This document shows, piece by piece, positions 1-44,119 of a stretch of DNA of 44,119 nt (its first letter is position 1; each line of letters opens with the position of its first letter). Origin of the DNA: a virus. Location: the IMG/VR virus record IMGVR_UViG_3300043172_000104, positions 1 to 44,119 of that record, one strand, 5' to 3'. The notes beneath the pieces are model-generated. The model had not been told where the DNA came from. It was given only the letters and a program-made list of their open reading frames with translations, and ran no database searches. A program made the translations under genes and the position numbers.

Positions 1-117
1 AAGCAAATAGCAAGCGAGGTGAACGATCAACCAGTATTAGACGTAGCACCAGAGGCTCACGTCCTCCCAGAGGCCACACAAGACGTGCCAGCAGCAAAGC
101 CAGGTAAACAGGGGTAA
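1..117 (+). pseudogene. 3' fragment of a variant terminase small subunit gene
   Basis: The first 117 bases read as 38 codons and a stop. They match the C-terminus of the complete terS gene at 43172-43669 with a few substitutions, and end AKPGKQG instead of AKPR. This is not a decayed gene. It is the 3' end of a second strain version of terS, cut by the contig start, because the contig closes on itself. A real tandem duplication is possible but less likely, given the exact 124-bp overlap further on. Confidence 0.8.
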
Positions 118-569
118 TCGTAGGGTAGACGGGTTAAACGTCTGTAATCGGCTTGTATGCGTTCATGGTATTACTACGGTAACAAGGGTAACACCGAACA
201 AAGACCGAACAACTACGAGATAACACACGCAATACAAGGGTATTCCTCGACAATAAACCCGCTTTAATAAGGCTTAAGTAGGCGGGACACTTTATAAGGC
301 GTGAAAAACGAGTAGGCTTTCCCTCATAACGAAGGGGGTAGGACCGGAAACGGTTTCGAATGAAATGTATTGATATGTCCAATATTATCGACGTCAAAAA
401 ACCGAATACAAGACAAATTAGGTGTTAAACAATACAGTAAATAGTAACGCTTTTATAGGCGGTTGGCACCATTATACCTATTCGTTAAAACAGCGTTCAT
501 AAATCGCACTTTAAGCTAGTGTAAGGCGTGCTTTTAGATAGCATAAACGTTACCATGAGAGGGAACGAG
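118..569. other. Non-coding terS-terL-side spacer, variant copy
   Basis: I see no credible gene in this stretch. Bases 129-157 are identical to 43690-43718 and 333-456 are identical to the contig end, while 158-332 are unrelated to 43719-43995. The unique part holds a short tandem repeat (ACCGAACAA at 193-201 and 204-212). It also holds a stem CCCGC (258-262) with GCGGG (282-286) that could act as a terminator after terS. The spacer between terS and the packaging genes is where a packaging (pac or cos) site would be expected. Confidence 0.6.
333..456 (+). repeat. Direct repeat, left copy (contig overlap)
   Basis: These 124 bases are identical to 43996-44119. Bases just upstream differ between the copies. 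This is the usual signature of a circular or terminally redundant phage genome assembled past its own start. The repeat includes a small palindrome, GAAAC-G-GTTTC, near its left side. It marks the closure point and implies a unit length of about 43,663 bp. Confidence 0.9.
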
Positions 570-950
570 ATGGCATTATCAGCAAAAGAAAAGCAGAAGG
601 CATACCGGATGCGTCAGAAGCTAAAGAAGGAATCGCGTTTTAGTACTGAGGCGAAGCGTGAGTCTAGGCGTTCCATGAGTCCCAAGCAATTACAAACTTC
701 TAGTGACACTTATATGAACGCTTGCCTTGACGGTAAGGTTGATAGGGTAGAGGGAGTTTACGCTAGGTACGACGGCGAGAAGGCTACTTTAGTTGGTCCT
801 TCCTTTGGTCCGGTGTATGTAAGTGAAAACCCCATATATGCCTTTTCGCTCGCAAGCGGTAATACCGAAGAATCTATCCTAGAGGGTCGTACTGACATAT
901 CGCTTAATAGTGGTATTGATATGAAGTGGTTTAAGGGAGAGAAACAATGA
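570..950 (+). CDS. Hypothetical basic N-terminal phage protein
   Basis: A 126-residue product beginning MALSAKEKQKAYRMRQKL. I chose the ATG at 570, preceded by a GAGAGGGA ribosome-binding sequence, over the in-frame ATG at 528. The first 35 residues are strongly basic and look helical, of the KAYRMRQK type common at the start of small phage DNA-associated proteins. The C-terminal part is mixed and unrecognised. It is the first gene of the packaging-side operon, and the next gene overlaps its stop by four bases. Function unknown. Confidence 0.65.
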   Translation: MALSAKEKQKAYRMRQKLKKESRFSTEAKRESRRSMSPKQLQTSSDTYMNACLDGKVDRVEGVYARYDGEKATLVGPSFGPVYVSENPIYAFSLASGNTEESILEGRTDISLNSGIDMKWFKGEKQ

Positions 951-1111
951 AACAAATATACTACACGGGTAGGCTAGTCTCTAAAGTCGAGATAGTGGAC
1001 GGTGAAATTACTGACAAGATTAGGCCGTACCTTACTGATGACGATATATTGTATATAAAATCTAACCAAGATAAGCGGATATTATTCCGCAGATATGATA
1101 GGTTGTCGTGA
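947..1111 (+). CDS. Hypothetical protein, 54 aa
   Basis: Starts MKQIYYTGRLVSK and ends RRYDRLS. The ATG overlaps the stop of the upstream gene (ATGA), and its own stop overlaps the next ATG, so it sits in a translationally coupled string of four small genes. The composition is ordinary, with an acidic middle (LTDDD). No domain recognised. Confidence 0.6.
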   Translation: MKQIYYTGRLVSKVEIVDGEITDKIRPYLTDDDILYIKSNQDKRILFRRYDRLS

Positions 1112-1227
1112 TGAGCAAAGGCTCAACAAGAAGACCCTGTAACGAGAGAGAGGTCTCCAAGAATTGGCCCTTTCCAGAACGCAAGGTAAAGACATGGAAG
1201 CGTAATAAGAGAGGTAAGTTGTTATGA
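1111..1227 (+). CDS. Hypothetical small basic protein, 38 aa
   Basis: Reads MSKGSTRRPCNEREVSKNWP and then a Lys/Arg-rich tail ending KRGKLL. Short phage proteins with a similar SKGSTRRP-type start are frequent near structural or packaging genes, but their role is unknown. ATGA overlaps at both ends support translation. Confidence 0.6.
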   Translation: MSKGSTRRPCNEREVSKNWPFPERKVKTWKRNKRGKLL

Positions 1228-1454
1228 GTAGAGAACGCAGAAACGTCAGAAGAACTAAAATAATGAGACTCAGTGAGGATGAGTTAATAGGTTTCGCTGT
1301 TGAAGCCGGCTTTTATGACCTTCCTTCTGATGCTATAGTAGTTGGTGCGTATCATGATTTCCTTACTGGTAGTTTTCAGTTTAAGGTTATAAGCGATGAA
1401 TACGACGAGCTTGAGGTTGGTTACATACCTCAGGACATTGAGAGGTCGTTATGA
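1224..1454 (+). CDS. Hypothetical protein, 76 aa
   Basis: A basic N-terminus (RERRNVRRTK) is followed by an acidic body with an FQFKVISDEYDEL segment and an ending that includes GYIPQD. The FQFKVISDEY pattern occurs in small phage proteins of unknown function. It is coupled by four-base overlaps to the genes on both sides. Confidence 0.6.
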   Translation: MSRERRNVRRTKIMRLSEDELIGFAVEAGFYDLPSDAIVVGAYHDFLTGSFQFKVISDEYDELEVGYIPQDIERSL

Positions 1455-1519
1455 ACCCATTTTATCATCTTCCAAATTACATATTCATGCTATACGAACT
1501 CCAGAACCTTTTGTTCTAA
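1451..1519 (+). CDS. Possible 22-aa hydrophobic peptide
   Basis: ATGA overlap with the upstream stop opens a 22-codon frame, MNPFYHLPNYIFMLYELQNL and so on, rich in aromatic and aliphatic residues. No independent ribosome site is visible. It is supported only by the overlap and by its place in a coupled string. It may be spurious. Confidence 0.3.
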   Translation: MNPFYHLPNYIFMLYELQNLLF

Positions 1520-1559
1520 AGAACCTAATTATAGGCATTTAACGAGAGAGAGAGAAAGA

Positions 1560-1757
1560 ATGCAAATAACTAAGATAACATGTAATAATTGCGGTACTCG
1601 TAACTGGATAAATAAGAAAGACTTAGACATGAAAGAAGGGACAGTTAAAGACTTCTATATATCTGAAATGTTAGTGCTGTACGGTATAGCCAAGGACAAT
1701 CTTGATACATCACAAGCCATGTCACTATTAGAAAAAATACGTGAACTAAGCCTATGA
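1560..1757 (+). CDS. Hypothetical protein with a CxxC pair, 65 aa
   Basis: The N-terminus contains CNNCGTRNW, half of a zinc-ribbon-like site. No second CxxC is present, so metal binding would need a dimer. A purine-rich leader (GAGAGAGAGAAAG) directly precedes the ATG. The stop overlaps the terL start by four bases, so it is probably co-translated with terL. Confidence 0.6.
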   Translation: MQITKITCNNCGTRNWINKKDLDMKEGTVKDFYISEMLVLYGIAKDNLDTSQAMSLLEKIRELSL

Positions 1758-3064
1758 ATTTAACCCTACCACATAATTACATACCAAGAGACTACCAGCT
1801 TCCCTTCTGGGAGGCCATGGAATCGGGCAAGAAGCGTGCTATATGCGTATGGCATCGTCGTGCTGGTAAGGATAAGACGTTTACTAACTATTGCTTCCAG
1901 CAGATGGCTGAGAGGGTAGGTATATACTATTATTACTTTCCTACTCAGACGATGGGAAGGAAGATTCTCTGGGACGGCATGGACAAGCAGGGCTTTAAGT
2001 TCCTAGACCACTTACCAAGTGAGTTTGTCCAGAATGTAAATAACCAGGAAATGAAGATAAAGACAAAGAATGGCTCTTTGTTCCAGATAATCGGTACTGA
2101 CCGTTTGGACGTCGTAGGTACTAACCCCGTAGGCTGTGTGTTTAGTGAATTCTCACTCCAGAATCCCCAGGCATGGGACTATGTAAGACCGATTCTTGCT
2201 GAGAATGACGGATGGGCTATATTTAACTGGACTCCTAGGGGTAAGAATCACGCCTATAAGCTAGACAGGATGGCTAGGGATAACGATTCGTGGTTCTACC
2301 AGCTATTGACTGCTGACGACACTAAGTCGATTACCAAGGAGGCTATTGAGCTTGAGCGTAACTCTGGGATGTCTGATGAGAAGATATTGCAGGAGTTTTA
2401 TTGCTCTTATGATCTTGGTGTTGAGGGTTCCTATTACTCTAAGTACATCTCTCAGGCATGGGATGACGGTAGGATTTGTCATTTGATGCACGACGAGGCT
2501 GCTGAGGTTCACACCTCGTGGGACTTGGGTGTAGGCGATTCTACCTCTATATGGTGGTTTCAGTGTATTGGTAATGAGATTCACATTCTCGACTACCACG
2601 AGGCTTCTGGAGAGGGCTTGAAGTACTATGCCGACCTCGTTAAGGGAGTTGGTAAGTCACGTAAGTATTCTTATGGAAGGCACTTCCTCCCCCACGATGC
2701 TAAACAGAGATTACAGGACGAGAATGCTCGTACTAGGGTACAGATATTAGCTACATTGGGTCTTAAAGGAACGGTCCTAAAGAGGGCCAAGGTAGAAGAT
2801 GGTATTGAACGGGCTAGGGCTTTGCTTTCACGTTGTTATTTTGACAAGGAAAACTGTGAAAAAGGCATCGAGGCCCTTGAATCATACCACAGGAACTACA
2901 ATGACAAGATGGAGACGTTTATGGATAAGCCATGCCACGATTGGTCTTCTCATGCTGCTGATGCCTTTAGGTATTTGGCTCAGGCATGTAGACTTACTAC
3001 TGGTTCACATATGTCTCAAAGTAGGCATAGAGAGTTATTACATCAATATAGAAGGCCAGCATGA
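1754..3064 (+). CDS. terL: Terminase large subunit (packaging ATPase-nuclease)
   Basis: A 436-residue DNA-packaging motor. The N-terminal ATPase domain has a Q-motif-like region, a Walker A-type loop WHRRAGKDKT (33-42), a Walker B-like GCVFSE ending in Glu132 and a motif III-like FNWTPRGK (157-164). The C-terminal RNase H-like nuclease domain shows candidate metal ligands in SWDLGVGDS (Asp257), HDAKQR (Asp314) and SHAADAFRY (Asp403). Length is normal for the family. It overlaps the gene before and the portal after by four bases. With terS and the portal it loads DNA into the prohead. Confidence 0.95.
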   Translation: MNLTLPHNYIPRDYQLPFWEAMESGKKRAICVWHRRAGKDKTFTNYCFQQMAERVGIYYYYFPTQTMGRKILWDGMDKQGFKFLDHLPSEFVQNVNNQEMKIKTKNGSLFQIIGTDRLDVVGTNPVGCVFSEFSLQNPQAWDYVRPILAENDGWAIFNWTPRGKNHAYKLDRMARDNDSWFYQLLTADDTKSITKEAIELERNSGMSDEKILQEFYCSYDLGVEGSYYSKYISQAWDDGRICHLMHDEAAEVHTSWDLGVGDSTSIWWFQCIGNEIHILDYHEASGEGLKYYADLVKGVGKSRKYSYGRHFLPHDAKQRLQDENARTRVQILATLGLKGTVLKRAKVEDGIERARALLSRCYFDKENCEKGIEALESYHRNYNDKMETFMDKPCHDWSSHAADAFRYLAQACRLTTGSHMSQSRHRELLHQYRRPA

Positions 3065-4998
3065 GTAAAGACAGCGAACTAAAAAGCGAATACGCAGACG
3101 CCTATAACCTAGCTAGTGGCTCTTGGAGTTCATTCATTAACGCCGCCGACAGGGACATGAGGTTCTACATCAATGACCAATGGACTCAGTCCGAGATAAA
3201 ATGGTTAACGGACAACGACAGGTCTCCTTACGTCTTTAACAGACTAAAGCGGATAGGTCATGCCGTATCTGGATGGGAGCGTAGGAATAGGCTTCAATTG
3301 GATATGTCTCCCATTGGATTTGAGGACGACAAGGCTTCGTCTCAGATGACGGGACTTGTAATGCACGCCATGAACTCAGCTAATGGGTATGACGTAATGT
3401 CGGATGCCTTTGAGTTTGGTTCTATCATGTCTGGTGCGAATCTCGTTGAGGCATTCCTAGACCGTAATGGCGATATAAACTACGCAAGAATACCCCATAA
3501 TTCATTCTTACTCGATCCTTCATTCAAAAAGAAAGACCTAAGTGATTGTGGATTCATCTGCACTGGAAAGTATATAACTAAGGCTCAGGCCAATATGTTA
3601 CTTCCAGGCAAAGAGAAGATGATTAAAGACCTCAGAGGCGGTAATGGTTCAGTAAACAGATGGGCCGATATGCCTGCTCTTACTAGGGGTTGGGATTCCG
3701 ACTTGCTTCTTCATGAGGCTTATTGGAAGAGGGTTATTATTAAGGCAGTGTTCATTGCTGACTTAGCTACTGGCAGGACACAGAGATCGTTCAAGAGCAA
3801 GCGTAAGACTAATGAGTCCGTAGCACAAGCCAATGAGCAGCGACAGGCTAATGGCTTACCTGGCTTTCAGGTGTTTGATAAGTTTATTGACACGGTAACG
3901 ATGTCTACGTTCCTAGAAGGCGAGTTGATATTCTCAGGCGAAGACCCAAATAGAATTGGTGACTATCCATTTACTCCATATCTGGGTTATTATATACCAG
4001 AATCAGACGACGACGAAAGAAGGCTTCAGGGTCTTCTTAGGGCAGACATTGATCCTCAGAAGGCAGACAACAAACGAATCAACCAGATGATTGACATACC
4101 AGAGACTCAGATACAGTCTGGGTTCAAGTATATCGAGAATTCTCTTGTTGACGAAGATAGTGTCTATCAGTCTGGTCAGAAGAAAGTAATCGCTATTAAG
4201 GACGACGCTCCTAATGGCATGGCGTCGGTAGAACAACTAAGAGCAGCCGAGATGCCTGCTTCAATCCCTCTGGTTCACCAGATGCTAGGAGAGTTGATTA
4301 CCGAGATACCTGGCTTTAACGCTGAGGTCTTCGGTGACGCAAACAGAGAGGTATCCAGCCTGGTCGTGAGGCTAAGGCAGAACGCAGGTCTAAACAACTT
4401 CCAAGACCTCATAGACAACGCCAAGTTCGCTAAGAAGCTAATTGGACGTAAGACTGCTAGGATTATCCAAGAGAACTATTCTCCTAAGAAGATAAAAAGA
4501 ATCCTAAACGAAGACCCAGTACCAGAGATGCTTAATAATGACTTTATGAAGTTCGATTGTCTACCTAAGGAAGCGATAATCACGGACTCTCAGCGAGAGA
4601 TGTTCTTTATCCAGTTATCAGAGCTTAAGTCTCAGGGCGCTCCTATTCCGTGGTCTGTAATCCTCAAGCACGCTCCTCTTACTATGAAGGACGAGTTGAT
4701 AGAGGCCACGGCAGCCGAAGAGAAGCGTTTAGCCGAGCAACAGGCACAAGAGTCCAAGATTGCTCAACAGCAGGCTCAGGTCGAGATGGCTAAGGCTCAG
4801 GCTCAGATACAGGCTGACTTGGGTAGAGCAAGGGAGCGTAACTCTCAGACAGTCGAGAATGAAACTAACTCTGCATTGAACAGGGCAAAGACTGTCTCTG
4901 AGATACAGGAAACCAATGTTAAGACGGCTAAGGCAGCAGCAGAGGCTTTAGCGATAGTAAAGGGGCCGAATGGTAGCACAGAACAGAGAACTGTCTGA
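3061..4998 (+). CDS. Portal protein, P22-like
   Basis: A 645-residue protein in the classic position after terL. Its N-terminal part (for example NDQWTQSEIKWLTDNDRSPY and the following NRLKRIGHAVSGWERRNR) resembles P22-type podovirus portals. The last 100 residues are Gln/Ala/Glu-rich and likely helical, like the barrel of P22 portals. Twelve copies would form the DNA channel and the platform for the tail. It overlaps terL by four bases and the next gene by 29. Confidence 0.9.
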   Translation: MSKDSELKSEYADAYNLASGSWSSFINAADRDMRFYINDQWTQSEIKWLTDNDRSPYVFNRLKRIGHAVSGWERRNRLQLDMSPIGFEDDKASSQMTGLVMHAMNSANGYDVMSDAFEFGSIMSGANLVEAFLDRNGDINYARIPHNSFLLDPSFKKKDLSDCGFICTGKYITKAQANMLLPGKEKMIKDLRGGNGSVNRWADMPALTRGWDSDLLLHEAYWKRVIIKAVFIADLATGRTQRSFKSKRKTNESVAQANEQRQANGLPGFQVFDKFIDTVTMSTFLEGELIFSGEDPNRIGDYPFTPYLGYYIPESDDDERRLQGLLRADIDPQKADNKRINQMIDIPETQIQSGFKYIENSLVDEDSVYQSGQKKVIAIKDDAPNGMASVEQLRAAEMPASIPLVHQMLGELITEIPGFNAEVFGDANREVSSLVVRLRQNAGLNNFQDLIDNAKFAKKLIGRKTARIIQENYSPKKIKRILNEDPVPEMLNNDFMKFDCLPKEAIITDSQREMFFIQLSELKSQGAPIPWSVILKHAPLTMKDELIEATAAEEKRLAEQQAQESKIAQQQAQVEMAKAQAQIQADLGRARERNSQTVENETNSALNRAKTVSEIQETNVKTAKAAAEALAIVKGPNGSTEQRTV

Positions 4999-5329
4999 GG
5001 CGATGTCGATTGACCTGCAAAAGAAGTTACAGCAGGTAATAAACACCAATAAAGACAAGAAGCATTACTTCATTGTCGTTACACTGGGAATGGAAGAGAA
5101 CTGCCTTAGGACCAATATACTGTTAATATCTCCAATTCAGGCATCCATGCTTGCCACGAGTCCTCTTGTGGGGACTATGATGTTTGAGGTAGACAATAGG
5201 AGTGGTTTTGTCGGCAAGAATTGGGTTCTACCTAAAGACTTCCCAATGCAGGGTAGGTATGACGGTGGGAATGAATTTGTCCATAATAGTTCAAAATTGG
5301 CTCCTATAAGACATGGTAAAACTAGCTAA
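4970..5329 (+). CDS. Hypothetical protein, 119 aa
   Basis: Starts inside the portal 3' end, at 4970 after an AAAGGGG sequence. A shorter version from the ATG at 5003 (MSIDLQKKLQQV) is also plausible. The product is a mixed alpha/beta-like sequence with YFIVVTLGMEENCL and no recognised motif. Its place between portal and scaffold suggests a head-assembly or accessory role. Confidence 0.55.
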   Translation: MVAQNRELSEAMSIDLQKKLQQVINTNKDKKHYFIVVTLGMEENCLRTNILLISPIQASMLATSPLVGTMMFEVDNRSGFVGKNWVLPKDFPMQGRYDGGNEFVHNSSKLAPIRHGKTS

Positions 5330-5477
5330 AAATACAAAGATAAGGCTTATTGCGTTGAAGAAGCACAAACGTAACAAAGCGAAACACGTAGAGAGGCGTA
5401 TGCTCAAAGAGCTACGGAAACAAGAGAAGCAAGACAAGCACAGTAGTAAAGACGGTGCAAGAAAGGAACTCGAATGA
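5313..5477 (+). CDS. Small highly basic protein, 54 aa
   Basis: MVKLAKNTKIRLIALKKHKR onward is almost entirely Lys, Arg and Glu, helical and very basic. It overlaps the upstream gene out of frame, and its stop overlaps the scaffold start (ATGA). A nucleic-acid-binding or scaffold-linked role is possible, but nothing in the sequence proves it. Confidence 0.55.
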   Translation: MVKLAKNTKIRLIALKKHKRNKAKHVERRMLKELRKQEKQDKHSSKDGARKELE

Positions 5478-6145
5478 GTGACGAACAAACGGGCGTAACA
5501 ACTCCTGCCGCCGAGGAGACAACACCGGAACCAGTAATGATTCCAAAAGAGCGTTTAGATGCAGAGATACAGAAGACTCAAATTGCCAATCAAAAGGCAG
5601 AGTTAGCCGTACAACAAGCTGAAATGTTTAAACAACAGGAAACTATCAGAGCCAACAACCAGCCACAAGTTGATATTCGTAAAGAACTTGGTCTGGAAGA
5701 TGACGACATAGCTACTGTTGCACAACAGAAACTCATCGACAAGGATAACCTCTCACAGGTCATGGGACGGATGAATCAGCTTGAATCACAGCTAGGTCAG
5801 GCAGCCTTCGCATTGCAGCATCAAGACGCACAGGAAGTTCTCAATGGGGACTTTAAACAGTTAATCGAAAGCGATCCAACGATTGGTACATTAGTAAATT
5901 CGTTACCAGAAGACTTAAGGGTACAGGCTGCATATCAGTTTGGCTTGATGAGCAAGAAGGTAAAGTCTGCGTCAGAGCATAGAGAAGCTAAGACTCAGGT
6001 TGATACAGCAATAGACAACGCAACACGACCTCTATCAGCAAGTGCTGTAGGCGGAAGTACGAGTGGTCTATCTGGTTCGACTAAGTATCAAAATATGACT
6101 GGTGCTGAAATAGCATCCATGTCTCGTGGGTTCGCACAAGGCTAA
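5474..6145 (+). CDS. Putative scaffolding protein
   Basis: A 223-residue Gln/Glu/Ala-rich acidic protein directly before the major capsid gene, the standard scaffold position. It has an acidic, Pro/Thr-rich start, a long predicted helix (about residues 20-60, many AELAVQQAEM-like repeats), a middle ELGLEDDDIA segment and a Ser/Gly-rich end. No protease motif is visible. The function is inferred from position and composition. Confidence 0.75.
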   Translation: MSDEQTGVTTPAAEETTPEPVMIPKERLDAEIQKTQIANQKAELAVQQAEMFKQQETIRANNQPQVDIRKELGLEDDDIATVAQQKLIDKDNLSQVMGRMNQLESQLGQAAFALQHQDAQEVLNGDFKQLIESDPTIGTLVNSLPEDLRVQAAYQFGLMSKKVKSASEHREAKTQVDTAIDNATRPLSASAVGGSTSGLSGSTKYQNMTGAEIASMSRGFAQG

Positions 6146-6156
6146 AGGAAACAATC

Positions 6157-7122
6157 ATGGCAGACAGTATTACAACCACAAGTGAAGTGGATGCAGCGGT
6201 ACAGGTGTACTACGACCGCGCTCTACTTGAACTAGAGAAAGAAAAACTCGTCCATATGGTCGGTGCAGACACCAAAAACCGCCCATTTAAAAACCCCAAT
6301 GGTGGGACGACCATTAAATTCAGGCGTTACGACAAGTTGCCAACGGCAATGACTCCTATCACTGAAGGCGTTACGCCTAACGGCAAGCAGTTGTCTAAGA
6401 ATGACCTCTTGATGACAATGCAACAGTATGGTGACTTTGTTTCCATTACTGACGTTGTTGACTTGACAGTCGAAGACCCAACACTGAACGTAGCCTCACA
6501 GTTGCTCTCGGACCAGATGAACAGAACTTACGACCAGTTGCTTAGAGATGTACTCATTAGCACTGCGTCCGTAACTACTGCTACTAGTGGCTCTCCTATT
6601 GCTACTCAGATCAATAAGGCAGACATTGACTCTGTAGTCCAGAAGATTCTCCGTAAGAATGGTATGTTCTTCACTCCACAGATCAACGCATCTACTGGCG
6701 TAGGGACTGCTCCAATCCGTGCATCGTTCTGGGCCATTATGAACACAGACATGATTCCCGACCTTGAAACAGTCGAGGGTTTCCGTGCTGTGAATGAATA
6801 CTCAAGCGGCACTGGCGTTATGCCTGCCGAGTGGGGTGCTACTGGTAATGTTCGTTGGTTGCAGTCTACCGAGGCTGATGACGCAAGTGGCGTATCAACT
6901 GGTGCGACTGGTGACGATTACGGTCTGTTGATCTTTGGTCAGCACGCTTATGCGTCTATCAATCCAGGTGGCGGAAATGCCAGCAATATCCTTAAGGGCT
7001 TTGGCTCTTCTGGTACGAATGACCCACTCAATCAGCGTGCTACGTCTGGTTGGAAGGGATGGGAAGCCAGCGGCATTCTTAGCGATAGCTGGATTCAGAA
7101 ACTTAACGTAACTAAGAAATAG
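6157..7122 (+). CDS. Major capsid protein, N4-gp56 family
   Basis: A 321-residue shell protein. The start (residues 10-60, including YYDRALLELEKEKLVH) and the segment KFRRYDKLPTAMTPITEGV are typical of the N4-gp56-type HK97-fold capsid family. The gene is downstream of the scaffold with a 12-bp gap, including an AAAGGAAAC ribosome site. It forms the hexamers and pentamers of the head. Confidence 0.92.
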   Translation: MADSITTTSEVDAAVQVYYDRALLELEKEKLVHMVGADTKNRPFKNPNGGTTIKFRRYDKLPTAMTPITEGVTPNGKQLSKNDLLMTMQQYGDFVSITDVVDLTVEDPTLNVASQLLSDQMNRTYDQLLRDVLISTASVTTATSGSPIATQINKADIDSVVQKILRKNGMFFTPQINASTGVGTAPIRASFWAIMNTDMIPDLETVEGFRAVNEYSSGTGVMPAEWGATGNVRWLQSTEADDASGVSTGATGDDYGLLIFGQHAYASINPGGGNASNILKGFGSSGTNDPLNQRATSGWKGWEASGILSDSWIQKLNVTKK

Positions 7123-7134
7123 AAAGGACTTACT

Positions 7135-7803
7135 ATGAGCAAATCAGTAAGTGCAATTTATACAGCCCCAGATGGGGTTGCATTGGATGTGGAAGTAGGC
7201 TTTGTACCTGACCACGTTAAACTCACCATTGACCTTGGTGCTGCTGAATTAGTATATGACTGGTATAAGATTATACAGTCACGAGCTACTGCTACAGGAG
7301 CGGCTGTTTCTGGTCAGTATGCTATACTAGACACAGCGGGAACTAAAAGCACTCCAACTACGGCTGCTACGGGTATCATAGCATTGTCTTCGGATGATGT
7401 TGGTGTTTTAATTAACTCACCTAAAGACAGCGGTGAACAGGTCTTTGTTGGCGACGTAAGCGATTGGGAAGCTTCGACGGCATATACTCCAGCAAGGACA
7501 GCCACTGCTGTTGGAGACGTAATTAGACCAACCGTACACAACAACTATGTTTACGAGCTGACTACGGCTGGTACAACTGACTCGACTGAGCCAACATTCC
7601 CAACCAATCCAGGTGACACGGTTACAGACAATACTGCTGTCTGGACATGTAGGGACCAGAACGTAACTAAGCGTGGTGTTAATGGATTCCAGGTTGGTGC
7701 AACAGTCAATGTAAATGGTGACATTTGCGTGTATGAAGCAACTCAGAATGATCGTTCAAGAGATCAGGGCGATGGCGACGACACTAACCCAATAAGACTA
7801 TAG
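7135..7803 (+). CDS. Putative head decoration or virion protein
   Basis: A 222-residue protein right after the capsid gene, rich in Thr, Ala, Val and Gly. The second half contains WEASTAYTPARTATAVGDVI followed by TTAGTTDSTEPTFP and AVWTCRD. This is a carbohydrate-binding-like repeat often seen in phage virion and tail proteins. Decoration of the capsid or sugar binding fits the position, but neither is shown. The 51 bp after it contain no gene. Confidence 0.6.
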   Translation: MSKSVSAIYTAPDGVALDVEVGFVPDHVKLTIDLGAAELVYDWYKIIQSRATATGAAVSGQYAILDTAGTKSTPTTAATGIIALSSDDVGVLINSPKDSGEQVFVGDVSDWEASTAYTPARTATAVGDVIRPTVHNNYVYELTTAGTTDSTEPTFPTNPGDTVTDNTAVWTCRDQNVTKRGVNGFQVGATVNVNGDICVYEATQNDRSRDQGDGDDTNPIRL

Positions 7804-7854
7804 ATTTAACGGGCGTGGGTTTCGGCCTACGCCCAACCTTTAAAGGAGAGATAA

Positions 7855-8280
7855 ATGTTTGATCCAAAAGATATGACAGTAAGAGAAATGAAGAAGTGGG
7901 CTTCCGAGAACCTCAGTGTAGATATTGCGTCTAATATAACGGGCAGAGATATTTGTATTGCTAAGATTGAGGAAGTCATAGACATTAAAGAGAAAGAGTA
8001 CTCGAAAGAGGCTACCCGTGTTAAATCACACAAGCCTTTTGCCAATGAAGACAAAATGAAGGTCAAGTTTACCTTCCCAGAGTCTCCTGGTTGCGCTCTT
8101 ACTTTTGATTATGAAGGTTTTGATGCAGAGCTTAGGGATGGTAGAGTGTACGAACTGCCAATGTCAGTAGTGAAGCATCTTAATTCAAGGGTCCAACCCA
8201 TCTATGAACCAGTCGCCGAAGAGGGTCAGGTTTGTAGGAAAGTTGGCGAACGAAACAGATTTGCATGTATACCAGTTTAA
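7855..8280 (+). CDS. Hypothetical protein, 141 aa
   Basis: The N-terminal half looks like a small helical domain (TVREMKKWASENLSVDIASN, then EEVIDIKEKEYSKEA), resembling the short HeH/SAP-like folds found in head-tail genes. The second half has a beta-like region around FTFPESPGCALTFDY. A GGAGAG ribosome site precedes the start. Probably a minor virion component by position. Confidence 0.6.
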   Translation: MFDPKDMTVREMKKWASENLSVDIASNITGRDICIAKIEEVIDIKEKEYSKEATRVKSHKPFANEDKMKVKFTFPESPGCALTFDYEGFDAELRDGRVYELPMSVVKHLNSRVQPIYEPVAEEGQVCRKVGERNRFACIPV

Positions 8281-8290
8281 GGAATAAAAT

Positions 8291-8572
8291 ATGGCTTATA
8301 AAATAACACCAAGAAACCTCGAGCCAACATCGGCTCTAGAAAAAACACTCAGGTCTATAGTTAATACTGAGACTACGGGGGTAGTTGGCATTGGCGCTGG
8401 CGACGACGTTGCTATTGCCGAAGCAGTTACCGATAAGATCGGGATGTACGGAGTTACAGAGGTAGTTCAGGCCGATGCAATAGCTGATGCTACTGACGCT
8501 GGCACTGCCATCTCACAGCTTAACCTCGTAATAGCAGCACTAGAAGGTATCGGCGTAATTGCTAGTTCTTAA
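8291..8572 (+). CDS. Hypothetical Ala-rich protein, 93 aa
   Basis: The N-terminus is followed by repeated Ala/Asp/Ile segments (AIAEAVTDKI, ADAIADATDA) suggesting short helices or a beta-helix-like run. It lies 10 bp after the previous gene, with an AAGGAAT ribosome site. Not recognised. Likely structural by context. Confidence 0.55.
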   Translation: MAYKITPRNLEPTSALEKTLRSIVNTETTGVVGIGAGDDVAIAEAVTDKIGMYGVTEVVQADAIADATDAGTAISQLNLVIAALEGIGVIASS

Positions 8573-8584
8573 CAAGGAAATGTC

Positions 8585-9604
8585 ATGGCACAAGAATGGA
8601 CATTAGAAGAGATTAGACAGGAAGTGAGGAATGTTAGTGGACGGCCCTCAGTCAATCAAATCTCAGACAGCGAGATAGATGATCGCGTGAACGACTTTTA
8701 TACACAGAGGTTCTCGCAAGACATAGGCGTCTCTAATATCGAGGGTACATATACCATTGATGTTACTGCGACTGATAGCGGCGAGTACGAACTCCCAGCC
8801 TCGGTATTGAGGCTTAATCAGCCAGTAACAATCAATGGGTTGCCGTCTAATGAGTTCTCTTTCTTTCAGGAAGAAGGCCCATTCTTCGTTAGATACCCCG
8901 ACCGTGAAGAATACGTAACGGAGCCAGGCATTGGTATTGGTACGTCTGATTTATCGAAAGTTAAATATAATGACTTTAATTACCAGATAGATAGGTATTC
9001 TTACTCAACAGATTCTGCTGAAGTAGCTCTTAACGGTGATATAGTGCCTCAGAATACATATGCTGCATGGACGCTAAAGATTAGCGTAGGCGGTGATGTT
9101 ACCGTAACTCCTGCTCCTGGTAATGGAACTGGGTACGCCTCGGCAAGACTCGCACTAGAAGCTACGGAGTCTTCTGATAGTGAGCTATCCTATATGGGTT
9201 ATATAACGCTAACAAGAGAAGATAAGGACTACGAACCAAACGTCCCAGACCTTGATGCTTTCGACATAACCGTAACATTCACTGATGGAAGCTTTGACAA
9301 TAGAAGCGTACCAGAGGCTATATTGATATGGCAGAACAAGGTCTTTATGAGGCCAAAGCCAAATGACATATACAGGCTTACGGCAGGTTCAATAGAAAGA
9401 CCAGCCGAGTTAACTTCTGGAGTGTCCCCATTAGATAAGTCATGGGGTAGGGCTATTGCCTATGGAACTGCCATAGAGATTATGGATGAAACGGGCGAAG
9501 ATATATCGACGCAGACCAGAATGTATAAGAAACTTACTGGGTTTGTTAACAGGAAAAAGCAAAATCAAGACGGCAAGGACAGACTTGCCAGTAGGAGTTT
9601 TTAA
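8585..9604 (+). CDS. Putative head-tail adaptor protein
   Basis: A 339-residue protein. The first 45 residues (WTLEEIRQEVRNVSGRP, then QISDSEIDDRVNDFYTQRF) match the helical start of podovirus adaptor proteins that dock under the portal. The rest is beta-rich with several DVT/DIT strands. Its stop overlaps the next start by one base. It probably joins the portal to the tail hub proteins downstream. Confidence 0.65.
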   Translation: MAQEWTLEEIRQEVRNVSGRPSVNQISDSEIDDRVNDFYTQRFSQDIGVSNIEGTYTIDVTATDSGEYELPASVLRLNQPVTINGLPSNEFSFFQEEGPFFVRYPDREEYVTEPGIGIGTSDLSKVKYNDFNYQIDRYSYSTDSAEVALNGDIVPQNTYAAWTLKISVGGDVTVTPAPGNGTGYASARLALEATESSDSELSYMGYITLTREDKDYEPNVPDLDAFDITVTFTDGSFDNRSVPEAILIWQNKVFMRPKPNDIYRLTAGSIERPAELTSGVSPLDKSWGRAIAYGTAIEIMDETGEDISTQTRMYKKLTGFVNRKKQNQDGKDRLASRSF

Positions 9605-10140
9605 TGGGAGCTAATGACACAGTTTATAACAGAAGTTTAGATGGCGGAATGTCGTCAGGTCCAGGTCAGGTATTTACTCCGTGGAGTGAGTGGTCTGAGG
9701 CTGGCAAGTATGCGTTTACCGCCGCAGGGACAACTCCTGCTGTTGGTGCAAGAGACATAGCAAGCGTAGTAGACAGTACATCGGTTCAAGTAATTGAAGT
9801 GCCGTTCAATGCTAATGCAATAATCATGCGATTCACTGGTGCTACGGCTGACGCAATTAATGTGTATGACGTACTAGCGGCTAGAAAAGGTACTGACCAT
9901 TACACCAGGATAGGCACTCTTACCGTCACGACTGGTACCCAGGTATCTAGTGTTGCTAGTCAAGAGTTTGCAGATCAGATAGCCATCTCTAACGAAAGAT
10001 GGCCTGCGACATGGAAGTTCGCTAGTGCTGCTGATGATTATATCGGTGAAGCAGAAGTGGACTTTAGGGGATACTCTCAGATGGCTCTTGTGTGTACGAC
10101 TAACGGTAATGACGGAACAGTAGACATAGCGGGGTACTAA
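9604..10140 (+). CDS. Hypothetical virion protein, 178 aa
   Basis: A Gly/Ser start (NRSLDGGMSSGPGQVFTP) leads into a compact beta-type domain ending NGNDGTVDIAGY. It overlaps the preceding adaptor gene by one base (TAATG) and ends two bases before the next gene. The content suits a small tail or fibre-attachment component. No specific family recognised. Confidence 0.55.
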   Translation: MGANDTVYNRSLDGGMSSGPGQVFTPWSEWSEAGKYAFTAAGTTPAVGARDIASVVDSTSVQVIEVPFNANAIIMRFTGATADAINVYDVLAARKGTDHYTRIGTLTVTTGTQVSSVASQEFADQIAISNERWPATWKFASAADDYIGEAEVDFRGYSQMALVCTTNGNDGTVDIAGY

Positions 10141-10141
10141 T

Positions 10142-11020
10142 ATGTGGGATAAAGGACAACCAGGAGTGGGTATTAAGGCCAAAGACCTTGATGATCTAAT
10201 CCGCACGAATAACACTGCCCTAGAAGCCGCTATAGACAGTGACCATGAGTTTGTCACTGCTGGCGACCAGTCAGGCAAGCACCAAGTCATTCATATCATA
10301 GAGCAATCATCTCCAGGCGCATCAGACCCAGACGAAGGCAACTTGACTGCTGTTGACTCTGGAACACAGCCAGAGCTTGAGTTTACGTCTGAGGATGGGA
10401 ATGCTGTTACGCTTACGTCTGATGGAAAGCTAGGTTCTTCGTCTATTGATGTGACGGCTAATGACGTAGTTATCGCGGGGACTCTTGATGTCGTAGGAGC
10501 AACAGGTATAGACGGTGCTTTTGATGTTAATACCGACAAGTTCACGGTCGATACCGATGGAAATACAGCAATATCCGGAACGCTTGATGTTACAGGTGCA
10601 ACAGAACTCATCGGAGTTGCAACGGTAGCAGATGGGTCTAAGACAAAAACAGACGTAGCACCTACTGCTGGAAGTTCTGAGTTGGCTAATGCAAAATACG
10701 TTGACGATAGTATTGCGTCACTAGTAGTCCCACCAGCCTTAACTGGTGCTTCTGGTTCTAATGGAGAAATCGCCATAGGATCATTAGAAGTGAAGTGGGG
10801 AAAGAAAGCGATTTCAGCCAATACTTCATCAACCATAACTTTCACATCAGAAGGATTGTCGGCCTTTAGTAATGTAGCGTTCCAACCTTACGCTTCGTAT
10901 CAATCAGATTCAGTAGATATGAACGCGTGTGGTGCATCGCTATTGACAACGACAACTGTGCAATTAACGAACGGCGATAGTCAATCTAGAACTATATCAT
11001 GGCTTGCAATAGGAAGATAA
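10142..11020 (+). CDS. Tail fibre-like protein with gp53-like C-terminus
   Basis: A 292-residue fibre. The centre has repeats of the form GTLDVVGATGIDGAFDV and GTLDVTGATELIG (about residues 105-165), typical of trimeric phage fibre shafts. A KYVDDSIASL junction follows. The C-terminal 85 residues (EVKWGKKAISANTSSTITF, NVAFQPYAS, final TISWLAIGR) resemble the gp53-like receptor-binding C-terminal domain. It probably binds the host surface. Confidence 0.75.
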   Translation: MWDKGQPGVGIKAKDLDDLIRTNNTALEAAIDSDHEFVTAGDQSGKHQVIHIIEQSSPGASDPDEGNLTAVDSGTQPELEFTSEDGNAVTLTSDGKLGSSSIDVTANDVVIAGTLDVVGATGIDGAFDVNTDKFTVDTDGNTAISGTLDVTGATELIGVATVADGSKTKTDVAPTAGSSELANAKYVDDSIASLVVPPALTGASGSNGEIAIGSLEVKWGKKAISANTSSTITFTSEGLSAFSNVAFQPYASYQSDSVDMNACGASLLTTTTVQLTNGDSQSRTISWLAIGR

Positions 11021-11021
11021 T

Positions 11022-13262
11022 ATGCCATATAAACCATACCCAATACTAGACTTCAATACAGGACTATTCACAGCAAAAGAATCATGGATAAGCCCAAAGG
11101 ATGCCTTTACGTCTATACAGAACGGAAGTGCAGATAGGGGCGTGCTTAAGAAGCGTGGTGGCTATAACGTATTCGCTACACATGGAGCGTTTGAAGAGAA
11201 GTTAGCCACTGGCGATGGAGTAGTAGTTGCTTATACGTCTGCGTTATTTCTGTCTGATATGTACGAGAATGTAGGTAGTGCGATAGATTTCGATGACGCA
11301 AACTCAGACGACACGGCTAATTGGACTGACACCAACGCAACTATAGCTTATAATGCCTCTGACTACACAATAACAGCTACGTCTGCTAACGGGACAGTGA
11401 CAAGAGACGCTACTGTTACCTCTGGCAAGTACTACAGGATAAAAGCTGACATATCTGCATCTAGTGGCGAGACTGAACTCAAGATACTATTTAATGGTAG
11501 TGCTGTTACATCTTCATATAATATTGACGCTGTTTCAGGATTTATCGAATGGAATCAGGTGTTCCTAGCAAACTCTACTGGAGCAACCACTTACGGCATA
11601 GAGATAATAAACACAGAAGCAGTCTTACTAAACAATATCTCCATCTACGAGGTAGAGGTGATCGGGAGTATAAAGACTGATGACCTAGTAAATGGGTCGA
11701 ACATAACAATCACAGATGGCGTTGAGACGTTCACTGACGACGGCGTAGGGACGCTCACAGGCGACTTGGGCGGGTCTGGGACCATTAACTACCTAACGGG
11801 CCAATACAGCCTCACATTCGACACAGCACCCCCTAACGGCTCTAATATAACGGCTAGCTACAGGTTTAACGCACCAGACAGACCAGTCATGGGATTACCG
11901 AACTACTTAGTAGGTAATGACCCAACTCTCCTTAGATTTGATACCGAGAAGGCATTCAAGCTAGACGAGAACAATGAGATATTCAATGAGATACCCTTCA
12001 AGGATGGAAACTCCGTCACTGAGTTCTCAGGAGACGAATCCGACTTCTTCTGGTCACAGAACTGGGTAGACAGGATGTACATAACAAACAATGCAGATCA
12101 AATACAGTTATACGAAGGTGATGTATTAGAAGACTACGACATAGACCTATCCGATGAAGAGACGGGCAATGACATTGACACGGCATTGATGATATTCATA
12201 TACAAGAGTCGTGTAATGATACTAAGGACTACTGAGGGCGGTACGGTACATTTCCAGCGAGCAAGATGGTCTGATGTGTCTGTTGGTGGTATTGTTACGT
12301 GGTCGGATGAGTTCGTAGACGCACCTACCGAGGAGATAATCGTATCCGCTGGATTCCTTAATGAAGACTTGATTGTGTTCTTTGAGTCGTCTGTGTGGAA
12401 GCTAATATACACGGGCGATACGGTACTTCCGTTTAGGTGGGAGAGAATCTCTGAGTTTCAGGGCTCTCCTTCGACGTTTGGCGTTGTTACGTTCACAGAC
12501 AAGCTAGCAACGCCAGGTCAATTCAATATGCTAGGTGCGACATCTACAGCAGTATTCGGCCTTGACCAACGAATACCAAGAGAGATACTTAACTTCCAAC
12601 AGGATAAGGCTGAATTGTCATACGGTTCTCGTATAGACGAGACTAACGAAGCTATATTTACATTCGTATCACCAGAGAACACGGATGGATTCCCAGATTC
12701 TCAGATCGTTCTTAATTTTGACAATAATTCTTATTCTCTATACGACCTACCAATACACTCAATTGGACAGACCGTAGTAAACTCAGACCTAATACTTGAC
12801 AATATAGAAGAGATACTAGACACTATCAATGAATCATTCGATGACAAGTCACTTCAGGCTGGATTCCCAATAACGATATTTGGCGATAAGAACGGTGTGG
12901 TATACCAATACAACGTAACATCTGCTGACGGCGACTCAAAGATAGACTTTAATATGAAGACTATCCAGCTTAACCCAGCTACCGCACAGGGAGTTAGTGT
13001 TAGGCTAGGCTATGTAGACTTCCTCGTTACGTCAGACTCAAGTAATACCATTGATATAAGCCTATTCTTGAACCAAGAGAACACGGCATATCTCACTGAG
13101 ACTATTGACTGCGTAGATGACGGAGACAAGACATGGAAGAGGGTCTACTCTGGAGCGGTATCTAACTACCATCAAATAGGCATACAGAATAACACATCCA
13201 CAGATGATCCTGAAATCCACGCCATAGTACCTTACTTTGATCTTGGAGGTAGGCAAGTATGA
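11022..13262 (+). CDS. Tail hub / stabilisation protein, gp10- or gp12-like
   Basis: A 746-residue protein. Its start, with SPKDAFTSIQNGSADRGVLKKRGGYN, is the hallmark of large podovirus tail tube hub proteins (T7 gp12 and P22 gp10 type), where the RGVLKKRGG motif recurs. The middle carries a beta insert (SITITDGVETFTDDG-like strands). The C-terminus overlaps the next start by four bases. It would form the tail nozzle below the adaptor. Confidence 0.72.
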   Translation: MPYKPYPILDFNTGLFTAKESWISPKDAFTSIQNGSADRGVLKKRGGYNVFATHGAFEEKLATGDGVVVAYTSALFLSDMYENVGSAIDFDDANSDDTANWTDTNATIAYNASDYTITATSANGTVTRDATVTSGKYYRIKADISASSGETELKILFNGSAVTSSYNIDAVSGFIEWNQVFLANSTGATTYGIEIINTEAVLLNNISIYEVEVIGSIKTDDLVNGSNITITDGVETFTDDGVGTLTGDLGGSGTINYLTGQYSLTFDTAPPNGSNITASYRFNAPDRPVMGLPNYLVGNDPTLLRFDTEKAFKLDENNEIFNEIPFKDGNSVTEFSGDESDFFWSQNWVDRMYITNNADQIQLYEGDVLEDYDIDLSDEETGNDIDTALMIFIYKSRVMILRTTEGGTVHFQRARWSDVSVGGIVTWSDEFVDAPTEEIIVSAGFLNEDLIVFFESSVWKLIYTGDTVLPFRWERISEFQGSPSTFGVVTFTDKLATPGQFNMLGATSTAVFGLDQRIPREILNFQQDKAELSYGSRIDETNEAIFTFVSPENTDGFPDSQIVLNFDNNSYSLYDLPIHSIGQTVVNSDLILDNIEEILDTINESFDDKSLQAGFPITIFGDKNGVVYQYNVTSADGDSKIDFNMKTIQLNPATAQGVSVRLGYVDFLVTSDSSNTIDISLFLNQENTAYLTETIDCVDDGDKTWKRVYSGAVSNYHQIGIQNNTSTDDPEIHAIVPYFDLGGRQV

Positions 13263-14494
13263 CAATGGAAAACATAACGGAGTCAGTAAAGCCTCCAGAC
13301 GCTTCGGGTAAGAATGACCTCCAGCTATACTCAACTAGTTTCTCTAATTGGCTTAATTCCTTGTATGTGACAATATCTACGAGGATTAACTGGCTACTTG
13401 GGTTCTTCATTGATACTGGTGAGTTCGCTCCTGGGTTTGGTCCTGTTTCGTATATTGACTTTGATATAACTTATATGGACGGTCAAGAAGAAGGTCGTCT
13501 TCAGTGGAATAGCGACGATGGTACTCTTGAAGTAGGGATGCCAGGCGGGTCTGTAAATCTCCAGATAGGGCAAGAGATGCTTGTTAGGGTCACTAATGAT
13601 ACCGTTAATCTTATCCCTAATGGTACTCCTGTTTATGTATCTTCGGCTACTGGGACAAATATAAAAATAACTCCAGCCGATGCAGACTTTGTTGGAGGTG
13701 TAGGGCTTAGGACTTTTGCTGTAACAACTGAAGACATTCCTGGCTCACAAAAAGGTTATGTAGTAACGCAAGGTTTCGTTAGAGATATAGATACTACATT
13801 TGCTGTAGCTGCTGGATTGCCTGTATATTTGGAAGTAGGTGGAGGGTTTACAACAACCGCTCCAATAGCACCTAATATAACTTATCTGGTTGGAGTTGTT
13901 ACAATAGCGAACAGTGCCAATGGCGGTGAGATTTATGTTATTCAGACTTCAATACCTAATTTAAATAGCCTTAGCGATGTAGACGTAGACAGTATATCTG
14001 ACACAGACAAGCTTGTATGGAATGCGTCAAATACAAGATGGGAAAACGAACCTACTCCATTTGGCGAAATATACACAGAAGACAACGTAACAGAAACCGT
14101 CATATCGACAATAGGGACATTTACTCAGGTTACAATATTCGACACTAACGGAGAGAGTAACAATACCACTCCTGACCATACTAGTGATGATATAACAATA
14201 ACTGAAGCAGGCAGGTATATGATTACCTGCTCAATGGCAGTTGGAAGTGCGGGTGGTTCAGCTAATACCTTACATATTCATGTAGCCAAAAACAACGATA
14301 GTGTCGAGTTTGCAAACGTACATGCACATAGGCGAATGTCAGGAGGTGCAGGAGATAAAGGTAGCGTGAGCTTGTCAGGGATAGTTAATCTTCAGGTAGA
14401 TGATACAATTGAATTGTGGATCACTAACGACACAAGCACTCAAAATTACGTAGTCGAAGATGTAACTTTAAGTATTATACGAATAATAAGATAG
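13259..14494 (+). CDS. Fibre protein with C1q-like C-terminal domain
   Basis: A 411-residue protein. The N-terminus (about 1-80) has an aromatic, Leu-rich segment that may anchor it to the tail. The middle (about 80-240) looks like a beta-rich fibre domain. The last 130 residues (from ETVISTIGTFTQVTIF through TEAGRYMITCSMAVG to VVEDVTLSIIRI) have the strand pattern of C1q/TNF-like receptor-binding heads, with the AGRYMITC motif. A host-recognition role is likely. The 63 bp that follow hold no gene. Confidence 0.72.
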   Translation: MTMENITESVKPPDASGKNDLQLYSTSFSNWLNSLYVTISTRINWLLGFFIDTGEFAPGFGPVSYIDFDITYMDGQEEGRLQWNSDDGTLEVGMPGGSVNLQIGQEMLVRVTNDTVNLIPNGTPVYVSSATGTNIKITPADADFVGGVGLRTFAVTTEDIPGSQKGYVVTQGFVRDIDTTFAVAAGLPVYLEVGGGFTTTAPIAPNITYLVGVVTIANSANGGEIYVIQTSIPNLNSLSDVDVDSISDTDKLVWNASNTRWENEPTPFGEIYTEDNVTETVISTIGTFTQVTIFDTNGESNNTTPDHTSDDITITEAGRYMITCSMAVGSAGGSANTLHIHVAKNNDSVEFANVHAHRRMSGGAGDKGSVSLSGIVNLQVDDTIELWITNDTSTQNYVVEDVTLSIIRIIR

Positions 14495-14557
14495 TACGAA
14501 GGATATAGGAAATTAGAGTAAGAAGACCTAACAGAGAGATAAGGCATAGGAGAGACA

Positions 14558-15019
14558 ATGAAGACAGCAGAGAGTTTAGAGTTCGTAAGAACGAGAGATT
14601 TTAACCTAATACCGGCTTACCTTTTCAATCAGTTCAAAGACCTAAAGTGTGACCCCAAGGACTTATACTTCTGGGGTAAAGCAGCAGCAGAACAACCATT
14701 GACCCTTTTGTATGTCGCTATAAACGACAAGCACAAGATTAAGGGGTTCATGTGGGCGTCACTTGACGTACTAGAGAAGTGCGTTCATATCAAGGCAATG
14801 ACGATTGATAAGGACTACCAAGGTGGCAATATACTCAAGAAGGCATACGGTAAGATTAAAGAGGAAATAGATTCCTTTAATAAACGTGCTACTCCGGAGC
14901 AGCAAATAAACAATAAAATTAAGTTCCACACAACCAGACCTAATGCGTTTGAAAAACAAGGCAAGGAGCTTGGGTGGAAAATCAGCAGACAAGCAATTAT
15001 GGAGATTGAACTAGAATGA
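14558..15019 (+). CDS. GNAT-fold acetyltransferase-like virion-block protein
   Basis: A 153-residue protein. The pattern LYVAINDKHKIKGFMWASLD followed by IKAMTIDKDYQGGNILKKAYGK-like spacing is that of the GNAT fold. DYQGGNILKKAYG resembles the Q/R-x-x-G-x-G/A acetyl-CoA loop, although the second glycine position is Asn/Ile. A YFWGKAAAEQP segment lies in the N-terminal region. Similar GNAT-like genes occur in the virion blocks of podoviruses, with roles in structure or modification unproven. It overlaps the next gene by four bases. Confidence 0.6.
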   Translation: MKTAESLEFVRTRDFNLIPAYLFNQFKDLKCDPKDLYFWGKAAAEQPLTLLYVAINDKHKIKGFMWASLDVLEKCVHIKAMTIDKDYQGGNILKKAYGKIKEEIDSFNKRATPEQQINNKIKFHTTRPNAFEKQGKELGWKISRQAIMEIELE

Positions 15020-15969
15020 TGAATTATGATCCAAATGCAGGTAGACGACCGATGTTGGGTGGGATAGGCGCTAGGTATCTAGGCGATGGTGGCGGGACTG
15101 ATATTAGCCAAGAGTCGGTTCTTAGCAAGGGGCAGTCAGGTCTACTAGACCAACTAACTCAGCTACTTAGCGGAGAACTAGGTCAAGGTGGCCCAGTTTT
15201 TGGCGGGAATAGGGTAGCAGGTCTATCTCCATTGCAACAGCAGTCGTTCGGTGCTGCTGGCGGTGCAGTCCCACTTGCTCAACAGGCGTTTGGCTTCGGA
15301 ACACAGCTACCAGAGGCACTAGGTCAGGCACAAGAGGCTCTGACTCAGACTCTACAGCCATTCGATCCAGAGTCTACAATATCAAACTTCGCTCCAGCAA
15401 GAGATGCCGCCGTTAGGAATTTCGAGAACGTAACGGTTCCTTCTATTCTGGAAAGGTTTGCTGGTGCTAATGCCGTGAGTAGTTCGGCTGCACCACAGGC
15501 AGTCGCTAATGCTGGGCGTGACCTGTCGCTAGGTCTTTCCTCGCAATTGGGTCAACTACTGAACCAAGGCGAGCAGTCTCAGCTTAATAGACAACAGCAA
15601 GGCATAGGGCAGGCATTACAGGTCGCGGGAGCGCCTCTAGCGTTAACTCAGCAGGCAGGACAGGCTGGATTGGGGTTACTAGGCGGAGCGGCCGGTTTCG
15701 GCTCACAGCAGCGTAGTTTAGAGCAGCAGAAGTTGAATGCTTTAATGGCTCAATTCCAAGAAGGTCAAGCCAGCAATAACCAATTCCTTAACCTCTTGCC
15801 ATTAGCACTTGGCACACAGGCATTTGAGAACGTAGCTCAGCAGGGTGGCGGTGGATTAGGTGGCGTGCTGGGTGGTGCATTAGGTGCGTTTGCGGGAACT
15901 GAAAAGGGAGCGGGCGGCATAAGTAATATTCTCGGCGGAATCCCAGGTTTAGGTAGCTTTTTCGGATAA
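15016..15969 (+). CDS. Putative ejection protein A, Gly/Gln-rich
   Basis: A 317-residue, low-complexity Gly/Gln/Leu/Ala protein (for example GLSPLQQQSFGAAGGAVPLA, GGLGGVLGGALGAFAGTEKG). Composition and position, first of three such genes before the membrane protein gene, fit the small internal or ejection proteins of P22-like and related phages, which leave the head and help DNA cross the envelope. Glycine-zipper-like runs near the end could insert in membranes. Confidence 0.65.
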   Translation: MMNYDPNAGRRPMLGGIGARYLGDGGGTDISQESVLSKGQSGLLDQLTQLLSGELGQGGPVFGGNRVAGLSPLQQQSFGAAGGAVPLAQQAFGFGTQLPEALGQAQEALTQTLQPFDPESTISNFAPARDAAVRNFENVTVPSILERFAGANAVSSSAAPQAVANAGRDLSLGLSSQLGQLLNQGEQSQLNRQQQGIGQALQVAGAPLALTQQAGQAGLGLLGGAAGFGSQQRSLEQQKLNALMAQFQEGQASNNQFLNLLPLALGTQAFENVAQQGGGGLGGVLGGALGAFAGTEKGAGGISNILGGIPGLGSFFG

Positions 15970-15978
15970 GGAACAATT

Positions 15979-17097
15979 ATGGTACAAGTAATACAAAGAC
16001 CAGATAAATTTCAAGGACTTGCCGCTGCATTGCAGGGTATAATCCAAGGTCAGGCAGCTAGGCATCAGAAGCAACAGCAGGCAAACCAAATAGCCTCTGT
16101 CAACCAGTTCTTCCAAGCAGGCGGAACGGGTCCGGCTCCACAGGTAGATAATCCAGCAGCACAACAGCTTCTGACGCAGGGACTAGGTCAGCAGAGGCAG
16201 TTTAGTCAACAACGGGAGCAGGCAATTGCTATACAGAATCTAAAGAACAAGGCAGCTGCGGGCAAGACTAGCTTAAGAGTAGTAGAAGACCCAGAGACAG
16301 GTGAATTCATTCAGCAACTACAGGACGAACAGGGCAACGTTATAAGGGAACTTGGCCCAGCAACCCCTACTCAAATAAAACAAGGAGTTACGCCGGAAAC
16401 GGTAGCGAAGCCGACTATAGCAAAAATAGAGAAGGACTTGATCGACCTTCAGTCTACTGTAGGAGAATTGGATGTTATTAAAGACGACTTTGACCCAAAC
16501 TTCTTCCTTACATTTGACCCTAAGAACCCACTAGGAGACAGTAAATTCTCGGCATTCATAACAGAGCGAGCTAGGAAATTCGGAGTAACGCCATCTGCGG
16601 CAAGACAGGACTTCTTAGACAGAAAGACTAAATTCTTTGCTGACTCGAAAAGAGTCTTCCTTAAGTTCAGGAAATTTATAACTGGTGTAGCTGGTGGTAT
16701 GCAAGAGTTTAAGGAGATAGCCAAGTCTACTATCGACCCTGAAAAGGACTCAGATATTTCGTTTATGGCTAAGATGAGGTCAATGCGAGAAAATGCCATG
16801 AGACTCGATAAGATTATGAGGACTATTAGAGATAAAGGTTTCGAGCCAACGAAAGACAATATAAAGGCAGAATTAAACAATGCTGGTGGGCTAGATAATA
16901 TAGAGATAGGCGAAGGCGTACAACAAGAACAGGTCCAGCAGGCAGAACCAATTTCGCCCGCAATTCAGCAACAGACCGGAATACCATCCCTTCAGGAGTT
17001 AAGAAATATGTCAACTCCTCCAGAATCCGTAGATAGAAATTCAATCGTCGAGCAAGACTTAGACAACTTAACATTAGAGCAGCTACAGAACTTATAG
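15979..17097 (+). CDS. Putative ejection protein B
   Basis: A 372-residue protein. The N-terminal 80 residues are Gln/Ala-rich helix (QGIIQGQAARHQKQQQANQ), and the middle is charged and helical (KIEKDLIDLQSTVGELDVIK). The end is acidic with a Leu repeat (DLDNLTLEQLQNL). It lacks enzyme motifs. By position it is the second of three likely ejection proteins. Confidence 0.6.
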   Translation: MVQVIQRPDKFQGLAAALQGIIQGQAARHQKQQQANQIASVNQFFQAGGTGPAPQVDNPAAQQLLTQGLGQQRQFSQQREQAIAIQNLKNKAAAGKTSLRVVEDPETGEFIQQLQDEQGNVIRELGPATPTQIKQGVTPETVAKPTIAKIEKDLIDLQSTVGELDVIKDDFDPNFFLTFDPKNPLGDSKFSAFITERARKFGVTPSAARQDFLDRKTKFFADSKRVFLKFRKFITGVAGGMQEFKEIAKSTIDPEKDSDISFMAKMRSMRENAMRLDKIMRTIRDKGFEPTKDNIKAELNNAGGLDNIEIGEGVQQEQVQQAEPISPAIQQQTGIPSLQELRNMSTPPESVDRNSIVEQDLDNLTLEQLQNL

Positions 17098-17107
17098 GAG
17101 TCCAGAG

Positions 17108-19051
17108 ATGCCAGTAACGGACGAACAAATACAGGCGGCTATTGCAAGGAAGAAGTCACAGCAATCCTCTCCTACACGGGGAGGCGTAACGGACGAGCAA
17201 ATACAGGCAGCCATTGCACGCAAACTACAAGAGCAACATCAGACGTTCAGCACGCAACCAGACGGAGGCGTAGCACGCCCACAAGCGACTCCAGAACTAA
17301 TCGAAATGGCTAGTAGGGCTAGGGGTTTAGTAGCTGAGAGGGAGGAAGAAGGCAAAGTCAAGGCCGAGGAAACTGCGAGAAATGAGCTTCAAGAGCAAAA
17401 GGATGAAGCTACGGTTCGTAGAATCAGAACAGTACTGACAGAGGGACCAAGACTGGCTGGCTCTATAGTAGGTGGTATACTAGGTGGCCCTCCAGGTGCA
17501 GCAGTACTAGGTGCTGGCGGTGAGTTGCTAGGTGAATCAGTAGGCCTACTTGTTGGTTCTCCAGAAGAGAAAGAGGAGGCAAGCAAGAAAGAGTTCATTG
17601 ACCTAGTGAAAGACATCTCTGTTGAAACCGGAGAGGCTGGTATAGAAGAAGGTCTGTGGGATTTAGCTGGTGGGACTATAGCTAAAGTTGGTAAGGTTGC
17701 TTTCTCGCCTATAATTAAAAAGATAGCCCCTAAAGCTGCCGCAATGTCTAGTATGTTCGCTAGACTAGGCGGTAAATTCTCTCCAGCAGAACTAGACAAA
17801 AGAGGTATCATAAAATTCCTTGAGTCTGCATCGAGAAATAGCCTAGAAGGGAAAGAGCTTTTTAAGGCGTTCGTAGACCAACCAGCCGATAGAGCATTAA
17901 ATAAGATGATGAAGATAATAGCAAGCGACCTATCCGAAGGCGTCGGCAAGCTTGAGCCTGACATGGTTGCAGACGCACTGTCGAGGAGTATCAAGGGTAT
18001 TGACAGTTCTTTCGAGGAGGTCTTGGGGCCAGCGTGGGGTCAACTAGACGAACTCACTAAGAATGCTACAGTCGGCACTGCTGGGCTTAAGGAGTTTGCA
18101 GAGAAAGAGTTGTTTGAGCTAGATGAGATTGCTAATATAGGCGGAAGTGTCGAGCTTCAAGGTCTTCTTAGTAAAGTAGATCTACTTCCACACAAGGTCA
18201 GCTTCGCTGGAATGAGGCGAATTAAGAGGAATCTATTTAGGCAGGTCAAGAGCCTGCAAGTAAGCGGTGACGTAGCCGATGGACTAGCCAAGAGGCTTGG
18301 TTCACTAGCTGAAGAGGCACTACTCGATCCAGAGACTGTAAAGGGTGCTAGTAAGGAAGTCAGATTGCTTCACTCTAACCTAAAGAGTGCCTATAGTGCT
18401 GGCAAGACAGCGTTCAATGATGCTTTCCCATCTAAGATAATCGACGGACTTACAGACCCAAGAAGGAAGGCTGCTGTAGTCGAAAAACTATTCCCAGATA
18501 AAGGAATAGACAATATAAGGAATGTAAGGAATACGCTTACTAAGACAATAAGAGGCAAGGTAAATAAAGAAGGGACTAAGACTTGGGGTAAATTACAGCG
18601 TTTGTGGCTGGAAGATTTAGTAAGCAGATCAACTGATGCCAGTGGTAAGCTGATAACAGACTCACTAGAAAATAACATAACCAAGTTCGGTCCAAAGGCT
18701 ACTAAAGAACTACTCGGCCCAGAGCAAGCTAAGGCACTTAGGCTTGTGCGTGGAATAGCAAAAGAGAAGGGTGTTAAGAGGTCTAACTTGGCGTTTCTTG
18801 TTAGGAGTGTGCAAATAGGAGGAGCCTTAACAGCGGCGTCAGGACTAAAAGGTGAGGACGACCTCGTTACTATAGGGGCTGGTGGTGCTGTCGCTCTTAC
18901 TCCGGCAGTGTTCGCTTTATTGTCCGGCTCCAGAAGTGGCAATACACTGCTAAGGGCTGGAGTTAGGCTACCTAAAGGCTCTAAGATATTGCCGTCATTG
19001 GTTCTAAAGATGAACGCACACCTCAGGCGTGAACGAAAAAAAGATAAATAA
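17108..19051 (+). CDS. Putative ejection protein C with tandem N-terminal repeat
   Basis: A 647-residue protein. The motif VTDEQIQAAIARK occurs twice near the start (about residues 3-15 and 26-38). A Gly/Ala-rich hydrophobic stretch follows (about 117-150, SIVGGILGGPPGAAVLGAGG), resembling a glycine-zipper transmembrane segment. The rest is helical with Lys/Glu/Leu heptads, and a final hydrophobic segment contains GGALTAASGLKG. No lytic transglycosylase motif is visible. The largest of the ejection-type set, it may span the periplasm during DNA entry. Confidence 0.62.
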   Translation: MPVTDEQIQAAIARKKSQQSSPTRGGVTDEQIQAAIARKLQEQHQTFSTQPDGGVARPQATPELIEMASRARGLVAEREEEGKVKAEETARNELQEQKDEATVRRIRTVLTEGPRLAGSIVGGILGGPPGAAVLGAGGELLGESVGLLVGSPEEKEEASKKEFIDLVKDISVETGEAGIEEGLWDLAGGTIAKVGKVAFSPIIKKIAPKAAAMSSMFARLGGKFSPAELDKRGIIKFLESASRNSLEGKELFKAFVDQPADRALNKMMKIIASDLSEGVGKLEPDMVADALSRSIKGIDSSFEEVLGPAWGQLDELTKNATVGTAGLKEFAEKELFELDEIANIGGSVELQGLLSKVDLLPHKVSFAGMRRIKRNLFRQVKSLQVSGDVADGLAKRLGSLAEEALLDPETVKGASKEVRLLHSNLKSAYSAGKTAFNDAFPSKIIDGLTDPRRKAAVVEKLFPDKGIDNIRNVRNTLTKTIRGKVNKEGTKTWGKLQRLWLEDLVSRSTDASGKLITDSLENNITKFGPKATKELLGPEQAKALRLVRGIAKEKGVKRSNLAFLVRSVQIGGALTAASGLKGEDDLVTIGAGGAVALTPAVFALLSGSRSGNTLLRAGVRLPKGSKILPSLVLKMNAHLRRERKKDK

Positions 19052-19097
19052 TACCAACGCAATCAACTAGTATAGCAACGAAAGTAGAGGAGTAGGC

Positions 19098-19331
19098 ATG
19101 ACGGAAACAATGAAGGTCAATCTAAGTAAGACATCAGCGAGCTTAAAGATAATATCAACGATTGCTGGGGCGATAATAGGATTATTCGTTATCTATATGA
19201 ATATAGACAATAGGATGGATGCTCTAGAGCAAGAAGTAGCTACCACAAAGGGAGTGCAACAGGAATGGATGCGTAACATGGAAAATAATGTAGAGAAAAT
19301 TTATAATGTTGTTAAAGAATGGGAGAGATAA
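19098..19331 (+). CDS. Small membrane protein with coiled coil (holin- or i-spanin-like)
   Basis: A 77-residue product with one transmembrane helix (about residues 17-36, IISTIAGAIIGLFVIYMNI) and a charged helix behind it (RMDALEQEVATTKGVQQEW). Topology suits either an inner-membrane spanin or a class III-like holin. Its place at the end of the virion operon, before a lipoprotein gene, supports a lysis role. A GAGGAG ribosome site precedes the ATG. Confidence 0.6.
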   Translation: MTETMKVNLSKTSASLKIISTIAGAIIGLFVIYMNIDNRMDALEQEVATTKGVQQEWMRNMENNVEKIYNVVKEWER

Positions 19332-19333
19332 TA

Positions 19334-19453
19334 ATGCCAGTAGGACTAAAGAAGAAAAAGAAGAAGAAACTAAAGCCGAAGGTCAAGGGTAAACTGGGTG
19401 AACCAAAGCCCAAGCCAGCATCAACACCCAAGCCTAAACCTAAACCAAAATAA
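19334..19453 (+). CDS. Lys/Pro-rich peptide, 39 aa
   Basis: Seven consecutive lysines near the start and a PKPKPASTPKPKPKPK tail. The frame begins two bases after the stop of the membrane-protein gene. It is extremely basic and disordered, of a type seen near phage lysis or virion genes. It may bind DNA or the membrane surface. Role unknown. Confidence 0.5.
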   Translation: MPVGLKKKKKKKLKPKVKGKLGEPKPKPASTPKPKPKPK

Positions 19454-19487
19454 ATCTTAATCAGAGTTATTCTGATCTCTCCTCTCG

Positions 19488-19518
19488 GCCTCTCATCTCA
19501 CGGTGGGGGGCTTTATTT
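19488..19518 (+). terminator. Possible intrinsic terminator of the virion operon
   Basis: GCCTCTC (19488-19494) can pair with GGGGGGC (19505-19511), using two G-U pairs, and TTTATTT follows. An AT-rich hairpin ATCAGA/TCTGAT (19460-19476) lies just before it. The position after the last coupled gene and before the lipoprotein gene fits a late terminator, perhaps a leaky one. Confidence 0.4.
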
Positions 19519-19530
19519 ATAAGGCATATC

Positions 19531-19776
19531 ATGAAACTAACATGTATACTATTACTATCTATAATCGGTTGTTCACCAATAGCGGGCTGCCGGGTAGCGT
19601 GGACGGACAACGGCTTCTTCATGGGAGTATTCACTGACTTCAAGGCGCAAGACAGTTCCCTGCTCTGCGATCCTAATGTGTTGGAAATCAAAGCAGGGAA
19701 CGTATCGAGCAATGCTCAGTCTATTGCGGTTGAAGTTGACCCCATTACTCGGACGTTGAGATTGAAGACGGACTGA
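19531..19776 (+). CDS. Small lipoprotein (candidate outer-membrane spanin)
   Basis: An 81-residue product with signal MKLTCILLLSIIGC. The lipobox IIGC puts the acylated cysteine at residue 14. The rest (VAWTDNGFFMG through EVDPITRTLRLKTD) would be periplasmic. Following a TM-coiled-coil gene, it could be the outer-membrane partner of a spanin pair, though a non-lysis envelope lipoprotein is equally possible. Its 3' end overlaps the convergent minus-strand gene by 32 bp. Confidence 0.6.
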   Translation: MKLTCILLLSIIGCSPIAGCRVAWTDNGFFMGVFTDFKAQDSSLLCDPNVLEIKAGNVSSNAQSIAVEVDPITRTLRLKTD

Positions 19777-19951
19777 CTTCGCAACCGAAGTAATTTACCA
19801 GCTTACTTGCAACGTCATTGTAAGCATTGATATTGCCCCTGTGGTACATATTCATACCATCATTGGAAGATGACTTTTCTATGTTAGAAAGCGAGTCGTG
19901 CTTCTTAAGTGACAGCATAATCCTATCTAGTAAATCTTGTATGTCTTTCAT
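19745..19951 (-). CDS. Hypothetical protein, 68 aa
   Basis: The last gene of the long minus-strand block. Its start overlaps the stop of the upstream peptidase-like gene (ATGA). The N-terminus is a helix (MKDIQDLLDRIMLSLKKHDS) and the tail is Ser-rich. It runs 32 bp into the convergent lipoprotein gene. Unrecognised. Confidence 0.5.
   Translation of the reverse strand: MKDIQDLLDRIMLSLKKHDSLSNIEKSSSNDGMNMYHRGNINAYNDVASKLVNYFGCEVSPSSISTSE
19776..19791. terminator. Palindrome at the convergent gene ends
   Basis: ACTTCG (19776-19781), loop CAAC, CGAAGT (19786-19791), directly at the stop codon of the lipoprotein gene. The 6-bp stem is followed by AATTTA only, so it is a weak candidate for a bidirectional terminator between late and early blocks. 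Confidence 0.3.
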
Positions 19952-20556
19952 TTCATTCCCCTCGCAAAGTTCCGTATTATCATATCACCCAATAGTGGAG
20001 TGAGTTCATCTGGTCTATACCTCTTTAAGCCATCCTTTGGTATGGTTGACCAGAAGTCAAGCAACTCAGGCCACGCCTCCATCAAAGCAATGAAGCAACT
20101 CTCCGTACAGAATACCTTAGTCTTATTCCCACGTTTAATCCTCCACTTACTGATGAAACCCAATGATACTTGAGCGAGGTCGTACTTGAGGGCGTTAGTA
20201 TTGAAGAATAGCTCGTCCTTAGCTATGACTCTACGCATAGTCCTGCGAAGCTCGTAGAACATGGGGTCTAAGTCAGCCATCTCACAGCACTTACTCCAGA
20301 CAGCGTCCTCAAGCTCGTCAGAGACGCATAGGGACGTTGTAAGCCATCTCTCTGGGTGAGTGTACCCTATCATCTTAAACCTCGCACAGCGGCAACTGTC
20401 GGCCATTGTAGCGGAGAATGAGATACCCCCATAACGCTCGCTAAACTGTATCTCCGTGTGTGTAAATTCTGACCTCATCTTTATTAGGTTGTCAACCCAT
20501 CCTGTCTTCTTGCCGTGTAGTTTGGCTAGGGTGGGTGAGTAGCTATGGTATTTCAT
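19948..20556 (-). CDS. Permuted papain-like / NlpC-P60-type peptidase
   Basis: A 202-residue product. The pattern FTHTEIQFSE (His33, Glu35), then a Ser/Cys-rich strand region (SFSATMADSCRCARFKMIGY, followed by HPERW), then KVFCTESCFIALMEAWPEL (Cys150) matches circularly permuted papain-like (YiiX-type) proteins of phages, in which His precedes the catalytic Cys. Such enzymes are thought to cut peptide or amide bonds, perhaps in cell wall or lipid-linked substrates. Gene overlaps at both ends show coupling. Catalytic assignment is by pattern only. Confidence 0.65.
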   Translation of the reverse strand: MKYHSYSPTLAKLHGKKTGWVDNLIKMRSEFTHTEIQFSERYGGISFSATMADSCRCARFKMIGYTHPERWLTTSLCVSDELEDAVWSKCCEMADLDPMFYELRRTMRRVIAKDELFFNTNALKYDLAQVSLGFISKWRIKRGNKTKVFCTESCFIALMEAWPELLDFWSTIPKDGLKRYRPDELTPLLGDMIIRNFARGMK

Positions 20557-20741
20557 TTTAATTCCCTTCCGTCTACTTTGAGTATCTCATATTCACCATT
20601 CTCGTCCACTTCCAGCTCAAACTCAACCTCATAGAGGCAGTACTTGAAGTTCCGTAGGGCATCTTCGGATAGACCTATCTCTTGGCCTAGCTCGTAATTA
20701 GTTTCTTTATCTGAATGCAAGTAATGATTTACCTTCATCAT
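20553..20741 (-). CDS. Hypothetical acidic protein, 62 aa
   Basis: Has a helix-turn-like start (ELGQEIGLSEDALRNFKYCL) and an acidic end (YEVEFELEVDENGEYEIL). The IGLSEDALRNF segment recalls a small winged or homeodomain-like turn, but it is too short to call. It overlaps neighbours by a few bases at both ends. Confidence 0.55.
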   Translation of the reverse strand: MMKVNHYLHSDKETNYELGQEIGLSEDALRNFKYCLYEVEFELEVDENGEYEILKVDGRELK

Positions 20742-20902
20742 TCCTCCTCCTCAATAACTTCACATTTAGTAAAGCAAGCTGGATGAACTGGCTTGCCATC
20801 TTCCGTATAGCACAGGCTATACATGCCGTCTAGGTGTTTAAAGTTCAGTACAGTATCGTCTATCTTTATCTTTGAGTTTACTGGTACGTCGTATAGTCTC
20901 AT
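20738..20902 (-). CDS. Hypothetical protein, 54 aa
   Basis: MRLYDVPVNSKIKIDDTVLN and an EEEE end, with Cys residues at 31, 43 and 47. The product looks like a small beta barrel of the kind found repeatedly in phage early regions. The start overlaps the stop of the gene upstream on this strand, and the stop overlaps the next ATG. Both junctions support translation. Confidence 0.55.
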   Translation of the reverse strand: MRLYDVPVNSKIKIDDTVLNFKHLDGMYSLCYTEDGKPVHPACFTKCEVIEEEE

Positions 20903-21075
20903 ATTACAATCCTCCCATTATCGAGGTCATGCTCGTATATATCATACTCACTCACTTCTGCTCCATATCTACAAGTCTTCATTGATGCTTTAAGGCCACC
21001 TTTGTTTTCATATATAACCTGCCTCCCTCTCCATAGCTCGCCTGTTTCTTTATGTTTAGCTGTATACACTTTCAT
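20899..21075 (-). CDS. Hypothetical protein, 58 aa
   Basis: Begins MKVYTAKHKETGELWRGRQV and ends DLDNGRIVI. It has four-base overlaps with both neighbours. The KETGELWRGRQVIYENKGG segment resembles small phage proteins of unknown role. No motif. Confidence 0.55.
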   Translation of the reverse strand: MKVYTAKHKETGELWRGRQVIYENKGGLKASMKTCRYGAEVSEYDIYEHDLDNGRIVI

Positions 21076-21239
21076 TTCATACCTTTCTGTAATAGATCAT
21101 TAACTTCCTTAGTTAGCTTGAGGTTCTTCTCTTCTAACTTAAGTATCTTCCTATTTAGCTCATGTACCATAGCAAGCCATCCACCACAATGTCTACAGGC
21201 GTTTGCCTTGATGCGTTCTTTTACTTCTTTACCACTCAT
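21072..21239 (-). CDS. Small CxxC coiled-coil protein, 55 aa
   Basis: ACRHCGGW gives one CxxC pair. The C-terminal half, ELNRKILKLEEKNLKLTKEV, is a leucine-heptad coiled coil. It may dimerise so that two CxxC pairs form one zinc site. It overlaps both neighbours by four bases. Confidence 0.55.
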   Translation of the reverse strand: MSGKEVKERIKANACRHCGGWLAMVHELNRKILKLEEKNLKLTKEVNDLLQKGMK

Positions 21240-21436
21240 GTTATTTCCTTTCCAATTAAATGCCTACTTGCCACTTCGTGCCTAGCCTTCTCGCCAGGAT
21301 ATTTAGATTTCCATATTATCCTATCGTCATTCTCATGGCGTCTTAGGTCGATTAACTCGAAGCATTCTGGCTCGCCTGATAGATCGCCTTTCCATTCGGC
21401 GACGCGACCGCAGGAGCATCTCATATCGCTACTCAT
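21236..21436 (-). CDS. Hypothetical Cys-containing protein, 66 aa
   Basis: Starts MSSDMRCSCGRVAEWKGDLS. It has Cys7, Cys9 and Cys25, a CxCG turn of a possible metal site and a charged remainder (RRHENDDRIIW). It overlaps the previous gene by one base (TAATG) and the next by four. Unrecognised. Confidence 0.55.
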   Translation of the reverse strand: MSSDMRCSCGRVAEWKGDLSGEPECFELIDLRRHENDDRIIWKSKYPGEKARHEVASRHLIGKEIT

Positions 21437-21693
21437 TACGATATATCCGTCTTACGGTAGCCAAGTCGCCAGATGAAGCGAGCTAAGTCATACGCCGTCT
21501 GTGTTACATTCTCTTCTGATGCGTTCCAGTGACAGGCATGTAAGCCCTCATGTATAGCAGTCTCAAGTCCAGCCTTAGTCTTAAGGTCACGCATGATCCA
21601 TACCTGCTGCACCATCTTACGCTGGTCACACCATCCATCAATGGGGTCAAGTTCTATCTTGTACTTCCTGCCACAGAACGTATGAGTTTTCAT
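21436..21693 (-). CDS. Small zincin-like protein with HExxH
   Basis: An 85-residue protein, starting at the ATG overlapping the upstream stop (21693) rather than the upstream in-frame codon. HEGLH (His48-His52) is followed by SEENV (Glu60/Glu61), the layout of a minimal metalloprotease-type zinc site. The end LARFIWRLGYR is typical of a conserved family of small phage proteins with this motif and no known substrate. Cysteines at 7 and 22 may help the fold. Activity is not established. Confidence 0.65.
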   Translation of the reverse strand: MKTHTFCGRKYKIELDPIDGWCDQRKMVQQVWIMRDLKTKAGLETAIHEGLHACHWNASEENVTQTAYDLARFIWRLGYRKTDIS

Positions 21694-22091
21694 TCTTCCC
21701 ACTCCTTAATAGCCTCTGCAAGCTCGGCTCGGTCGTCTTCCATTACGTCATTCATAAAGTGGATAAACTTGAACGAGCTACTTGCTGCGTTTATCTCCTC
21801 AGCAACTCCAGTATTAGAGTAGTAGCTTCCAATGACCACTATGCCATCATATCGGGAACGAATCAGACCACATTCCACTTCGATAATGTCACTTCCCGAC
21901 ACCTTACCCTGGAAATACAACTCATTAACGATCTCGTTAGCGTGAGGGACTACCCAATCAACCTCTTGGAAGTGGTCAATAAGGACTTGTGCCTTCTCGC
22001 ATGCCTTACTGATGTTACCTCGTTGGAATGCCTCGGATGCTTCTTCGCCTGCTGCTCCTCTTATTTCGTGACAGATGTATAATTGTTGCAT
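21690..22091 (-). CDS. Nucleoside 2-deoxyribosyltransferase-like protein
   Basis: A 133-residue protein of the small Rossmann-like fold of that family. It starts YICHEIRGAAG, has an EVECGLIRSRYDGIVVIGSYY strand-turn and SNTGVAEEINAA. The last resembles the D-x-GT-x-x-E loop of deoxyribosyltransferase-like proteins, with an Asn-Thr-Gly variant. The family exchanges or hydrolyses bases on deoxynucleosides, and many phage members are uncharacterised. It lies one gene from the dATP/dGTP diphosphohydrolase-like gene, consistent with nucleotide-pool editing. Confidence 0.6.
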   Translation of the reverse strand: MQQLYICHEIRGAAGEEASEAFQRGNISKACEKAQVLIDHFQEVDWVVPHANEIVNELYFQGKVSGSDIIEVECGLIRSRYDGIVVIGSYYSNTGVAEEINAASSSFKFIHFMNDVMEDDRAELAEAIKEWEE

Positions 22092-22100
22092 AATATTCTC

Positions 22101-22316
22101 CTAGTCGATTTTGTTTATTATCTTCTTGATTTCATTGAGTGCTATGAATAAGCCGTCTGGGTTAGCCGCACCTACAGGCATTTCATGTTCCTCGTAACTT
22201 CCGTCGTAATCAGTGAAAGCGTATTCAAAGTCGTCTATGTTACGAACAAGGATGTCCTTGAGTTCATCATACCTGTCTGAGTAGTACTGCTCTACTGCTG
22301 TCTTCGCTTCTAGCAT
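22101..22316 (-). CDS. Hypothetical acidic protein, 71 aa
   Basis: The ATG at 22316 forms TGATG with the upstream stop. A GTG three bases earlier is also possible. A Tyr/Asp-rich helical product (AVEQYYSDRYDELKDILV) with no recognised motif. It may partner the larger enzymes on either side. Confidence 0.55.
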   Translation of the reverse strand: MLEAKTAVEQYYSDRYDELKDILVRNIDDFEYAFTDYDGSYEEHEMPVGAANPDGLFIALNEIKKIINKID

Positions 22317-22801
22317 CACACTTCCTCCCTAATGAACTGTTCCATTGCCATCATCATACGTGCAGTAGCGTGAGATAGTTCTTCACGCATGTCTTCTAGC
22401 GAACAGAACTGCCCAGTCATATCATTCCTTAGTACGAGATAGTTAGCTACATGCTCCATAGCGTGGTCAATGTTCTCGGCACATGAGATGTTGTACCAAT
22501 TAGGAACGCCGTCCTCGCTTCTGGGGTAGTTTGATGCACCCAACCCCATCACAGCAGACACCTCAATAAGAGCCAAGGGTGGCACTTCTGTCATCCTGCC
22601 CTTAATCTTTGACTGCTTGCCGCCTCTGTCATTGGTCTCTATTAATGACTCACCTCCACCTGTCGATAGTTCATATAAAACACCATCTTCTCCTGCTGTA
22701 ATATTTGGTCCATGTCCATCTACTATCGACCCCGCCCCGCCTATTATCGCTGATGATGCTTTGTCGCTGTCGAATGGTATTACTTTGCCTTTGTTTTTCA
22801 T
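22316..22801 (-). CDS. dATP/dGTP diphosphohydrolase-like (DUF5664/MazZ-type N-terminal) protein
   Basis: A 161-residue protein. From residue 80 on, NDRGGKQSKIKGRMTEVPP, ALIEVSAVMGLGASNYPR, GVPNW, NIDHAMEHVANYL and EELSHATARMMMAMEQF match the dGTP diphosphohydrolase N-terminal family (former DUF5664), a MazG-related helical nucleotide pyrophosphohydrolase. The first 80 residues are Gly-rich and unusual. Some members purge dATP/dGTP in base-modified phages, but no PurZ-like partner is seen here. Substrate is unknown. Confidence 0.72.
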   Translation of the reverse strand: MKNKGKVIPFDSDKASSAIIGGAGSIVDGHGPNITAGEDGVLYELSTGGGESLIETNDRGGKQSKIKGRMTEVPPLALIEVSAVMGLGASNYPRSEDGVPNWYNISCAENIDHAMEHVANYLVLRNDMTGQFCSLEDMREELSHATARMMMAMEQFIREEV

Positions 22802-23013
22802 TATTCAATCCTTTCAAGAGGTAATTCATTTATCATACATCTAACATGTTCGGCAATAGCTTCTGCATCTTCAGTCAGTCCTGCATGTTCGATCTGGTCA
22901 AACAGGTAGATGTCAATCTCTCGTAATGTAGATCGCATCTCCCGTGCCATGTTGCAGAGGTCATACTCGTTCTTGTCTTCTGGCAATTCAAATGATAGTA
23001 TTGCTCGTCTCAT
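22801..23013 (-). CDS. Hypothetical protein, 70 aa
   Basis: An acidic helical product (DLCNMAREMRSTLREIDIYL, EHAGLTEDAEAIAEH) overlapping the YopX-like gene stop (ATGA) and the start of the DUF5664-like gene (TAATG). Unrecognised. The tight coupling suggests it is expressed in fixed ratio to its neighbours. Confidence 0.55.
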   Translation of the reverse strand: MRRAILSFELPEDKNEYDLCNMAREMRSTLREIDIYLFDQIEHAGLTEDAEAIAEHVRCMINELPLERIE

Positions 23014-23435
23014 TTCGCCTCCAATAGATGTGGGTGCTGATGTATGTTGCCGATTACTTCGATGCCTTCGTACTGGCCCTGAATGTCGAGAACTCTCATC
23101 ATTCCGTGCTCATCTTTCACCCTGAAAGCTCCATCTGAGTATTTAACTACCCCATATAGCTTATCTGTTCCATGGAGAGGTGGCTCATAAGCAACGTCTT
23201 CGCTATCGATGTAACCCTTAACTACGTCCCCCTCGTATATCTCAACGCCATTCTTATCCTTGAGGCCAGTGTATTGCCCTACTGTGTCTGGGTTAACAGG
23301 GTAACTTTTGCATCCGTCTAATATATAAACATGGAGTCTGCTACCGCTCCCTATTAGTTCGCTGGCCAAGTCACCATATATCATAGTTTTGGCACATCCC
23401 AATAAACGCTTGCCTCTAAACTTTATCTCTCTCAT
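23010..23435 (-). CDS. YopX family protein
   Basis: A 141-residue protein starting MREIKFRGKRL. GQYTGLKDKNGVEIYEGDVV and the final EVIGNIHQHPHLL are the defining pieces of the YopX phage family. The function of the family is unknown. It is the first gene downstream of a 111-bp gap on this strand, with a GAAAGGAATGATATG leader. Confidence 0.88.
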   Translation of the reverse strand: MREIKFRGKRLLGCAKTMIYGDLASELIGSGSRLHVYILDGCKSYPVNPDTVGQYTGLKDKNGVEIYEGDVVKGYIDSEDVAYEPPLHGTDKLYGVVKYSDGAFRVKDEHGMMRVLDIQGQYEGIEVIGNIHQHPHLLEAK

Positions 23436-23546
23436 ATCATTCCTTTCAATAGTCCCGACAGGTGTTGTTTACTATGTATTTATTGTTAATTACCTAGTAT
23501 TCACCACATATAAGTAGTGTCATAAGCATTTTCGTACCCTTTCGGA
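23436..23546 (-). other. Short AT-rich gap, no clear element
   Basis: The 111-bp gap lies between the phosphoesterase stop and the YopX-like start. It contains a poor sigma70-like pair (ATGACA, 18 bp, TACTAG) and a possible 11-codon frame, neither convincing. It lacks the TGAACA element found at the other operon heads. Confidence 0.3.
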
Positions 23547-24266
23547 TTATTTATATTCTTTACCTTTCCAGATATACTTGTGGTTTATCACTGGTATCTG
23601 GTCTACGTACTGTCTGCCGTTTATGTCATACATCATGCTCCAACCCTGCGTCCAGTTGGCAATACCATTGATGTACTCAGCGTCTAGGTCACACATACAA
23701 AAGTTTTCGAACCACACATGATGCCCACTACGGTTACGTCTAGTATACTTAGCGTCCCTGTGAGTGTGACCAGATAGACCAGAGCATCCATTCTTAATGA
23801 ACTCTGCCTTTGCCGTGTAACCAGCCTCCTGACGAACCAATGAGCCGTGATAGACATGGAACTTGCCAAGCTCAATGCTCTGGGCGTAGTCTATGTCTAG
23901 GTCATCAAGCCACAGTAATCCATCAATAGACAGGCATTCAAGGCTAGCTAGCTCGGGTGCTGTAGACCAGAGATACTTCTGTAACCTTGCTTCGTGGTTT
24001 CCCTCTAGATACGTTATCTTACAGTCAGTCCCAGCGGATGCCCTTACTTCGACAAGTAACTCATAGGCACAATCAATCTCGTCCTGTAGAGTAATCTTCC
24101 TGTTTGGGTCTTTGTTGAAGCGTGAAATCTTATAGCAGTCAAGGAAGTCTCCTGGTATTACGATGCTATCGGGTTGCTCTTCCTCAATGAATCCAAGCAA
24201 TAGATCGTGAGTTCTCTTGTCGTGAAATGGTGCGTGATTATCCTGAAACAGTAACGTCTTATTCAT
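23547..24266 (-). CDS. Calcineurin-like metallophosphoesterase
   Basis: A 239-residue product. I start at ATG 24266 (MNKTLLFQDNHAPFHD), after AAAGGGAAG, not the upstream in-frame codons. Metal-site motifs are in order: D-x-H as DNH (about 9-11), GDFLD (about 45), GNHEAR (about 90) and GHTH (about 170). Phage members hydrolyse phosphoesters or act in DNA processing, and the substrate cannot be read from sequence. It overlaps the previous small gene by 8 bp. Confidence 0.85.
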   Translation of the reverse strand: MNKTLLFQDNHAPFHDKRTHDLLLGFIEEEQPDSIVIPGDFLDCYKISRFNKDPNRKITLQDEIDCAYELLVEVRASAGTDCKITYLEGNHEARLQKYLWSTAPELASLECLSIDGLLWLDDLDIDYAQSIELGKFHVYHGSLVRQEAGYTAKAEFIKNGCSGLSGHTHRDAKYTRRNRSGHHVWFENFCMCDLDAEYINGIANWTQGWSMMYDINGRQYVDQIPVINHKYIWKGKEYK

Positions 24267-24390
24267 CTTCTTCCCTTTCAGGTTTAGGTCCAGTCCATAG
24301 TAATTTCTTTTGATACTTCTTCTCGTCATAATACTCACCGCACTGGCTGAATGTCTTTAGTGGGGCGTCTTCGATTGGTGGTAGGTTCAT
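24259..24390 (-). CDS. Hypothetical protein, 43 aa
   Basis: MNLPPIEDAPLKTFSQCGEY and a WTGPKPEREEDE tail. The start overlaps the upstream stop, and its stop lies 8 bp inside the phosphoesterase gene. The protein's last codons hold the phosphoesterase ribosome site (AAAGGGAAG), so translation of the two is probably linked. Confidence 0.5.
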   Translation of the reverse strand: MNLPPIEDAPLKTFSQCGEYYDEKKYQKKLLWTGPKPEREEDE

Positions 24391-24557
24391 TAGAATATCT
24401 CCGACTTAAACTTATCCTTAAGCAAGTACCATTGACCGACACGTCTCAAGTCCCTCATATACTTAGCCTTCTCTTTCTTATTCTGCGATATAGCGGGCCA
24501 GCCATTTGGCTCCCATTTATAATAGAAGTCATTAGGTTTCATTGGGGTTATTTTCAT
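24390..24557 (-). CDS. Hypothetical basic protein, 55 aa
   Basis: MKITPMKPNDFYYKWEPNGW, then a Lys-rich helix (QNKKEKAKYMRDLRRVGQWY). Flanked by gene overlaps at both ends (ATGA upstream, TAATG downstream). Not recognised. Confidence 0.55.
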   Translation of the reverse strand: MKITPMKPNDFYYKWEPNGWPAISQNKKEKAKYMRDLRRVGQWYLLKDKFKSEIF

Positions 24558-24712
24558 ATGAGACCCTCATTATCTAGCGTTTCATTCCATAGTATAGTTA
24601 CTTCAGCATGACAATAATCAGACATCGCACTGCTGACGCATTCAATACATGCCTCTTCGTACTGCTTAACATCATCGTACCCATCTAAGTCTACTTCGAT
24701 TAAAAACTTCAT
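24554..24712 (-). CDS. Hypothetical acidic protein, 52 aa
   Basis: MKFLIEVDLDGYDDVKQYEE and so on. A small acidic alpha/beta product with three Cys residues. It is the first gene after promoter element 1 (24734-24763), with a GGAAGTGAAATT leader. Unknown function. Confidence 0.6.
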   Translation of the reverse strand: MKFLIEVDLDGYDDVKQYEEACIECVSSAMSDYCHAEVTILWNETLDNEGLI

Positions 24713-24733
24713 AATTTCACTTCCTTTCTATTA

Positions 24734-24763
24734 TATATACGTCAATTCATCATCTAATGTTCA
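24734..24763 (-). promoter_or_regulatory. Phage promoter-like element, copy 1
   Basis: On the minus strand this reads TGAACA, 18 bp including TTGACG at its right end, then TATATA. It lies 22 bp upstream of the 24712 gene and just after the methyltransferase stop. It has the same spacing and flanking bases as copies 2-5, and would start the last early transcription unit (24712 to 19745). The -35-like and -10-like boxes are not host consensus. Recognition by the phage sigma-like protein is my inference. Confidence 0.72.
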
Positions 24764-24776
24764 GTGCTAAATTAAA

Positions 24777-25490
24777 TTAAAATAATCTATTAGCGGATTC
24801 TTCAATACGTTTAGTTGCTATGTCGAAATACTTATCATCCATTTCAATGCCGATAAACTCCCGCTTCTGATTTACGCAGGCCACGCCCGTTGTCCCTGAT
24901 CCCATTGTAAAGTCAAGCACAGTCTCGCCCTCGTTGGTGTATGTCTTGATTAGGTATTCCATAAGGGCTACTGGTTTTTGGGTGGGGTGGAGTTCGCCGT
25001 TCTGGGACTGAAATTGGATAATGCTTCTTGGGTAGCCAGTCTTCTTTTGAACCGACCCGACTCCAGCCTGCTTGCCGTAAATACTGCCCTTGTTGGTTCT
25101 TGTTATTTTGCGAGGCTTTATATCTTTTAGTCCCTGCGGGTTATAGGTTGGTTGCTTTGCCGAGAACACAACTATGTCCTCGTGCTTATTCATTGGCTTC
25201 CGGTTTGCGTTTAGATGGCCGATAGGCTTACTCTTCTCCCACACCCAACAGTAACTAAACATCTTCATATTAGACGCTATAAGGGTCGTGGTGAATGGCT
25301 GGCTGGCTGTCATAACAATAGCACCGTTAGGCTTGATGACTCGCTTTAAATGCTCCCACATCGGTTCTAGGGGGATTATTGAGTCCCATTTGCAGGCTGT
25401 AGTGCCGTAAGGCGGGTCGGTCATAACCATATCCACCGACCTGTCCGGTATCTTGTTCATTTCTTGTAAGCAATCGCCTTTGTATAACAT
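24777..25490 (-). CDS. DNA N4/N6 methyltransferase, beta-class order
   Basis: A 237-residue enzyme. The catalytic DPPYGT (25-30) comes before the SAM-binding DFTMGSGTTG (193-202), so motif IV precedes motif I, as in beta-class adenine or N4-cytosine methylases. HPTQKP lies before motif I. Without a partner restriction nuclease nearby, it is probably an orphan enzyme that protects phage DNA. The start overlaps the 28-residue membrane peptide stop (TAATG). Confidence 0.9.
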   Translation of the reverse strand: MLYKGDCLQEMNKIPDRSVDMVMTDPPYGTTACKWDSIIPLEPMWEHLKRVIKPNGAIVMTASQPFTTTLIASNMKMFSYCWVWEKSKPIGHLNANRKPMNKHEDIVVFSAKQPTYNPQGLKDIKPRKITRTNKGSIYGKQAGVGSVQKKTGYPRSIIQFQSQNGELHPTQKPVALMEYLIKTYTNEGETVLDFTMGSGTTGVACVNQKREFIGIEMDDKYFDIATKRIEESANRLF

Positions 25491-25576
25491 TAGTTTCTCC
25501 CGTCTATGTAAGTTACAATTAGTATAACAAATAAAACAACAAGCAATACGATAGGAATGTAGAAATTACAATTCAC
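25490..25576 (-). CDS. Predicted 28-aa single-pass membrane peptide
   Basis: A GTG start with an ideal TAAGGAG ribosome site six bases away, inside the end of the helicase gene. The product is MNCNFYIPIVLLVVLFVILI plus TYIDGRN, one transmembrane helix with a short polar tail. TAATG overlaps the methyltransferase start. Strong signals for so short a gene; function unknown. Confidence 0.6.
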   Translation of the reverse strand: MNCNFYIPIVLLVVLFVILIVTYIDGRN

Positions 25577-25585
25577 AATGTCTCC

Positions 25586-26827
25586 TTAAAATGGGTTATG
25601 TTTGATCGGCCTGAAGCTAGAGTAGTCCTCAATAAACTCAACCTCAATAGCACCAGTTCCGCAGTTACGTCCTTTTACTTCAGCTATAGTGTCGGGTCCA
25701 TCCATGCCATACCTAGATGGACGGAACGGAATCAGACATCTATCGAGTGACTGTTCGATCTCACCACAGTCTTGTGCGTCATACAGCGTAGGTGCTCTCT
25801 TGTCTTTGGCTGGCTCCCTATTAGCCTGTATACCTATAACAATAGGAATCTCTAGTTCTACTGCTATATTCTTGACTTCCTTAACCATATAAGCAAGGTC
25901 AAGACGTCTTCCCTCACTCTTCCTGCCTGGATTCATATTATGCAAGTGGTCAACAAATGCAATCTGTATACCCTCCCTTCGATGCAATGATGTCAGTTTT
26001 CTTCGTAGATCAGACGGAGTAAGGCCCGGTGTCTTGTTGAGGTAAATGGGTTTAGTGTATGCCTCGGCTGCTTTCTGGTATAGCTTGTCCTTTGCGTCAG
26101 AAGTGCAATACCCATTAGCTACCGATACAAAGTTCTGGTCGGCTAGATTACAGCATATCCTCTGCATATTCTCCTGGTTAGTAAGCTCACACGAGAACAT
26201 AGCACATGGTATCTCTTCGTAAAACCCAAAATGCAACAAGAAGTCAATCATCAAAGAGGTCTTACCCATACCAGTCGACCCCAAAACGCCTATCAAAGCA
26301 GTAGGCCCGAAGCCCATTATTTGATTATTTAGCTGTGGGAATTGCGTCTTTAGGTGCTTAATACTCTCCGGTTCAAACGACACTTCCACTTCTTTGACGT
26401 GCATTACTCTACTGGAATCCTCACCGTCAAACTCAGTCCTATTACGGAATGCCTTGTCGGCCAACACGGCTTGATCTGAGGCGTTTTCCGTCCCTTTGGT
26501 AATACGGGTTACGTCCTCTGCCAGAAGTACCATCTGAGCCTTCCTGTGCGTTTCTAGGACTATGTCAGCGTAATAGGTTGCTGACGCCGATGATATTACT
26601 GACTCTGCTACCTTAATCGTGTACTCTACGTCGGCATCCTTACCCATCTTATCACGAAGAGTAAGCAGGTCTACTGCCATCCCATCGTCATTTAATGCCA
26701 CGATTGCTGACCATACCGGACGGTCTACAAGTGGGAACATATCAACGGTCAGCTTCTCTGCTACCTCTGCTATACATTCATTGTCGATAATCATACTTCC
26801 TAATACTGCGTGGTGGGCTTCACTCAT
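25586..26827 (-). CDS. Replicative DNA helicase, DnaB-like
   Basis: A 413-residue helicase, started at the ATG that overlaps the upstream stop (26827) rather than an in-frame GTG 12 bp upstream. A DnaB-type N-terminal domain (EAHHAVLGSMIIDNECI) is followed by the RecA core. Walker A GSTGMGKTS (183-191), Walker B-like IAFVDHLHNM and the VIGIQANR motif are clear. It would load on the phage origin and work with the host polymerase, since no phage polymerase is seen. Confidence 0.92.
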   Translation of the reverse strand: MSEAHHAVLGSMIIDNECIAEVAEKLTVDMFPLVDRPVWSAIVALNDDGMAVDLLTLRDKMGKDADVEYTIKVAESVISSASATYYADIVLETHRKAQMVLLAEDVTRITKGTENASDQAVLADKAFRNRTEFDGEDSSRVMHVKEVEVSFEPESIKHLKTQFPQLNNQIMGFGPTALIGVLGSTGMGKTSLMIDFLLHFGFYEEIPCAMFSCELTNQENMQRICCNLADQNFVSVANGYCTSDAKDKLYQKAAEAYTKPIYLNKTPGLTPSDLRRKLTSLHRREGIQIAFVDHLHNMNPGRKSEGRRLDLAYMVKEVKNIAVELEIPIVIGIQANREPAKDKRAPTLYDAQDCGEIEQSLDRCLIPFRPSRYGMDGPDTIAEVKGRNCGTGAIEVEFIEDYSSFRPIKHNPF

Positions 26828-27429
26828 GGCGTACCCCACTGTTCTGACATTGCATCGGCTATGCCTTGATACGTTTTCGATCTTAGTTTCGCTCTATCCT
26901 TAGACGGTGGCAGGTAATGCAGTTTTTGTTGTTCTCGTTTAGGCAATTTAAACATCTCCTCTTTGACGTTATTTGTTTCCGTTAACTTAGGCAATCCCTT
27001 GAGCCAGAGACAGGTAGCCTTACGCTCTGTATGTCCGAACATCCACGGCTGAACAATCTGGTCGTACTTACGTCCCATTATCTCAACTGCATACTTATGT
27101 GGTATTGGATTCTCTACTGCTATCTTGTCAATGCAATTAGTATTTAGTAGGTAATTAAAGAATGAAGCACCGTCTGCCATCTTCTGAAACCTACCCTCCT
27201 GCTTATGAAGCCAATGGACGCCAGAGTTACATAAGTAAGTGCATGGCGGGTGAGCTATCATTAAGTCCCAACCAAGACTAATCACATCGAATACGTCACG
27301 TTTATAGTGCCATTCTGGTTTATCGCCAGAGCAATCCTGTATATCACATGAATAAGCCTCATGCCCTTTAGCCCTGAACGCCTTGCATACTACCTGGCTC
27401 TCTTCGCAAGCTACTAGTATCTTCATCAT
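26824..27429 (-). CDS. DNA C5-cytosine methyltransferase-like protein
   Basis: A 201-residue product. It starts MMKILVACEESQVV, a SAM-site-like opening, with the PPC motif in AHPPCTYLCNSGVHWL (catalytic Cys candidate) and an ENPIPHKY motif that resembles the ENV of Dcm enzymes. It is shorter than full Dcm proteins and lacks a clear target-recognition domain, so specificity is open. Overlaps show coupling to the helicase. Confidence 0.75.
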   Translation of the reverse strand: MMKILVACEESQVVCKAFRAKGHEAYSCDIQDCSGDKPEWHYKRDVFDVISLGWDLMIAHPPCTYLCNSGVHWLHKQEGRFQKMADGASFFNYLLNTNCIDKIAVENPIPHKYAVEIMGRKYDQIVQPWMFGHTERKATCLWLKGLPKLTETNNVKEEMFKLPKREQQKLHYLPPSKDRAKLRSKTYQGIADAMSEQWGTP

Positions 27430-27815
27430 ACCTCCTTCACAAGAACATTAACCGACTCTGCCCACGCCCTAACATCGGGATCAGACAGCAATGTAACGAA
27501 CGATTGATTGCTCTCAATGTCGCTTACAGTCTTCATACTACGCAGCCACGTTCCCATTTGCTTCTCATACTGTGGTATCTTATTTGATGGTGCTTTCATA
27601 CGTCTTGCCTTTGGTATAGATTCATTGCCGAGCCAGTGGTTAATTGCCTTTTTCATTCCTCTGGCTGTTTTACGCCTACTGTCATTGAAAGTAAGCCATG
27701 TCTGCATCTTCTTTAGTTCTACGTCAATATCAATAAGTGGATAATGCTCATCGAATAATGCGTATAGCTCTGGGGTTAATGTCCATTCCGTTCCGTCTTT
27801 TAAGGGGAATATCAT
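27426..27815 (-). CDS. Replication-initiator-like C-terminal domain protein
   Basis: A 129-residue product. I start at the ATG overlapping the upstream stop (27815). DGTEWTLTPELYALFDEHYP, then IDIDVELKKMQTWLTFND, RRKTARGMKKAINHWL matches the end of phage replisome-organizer proteins, where helix pairs contact the helicase. The protein has only this part, so it may act as a helicase-loading adaptor. It is immediately upstream of the methylase and helicase genes. Confidence 0.6.
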   Translation of the reverse strand: MIFPLKDGTEWTLTPELYALFDEHYPLIDIDVELKKMQTWLTFNDSRRKTARGMKKAINHWLGNESIPKARRMKAPSNKIPQYEKQMGTWLRSMKTVSDIESNQSFVTLLSDPDVRAWAESVNVLVKEV

Positions 27816-28246
27816 GTCTTTGCTCCTATCTTGCATAAGGCGGCTGCTTTGAGGTAGTGTTCTGGATCTATTCTCATGGCAAATATCCCGCATACAGCCG
27901 TAAAATCTATTTCTGCTGGCTCCCATGCCACACCGAGTGTCGCCAGTAACCCCTTAACAAATTCACACCCTCCATAGTTGTCGCCTGCCCAATCCCTCCA
28001 CTTCATGGCATTGTCCCAGTTTAGGGAGATTTCGTTGGCTCCAAAATCTAAGCAGCAATGTTCATTTGGCCTTGTTATCCACCCCTTAGGTGACTTAACT
28101 GAAACGTTTGATAAGCACGAAAAACACCCATGAGGCTTTTCTGTGCAATTGACACAACTAAGGCAACACCTATTTTGCAACACCTCCCCCAGCAACCGAT
28201 CTAGCTCTTCGCCCTCTGCTGATAGTATTTGTTTTCTTGTAATCAT
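27812..28246 (-). CDS. Cys-rich hypothetical protein, 144 aa
   Basis: A Cys cluster, NRCCLSCVNCTEKPHGCFSC, lies about 25 residues from the start. The second half (SLNWDNAMKWRDWAGDNYGG, DPEHYLKAAALCKI) recalls the phage ABA-sandwich/DUF2591-like family. Zinc binding by the cluster is likely. Coupled to both neighbours. Confidence 0.55.
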   Translation of the reverse strand: MITRKQILSAEGEELDRLLGEVLQNRCCLSCVNCTEKPHGCFSCLSNVSVKSPKGWITRPNEHCCLDFGANEISLNWDNAMKWRDWAGDNYGGCEFVKGLLATLGVAWEPAEIDFTAVCGIFAMRIDPEHYLKAAALCKIGAKT

Positions 28247-28683
28247 TTCATCTCCTCTAATTTCTTAATCAATCGTTTAGCGTGTGCCGTACCCATTTTG
28301 TACGGGTCAACATTAAGGTCAACACACTTCTGTAATAGCATCTTCTCGACTACCAGGAAGTCACTCTCTCTCCACGTACCCTCTAGTCTGGGCTTGCTGT
28401 ATACCCAATCATATCTATCTGGATACCTCTGCTCAAACCACACCTGAAGCTTTGGTCCGTTGTGCCACTTCCTGTGACAACTTCCACATAATGATATGCC
28501 ATTAAGTAAGTCCCATCTTAGATGATTTAACGTCCTGTACCTTACATGGTGCCACTCTAAGTTGCCTACTGGCCCTTCACATCCGTCATACTGACATTCC
28601 CAATCATCTCTTGTCTTGACTATTGTACGGGCTAGGCTGTCCAGCCATGTCTTCATCGGTCCTGCTTTGAAAGGTTTAGCCAT
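28243..28683 (-). CDS. HNH endonuclease
   Basis: A 146-residue nuclease. CQYDGC begins a treble-clef site. LEWHHVRYRTLNHLRWDLLN holds the HH catalytic pair, and LCGSCHRKWHNGP supplies the CxxC and final His. A helical C-terminus of about 50 residues follows. It lies between the NinB-like gene and the Cys-rich gene, so it may act in recombination or packaging. Confidence 0.88.
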   Translation of the reverse strand: MAKPFKAGPMKTWLDSLARTIVKTRDDWECQYDGCEGPVGNLEWHHVRYRTLNHLRWDLLNGISLCGSCHRKWHNGPKLQVWFEQRYPDRYDWVYSKPRLEGTWRESDFLVVEKMLLQKCVDLNVDPYKMGTAHAKRLIKKLEEMK

Positions 28684-29105
28684 TATTCCACCTCATTAGA
28701 CGGAGGTAATTCGCACTGGAAGCATTCAATGCACCATGCGTTAATGTCTTTAAGGAACTTGGCGTAGTCAGCGAAGGTGTATTCAGATGCCGAGCATGGA
28801 ACTACAGTAGTATGAACTCCCGTCTTTACATCTTTCGACTTGCCAAATAAACCCTTGAGCATCATCTTGACTTCGTTCTTGCCAAAGATATTGCCAGTGA
28901 TCTTAAACTGCTCAACAATGAACCCCAATACAGGCCCATGAAAATACTTCCTCATCTTATCAACATCCCACTTGACCTGCTTGCGGATGATGATCTCATA
29001 GTCACCGTCAGGCAGGGAGCTAATGAGTTCAGTACGCCTCTTTGATGTGGCTTCGTCTATCTGGACTTTGCCGTTTAGTTTGTTGAATTGAAATTTATGA
29101 TTCAT
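28683..29105 (-). CDS. NinB-like recombination protein
   Basis: A 140-residue product from the ATG at 29105 (MNHKFQFNKLNGKVQIDEAT). YEIIIRKQVKWDVDKMRKYF, the later VVPCSASEYTFADYAKFL and INAWCIECFQCELPP follow the pattern of NinB-type proteins, which act with single-strand binding and recombination functions. The adjacent upstream SSB-like gene supports this. Sequence similarity is only by eye. Confidence 0.55.
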   Translation of the reverse strand: MNHKFQFNKLNGKVQIDEATSKRRTELISSLPDGDYEIIIRKQVKWDVDKMRKYFHGPVLGFIVEQFKITGNIFGKNEVKMMLKGLFGKSKDVKTGVHTTVVPCSASEYTFADYAKFLKDINAWCIECFQCELPPSNEVE

Positions 29106-29163
29106 GTTATGCCTGTCTGCCCCCAGCCAGTTACGGCCAGGGGCGTATTCAGAAAGGTTAAAG

Positions 29164-29784
29164 TTAAAACGGTATATCATCCGGTGCATTACTCAAGTCA
29201 ACTTCAGGTTCCGCTGTTGGCATCTGCTCCGCTGGCGCCTGTCCCAACTTAGCCCACTCAGGAGACTTCTTAATCGACTCAATCAACCATCCATAGATGT
29301 TCTCTGGGATGTTCACGCCATGCTCGTCAATGGAGTAGTACAGCGAGGGGTTTTCTACCTTCATCTCAGGCATACCCGCTGGCATCTGCATTACTGCTCC
29401 GATGTACGAGATGGTATCTCCGCCCTCGATTACGGCCTGTACGACATTAAGCATACAAGACCTGCCTATGAGCGTCTTGAAGTCGAACGTCTCGATGTCA
29501 GTGATACCCCATGTAGCGAGGTGTTGCGACAGAGCAGCCTTCTGGAACGTAGAGAACGTATACGTCTTGCCGATTACCTTTGGCCCTTCGTGTTCTACGT
29601 CGTCCTTAGTGTACTTGACACGTAAGGCTGGCACTTCCCACTGGATGCGGAGCTTACGTTGCATCTTCTTAGCGCCTTGAAATGTTACTTCCTGCGTGCC
29701 TAGGTCAACAACGCCATAACATACTGCATTGTGCGTGCCTGCTGGAAACGGGTCTGACTTAGGTTTACTTGCTGGTGCTTTCAT
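29164..29784 (-). CDS. Single-stranded DNA-binding protein-like
   Basis: A 206-residue product. It has an OB-fold-like centre (KLRIQWEVPALRV, VIGKTYTFSTFQKAAL) and a flexible Pro/Ala region. The acidic tip DDIPF is the classic SSB protein-interaction tail. With NinB, HNH and DnaB-like genes nearby it forms the replication-recombination group. Confidence 0.8.
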   Translation of the reverse strand: MKAPASKPKSDPFPAGTHNAVCYGVVDLGTQEVTFQGAKKMQRKLRIQWEVPALRVKYTKDDVEHEGPKVIGKTYTFSTFQKAALSQHLATWGITDIETFDFKTLIGRSCMLNVVQAVIEGGDTISYIGAVMQMPAGMPEMKVENPSLYYSIDEHGVNIPENIYGWLIESIKKSPEWAKLGQAPAEQMPTAEPEVDLSNAPDDIPF

Positions 29785-30008
29785 TTTGTACCTTTCTCAA
29801 TTGGATCATCATTTATTTCAATATACCCAGCAACTACTCCTACTATGGGTATTACGATTCCTACTCCACGCACGACTTCTGCCTTCATTGGCGATTGGAA
29901 GTCACAGTGACACAACTCTACGATGTTATTTACGTATCCATATATCGGTAACACCGCAATCAACACTACTACCAAAACAATTCCAACTATCGCTAGTTTA
30001 TCTCTCAT
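29781..30008 (-). CDS. Two-helix membrane protein, 75 aa
   Basis: TM1 is around residues 5-25 (LAIVGIVLVVVLIAVLPIYG) and TM2 around 48-63 (GVGIVIPIVGVVAGYI). The connecting segment has HCDFQSPMKAEVVRG, a pattern that recurs in phage early membrane proteins of unknown function. Both ends overlap neighbours. It may be a superinfection or lysis-timing factor. Confidence 0.6.
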   Translation of the reverse strand: MRDKLAIVGIVLVVVLIAVLPIYGYVNNIVELCHCDFQSPMKAEVVRGVGIVIPIVGVVAGYIEINDDPIEKGTK

Positions 30009-30106
30009 TTCTCTTTCCTTTCTGAATCAATACATTTACATTCTTGATAAATCTCAGGCATCGGCCTGTATGTTGCTTCTGGGTCTTGGTCTTGTTGGGT
30101 GCTCAT
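30005..30106 (-). CDS. Possible 33-aa protein in an alternative frame
   Basis: ATG at 30106 has a good AGGAG site 8 bases upstream, and its stop overlaps the membrane-protein ATG. It overlaps the gene 30054-30200 by 53 bp in another frame. The product is MSTQQDQDPEATYRPMPEIY plus QECKCIDSERKEK. The signals support translation, but it may serve only to couple the downstream start. Confidence 0.4.
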   Translation of the reverse strand: MSTQQDQDPEATYRPMPEIYQECKCIDSERKEK

Positions 30107-30200
30107 TGCTACACTCCTGGCACATTAAAGTTTCAAAATCATAATCCTCTTGGTCCGTATCAACCATCTTCTCGCATTTATTGCATTGCATTATACTCAT
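30054..30200 (-). CDS. Small zinc-finger-like protein, 48 aa
   Basis: CNKC (residues 6-9) and CQEC (27-30) make a four-Cys site in a 48-residue product, and the tail is Arg/Pro-rich (RPRPRSN). The start overlaps the stop of the previous zinc-ribbon gene. DNA or RNA binding is possible but not shown. Confidence 0.5.
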   Translation of the reverse strand: MSIMQCNKCEKMVDTDQEDYDFETLMCQECSNEHPTRPRPRSNIQADA

Positions 30201-30310
30201 GCTTCAAAGACCCTTTCATATGGGTATTCTTCTTGGCATTGAGGACAATACATTAAGTCTTGATCTTTGCAATCTTCTAGTTGGTGCTCACAGTTTGGGC
30301 ATTCGTACAT
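30197..30310 (-). CDS. Zinc-ribbon protein, 37 aa
   Basis: MYECPNCEHQLEDCKDQDLM then YCPQCQEEY. The CPNC and CPQC knuckles form a minimal zinc ribbon, with a separate Cys at 14. It is the first gene after promoter element 2, 21 bp from the end of its -10-like box. Such small ribbons often modulate host proteins. Confidence 0.6.
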   Translation of the reverse strand: MYECPNCEHQLEDCKDQDLMYCPQCQEEYPYERVFEA

Positions 30311-30330
30311 AATATCCTACCTTTCTATTA

Positions 30331-30360
30331 TATATACGTCAATTCAATATCAAATGTTCA
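30331..30360 (-). promoter_or_regulatory. Phage promoter-like element, copy 2
   Basis: On the minus strand TGAACA, 18 bp (ending in TTGACG), TATATA, then ATAGAAAGG. It is nearly identical to copy 1 around both boxes. It is immediately after the stop of the 30361-30612 gene and 21 bp before the 30310 gene, so it would start the SSB-to-methyltransferase unit. Confidence 0.72.
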
Positions 30361-30612
30361 CTAGTAAAAATCTTTTTTTATCTTTACCTTACGTTTCTTG
30401 AATGCCTCGTGCATCCTGTTTACATCATCCTGCGTCTTAGCCTGCTTAAACTCACGCTTATCTAACTCCTTCCAGATGGCTAACCACTCCAAGAAGTCAG
30501 GCTCATAGCCCATGTCGAAGTCTACCTTGAGTTCTCGCAGCTTCTTCGTTGAAACGTCTTTGATGTCGGTCTTGCCGTCTAGGATGGCTTGGTGTAGTTC
30601 TGAGCGAGTCAT
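30361..30612 (-). CDS. Hypothetical basic protein, 83 aa
   Basis: I start at the ATG overlapping the upstream stop (30612). A highly charged helical product, including IKDVSTKKLRELKVDFDMGY and KKRKVKIKKDFY at the end. The last gene of the 33130-30361 unit. Not recognised. Confidence 0.55.
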   Translation of the reverse strand: MTRSELHQAILDGKTDIKDVSTKKLRELKVDFDMGYEPDFLEWLAIWKELDKREFKQAKTQDDVNRMHEAFKKRKVKIKKDFY

Positions 30613-30854
30613 AATGGCTCCATTTCTAGTTTGTACGCATCGCAGAACTGCATGTACGTTAGCCTTTTCCATCCATTCCACAGCTTCTTATGTGGAGGAA
30701 CCCATTTTACAGGAAGAAGGCATTTTACTGGACGCTCTTCTTCTGGTGCAAATTCAATCCATCTAGTGGATTTTGCATTCCTAGCTGCCCTACTATAATT
30801 TTCAGTCGTGGCTAGAAATGGCTTCATCCTGTCGTACATCTCGTAGGTAGTCAT
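30609..30854 (-). CDS. Hypothetical protein, 81 aa
   Basis: Contains RWIEFAPEEERPVKCLLP and WVPPHKKLWNGWKRLTYM, unusually rich in Trp and Pro. Gene overlaps at both ends. Not recognised. Confidence 0.55.
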   Translation of the reverse strand: MTTYEMYDRMKPFLATTENYSRAARNAKSTRWIEFAPEEERPVKCLLPVKWVPPHKKLWNGWKRLTYMQFCDAYKLEMEPL

Positions 30855-31048
30855 AATACCTCCACGCTAATGTTATCAATACCCTTAATATCCACCCAGT
30901 GATCGTCAATGTCCATTGATGTACCGCCTGGTAGATTCTCTAATGCAGTCTCGATTGCCTTACGACATACTTGGTCTTCTACTGACGAGCAGATGGCGTC
31001 TTCAATTTCCATCGAAACGTCAAAGCATATGTTATATCTGTGTATCAT
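30851..31048 (-). CDS. Hypothetical protein, 65 aa
   Basis: MIHRYNICFDVSMEIEDAIC then an acidic segment with DIDDHWVDIKGIDNIS. The alternating strand pattern and four-base overlaps support a real small protein, but no family is evident. Confidence 0.55.
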   Translation of the reverse strand: MIHRYNICFDVSMEIEDAICSSVEDQVCRKAIETALENLPGGTSMDIDDHWVDIKGIDNISVEVL

Positions 31049-31287
31049 CTTCGTCCACCCTTCTGGCTTACTCTATCGCTTACGTTACGTCTTAGCCATT
31101 CATCAACTACATTGCCGCTACGTTTACCCCTGAATGAGCTATTGACATCACGAGAACGGTATACATCTCCGCCATTTTCACCCTTCCAGAACCACGCTAT
31201 TCGACGTTCTGTCTTTGTTTGATACTCACATCCGGTTATAGTTAATACTGCTACGATGATTGCTGCGATTAGTGTTAGCTTCTTCAT
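31045..31287 (-). CDS. Small lipoprotein, 80 aa
   Basis: Started at ATG 31287 after GAAAGG, not the in-frame codon 15 bp upstream. Signal MKKLTLIAAIIVAVLTITGC ends in the lipobox ITGC (Cys20). The mature part is basic (RRIAWFWKGENGGDVYRSRD). Early-block lipoproteins in phages often act in superinfection exclusion or adsorption blocking. A spanin role is also possible. Confidence 0.6.
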   Translation of the reverse strand: MKKLTLIAAIIVAVLTITGCEYQTKTERRIAWFWKGENGGDVYRSRDVNSSFRGKRSGNVVDEWLRRNVSDRVSQKGGRR

Positions 31288-31288
31288 T

Positions 31289-31471
31289 TTATTGCCTTTC
31301 AAGTAGTTCTAATTTTTGTTCATGTGCGTATTGTTTAATTTTACGTGCCAGATACAATGGAGAACTTCGTATGATAGATGTTATTTCGTGACCTATATTC
31401 TCTTTTTCTTTCCTAGTAGCCCTCAGTCTTTCTGATTCACAGGCACGCTGGAATCTTGGGTCTATATTCAT
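31289..31471 (-). CDS. Hypothetical protein, 60 aa, with MNIDPRF start
   Basis: Begins MNIDPRFQRACESERLRATR, followed by a basic helical tail. The N-terminal seven residues match the gene at 40757-40972, which is otherwise different. Overlaps the upstream gene by four bases. Unknown function. Confidence 0.55.
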   Translation of the reverse strand: MNIDPRFQRACESERLRATRKEKENIGHEITSIIRSSPLYLARKIKQYAHEQKLELLERQ

Positions 31472-31707
31472 TTTAAATCTCCTTTAATATATACGTTATC
31501 TTCTGTCCACAATTCATTTAACTCTTCAATCTCAATGTTATTCTCGATCTCATGGAGCAAGCCTTGATTGTAGGCTATTTCCTGAACTATCTCTAGCCTC
31601 TTGTCCATTGGTGCGTCTATTAGGTCGGCCAGTTCGTCACGAAGCACGACAATAGAGATACTTAGGTTTACTCGCTGGGTTGTTAGGTTTATTAGTTTAG
31701 TGTTCAT
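31468..31707 (-). CDS. Hypothetical coiled protein, 79 aa
   Basis: Helical with heptad-like Leu/Ile (LRDELADLIDAPMDKRLEIV, LHEIENNIEIEELNELW). Overlaps both neighbours by four bases. Likely a small dimer, with no recognised domain. Confidence 0.55.
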   Translation of the reverse strand: MNTKLINLTTQRVNLSISIVVLRDELADLIDAPMDKRLEIVQEIAYNQGLLHEIENNIEIEELNELWTEDNVYIKGDLK

Positions 31708-31892
31708 TGTATTCCTTTCAGTCTATTGTATATCTTTTCAGCGACTTTATAACCATCTCCATAAGTGTCCATATTCTCGTAGTCACTAACCTTATTTAAC
31801 ACCCACTTAAGCAACGCATACGGTGTATCTGCATCACATTCGCTACAGTCGTGGCACATAAAGAATTCACATGGGTTCTTTTCTTTACTCAT
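31704..31892 (-). CDS. Hypothetical Cys-containing protein, 62 aa
   Basis: CEFFMCHDCSECDADTPYAL has four cysteines in a possible metal site. The remainder is helical (KVAEKIYNRLKGIQ). Coupled by four-base overlaps to the lytic enzyme gene upstream and the coiled protein downstream. Confidence 0.55.
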   Translation of the reverse strand: MSKEKNPCEFFMCHDCSECDADTPYALLKWVLNKVSDYENMDTYGDGYKVAEKIYNRLKGIQ

Positions 31893-32359
31893 TTCGCTCG
31901 ATCCTCCATAATATCCATTACATCATTACCATATTCAATAGTAGAATCCTTTGTATATCCCTTGGGTCCACCATTCCAGCACCTGGCCTTGTCGAAGTCA
32001 CTCATGTCCTTACAGTAATGCTCAAGGAATATCTCGCACATATCACGGCTTTTGACTCTGTCGTACCTGTCTTGGTAGGTGTAATAGTCGTACCCAAGTA
32101 TCCTGTTCACATCCCTAACCATGATTTTCCATAGCTGGTATGCACCGATTGCTTTGTATACCTTAGTTTCTTCGTCAAAGTCACCACGAGCCTGTGAGTC
32201 GCATTTAGACTCTTTCCACTCAATAGCATCCATTAAGGCGTCAAGTCCACTGTCTGGCGTTACGGGAGCTTGTACGGGATTACGGAGGTTACATACGCCA
32301 ACAAATATCCCAATTGCTACTAATGTTACTATCAATACTTCTGGTAGGGTTAGTTTCAT
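31889..32359 (-). CDS. Membrane-anchored lytic transglycosylase-like endolysin
   Basis: A 156-residue protein. Residues 5-23 (LPEVLIVTLVAIGIFVGVC) form a weak, Gly-containing N-terminal hydrophobic segment, as in signal-anchor-release endolysins. Then come AIEWKESKCD (Glu50 candidate catalytic), IGAYQLWK and ARCWNGGPKGY, the order of SLT/goose-lysozyme-like domains. It would cut peptidoglycan after release from the membrane. Its place in the middle of the early operon, 12.5 kb from the holin-like gene, is unusual. A virion-independent, non-lysis role is possible. Confidence 0.72.
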   Translation of the reverse strand: MKLTLPEVLIVTLVAIGIFVGVCNLRNPVQAPVTPDSGLDALMDAIEWKESKCDSQARGDFDEETKVYKAIGAYQLWKIMVRDVNRILGYDYYTYQDRYDRVKSRDMCEIFLEHYCKDMSDFDKARCWNGGPKGYTKDSTIEYGNDVMDIMEDRAK

Positions 32360-32880
32360 TTTTTACTCCTCTGCATTGTTGCTTCCATCTGGCGGATATT
32401 CTTGAAAAAGTCGGGGTTAGACTCTGTCCAGATGTTGATACACTTGCCATCGTAATCTAAAAGCTGGATACACTCACCAATTAGCCTAACCTGTATCTTT
32501 GCCTCACTAGGATGATAATTGCTTTCCATCTCAAACTCCGTTACATCCTCCTGCATGGCGGTGAGGTCGTCGAAGATGTTGCCTAGGACGGTAGATGGGA
32601 TGCCAGTGCCACAAACGATTTCATCGGTATCACCAATACCATCAATATCATCGGCATCACAGCAGACTGTATGAATACAAGCGTCACTTACCCTAGAAAG
32701 CCTGCCTGTGCCGAATTTCTTCATAGCCATAGCTGAGCCTGAGTTAACGCTGTATCCATAATCCCCATGCCTCAGCACAGGCTTATTCTCGCCCTCAAGC
32801 TTAACCTCAAGCTCCTTCTTATTAGCCATCAATGCTTCTATATCCCGACCTACTTGTTCTATTTGTGCTTTCGTACTCAT
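32356..32880 (-). CDS. Hypothetical protein, 174 aa
   Basis: Start at ATG 32880 (MSTKAQIEQVGRDIEALMAN) after AAAGG, dropping a spurious upstream extension. An N-terminal coiled coil leads to a region with several Cys/His (ACIHTVCCDADDIDGIG) and an acidic middle. The C-terminus has IQLLDYDGKCINIWTESNP. No family recognised. Confidence 0.6.
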   Translation of the reverse strand: MSTKAQIEQVGRDIEALMANKKELEVKLEGENKPVLRHGDYGYSVNSGSAMAMKKFGTGRLSRVSDACIHTVCCDADDIDGIGDTDEIVCGTGIPSTVLGNIFDDLTAMQEDVTEFEMESNYHPSEAKIQVRLIGECIQLLDYDGKCINIWTESNPDFFKNIRQMEATMQRSKK

Positions 32881-32935
32881 TATAAAACCTTTCTTACTAT
32901 ACAATATATCATTAGCCATGTTAATCCGAAGAACA

Positions 32936-33130
32936 TTACTTAGCCCAATCCTCAAGAGCATTCTCAACAGCAATACCGAAGCATCTAGTACGCTTGCCCG
33001 TCATGGGGATAAATCCATCCCTGCTATATACGCATTCAATGCCAGTTGCTTCCGATACTGAGTCACATACGTTGCTGATTACTACGTCAGATGGGATGCT
33101 TAGTCGTTTTGTGATGTCTTGTACTGTCAT
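32936..33130 (-). CDS. Hypothetical protein, 64 aa
   Basis: Start at ATG 33130 after GAAAGGAAACGA, the first gene behind promoter element 3. MTVQDITKRLSIPSDVVISN looks like a small helix-turn-helix opening, with strands around IECVYSRDGFIPM. Possibly regulatory, but unproven. Confidence 0.55.
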   Translation of the reverse strand: MTVQDITKRLSIPSDVVISNVCDSVSEATGIECVYSRDGFIPMTGKRTRCFGIAVENALEDWAK

Positions 33131-33167
33131 TTCGTTTCCTTTCAAATAGTTTTAGTTTCTTACCTCT

Positions 33168-33197
33168 AACATACGTCATATTAGATATGGATGTTCA
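33168..33197 (-). promoter_or_regulatory. Phage promoter-like element, copy 3
   Basis: Minus strand TGAACA, 18 bp (ending ATGACG), TATGTT, then AGAGGTAAGA. The 10 bases after the -10-like box are the same as in copy 4. It lies about 38 bp upstream of the 33130 gene and would start the 33130-30361 unit. Confidence 0.7.
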
Positions 33198-33205
33198 GTG
33201 GTTTA

Positions 33206-33415
33206 TTATTTTCCTTCAAGAAATTCTATAGGCTCATCGTCTCCGACCATCTTTCTATGCTCAAGCTGTACTTTACATCCAGCTATGGTCTTGCCGTATA
33301 CATTAGCTTGGGCCATTAAGTCGGCTGGACGAACATTGCCTTTAATAGCCGACATGTGCTGCTCTAGCATGATTTTCCGGTACTCTGTCATGTTTTCTGG
33401 GATATTATTTTTCAT
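33206..33415 (-). CDS. Hypothetical protein, 69 aa
   Basis: MKNNIPENMTEYRKIMLEQH and a helical body ending PIEFLEGK. It starts 11 bp inside the end of the preceding gene. Length and charge fit a small phage regulator or accessory protein, but no motif is present. Confidence 0.55.
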   Translation of the reverse strand: MKNNIPENMTEYRKIMLEQHMSAIKGNVRPADLMAQANVYGKTIAGCKVQLEHRKMVGDDEPIEFLEGK

Positions 33416-33968
33416 TGTTCTGTTCCTTAAAATAACGTTTCATTTGTAGTTCAAGCCGTTTGGCTTCCATTAGTGATTGTGGGATGTCTTTTGCACTTAA
33501 ATCGCTATATTGAGTTATAACTTGCCCTATGTAACCGTCGCTCAATTCGGCTCTTGCCTTAACTCCCAGTTTATACCTTATGGCCTTATGCCGGGGGTCG
33601 TCTTTATGTTTGCGATAGTATTCATTGCTGTAGGCGTTAAGTTTATCTCTATTATTTGATCTATACTTTTTAAGGTAATCTTTGCGTTTTACTTTATTGC
33701 AGCTTTTATTCCGATGCTCTCTATTTCTTTCTGATATTTTTTCTTTGTTTTTTTCCCTATAAGCTTTTGCTCTGGCCGAGACTTTCTCTTTGTTCTTTTC
33801 TCTATAGGCTTTTTCTTTAGCTTCGATTTCTTCTTTGTTGGCTGTTCTATATGCTTTTTGGTATTCCCTTAGTCGTTTACAATAACTAGGGTTTTTCATT
33901 CGCTCTTTATGGGCCGATCTAAGCTTTTCTTTCCTTCGTTCTTTCTTCTCTTCGTCTGTCAATGCCAT
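33405..33968 (-). CDS. Highly charged repeat protein, 187 aa
   Basis: Start at ATG 33968 (MALTDEEKKERRKEKLRSAH), since the longer frame upstream runs through the promoter region. It carries Lys/Glu repeats with AYREKNKEK twice and AYRTANKEE once, a pattern like the linker arms of phage HNH or VSR-type nucleases. The nuclease domain itself is absent, and the end is an unrelated helix (KDIPQSLMEAKRLELQMKRY). It is the first gene of the leftward early block. Confidence 0.6.
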   Translation of the reverse strand: MALTDEEKKERRKEKLRSAHKERMKNPSYCKRLREYQKAYRTANKEEIEAKEKAYREKNKEKVSARAKAYREKNKEKISERNREHRNKSCNKVKRKDYLKKYRSNNRDKLNAYSNEYYRKHKDDPRHKAIRYKLGVKARAELSDGYIGQVITQYSDLSAKDIPQSLMEAKRLELQMKRYFKEQNNEK

Positions 33969-33996
33969 GTTATTCCTTTCGATTACTCTTACCTCT

Positions 33997-34026
33997 AACA
34001 TACGACCAATCAGCCGTCCATGTTCA
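33997..34026 (-). promoter_or_regulatory. Phage promoter-like element, copy 4
   Basis: Minus strand TGAACA, 18 bp (ending GGTCG), TATGTT, then AGAGGTAAGA. It drives the 33968 gene in the leftward direction. It lies 35 bp from the host-type promoter at 34061, which points rightward, so this spacer is a divergent control region. Confidence 0.7.
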
Positions 34027-34060
34027 TTGTAAAATAAAAATAAATAAATTATTATTATGC

Positions 34061-34089
34061 TTGACAAGAACGCCAATAGAGTGTATAGT
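34061..34089 (+). promoter_or_regulatory. Strong host sigma70-type promoter
   Basis: TTGACA, spacer of exactly 17 bp, TATAGT. The gene start at 34126 is 36 bp further on. The same GTGTATAGT -10 context recurs in the minus-strand promoter at 42536-42563. This should be active in the unmodified host, making the sigma-like gene immediate early. Confidence 0.8.
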
Positions 34090-34125
34090 ATAAATGACAA
34101 CACTAACTTAATGAAAGGTAACACA

Positions 34126-34623
34126 ATGAGAAAGTACGAAGAAGTATCCAATCTAATGTATTCAATAGCCCACCGCATCAAACTTAATACGGAATCGGCA
34201 CATGACATGGTTCAGGACGCTTGGATCAAGGGTTCACTGCATGGATGTGAGGACCACCAGCTATCAAGGACCATAACTAACGCCATGTTAGACGCCAGAC
34301 GAGCCAGGTCGGGGCGTGTTGGCTCCGTGAGGCTAACTACGGAAGTAGACACCGTATCACTAAGTGACATTAGCAATGACAAGCTAGACGCACTGGCATA
34401 TATAGACCCTAGCAGTACAGAAACTACCGATTTAGTCGATAAATTGCTTGAAAACCTCGATTTCACTGAACATTTGGTCGTGAGATGTCGTATATATAGT
34501 GGAATGACATACCTCAAAATAGCAGAAGAGTGGGGTATGAGCAGTCAATCTACAGTATTAAACGTCTTTAATCGGGCAATAACTAAAATGAAAGAATCTA
34601 AACTAGCGAGGGAATTAGTGTGA
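34126..34623 (+). CDS. Sigma-70-family (ECF-sized) sigma-like factor
   Basis: A 165-residue product, from ATG 34126 behind AAAGGTAAC. The N-terminal segment (about 12-60, AHRIKLNTESAHDMVQDAWI and AMLDARRAR) has the DmvQDaw pattern of sigma region 2. The C-terminal part (about 105-157, LDFTEHLVVRCRIYSGMTYL, then KIAEEWGMSSQSTVLNVFNR) is a region-4 helix-turn-helix. Size fits ECF sigma factors. Its expression from a host-type promoter, and phage-specific elements beside and inside it, suggest a middle-gene switch. It could instead be a degenerate factor that binds only RNA polymerase. Confidence 0.75.
   Translation: MRKYEEVSNLMYSIAHRIKLNTESAHDMVQDAWIKGSLHGCEDHQLSRTITNAMLDARRARSGRVGSVRLTTEVDTVSLSDISNDKLDALAYIDPSSTETTDLVDKLLENLDFTEHLVVRCRIYSGMTYLKIAEEWGMSSQSTVLNVFNRAITKMKESKLARELV
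34467..34496 (+). promoter_or_regulatory. Phage promoter-like element, copy 5, inside the sigma-like gene
   Basis: TGAACA, 18 bp (ending GTCG), TATATATAGT, on the plus strand inside codons 114-124 of the sigma-like gene. Same spacing as the four intergenic copies. It points towards the two smaller sigma-like genes, the tRNA and the second structural cassette. Chance cannot be excluded because the bases also encode protein. Confidence 0.6.
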
Positions 34624-34865
34624 AAACAGACAAACTATACAAAGGATTAACCCCAACTCAACGAAGAAGGGTAGAAATGAGAGCCGATGGCATGACATGG
34701 CGTGAGATTGCCGAGGTAGGTAGCGTGACGGTGTCCGCAATCCAGAGTTCTTTAGAGTTAGCTGAAATAAAAATAAAAAAGAATCTAGGCATTACGCCCA
34801 GAAAATCAACTATTTCAGATAAAAATACTAATGTTAACCAAAATCATGCCATTAAGGCACCGTAG
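34620..34865 (+). CDS. Region-4-like HTH protein, 81 aa
   Basis: GTG start overlapping the sigma-like stop (GTGA). LTPTQRRRVEMRADGMTWRE then IAEVGSVTVSAIQSSLELAE is a sigma-4/LuxR-type helix-turn-helix, followed by a Lys/Asn tail. Only the DNA-binding half of a sigma factor is present. It may modulate or replace region 4 of the neighbouring factor. An independent repressor is an alternative. Confidence 0.62.
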   Translation: MKTDKLYKGLTPTQRRRVEMRADGMTWREIAEVGSVTVSAIQSSLELAEIKIKKNLGITPRKSTISDKNTNVNQNHAIKAP

Positions 34866-34886
34866 TATATATAGAGAGGCATACAA

Positions 34887-35189
34887 ATGGACATTGACAA
34901 GACAAGACAACTAATAAGGCAAGCCATATCTGGTTTACGTGTTCCTCCTGATTTAATGGAGGACGCCTATCAAGAAGGATTTGTAGCCTTCCTGGAAAAG
35001 AAGGACATCAGAGCCGTAATTCGTAAGTGGCTTACTGAAGAAAAGGCATTTAAGAATAGGCTTATTGATCCCGATGGCAGTTTCCTACTAGAAGAGCAAG
35101 AAAGCCATGATAAAAGGCTAGCTTCTGGTGACGTAGGGACTTATACCGAGACTATCGGTGATGATATAGAAGTTTACAACAAGATATAA
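34887..35189 (+). CDS. Region-2-like small sigma fragment, 100 aa
   Basis: RQLIRQAISGLRVPPDLMED then AYQEGFVAFLEKKDIRAVIR resembles sigma region 2.1-2.2, with an ED-x-YQEGF core like the DLVQEGF of sigma factors, and no region 4. The C-terminal half is charged. It is the third of three sigma-like genes, 21 bp after the previous one. A core-binding or anti-sigma-like partner role is possible. Confidence 0.5.
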   Translation: MDIDKTRQLIRQAISGLRVPPDLMEDAYQEGFVAFLEKKDIRAVIRKWLTEEKAFKNRLIDPDGSFLLEEQESHDKRLASGDVGTYTETIGDDIEVYNKI

Positions 35190-35240
35190 AGATGTCGCAG
35201 CCTCTTTCTAGAATTGGCTCGGCATAATATGATATAACAT

Positions 35241-35290
35241 ACCTCCCACGCAAGGACCGGAAATATCCAGTCGGCGTATCTTTGGGAGGT
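35241..35290 (+). ncRNA. Long hairpin just upstream of the tRNA
   Basis: ACCTCCC (35241-35247) pairs perfectly with GGGAGGT (35284-35290). Inside, ACGC (35248-35251) can pair with GCGT (35274-35277). The right arm ends five bases before the tRNA. It has no T-arm, so it is not a second tRNA. It may guide tRNA processing or be part of a larger RNA. Confidence 0.5.
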
Positions 35291-35295
35291 AACAT

Positions 35296-35366
35296 TCCAT
35301 GCTAGTGTAATGGTAGCACGCTTGGCTGTTAACCAAGTTGTTTAGGTTCGAGTCCTAGGCGTGGAA
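35296..35366 (+). tRNA. tRNA-Asn (anticodon GTT)
   Basis: A full cloverleaf: acceptor TCCATGC with GCGTGGA (one G-U pair), D-stem GTGT/GCAC with a GG-containing loop, anticodon stem CTTGG/CCAAG with loop CTGTTAA, 4-base variable loop and T-arm TTAGG-TTCGAGT-CCTAG, then A as discriminator. CCA is not encoded. Starting with U like E. coli tRNA-Asn supports the call. It lies in a non-coding stretch after the sigma-like genes. Confidence 0.93.
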
Positions 35367-35640
35367 TTAAAGACATCTTATTCAGAGTGGAACTTGTCCC
35401 ATTAGGGCTGTGAGCAGACAAGGATAGCCAATAGGAGCTTAGAACAATCCTATGTATTACAAGTCTTATCGGGTCGTATCCTCACTGCTGCGATAAGCCG
35501 TCGCTTAATTCTATGGGCATCATGGCGAGCATAGAATGGGGTTGTAAGTCTTATACCGCCTTTAAACGGAATAAACATACATTTCCTCCTAGAATCACTA
35601 GGGGGAAGTGCGCTTACCCACCATTACCGGAATAAAAATA
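35366..35640 (+). ncRNA. Structured non-coding region after the tRNA
   Basis: No gene fits here, yet it is packed with hairpins. CTTATCG/CGATAAG (35465-35471, 35491-35497), ATTCTATG/CATAGAAT (35508-35515, 35530-35537) and CCTCCTAG/CTAGGGGG (35585-35592, 35598-35605) are the strongest. An imperfect stem joins TCC-ATT-GG near 35397 to AATAGGA near 35430. AAGTCTTAT is repeated at 35461 and 35546, as is CGGAATAAA at 35567 and 35629. It may be a large phage RNA of the kind known beside phage tRNAs. Processing fragments are an alternative. Confidence 0.5.
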
Positions 35641-35651
35641 CTAAGGTTACT

Positions 35652-35786
35652 ATGAGATTAGCTACTAAACTAAGACTAAGAATAAAACAACTAGAGGGTG
35701 AACTAGAATTACAGAAGCTAATAGCTGAACAAGCTAAAGAGTTCACTAGTGGTAATAAAGTAAGGTCGTGGGAAAAATATAAATGA
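35652..35786 (+). CDS. Small helical protein, 44 aa
   Basis: MRLATKLRLRIKQLEGELEL, then QKLIAEQAKEFTSGNKVRSW, a basic leucine-heptad coiled coil. AAGG lies 8 bases before the ATG, and the stop overlaps the next start (ATGA). Not recognised. Confidence 0.55.
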   Translation: MRLATKLRLRIKQLEGELELQKLIAEQAKEFTSGNKVRSWEKYK

Positions 35787-35959
35787 ATAAGACCACACGC
35801 CACAAACTCAACTACAAGCGATACATGGAACGCCAGGAAAGACGCTACAACAATCCCAATAAACCTAGCTGGGCAAAAGACACAGACGCCCACATGAACG
35901 CCATATCCGACGAAATAAACAATACAAATAAATCCATAATGTATGGAAGACCCCTATAG
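35783..35959 (+). CDS. Small basic protein, 58 aa
   Basis: MNKTTRHKLNYKRYMERQER, then RYNNPNKPSWAKD. Basic and Asn-rich. The ATGA overlap couples it to the preceding gene. It stands before the second structural cassette. Function unknown. Confidence 0.55.
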   Translation: MNKTTRHKLNYKRYMERQERRYNNPNKPSWAKDTDAHMNAISDEINNTNKSIMYGRPL

Positions 35960-35971
35960 AAGGAATAAACA

Positions 35972-36289
35972 ATGGCATATAAATTTGATAAGAAAATAGA
36001 ACGCAAGAGAGTCAGAGATGGCGACGGCTGGCGTATGAGTTACAAACTAGACGTAACAGTCACAGACGATACAGACCCGACATTCGCACCTTTTATTAAA
36101 AGCGTAAAGGGCTACCCTGTTGATACAGACACTACTATCGAAATGGGTGCGAGTATTGTTGCTAAGATCAATACTGAGCTTGCAAAGAGAAAAATTACGG
36201 CAGATGCCTTGCTTGTGGAAGAAGAAGCCCTTGGTGGTGCTATTTTAGATAAAATTGACGCTTATCTTACAACTAATGTGGGGATATAA
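35972..36289 (+). CDS. Hypothetical structural-type protein, 105 aa
   Basis: An N-terminal charged strand segment (KKIERKRVRDGDGWRMSYKL), a beta-like DVTVTDDTDPTFAPF run and a helical end (INTELAKRKITADALL). The first gene of the second structural cassette, with an AAGGAATAAACA leader and a one-base overlap with the next gene. Not recognised. Confidence 0.55.
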   Translation: MAYKFDKKIERKRVRDGDGWRMSYKLDVTVTDDTDPTFAPFIKSVKGYPVDTDTTIEMGASIVAKINTELAKRKITADALLVEEEALGGAILDKIDAYLTTNVGI

Positions 36290-36885
36290 TGGGAACACCC
36301 GTAAAAACGACCAGTATAGAAGTTATTGATTCATGGGCTGTTATTTCAGCAGGCACTATGAGGATTGGAGACGATACTTCTGGTGGCACTGATATATCCG
36401 AAAGTTACTCAACTCTCTTGTATATTGATGTAGCACCTGTTGAGGCAGTAGCTCAAGTAGGTATGGAAATCACGGTAGAGGTTTCATATGCCGACCAGTT
36501 CTGGGTAGAGTATATCACATTCACGAGCAACGCTATTACAGCTAGCACAACAACCTTAGACGCACAGGCTACAGCACCAACGACCACACTATCAGTAGCT
36601 TTAGCAGCAGACAGCATCGGCGATAGATTGCTCATTAAAGACGGCACTATAGCTGATTCAGAACTGGTAACAGTAGCAGCTACAGCAGCGGGAGAGTATA
36701 CTATTACAGATGTAACTACTGCCACACACGCTAATGGCACTTCAATATTCGGTGGAGGGCAGCAGTGGGCGGTAGAAATCCCCCTAGCAGCAGCTAAAGT
36801 TAGGGTACTTTACAATAATGTCGATACTGACTGCGATATGGCCTCAAGCACGAGGATGTCTATTGTAACTAATCTGAACGCATAA
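36289..36885 (+). CDS. Putative virion protein, 198 aa
   Basis: Thr/Ala/Val-rich beta protein with TLLYIDVAPVEAVAQVGMEI, then a Ser/Thr stretch (AITASTTTLDAQATAPTTTL) that looks like a fibre-type linker, and a final strand region. It lies between a small gene and a lectin-like gene, so an adsorption-complex component is likely. Confidence 0.55.
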   Translation: MGTPVKTTSIEVIDSWAVISAGTMRIGDDTSGGTDISESYSTLLYIDVAPVEAVAQVGMEITVEVSYADQFWVEYITFTSNAITASTTTLDAQATAPTTTLSVALAADSIGDRLLIKDGTIADSELVTVAATAAGEYTITDVTTATHANGTSIFGGGQQWAVEIPLAAAKVRVLYNNVDTDCDMASSTRMSIVTNLNA

Positions 36886-36886
36886 T

Positions 36887-37672
36887 ATGAGCAACCTAAT
36901 AAAACCACCATTTGGACGTAAGCCTAAATCGACTCCGAGTCGCAAGGGCTTAGTCCTCGAATTTCCGATGCTTGGTTCTGGAGACTTGAGCGACTACTCC
37001 CTCAACGGCAACCACGGCACAAATAACGGTGCTACATGGGTGGCAGGTGATAATGGTCCTGCTTTGTCGTTTGATGGAACTACATTAAGTGCAGTAGCCC
37101 TGAATAAGGCTGTAGTTTTAAGAAGTAACTTCACAATAATTATGAAACTGAAGTGGAATGCCGTTGGTTCTAGACTTTTCACTAGTAGCGACTACGATGG
37201 AAATCAAAACCCATATGGATTTCAAGTGTTTGAGTTCGCGGACGAGATACATACTAAACTTCAAACTGGTGAGTTTTCTTCGGAATCTAAATCCATTTCT
37301 TCGCCAACTCGTACACTATCAAAGGCGGTGACATTAGCGTTTGTCAAAATCGGTACGCTAGGTTCTTGGTACTGGGATGGGGAATTGCTTGGTACAGATA
37401 ACACATTCGGCGTTAACAGTTATTTACCGATTGATCGTCTTTCTGGATTTTCAGATGGAAGTGGTTTTGATCTCGATGGTTCAATACATAACGCATGTGT
37501 TTACGACCGAGCGTTATCAGCAGAAGAAATCAAACAACAATATGATAACCCGTGGGTAGCATGGCAAAAAGACGACATAGCACTATTGGCAGCAACGCAG
37601 GGAGTGCCGCCAGCGACGGGATTTGAACCTTGGTTTGCAGTAAATAACAACAACTTAATAGGAGTAGCGTAA
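36887..37672 (+). CDS. LamG / concanavalin-A-like lectin domain protein
   Basis: A 261-residue protein. GLVLEFPMLGSGDLSDYSLN with GNHGTNNGATW, FTIIMKLKW, GSWYWDGELLGT and the close HNACVYDRALSAEEIKQQYD are the defining pieces of LamG-like folds, ending NPWVAW. The family binds sugars. It probably recognises host surface glycans. It overlaps the next gene by one base. Confidence 0.8.
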   Translation: MSNLIKPPFGRKPKSTPSRKGLVLEFPMLGSGDLSDYSLNGNHGTNNGATWVAGDNGPALSFDGTTLSAVALNKAVVLRSNFTIIMKLKWNAVGSRLFTSSDYDGNQNPYGFQVFEFADEIHTKLQTGEFSSESKSISSPTRTLSKAVTLAFVKIGTLGSWYWDGELLGTDNTFGVNSYLPIDRLSGFSDGSGFDLDGSIHNACVYDRALSAEEIKQQYDNPWVAWQKDDIALLAATQGVPPATGFEPWFAVNNNNLIGVA

Positions 37673-38859
37673 TGAGCTACAAAATAAATACAGCAGTTAC
37701 TGGGTTTGGCATTGGTCACTTCATTAACACGACTACTGGTGCGGAGGTTATTACTGGAACTCCCGTATGTAAGCGTACAATAGACGGAACTGGTGGTACT
37801 TGTGCTAATGCTGCGAGCTATAATACTGCTGGTAAAGCATGGGAGATCGACCTGGCTGCTGGGGATACTAACGGCACTAATATCATATTCTCTTTCTCCT
37901 TAACTGGCAGTATACCGATTAGCTATACGACGCAGACGGTAACAAGGCTAGTAAGCGAACTCAATGACGCAATAACAGCACCTACGGCATCGGAAAATAG
38001 AACAGAGATGGACGACAACAGCACAAAACTTGCTGCAATAGTGGAAGATACCGCAGAAATAGGTGTTGATGGCGTAGGGCTTAGTAATCTTGGCGGTATG
38101 TCTGCTGCGATGAAGACGGAGGTACAGACCGAAGCTAATGATGCTCTAGTCGCCCAAAACCTAGACCATCTATTAAAAGTAAGTACTGGAGTGGCTGCGG
38201 ACGGCAATTTAGCCCCATTCGTAGTAGATGAAACGGTTATGGCCCATCTTATGTCAACATCCGCAGCGGTAGCTACGGGATACAATGCTACTACTGACTC
38301 ATTCCAGGCTATTGGGGCCGACACTGACGGTATTATATCTACATTAGGCACTAACGGTGCAGGATTATCTAACATTAATCTACCAAACCAGACAATGGAT
38401 ATAACTGGCAGCTTAAGCGGTTCGGTAGGAAGTGTGACAGACCCAGTAGAGACGGATAGTACCAGTAGAACGGCAAGCAAAGCAGATGTATCCGCCATAC
38501 CGAACACTACAGAATTTGAACTAAGAACTCTACCTAAGGATGATTATGTCGTAGTAGGAGACACAATAGCTGGCGTCACAACCACTGCCAATCTAACAAC
38601 CAACAACGATAAAACAGGTTACACCCTGTCGGCTTCTGGCATAGACTCTATTTTCGCCGAAGAGGTAGACAATGACGGGAATGCAATATCACTATCTGGA
38701 GCAATGAAACTAATACTATCAGTACTCACTGGTAACTCTGATGGAGGCGGGACGACTACGCTGACATTTAAAGACCTAACGACTGGACTAAGTAATAGGC
38801 TATCGCTGACAGCAAGTGTTGACGGTGATAGGTCTGCAATAACAAGGGACGCTACATAA
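37672..38859 (+). CDS. Putative tail fibre / adsorption protein, 395 aa
   Basis: An N-terminal beta domain (FGIGHFINTTTGAEVITG, EIDLAAGDTNGTNIIFSFSL) resembles the small domain found at the start of many phage adsorption proteins. It is followed by a helical region with Ala/Asp/Glu repeats (TEVQTEANDALVAQNLDHLL), then a Thr-rich fibre end. No enzyme motif. It overlaps the next gene by one base. Confidence 0.6.
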   Translation: MSYKINTAVTGFGIGHFINTTTGAEVITGTPVCKRTIDGTGGTCANAASYNTAGKAWEIDLAAGDTNGTNIIFSFSLTGSIPISYTTQTVTRLVSELNDAITAPTASENRTEMDDNSTKLAAIVEDTAEIGVDGVGLSNLGGMSAAMKTEVQTEANDALVAQNLDHLLKVSTGVAADGNLAPFVVDETVMAHLMSTSAAVATGYNATTDSFQAIGADTDGIISTLGTNGAGLSNINLPNQTMDITGSLSGSVGSVTDPVETDSTSRTASKADVSAIPNTTEFELRTLPKDDYVVVGDTIAGVTTTANLTTNNDKTGYTLSASGIDSIFAEEVDNDGNAISLSGAMKLILSVLTGNSDGGGTTTLTFKDLTTGLSNRLSLTASVDGDRSAITRDAT

Positions 38860-40517
38860 TGGGTTTAGGGATATTTCTAAGAAATTTCTTTCAAGACCAT
38901 TTCTGGCAAGACGATTTTTGGCAGGAGATAGTCCAGCCAGAGGAATTTATGCTTAATTTGATACTAAGTAGTGACATGGAATCCAGTTTACCTTGGACTG
39001 AAGGCGCTGGATGGCTTGTAAATGATTCTGCTTCTGGGGTTGCTGCATACATTAGCACTGGTGCGGATTCATCACTACAGCAGGATACACTAGCTTTAGT
39101 CGAGGGAGCAACCTATAAAGTAGTCTTTACTGCTTCGGGTGTATCTCTAACAAGCGGAAACTTCAGCGTATCATTAGCTGGAGGAGTAGCAGGTACGTTC
39201 ACTAAGCCTGGAACTCATACTTTTTATCTAGTAGCGGGCAGTACCTTAACCGATGGCTTCGAGATCGCAAGTGTAAATACAACGGCATCGGACACGTTGA
39301 CAATTGATAATCCAGCAGTATATGTAGAGCATTTCAAGCCTTCAACAAGTCTTAACTCAGTATTCTTCACAGCAGACACGCAAGTCCCAGACGGTGCTGC
39401 TGGCTTAGATAATGGCCCTACGGATAAGTACCTCGATACGGGATCAACGACAGGCGGGGAGATAGTCTATAGGAGTACACTTAATCACTCGAATGGGTCT
39501 GGTGGGCTGGCTAAATATTTCTTGTGGTTTAATGGTTCGGCTTGGGTTATTAGCAGGACGGTAACTGTCACCACTGGGCCTTCGTGGATAAGTAGTGGCA
39601 GTATCATTGACGATTACACCCCGATTACTTCCGCTCCTCAATCAATCGGAACGGGAGCGGTAACTTTTGGCCCTGTCTCTCATTCTCAGGTCAGTGGATC
39701 GGCGGGGTTAGATACAGACGGAATCAGCGGATATATTGATCTAAAGACAAGTCATGACTTCCTCAATGGACTTCGGGGGGGTAAGTTTGGGATTGTCTCA
39801 GTCTATAACGCAACCAAAGGGACGGGCAGTGGAAGGTTATTGTCCGCAGAGACTAGCGTTAACACCTCTTTTAGAGCTATTAGTTTGTCTGATACGCAAA
39901 GCAGATACCAGTGGACTGGAACTAGTCCTTTGAATGTAGACGCCGATATAGCTGATAACGAGATTCATAATGTAAGCCTAACAGTTGACGCTTTAACCCT
40001 GGAAGACGCATGGATAAATGCCGATGGGTTACTGTCAGAAACAGACTCGACAGTCTCAGGATTGGACGTAGCAGATTCAACGCAATTAACCCTAGGTGCG
40101 ACTGCTTACGCGCATGACCTGTTTAATATAGGCAAATTTGGGTTCACTGCCATCCTAGACTTCTCTGCCGTAACAACAGTAAACGAAGCATGGTCAACAG
40201 ACTTATCCGAAGCAATAAACACAGCAGCAATAAAAAGTAATTACAACGCTCACAGTATAGCAGCAGCGATATTAGATTACGACAGTAATATCACGGGTTT
40301 CTACTGGGCCTTGAACGAACTAAATACGGGTGATGCAAGTGATTATTACTTGTTAGCATATAATATCGAGACGCAAGTAGCACAAACCGGAGACTTTTAT
40401 GGTCTTGTTAGCGATTCTGGCGTTGCAGGCGTTATTCTGGCGTCTGCTGGTGGCGGTTACAGAGGCGCGGGGTATCGTGGCAGATACAATGGATTGTACC
40501 GTCCCAGATACGCCTAA
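38859..40517 (+). CDS. Large surface protein with LamG-like domain, 552 aa
   Basis: The unusual start FFQDHFWQDDFWQEI is an aromatic DFWQ repeat, likely an attachment point. A carbohydrate-binding-like domain follows (about 35-160), then a second lectin-like region (TDGISGYIDLKTSHDFLNGL, GKFGFTAILDFSAV). The end is Gly/Tyr/Arg-rich (GGGYRGAGYRGRYNGLY). With the two preceding genes it forms a separate adsorption module. The gene is followed by an inverted repeat that may end transcription. Confidence 0.65.
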   Translation: MGLGIFLRNFFQDHFWQDDFWQEIVQPEEFMLNLILSSDMESSLPWTEGAGWLVNDSASGVAAYISTGADSSLQQDTLALVEGATYKVVFTASGVSLTSGNFSVSLAGGVAGTFTKPGTHTFYLVAGSTLTDGFEIASVNTTASDTLTIDNPAVYVEHFKPSTSLNSVFFTADTQVPDGAAGLDNGPTDKYLDTGSTTGGEIVYRSTLNHSNGSGGLAKYFLWFNGSAWVISRTVTVTTGPSWISSGSIIDDYTPITSAPQSIGTGAVTFGPVSHSQVSGSAGLDTDGISGYIDLKTSHDFLNGLRGGKFGIVSVYNATKGTGSGRLLSAETSVNTSFRAISLSDTQSRYQWTGTSPLNVDADIADNEIHNVSLTVDALTLEDAWINADGLLSETDSTVSGLDVADSTQLTLGATAYAHDLFNIGKFGFTAILDFSAVTTVNEAWSTDLSEAINTAAIKSNYNAHSIAAAILDYDSNITGFYWALNELNTGDASDYYLLAYNIETQVAQTGDFYGLVSDSGVAGVILASAGGGYRGAGYRGRYNGLYRPRYA

Positions 40518-40529
40518 TCCATACAAGGC

Positions 40530-40613
40530 AATCTGAGCCATTCTGAGGGCTTTTAGTAGTATTAGCACTATTATACCAATAAGACCGTAAAACGTCTCAG
40601 AACGGCTCAGATT
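40530..40613. terminator. 18-bp inverted repeat between convergent operons
   Basis: AATCTGAGCCATTCTGAG (40530-40547) pairs with CTCAGAACGGCTCAGATT (40596-40613), 17 of 18 positions. Each arm contains CTGAG twice, 10 bp apart. The loop is about 48 bases. It sits after the plus-strand structural cassette and before the end of the minus-strand block, so a bidirectional terminator or a binding site is likely. No U-run is evident. Confidence 0.6.
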
Positions 40614-40640
40614 TGCTTATATGGAACGCTAGGCTCTTTG

Positions 40641-40760
40641 TCATGTAAATACTAGCACAATATACTCGCCGATGCTCTCATTGCAATTAGCGTCTGCCTT
40701 GTCTCTGTCGCTAGTCTTAAACTTTGTTAATCCGGTTCTTGTTCTTACGATGTAGGTCAT
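40641..40760 (-). CDS. Small protein, 39 aa
   Basis: MTYIVRTRTGLTKFKTSDRD and a hydrophobic end (IGEYIVLVFT). It starts on an ATGA overlap, directly after the repeated KELTK-type junction of the gene upstream. Unknown function. Confidence 0.5.
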   Translation of the reverse strand: MTYIVRTRTGLTKFKTSDRDKADANCNESIGEYIVLVFT

Positions 40761-40972
40761 TTGGTTAGCTCCTTAGCTTGAGATAATGCCTTATGGGCTG
40801 TTTGCATTACGATACCCTTGTATGCGTGTCTTGTTATGGTCTTTAGGGCTTTCTCGTACAATTCGACCTTAGACCTAAGAGCAATCAGCTTGCCCTCTTC
40901 AATCGTAGTCCATTTAGTTTGTTTGGGTGTATATTCCTTAACGGCATCCTCAAATCTTGGATCAATGTTCAT
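40757..40972 (-). CDS. Hypothetical protein, 71 aa, with MNIDPRF start
   Basis: Begins MNIDPRFEDAVKEYTPKQTK, sharing its first seven residues with the gene at 31289-31471, then a helical body (KVELYEKALKTITRHAYKGI). It ends AKELTK, like the next gene upstream, so it looks like a product of recombination between small modules. Confidence 0.55.
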   Translation of the reverse strand: MNIDPRFEDAVKEYTPKQTKWTTIEEGKLIALRSKVELYEKALKTITRHAYKGIVMQTAHKALSQAKELTK

Positions 40973-41106
40973 TTGGTTAGCTCCTTAATCTTTTTTTGAG
41001 CAAATTTGATACCGTTCTTATAAGTATCTATATTTTGCGGTTGACAGGTTCTTAGACCGTGCTGTAGGGTCTTGAGATGGTTCTTGTAGTAGGTTGCTGA
41101 TTTCAT
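40969..41106 (-). CDS. Hypothetical basic protein, 45 aa
   Basis: MKSATYYKNHLKTLQHGLRT, then a Lys-rich end KKIKELTK. The 19-bp end of this gene and the next start are identical to the junction at 40757-40775, so the ribosome site AAGGAG for the next gene lies within the codons for KELTK. Unknown function. Confidence 0.5.
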   Translation of the reverse strand: MKSATYYKNHLKTLQHGLRTCQPQNIDTYKNGIKFAQKKIKELTK

Positions 41107-41138
41107 GTGATACCTTTCTTATTAAGTTGAAATAGGTG

Positions 41139-41273
41139 TTAATTCTTAATGTCGGCTTTCTTTAGCATAGCAATACATCGTTTGCCGGACCAGTTACTTA
41201 GATCACGGCATTTAACCCATAAGAAGCGATATATTCTATAGCGTATTGTTTTCTTGATCTCGTTATATTCCAT
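41139..41273 (-). CDS. Hypothetical basic protein, 44 aa
   Basis: MEYNEIKKTIRYRIYRFLWV and so on. Preceded by GAGGTAGAG and coupled by TAATG to the gene upstream. A short basic product with an aromatic centre. Not recognised. Confidence 0.5.
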   Translation of the reverse strand: MEYNEIKKTIRYRIYRFLWVKCRDLSNWSGKRCIAMLKKADIKN

Positions 41274-41443
41274 TATACTCTACCTCCCGCTAATACGAGA
41301 GAATAGCAGAATACACTATCAGTGCCATTATTGATCCATTGACGATCTTTTACGATACGATGCTTTTGGCGGGTTGATCTTTCTTCTTGTCTCTTATTGC
41401 TTATTGCTTGTTTATAACTAGTAGTGTTTGGGTAATGTAACAT
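41273..41443 (-). CDS. Hypothetical basic protein, 56 aa
   Basis: MLHYPNTTSYKQAISNKRQE and a basic middle (RQKHRIVKDRQW), with a GAAAGGAAT ribosome site. A Val-Cys-Tyr-rich end (VFCYSLVLAGGRV). Unrecognised. Confidence 0.5.
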   Translation of the reverse strand: MLHYPNTTSYKQAISNKRQEERSTRQKHRIVKDRQWINNGTDSVFCYSLVLAGGRV

Positions 41444-41470
41444 TTTATTCCTTTCGATAGAGTAATAAGA

Positions 41471-41510
41471 ATTTAATAAAGTATCTGGAAAGCCAGGTCT
41501 TTTATTAAAT
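41471..41510. repeat. AT-rich inverted repeat with inner stem
   Basis: ATTTAATAAA (41471-41480) and TTTATTAAAT (41501-41510) are perfect complements, with an inner CTGG/CCAG stem (41485-41496). It lies between two minus-strand genes, downstream of the 41551 gene on that strand. It may act as a processing or attenuation hairpin rather than a GC-rich terminator. Confidence 0.5.
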
Positions 41511-41550
41511 GCTTGAACAGTTTAGAGACTTGTTCGGGTCTTTGGGTTAA

Positions 41551-41910
41551 TTACCAGACTAAGCCTTGATGATTAGTTGTTATCTGCCTTCGGCTCGTTT
41601 GTATTGAGTACGGGCAATCCAGATCGTCATCTGCCCAAATGGTAGCTATTTGGATATTAGTGGTAGGTGCAAAGTATTCCTCGTCTTCAGTGGTTACAGA
41701 AAAACCGTATTGCTTTTGGGGTTTAACGGGAATAACCAGGTTTTTGAGTCTTGTTTGGGCTCCAGATATTACAATTCTACGATCATTCGACCGCTTGTTA
41801 TCACCAGTTATCCAGACTTTATTCATGCGGATGGTCATCTGAAGAGACTTTCTTTCTGACATTGCTTTATTATAAGAGGTTAATTGCTTGTTGTATTCAT
41901 TGTAATCCAT
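41551..41910 (-). CDS. Hypothetical protein, 119 aa
   Basis: MDYNEYNKQLTSYNKAMSER, then a basic strand region (KVWITGDNKRSNDRRIVISG) and VIPVKPQKQYGFSVTTEDEE. A GAAAGG ribosome site precedes the start. No family recognised. It is part of the second early block. Confidence 0.6.
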   Translation of the reverse strand: MDYNEYNKQLTSYNKAMSERKSLQMTIRMNKVWITGDNKRSNDRRIVISGAQTRLKNLVIPVKPQKQYGFSVTTEDEEYFAPTTNIQIATIWADDDLDCPYSIQTSRRQITTNHQGLVW

Positions 41911-41986
41911 TATAAACCCTTTCTTATTAAGTGATTAAAACTATTAAATCCTAGCCGACTACCACGCCGGCGAGGGGTTAAGTGTT

Positions 41987-42352
41987 TTAATTAAGCTTCT
42001 TATGTAGTTCAAGGATACGCATTGCCATATAACGCCAGTAGTTATCGCAAATAGTGTCTTCCTCTTTCTCTGTAGCGTACTGAGAGAGCGAACCCTGCTC
42101 TTTTGCAAGCTTTATAATGTCATGGTAGGAATAAGCCATAGACACGGCTGAAGGCAGGCCCATTAGCCAGTCAACCAGAGCGGAGAACTGACCATCTCTT
42201 GTGACTTTCCAGCCATATTCAGCGTTAAGGCAGTCAATGACGAAATTGATCTTGTCTTTATCGCTGTTTAGCTCTACATCGTAACCAGCACCATCAATGC
42301 CGTCAAGGATGTAATCGAATATGAACTGCTTGCTCTGTTGTGTTGTAGTCAT
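41987..42352 (-). CDS. Hypothetical protein, 121 aa
   Basis: I start at ATG 42352 (MTTTQQSKQFIFDYILDGID), after GAAAGG, rather than the codon 15 bp upstream. Helical and acidic, with YGWKVTRDGQFSALVDWLMG and a Tyr-rich centre. It belongs to a type of small phage protein with unknown role. Confidence 0.6.
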   Translation of the reverse strand: MTTTQQSKQFIFDYILDGIDGAGYDVELNSDKDKINFVIDCLNAEYGWKVTRDGQFSALVDWLMGLPSAVSMAYSYHDIIKLAKEQGSLSQYATEKEEDTICDNYWRYMAMRILELHKKLN

Positions 42353-42425
42353 GGTAAAACCTTTCATAAAATGATATATAATTAACTGTTAATCGGACAC
42401 TACGCTAATAGTATCCGGTTAAACG

Positions 42426-42494
42426 TTAACGACATAGTAAAGCGGTTAGGGTTAGTAAGAACGTGTTGACGGTTAACATTATGATGTGATCCAT
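42426..42494 (-). CDS. Predicted 22-aa hydrophobic peptide
   Basis: A strong AAGGAG site 7 bases from the ATG leads to MDHIIMLTVNTFLLTLTALL plus CR, nearly a single membrane helix. It is the first frame behind the sigma70-type promoter at 42536-42563. The leader TAAGGAGCTA matches the other repeated junctions of this block. It may be a regulatory leader or a membrane toxin-like peptide. Confidence 0.45.
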   Translation of the reverse strand: MDHIIMLTVNTFLLTLTALLCR

Positions 42495-42535
42495 GTGTAG
42501 CTCCTTAAGATAAGATGATTAAGTGTTATACATTA

Positions 42536-42563
42536 ACTATACACTGCTTATCGTCGAAGTCAA
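42536..42563 (-). promoter_or_regulatory. Host sigma70-type promoter of the second early block
   Basis: On the minus strand TTGACT, spacer 16 bp, TATAGT. The -10 context GTGTATAGT is the same as in the promoter at 34061-34089. The first frame begins 42 bp downstream. It should drive the minus-strand genes 42494 to 40641. Confidence 0.7.
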
Positions 42564-42603
42564 ATAAAAACTTTAAAGAAAAGCAAAATAAATAAGAATA
42601 TTT

Positions 42604-42667
42604 TCAGGATAGGGCATCGAACCCGAAAAGCGGCTACCTGAGCCGCCTTCCTGATAGGATAATCAGG
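42604..42667 (+). promoter_or_regulatory. Switch-like RNA leader of the endonuclease VII-like gene
   Basis: TCAGGA (42604-42609) can pair with TCCTGA (42649-42654) around two hairpins, GGG-CATCGAA-CCC (42612-42624) and GCGGCT-ACCTG-AGCCGC (42630-42646). CCTGAT (42650-42655) can pair instead with ATCAGG (42662-42667), excluding the first closing stem. The AGGAG ribosome site follows at 42676. Two exclusive folds suggest regulation, perhaps by a small molecule or protein, but no known riboswitch class is recognised. Confidence 0.5.
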
Positions 42668-42685
42668 GTTACTGCAGGAGTAACA

Positions 42686-43108
42686 ATGAAGATATGTTCT
42701 AAGTGTAAAAAGAATAAAGACCTAAATGAGTATCATAGGGCTAAGTTATCTAAAGATGGGAGAGCTCGTTACTGCAAAGAATGCATCAAGCAAGTTCAGC
42801 GGGAGTATAGAGCCAGGAACCCGAAGAGACAAGGTGACCTAAGGAGGGATAGCCAATATAGACTCCTTTACGGCATAACCTTAGAGGATTACAATGCTCT
42901 CTACTATAATCAGGACGGCAAATGCAAGATATGCAAGAAACATCAAGTAGAGTTCAAAAAGAGACTAGCAGTAGACCATAACCATAAGACCGGCGAAGTA
43001 AGAGGTCTATTGTGCCAGAAATGCAACCAAGCGATAGGCTTATTCAATGATGATGCCGATCTACTAAGGCAGGCAGCGTTATATGTAACAACCAATAATC
43101 GGCCGTAA
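42686..43108 (+). CDS. Endonuclease VII-like recombination nuclease
   Basis: A 140-residue product. N-terminal zinc-ribbon-like CSKCKKNKDLNEYHRAKLSK, then a CKEC pair. YGITLEDYNALYYNQDGKC and VDHNHKTGEVRGLLCQKCN-like motifs hold the His-Me catalytic site of endonuclease VII, with the CxxC ligands. It resolves branched DNA or debranches it before packaging. It lies beside terS, consistent with a packaging role. Confidence 0.88.
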   Translation: MKICSKCKKNKDLNEYHRAKLSKDGRARYCKECIKQVQREYRARNPKRQGDLRRDSQYRLLYGITLEDYNALYYNQDGKCKICKKHQVEFKKRLAVDHNHKTGEVRGLLCQKCNQAIGLFNDDADLLRQAALYVTTNNRP

Positions 43109-43171
43109 TGAGCTGAAAACCAGGTTAATGGGTAATAAAATTAAAAGAAATATAATGTAATAGGTAGTATC

Positions 43172-43669
43172 ATGGTAAAAGAGGGAGAACTAACAGCAAA
43201 GCAATCAGACTTCGTAACGTTCTATACTACATTAGGTGCTGATACATATAACAACGCAATGCAGTCGGCGTTAAAGGCTGGATACGCCGAAACAACGGCT
43301 AACAATAGTATACAGCATGTGTTGGGTAATGCTGGGGTTAAGAAGGAAATCGCCAAAGCAAGGTCAGCTAATAGAGCAAATAGCTTAAGTAGTATACAAG
43401 ATATACGTGACATGCACAAACAATTGTTCGACAGTGCTGTTAAATCTAATGACATGGCATTAGCCCGCTTAAACCTACAGGACTTAGGTCGTACGTACGC
43501 ATCGTATACCGACAAGGCAGTGATTGACAACGAATTTACGTTAAACATACAACGTTTTACGAAGCAAATAGCAAGCGAGGTGAACGATCAATCCGTATTA
43601 GACGTAGTACCAGAGGCTCACGTCCTCCCAGAGGCCACACAAGACGTGCCAGCAGCAAAGCCCAGGTAG
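43172..43669 (+). CDS. terS: Terminase small subunit
   Basis: A 165-residue DNA-recognition subunit. LTAKQSDFVTFYTTLGADTY, then NNAMQSALKAGYAETTANNS matches the helix-turn-helix start of small terminases. A helical middle (EIAKARSANRANSLSSIQDI) follows. It would bind the packaging site and deliver DNA to the large subunit. A second, diverged 3' end of this gene opens the window. No strong ribosome site is visible, but the start fits the family. Confidence 0.8.
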   Translation: MVKEGELTAKQSDFVTFYTTLGADTYNNAMQSALKAGYAETTANNSIQHVLGNAGVKKEIAKARSANRANSLSSIQDIRDMHKQLFDSAVKSNDMALARLNLQDLGRTYASYTDKAVIDNEFTLNIQRFTKQIASEVNDQSVLDVVPEAHVLPEATQDVPAAKPR

Positions 43670-43995
43670 TCGGCACTAATGCAGGGTCAACGGGTTAAAC
43701 GTCTGTAATCGGCTTGTACACGTTCAAGGAATAACCTGTACGATGTGACACCGTGACAATGTGGCGTGAGGCTCTAATAATACGGGTGATTACAACTGAA
43801 TCATTGTTATTGGCGTGATAATGATACAGGGTTATGCTAGCGTTAGATACCTGGCTAACAACATATCATGTTAGTTACACACACAACACGCGTTAGTTAG
43901 GTACGCAACATCCGTTAGTTAGGTAACGACATAACACATGTTACATATCTAACTAACATAAGTTGGAAAAACAACTAACGATCCCTATATAACCG
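43670..43995. other. Non-coding spacer with TTAGTTAG iterons
   Basis: No gene is visible. TTAGTTA occurs at 43871, TTAGTTAG at 43893 and 43915 (period 22), and the inverted form CTAACTAAC at 43949-43957, AACTAACG at 43973-43980. The cluster is absent from the other version of this spacer (158-332). Position beside terS suggests a packaging site or an origin. Confidence 0.6.
43871..43980 (+). repeat. TTAGTT iteron cluster
   Basis: Three direct copies of the TTAGTT(A) core, with a 22-bp period between the last two (CGTTAGTTAGGTA), then two inverted copies. This layout is typical of protein-binding clusters at packaging sites or origins. A partial match, TTAGATA, lies at 43843. Confidence 0.65.
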
Positions 43996-44119
43996 AGGGG
44001 GTAGGACCGGAAACGGTTTCGAATGAAATGTATTGATATGTCCAATATTATCGACGTCAAAAAACCGAATACAAGACAAATTAGGTGTTAAACAATACAG
44101 TAAATAGTAACGCTTTTAT
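43996..44119 (+). repeat. Direct repeat, right copy (contig overlap)
   Basis: Identical to 333-456. The end of the window therefore continues at position 457 when the genome is closed. See the left copy for the meaning. Confidence 0.9.

Follow-up and report, generated by a model that had tools for sequence, protein, structure and literature searches.

SPO1-type cascades rely on phage sigma factors for the stepwise redirection of the host polymerase; their sigma factors and promoters are of types other than those discussed here. According to published descriptions, ECF sigma factors recognise a -35 box with AAC and a -10 box with CGT, and this pair is a hallmark of ECF promoters (PMC8103513). 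For SigW of B. subtilis the promoter consensus is TGAAAC-N16,17-CGTA, which one analysis extends to CGTAT (PMC2375139). Autoregulation is likewise a hallmark of ECF sigma factors, although it is not defining in the later classification (PMC8103513). In the podophages phiEco32 and 7-11, the motif of the phage sigma factor consists of one extended -10 box (TAATGTATA; TGTGATGTTATA) with a complete absence of a recognisable -35 box (PMC5333181). Here, we describe a viral genome in which a two-box element occurs in five copies together with a gene for an ECF-type sigma factor. From their sequence and placement we consider, with a probability of about 0.7, that all five copies function as promoters (-35 TGAAC, 17 bp, -10 CGTAT) read by the host core RNA polymerase in combination with the ECF-type sigma factor encoded at 34126.

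The viral record and its five-copy element

The window, meaning the whole stretch of DNA that was analysed, is the complete IMG/VR virus record IMGVR_UViG_3300043172_000104 (44,119 bp). It carries podophage-type portal, capsid, and terminase genes, whose named relatives are only distant. The ends of the record repeat imperfectly, the last ~550 bp resembling the first ~450 bp, and comparison of 1-480 with 43565-44119 reveals two near-identical stretches around a diverged middle; the probable explanation is circular permutation or, alternatively, a terminal repeat that varies among strains. Late genes run rightward, from 43172 through the ends to ~19776 and again at 35972-40517. The leftward block, from 34026 to ~19948, contains small genes together with genes for a DnaB-like helicase, a DNA methyltransferase, an HNH endonuclease, a NinB-like protein, and a metallophosphoesterase. 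The Shine-Dalgarno sequence at start codons across the window is often GAAAGGA, which suggests a host whose 16S rRNA ends in CCUCCUUUC, an ending found in many Firmicutes and Alphaproteobacteria. A tRNA-Asn gene (anticodon GTT; 35295-35367, plus strand) is located between the sigma operon and the gene string that starts at 35972, and inverted arms (TACCTCCCA/TGGGAGGTA) flank it in 35240-35291. An Rfam int-alpA RNA (RF02996; 42602-42668, plus strand; 42.5 bits against a gathering value of 35.8) immediately precedes an endonuclease VII-like gene, and a further hairpin, GTTACT-GCAGG-AGTAAC, abuts the start of that gene.

The initial annotation had described a repeated promoter element in which TGAACA is followed after 18 bp by TATATA or TATGTT. 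The five sites and their strands proved exact, and 5 occurrences compare with 0.04 expected from 200 dinucleotide shuffles, none of which gave more than 1. The -10 box, which had been assigned to TATATA/TATGTT, was misplaced, as this hexamer varies among the copies whereas CGTAT, overlapping its left end, is invariant in 5/5. The element is thus, as read from its bases, TGAAC-N17-CGTA(T), and has the AAC...CGT form typical of promoters for ECF (group IV) sigma factors, because the invariant bases in the alignment of the five copies include the AAC and CGT of ECF promoters and because the whole is a near-match to the SigW consensus.

Four copies are on the minus strand. P1 (24737-24763; -35 TGAACAT at 24757-24763, -10 CGTAT at 24737-24741) heads a unit that comprises a small gene at 24711 and the metallophosphoesterase gene and continues to ~19948, with the ATG at 24711 lying 25 bp from the box. 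P2 (30334-30360; -35 TGAACAT at 30354-30360, -10 CGTAT at 30334-30338) stands at the head of the unit that contains the genes for the NinB-like protein, the HNH endonuclease, DnaB, and the DNA methyltransferase (ATG at 30311, 22 bp from the box). The unit headed by P3 (33171-33197; -35 TGAACAT at 33191-33197, -10 CGTAT at 33171-33175) consists of small genes from 33130 to 30361 (ATG at 33130, 40 bp from the box), and that headed by P4 (34000-34026; -35 TGAACAT at 34020-34026, -10 CGTAT at 34000-34004) extends from 33968 to 33206 (ATG at 33968, 31 bp from the box). The earlier observation that the minus-strand copies stand at the heads of gene strings and divide the block into four units is borne out; P1-P4 are intergenic, and each reads toward a Shine-Dalgarno sequence and an ATG. 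All four are co-directional with the genes, are separated by 22-40 bp from a downstream ATG that has a GAAAGG-type Shine-Dalgarno sequence, and fall wholly within non-coding gaps of the leftward block, in 4 of its 10 gaps. On the analysis's own gene list, a random 30-mer falls wholly within a leftward-block gap at 9.4% of positions, and the corresponding value for all four copies is ~8e-5.

The fifth copy, P5 (34467-34493, plus strand; -35 TGAACAT at 34467-34473, -10 CGTAT at 34489-34493), reads toward the genes at 34620 and 34887 and, unlike the intergenic P1-P4, is located inside the coding sequence of the sigma gene (34126-34623). Synonymous recoding of this gene (100,000 trials, phage codon usage) recreated TGAACAT-N15-CGTAT in 1.7% of trials; when the element was extended through TATATA, the figure was 0.12%. 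As recoding so seldom recreates the boxes, P5 is probably a functional promoter, with less certainty than P1-P4. No copy of the element was found upstream of the structural genes anywhere in the window, so that late transcription would need another signal, and the upstream regions of these genes yielded no common late-promoter motif.

The 10-base core TGAAC-N17-CGTAT has 5 matches, whereas 200 dinucleotide-preserving shuffles gave 0.08 on average and never more than 1; these statistics, like the others given for the element, were computed on a motif chosen from the same five sites. Five copies match TGAACAT-N15-CGTAT perfectly, no copy differs at one position, and two differ at two positions; at up to two mismatches ~4 are expected in all, and the two-mismatch copies are within chance. 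The spacing is specific, in that GAAC-N17-CGTA has 10 matches against 1.0 expected while N15, N16, N18, and N19 give a background of 1-3 each; the four further matches at N17 (a duplicate at 21/43582, 3372, 22241, and 22357) fall in coding sequence and were left out of the count. The spacer also keeps T at 1, T at 9, A at 11, and G at 15 of the 16 positions after TGAACA. P1 (24734) and P2 (30331) are near-duplicates over ~50 bp, and the copies are consequently not fully independent. P3 (33168) and P4 (33997) have common sequence 3' of the box, and their spacers differ almost completely; because the boxes hold where the spacers differ, the boxes appear to be under constraint, and copying alone would be insufficient to account for them. 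Unbiased dyad counting places the family among the top word pairs, alongside low-complexity and coding pairs, which means that it is not unique by dyad counting alone.

The sigma factor operon and searches for relatives

The gene at 34126-34623 (plus strand), which starts 100 bp from P4, encodes a protein of 165 residues (P0001) that is, judged by its domain content, an ECF-type sigma factor. The protein has regions 2 and 4 without region 3, joined by a linker of ~44 residues, and thereby agrees with the definition of ECF factors as having regions 2 and 4 only with a linker below 50 residues. Pfam Sigma70_r2 matches residues 4-62 with 25.9 bits (cut-off 24), and Sigma70_r4 matches residues 107-156 with 19.5 bits, below its cut-off of 24.1. 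The ECF superfamily model TIGR02937 matches over the full length with 43.3 bits against a cut-off of 42.9; in a six-frame search the same model scored 40.6 bits, just below that cut-off. A single-sequence structure model is all-helical with a pLDDT of 48.7, too low to trust, and the top Foldseek matches of this poor model, which are ECF sigma factors at E values of at least 0.03, are not counted as evidence.

Two further genes follow downstream. The first (34620-34865, plus strand; P0002) encodes a region-4-only sigma-like protein of 81 residues (Pfam Sigma70_r4_2, 27 bits; cut-off 25.7), and the second (34887-35189, plus strand; P0003) encodes a possible region-2-only protein of 100 residues. 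The evidence for the latter is weak, consisting of region-2 alignments to the models TIGR02943 (E 0.08) and PRK11924 (E 0.15); the Pfam search saw no match, and its structure model is too poor to use. No anti-sigma model matched in these two genes, which look sigma-like or of no known family; an anti-sigma gene co-transcribed with its sigma factor is another hallmark of the ECF group, though not a defining one.

Upstream of the start of the sigma gene there is no copy of the element, and thus no sign there of the autoregulation common among ECF factors; instead there is a host sigma70-type promoter of the operon, TTGACA-17-TATAGT (34061-34089, plus strand), which matches at 11/12 positions. 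No site in the 20 kb scanned matches better; the scan overall is at chance level (50 sigma70-type promoters found against 44.8 expected). A second host-type promoter, TTGACT-16-TATAGT (42536-42563, minus strand; 10/12), is located upstream of the small minus-strand genes from 42367 to 40757.

Searches for relatives of the 34126 sigma factor returned none in IMG/VR, phage records, or plasmids, including a tblastn search of its protein against 50,697 phage records that gave no match at E 0.1; relatives of the DnaB were likewise absent from IMG/VR, and across the sigma, DnaB, and motif searches no relative was found that carries both the early region and the motif. Two relatives (L006 and L007, from source metagenomes IMG 3300033388 and 3300037245) are 88-90% identical in portal and capsid and cover the structural region only, and no comparable motif set was seen in three other phages whose structural proteins are distantly related. 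A more distant relative, with a metallophosphoesterase at 54%, has no sigma factor and no motif copy on its 32-kb fragment. This fragment carries at 4135-4160 (plus strand) a single weak look-alike, AGAAGG-N17-CGTATAT, just upstream of the gene after the methyltransferase and thus in the same relative place as P1; it may have diverged from a homologous promoter or may have arisen by chance.

The sequence TGAACATN13TGACGTATATA matched nothing in IMG/VR. In searches with the extended motif TGAACATN7TRAN3GWCGTATRT, all IMG/VR contigs together yielded 1 match and ~85,000 prokaryote genomes yielded 5, the same number as this window alone; as the motif was derived from the five copies in the window, only its rarity elsewhere is informative. 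The single IMG/VR match lies inside an antisense coding frame and was taken as chance. The five matches in prokaryote genomes are scattered singles, four of them in coding frames and one promoter-like. This last one, on a Chloroflexi contig (7866-7894, minus strand), is a perfect copy located 15-25 bp before a Shine-Dalgarno sequence and an ATG, and looks like a real cellular ECF promoter of the same form.

Recognition of the element

The proposal of the initial annotation that the element belongs to a phage sigma factor stands in its essentials, as the boxes and their spacing are ECF-like and an ECF-type sigma gene adjoins them, with the -10 box moved to CGTA(T). The extent of the regulon needs to be narrowed, in that it appears limited to the leftward (middle) block and perhaps the sigma operon, the structural genes being without a copy. 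On entry of the phage, the host sigma70-type holoenzyme would transcribe the sigma operon from the TTGACA-17-TATAGT promoter at 34061, a site that is seen in the sequence and whose activity is presumed. The 34126 sigma factor would then bind the core polymerase and start transcription at P1-P4, and with it expression of the leftward replication/recombination block in four units; we infer the switching on of P1-P4 by this factor because of their position, orientation, and box type. P5 may in addition boost the downstream region-4-like gene (34620) and possibly the region-2-like gene (34887), which is the weakest step of the scheme. A two-step cascade, in which the ECF sigma factor and SigW-like promoters serve the replication block and P5 turns on a split sigma4 and sigma2 pair that drives the late genes, seems unlikely.

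Each of the competing explanations draws on some feature of the element. That the boxes have the general cellular ECF form, and that one of the five genome-wide matches of the extended motif, on the Chloroflexi contig, lies just upstream of a Shine-Dalgarno sequence and an ATG in a promoter-like position, would be expected if a host ECF (stress) sigma factor read these promoters and the phage sigma-like genes did something else. Against this stand the complete ECF-type sigma gene adjoining the promoters and the uniformity of the copies, which is far greater than expected of borrowed host sites, and recognition by a host factor is improbable. Reading the sites as ordinary sigma70-type promoters, with -35 TGAACA, 18 bp, and -10 TATATA or TATGTT, has in its favour that each hexamer matches the sigma70 consensus at 4/6, that the spacing is acceptable, and that the DNA 3' of the CG is AT-rich. 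It is very unlikely all the same, as TGAACA rather than TTGACA is kept in 5/5 copies, yet the phage has a TTGACA-17-TATAGT promoter, and as it is the right-hand hexamer that varies and CGTAT that is invariant.

The elements might also be operator sites of a phage DNA-binding regulator and not promoters at all, a notion encouraged by inverted arms AACAT...ATGTT in P3 and P4 and by the location of one copy inside a gene. P1, P2, and P5 have no second arm, however, every copy is asymmetric and points in the direction of the genes downstream, and no other promoter was seen for the units headed by copies, which together make operators a slim prospect. Equally slight is the chance that the recogniser is a SigO-RsoA-like split sigma factor formed by the 34620 (region 4) and 34887 (region 2) proteins: the former is region-4-only and above the Pfam cut-off, the latter shows a weak region-2 alignment to two sigma models, and P5 reads into both genes, but the region-2 assignment of 34887 is not significant and the 34126 protein alone is a complete ECF sigma factor. 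Promoters read by the 34126 sigma factor appear to fit the evidence better than any rival, and this reading is supported. If so, the phage probably redirects the host RNA polymerase to its own replication genes, which would explain the switching on of a ~14 kb block with very few other promoter candidates.

Comparison with described sigma factor systems

The scheme proposed for this phage shares several features with phiEco32 and 7-11. These podophages also encode an ECF-type sigma factor (PMC7881722), and, as is proposed here, their early genes have host-type promoters while later blocks depend on a small number of well-conserved promoters of the phage sigma factor (PMC4331800). They differ in that their motif is found at middle and late genes, whereas here the element has two boxes, TGAAC and CGTAT, and the late genes are without a copy. 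A -35 box is plainly recognisable in this record, TGAACAT being invariant in 5/5, and no homologous sigma factor was detected by tblastn at E 0.1 among the 50,697 phage records.

The adjacent 34620 and 34887 genes recall the SigO-RsoA system of B. subtilis, in which adjacent genes also carry separate sigma4 and sigma2 parts (PMC8103513). Here, in contrast, the sigma2 part is weakly supported and a complete ECF sigma factor is present in the same operon. The closest likeness in promoter form is to the SigW promoters of B. subtilis, whose boxes and spacing are almost identical, TGAAAC-N16,17-CGTA(T) (PMC2375139). SigW governs a cellular stress regulon, however, whereas the present element would define a phage regulon, with TGAACAT as its -35 sequence and no anti-sigma factor seen.

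Phage sigma regulons and ECF-type phage sigma factors are thus known; what appears to be new, as judged at the sequence level, is the combination of two-box promoters of the cellular form with a phage ECF sigma factor. No description of a two-box switch for viral sigma factors was found in open-licence full text, and an earlier report may exist. If the assignment is true, the phage would possess a compact sigma-promoter pair of 165 residues and five sites with ten invariant core bases. The ECF sigma factors of phiEco32 and 7-11 have been treated as outliers, and a two-box phage regulon, if true, would extend the use of the standard cellular form to viruses.
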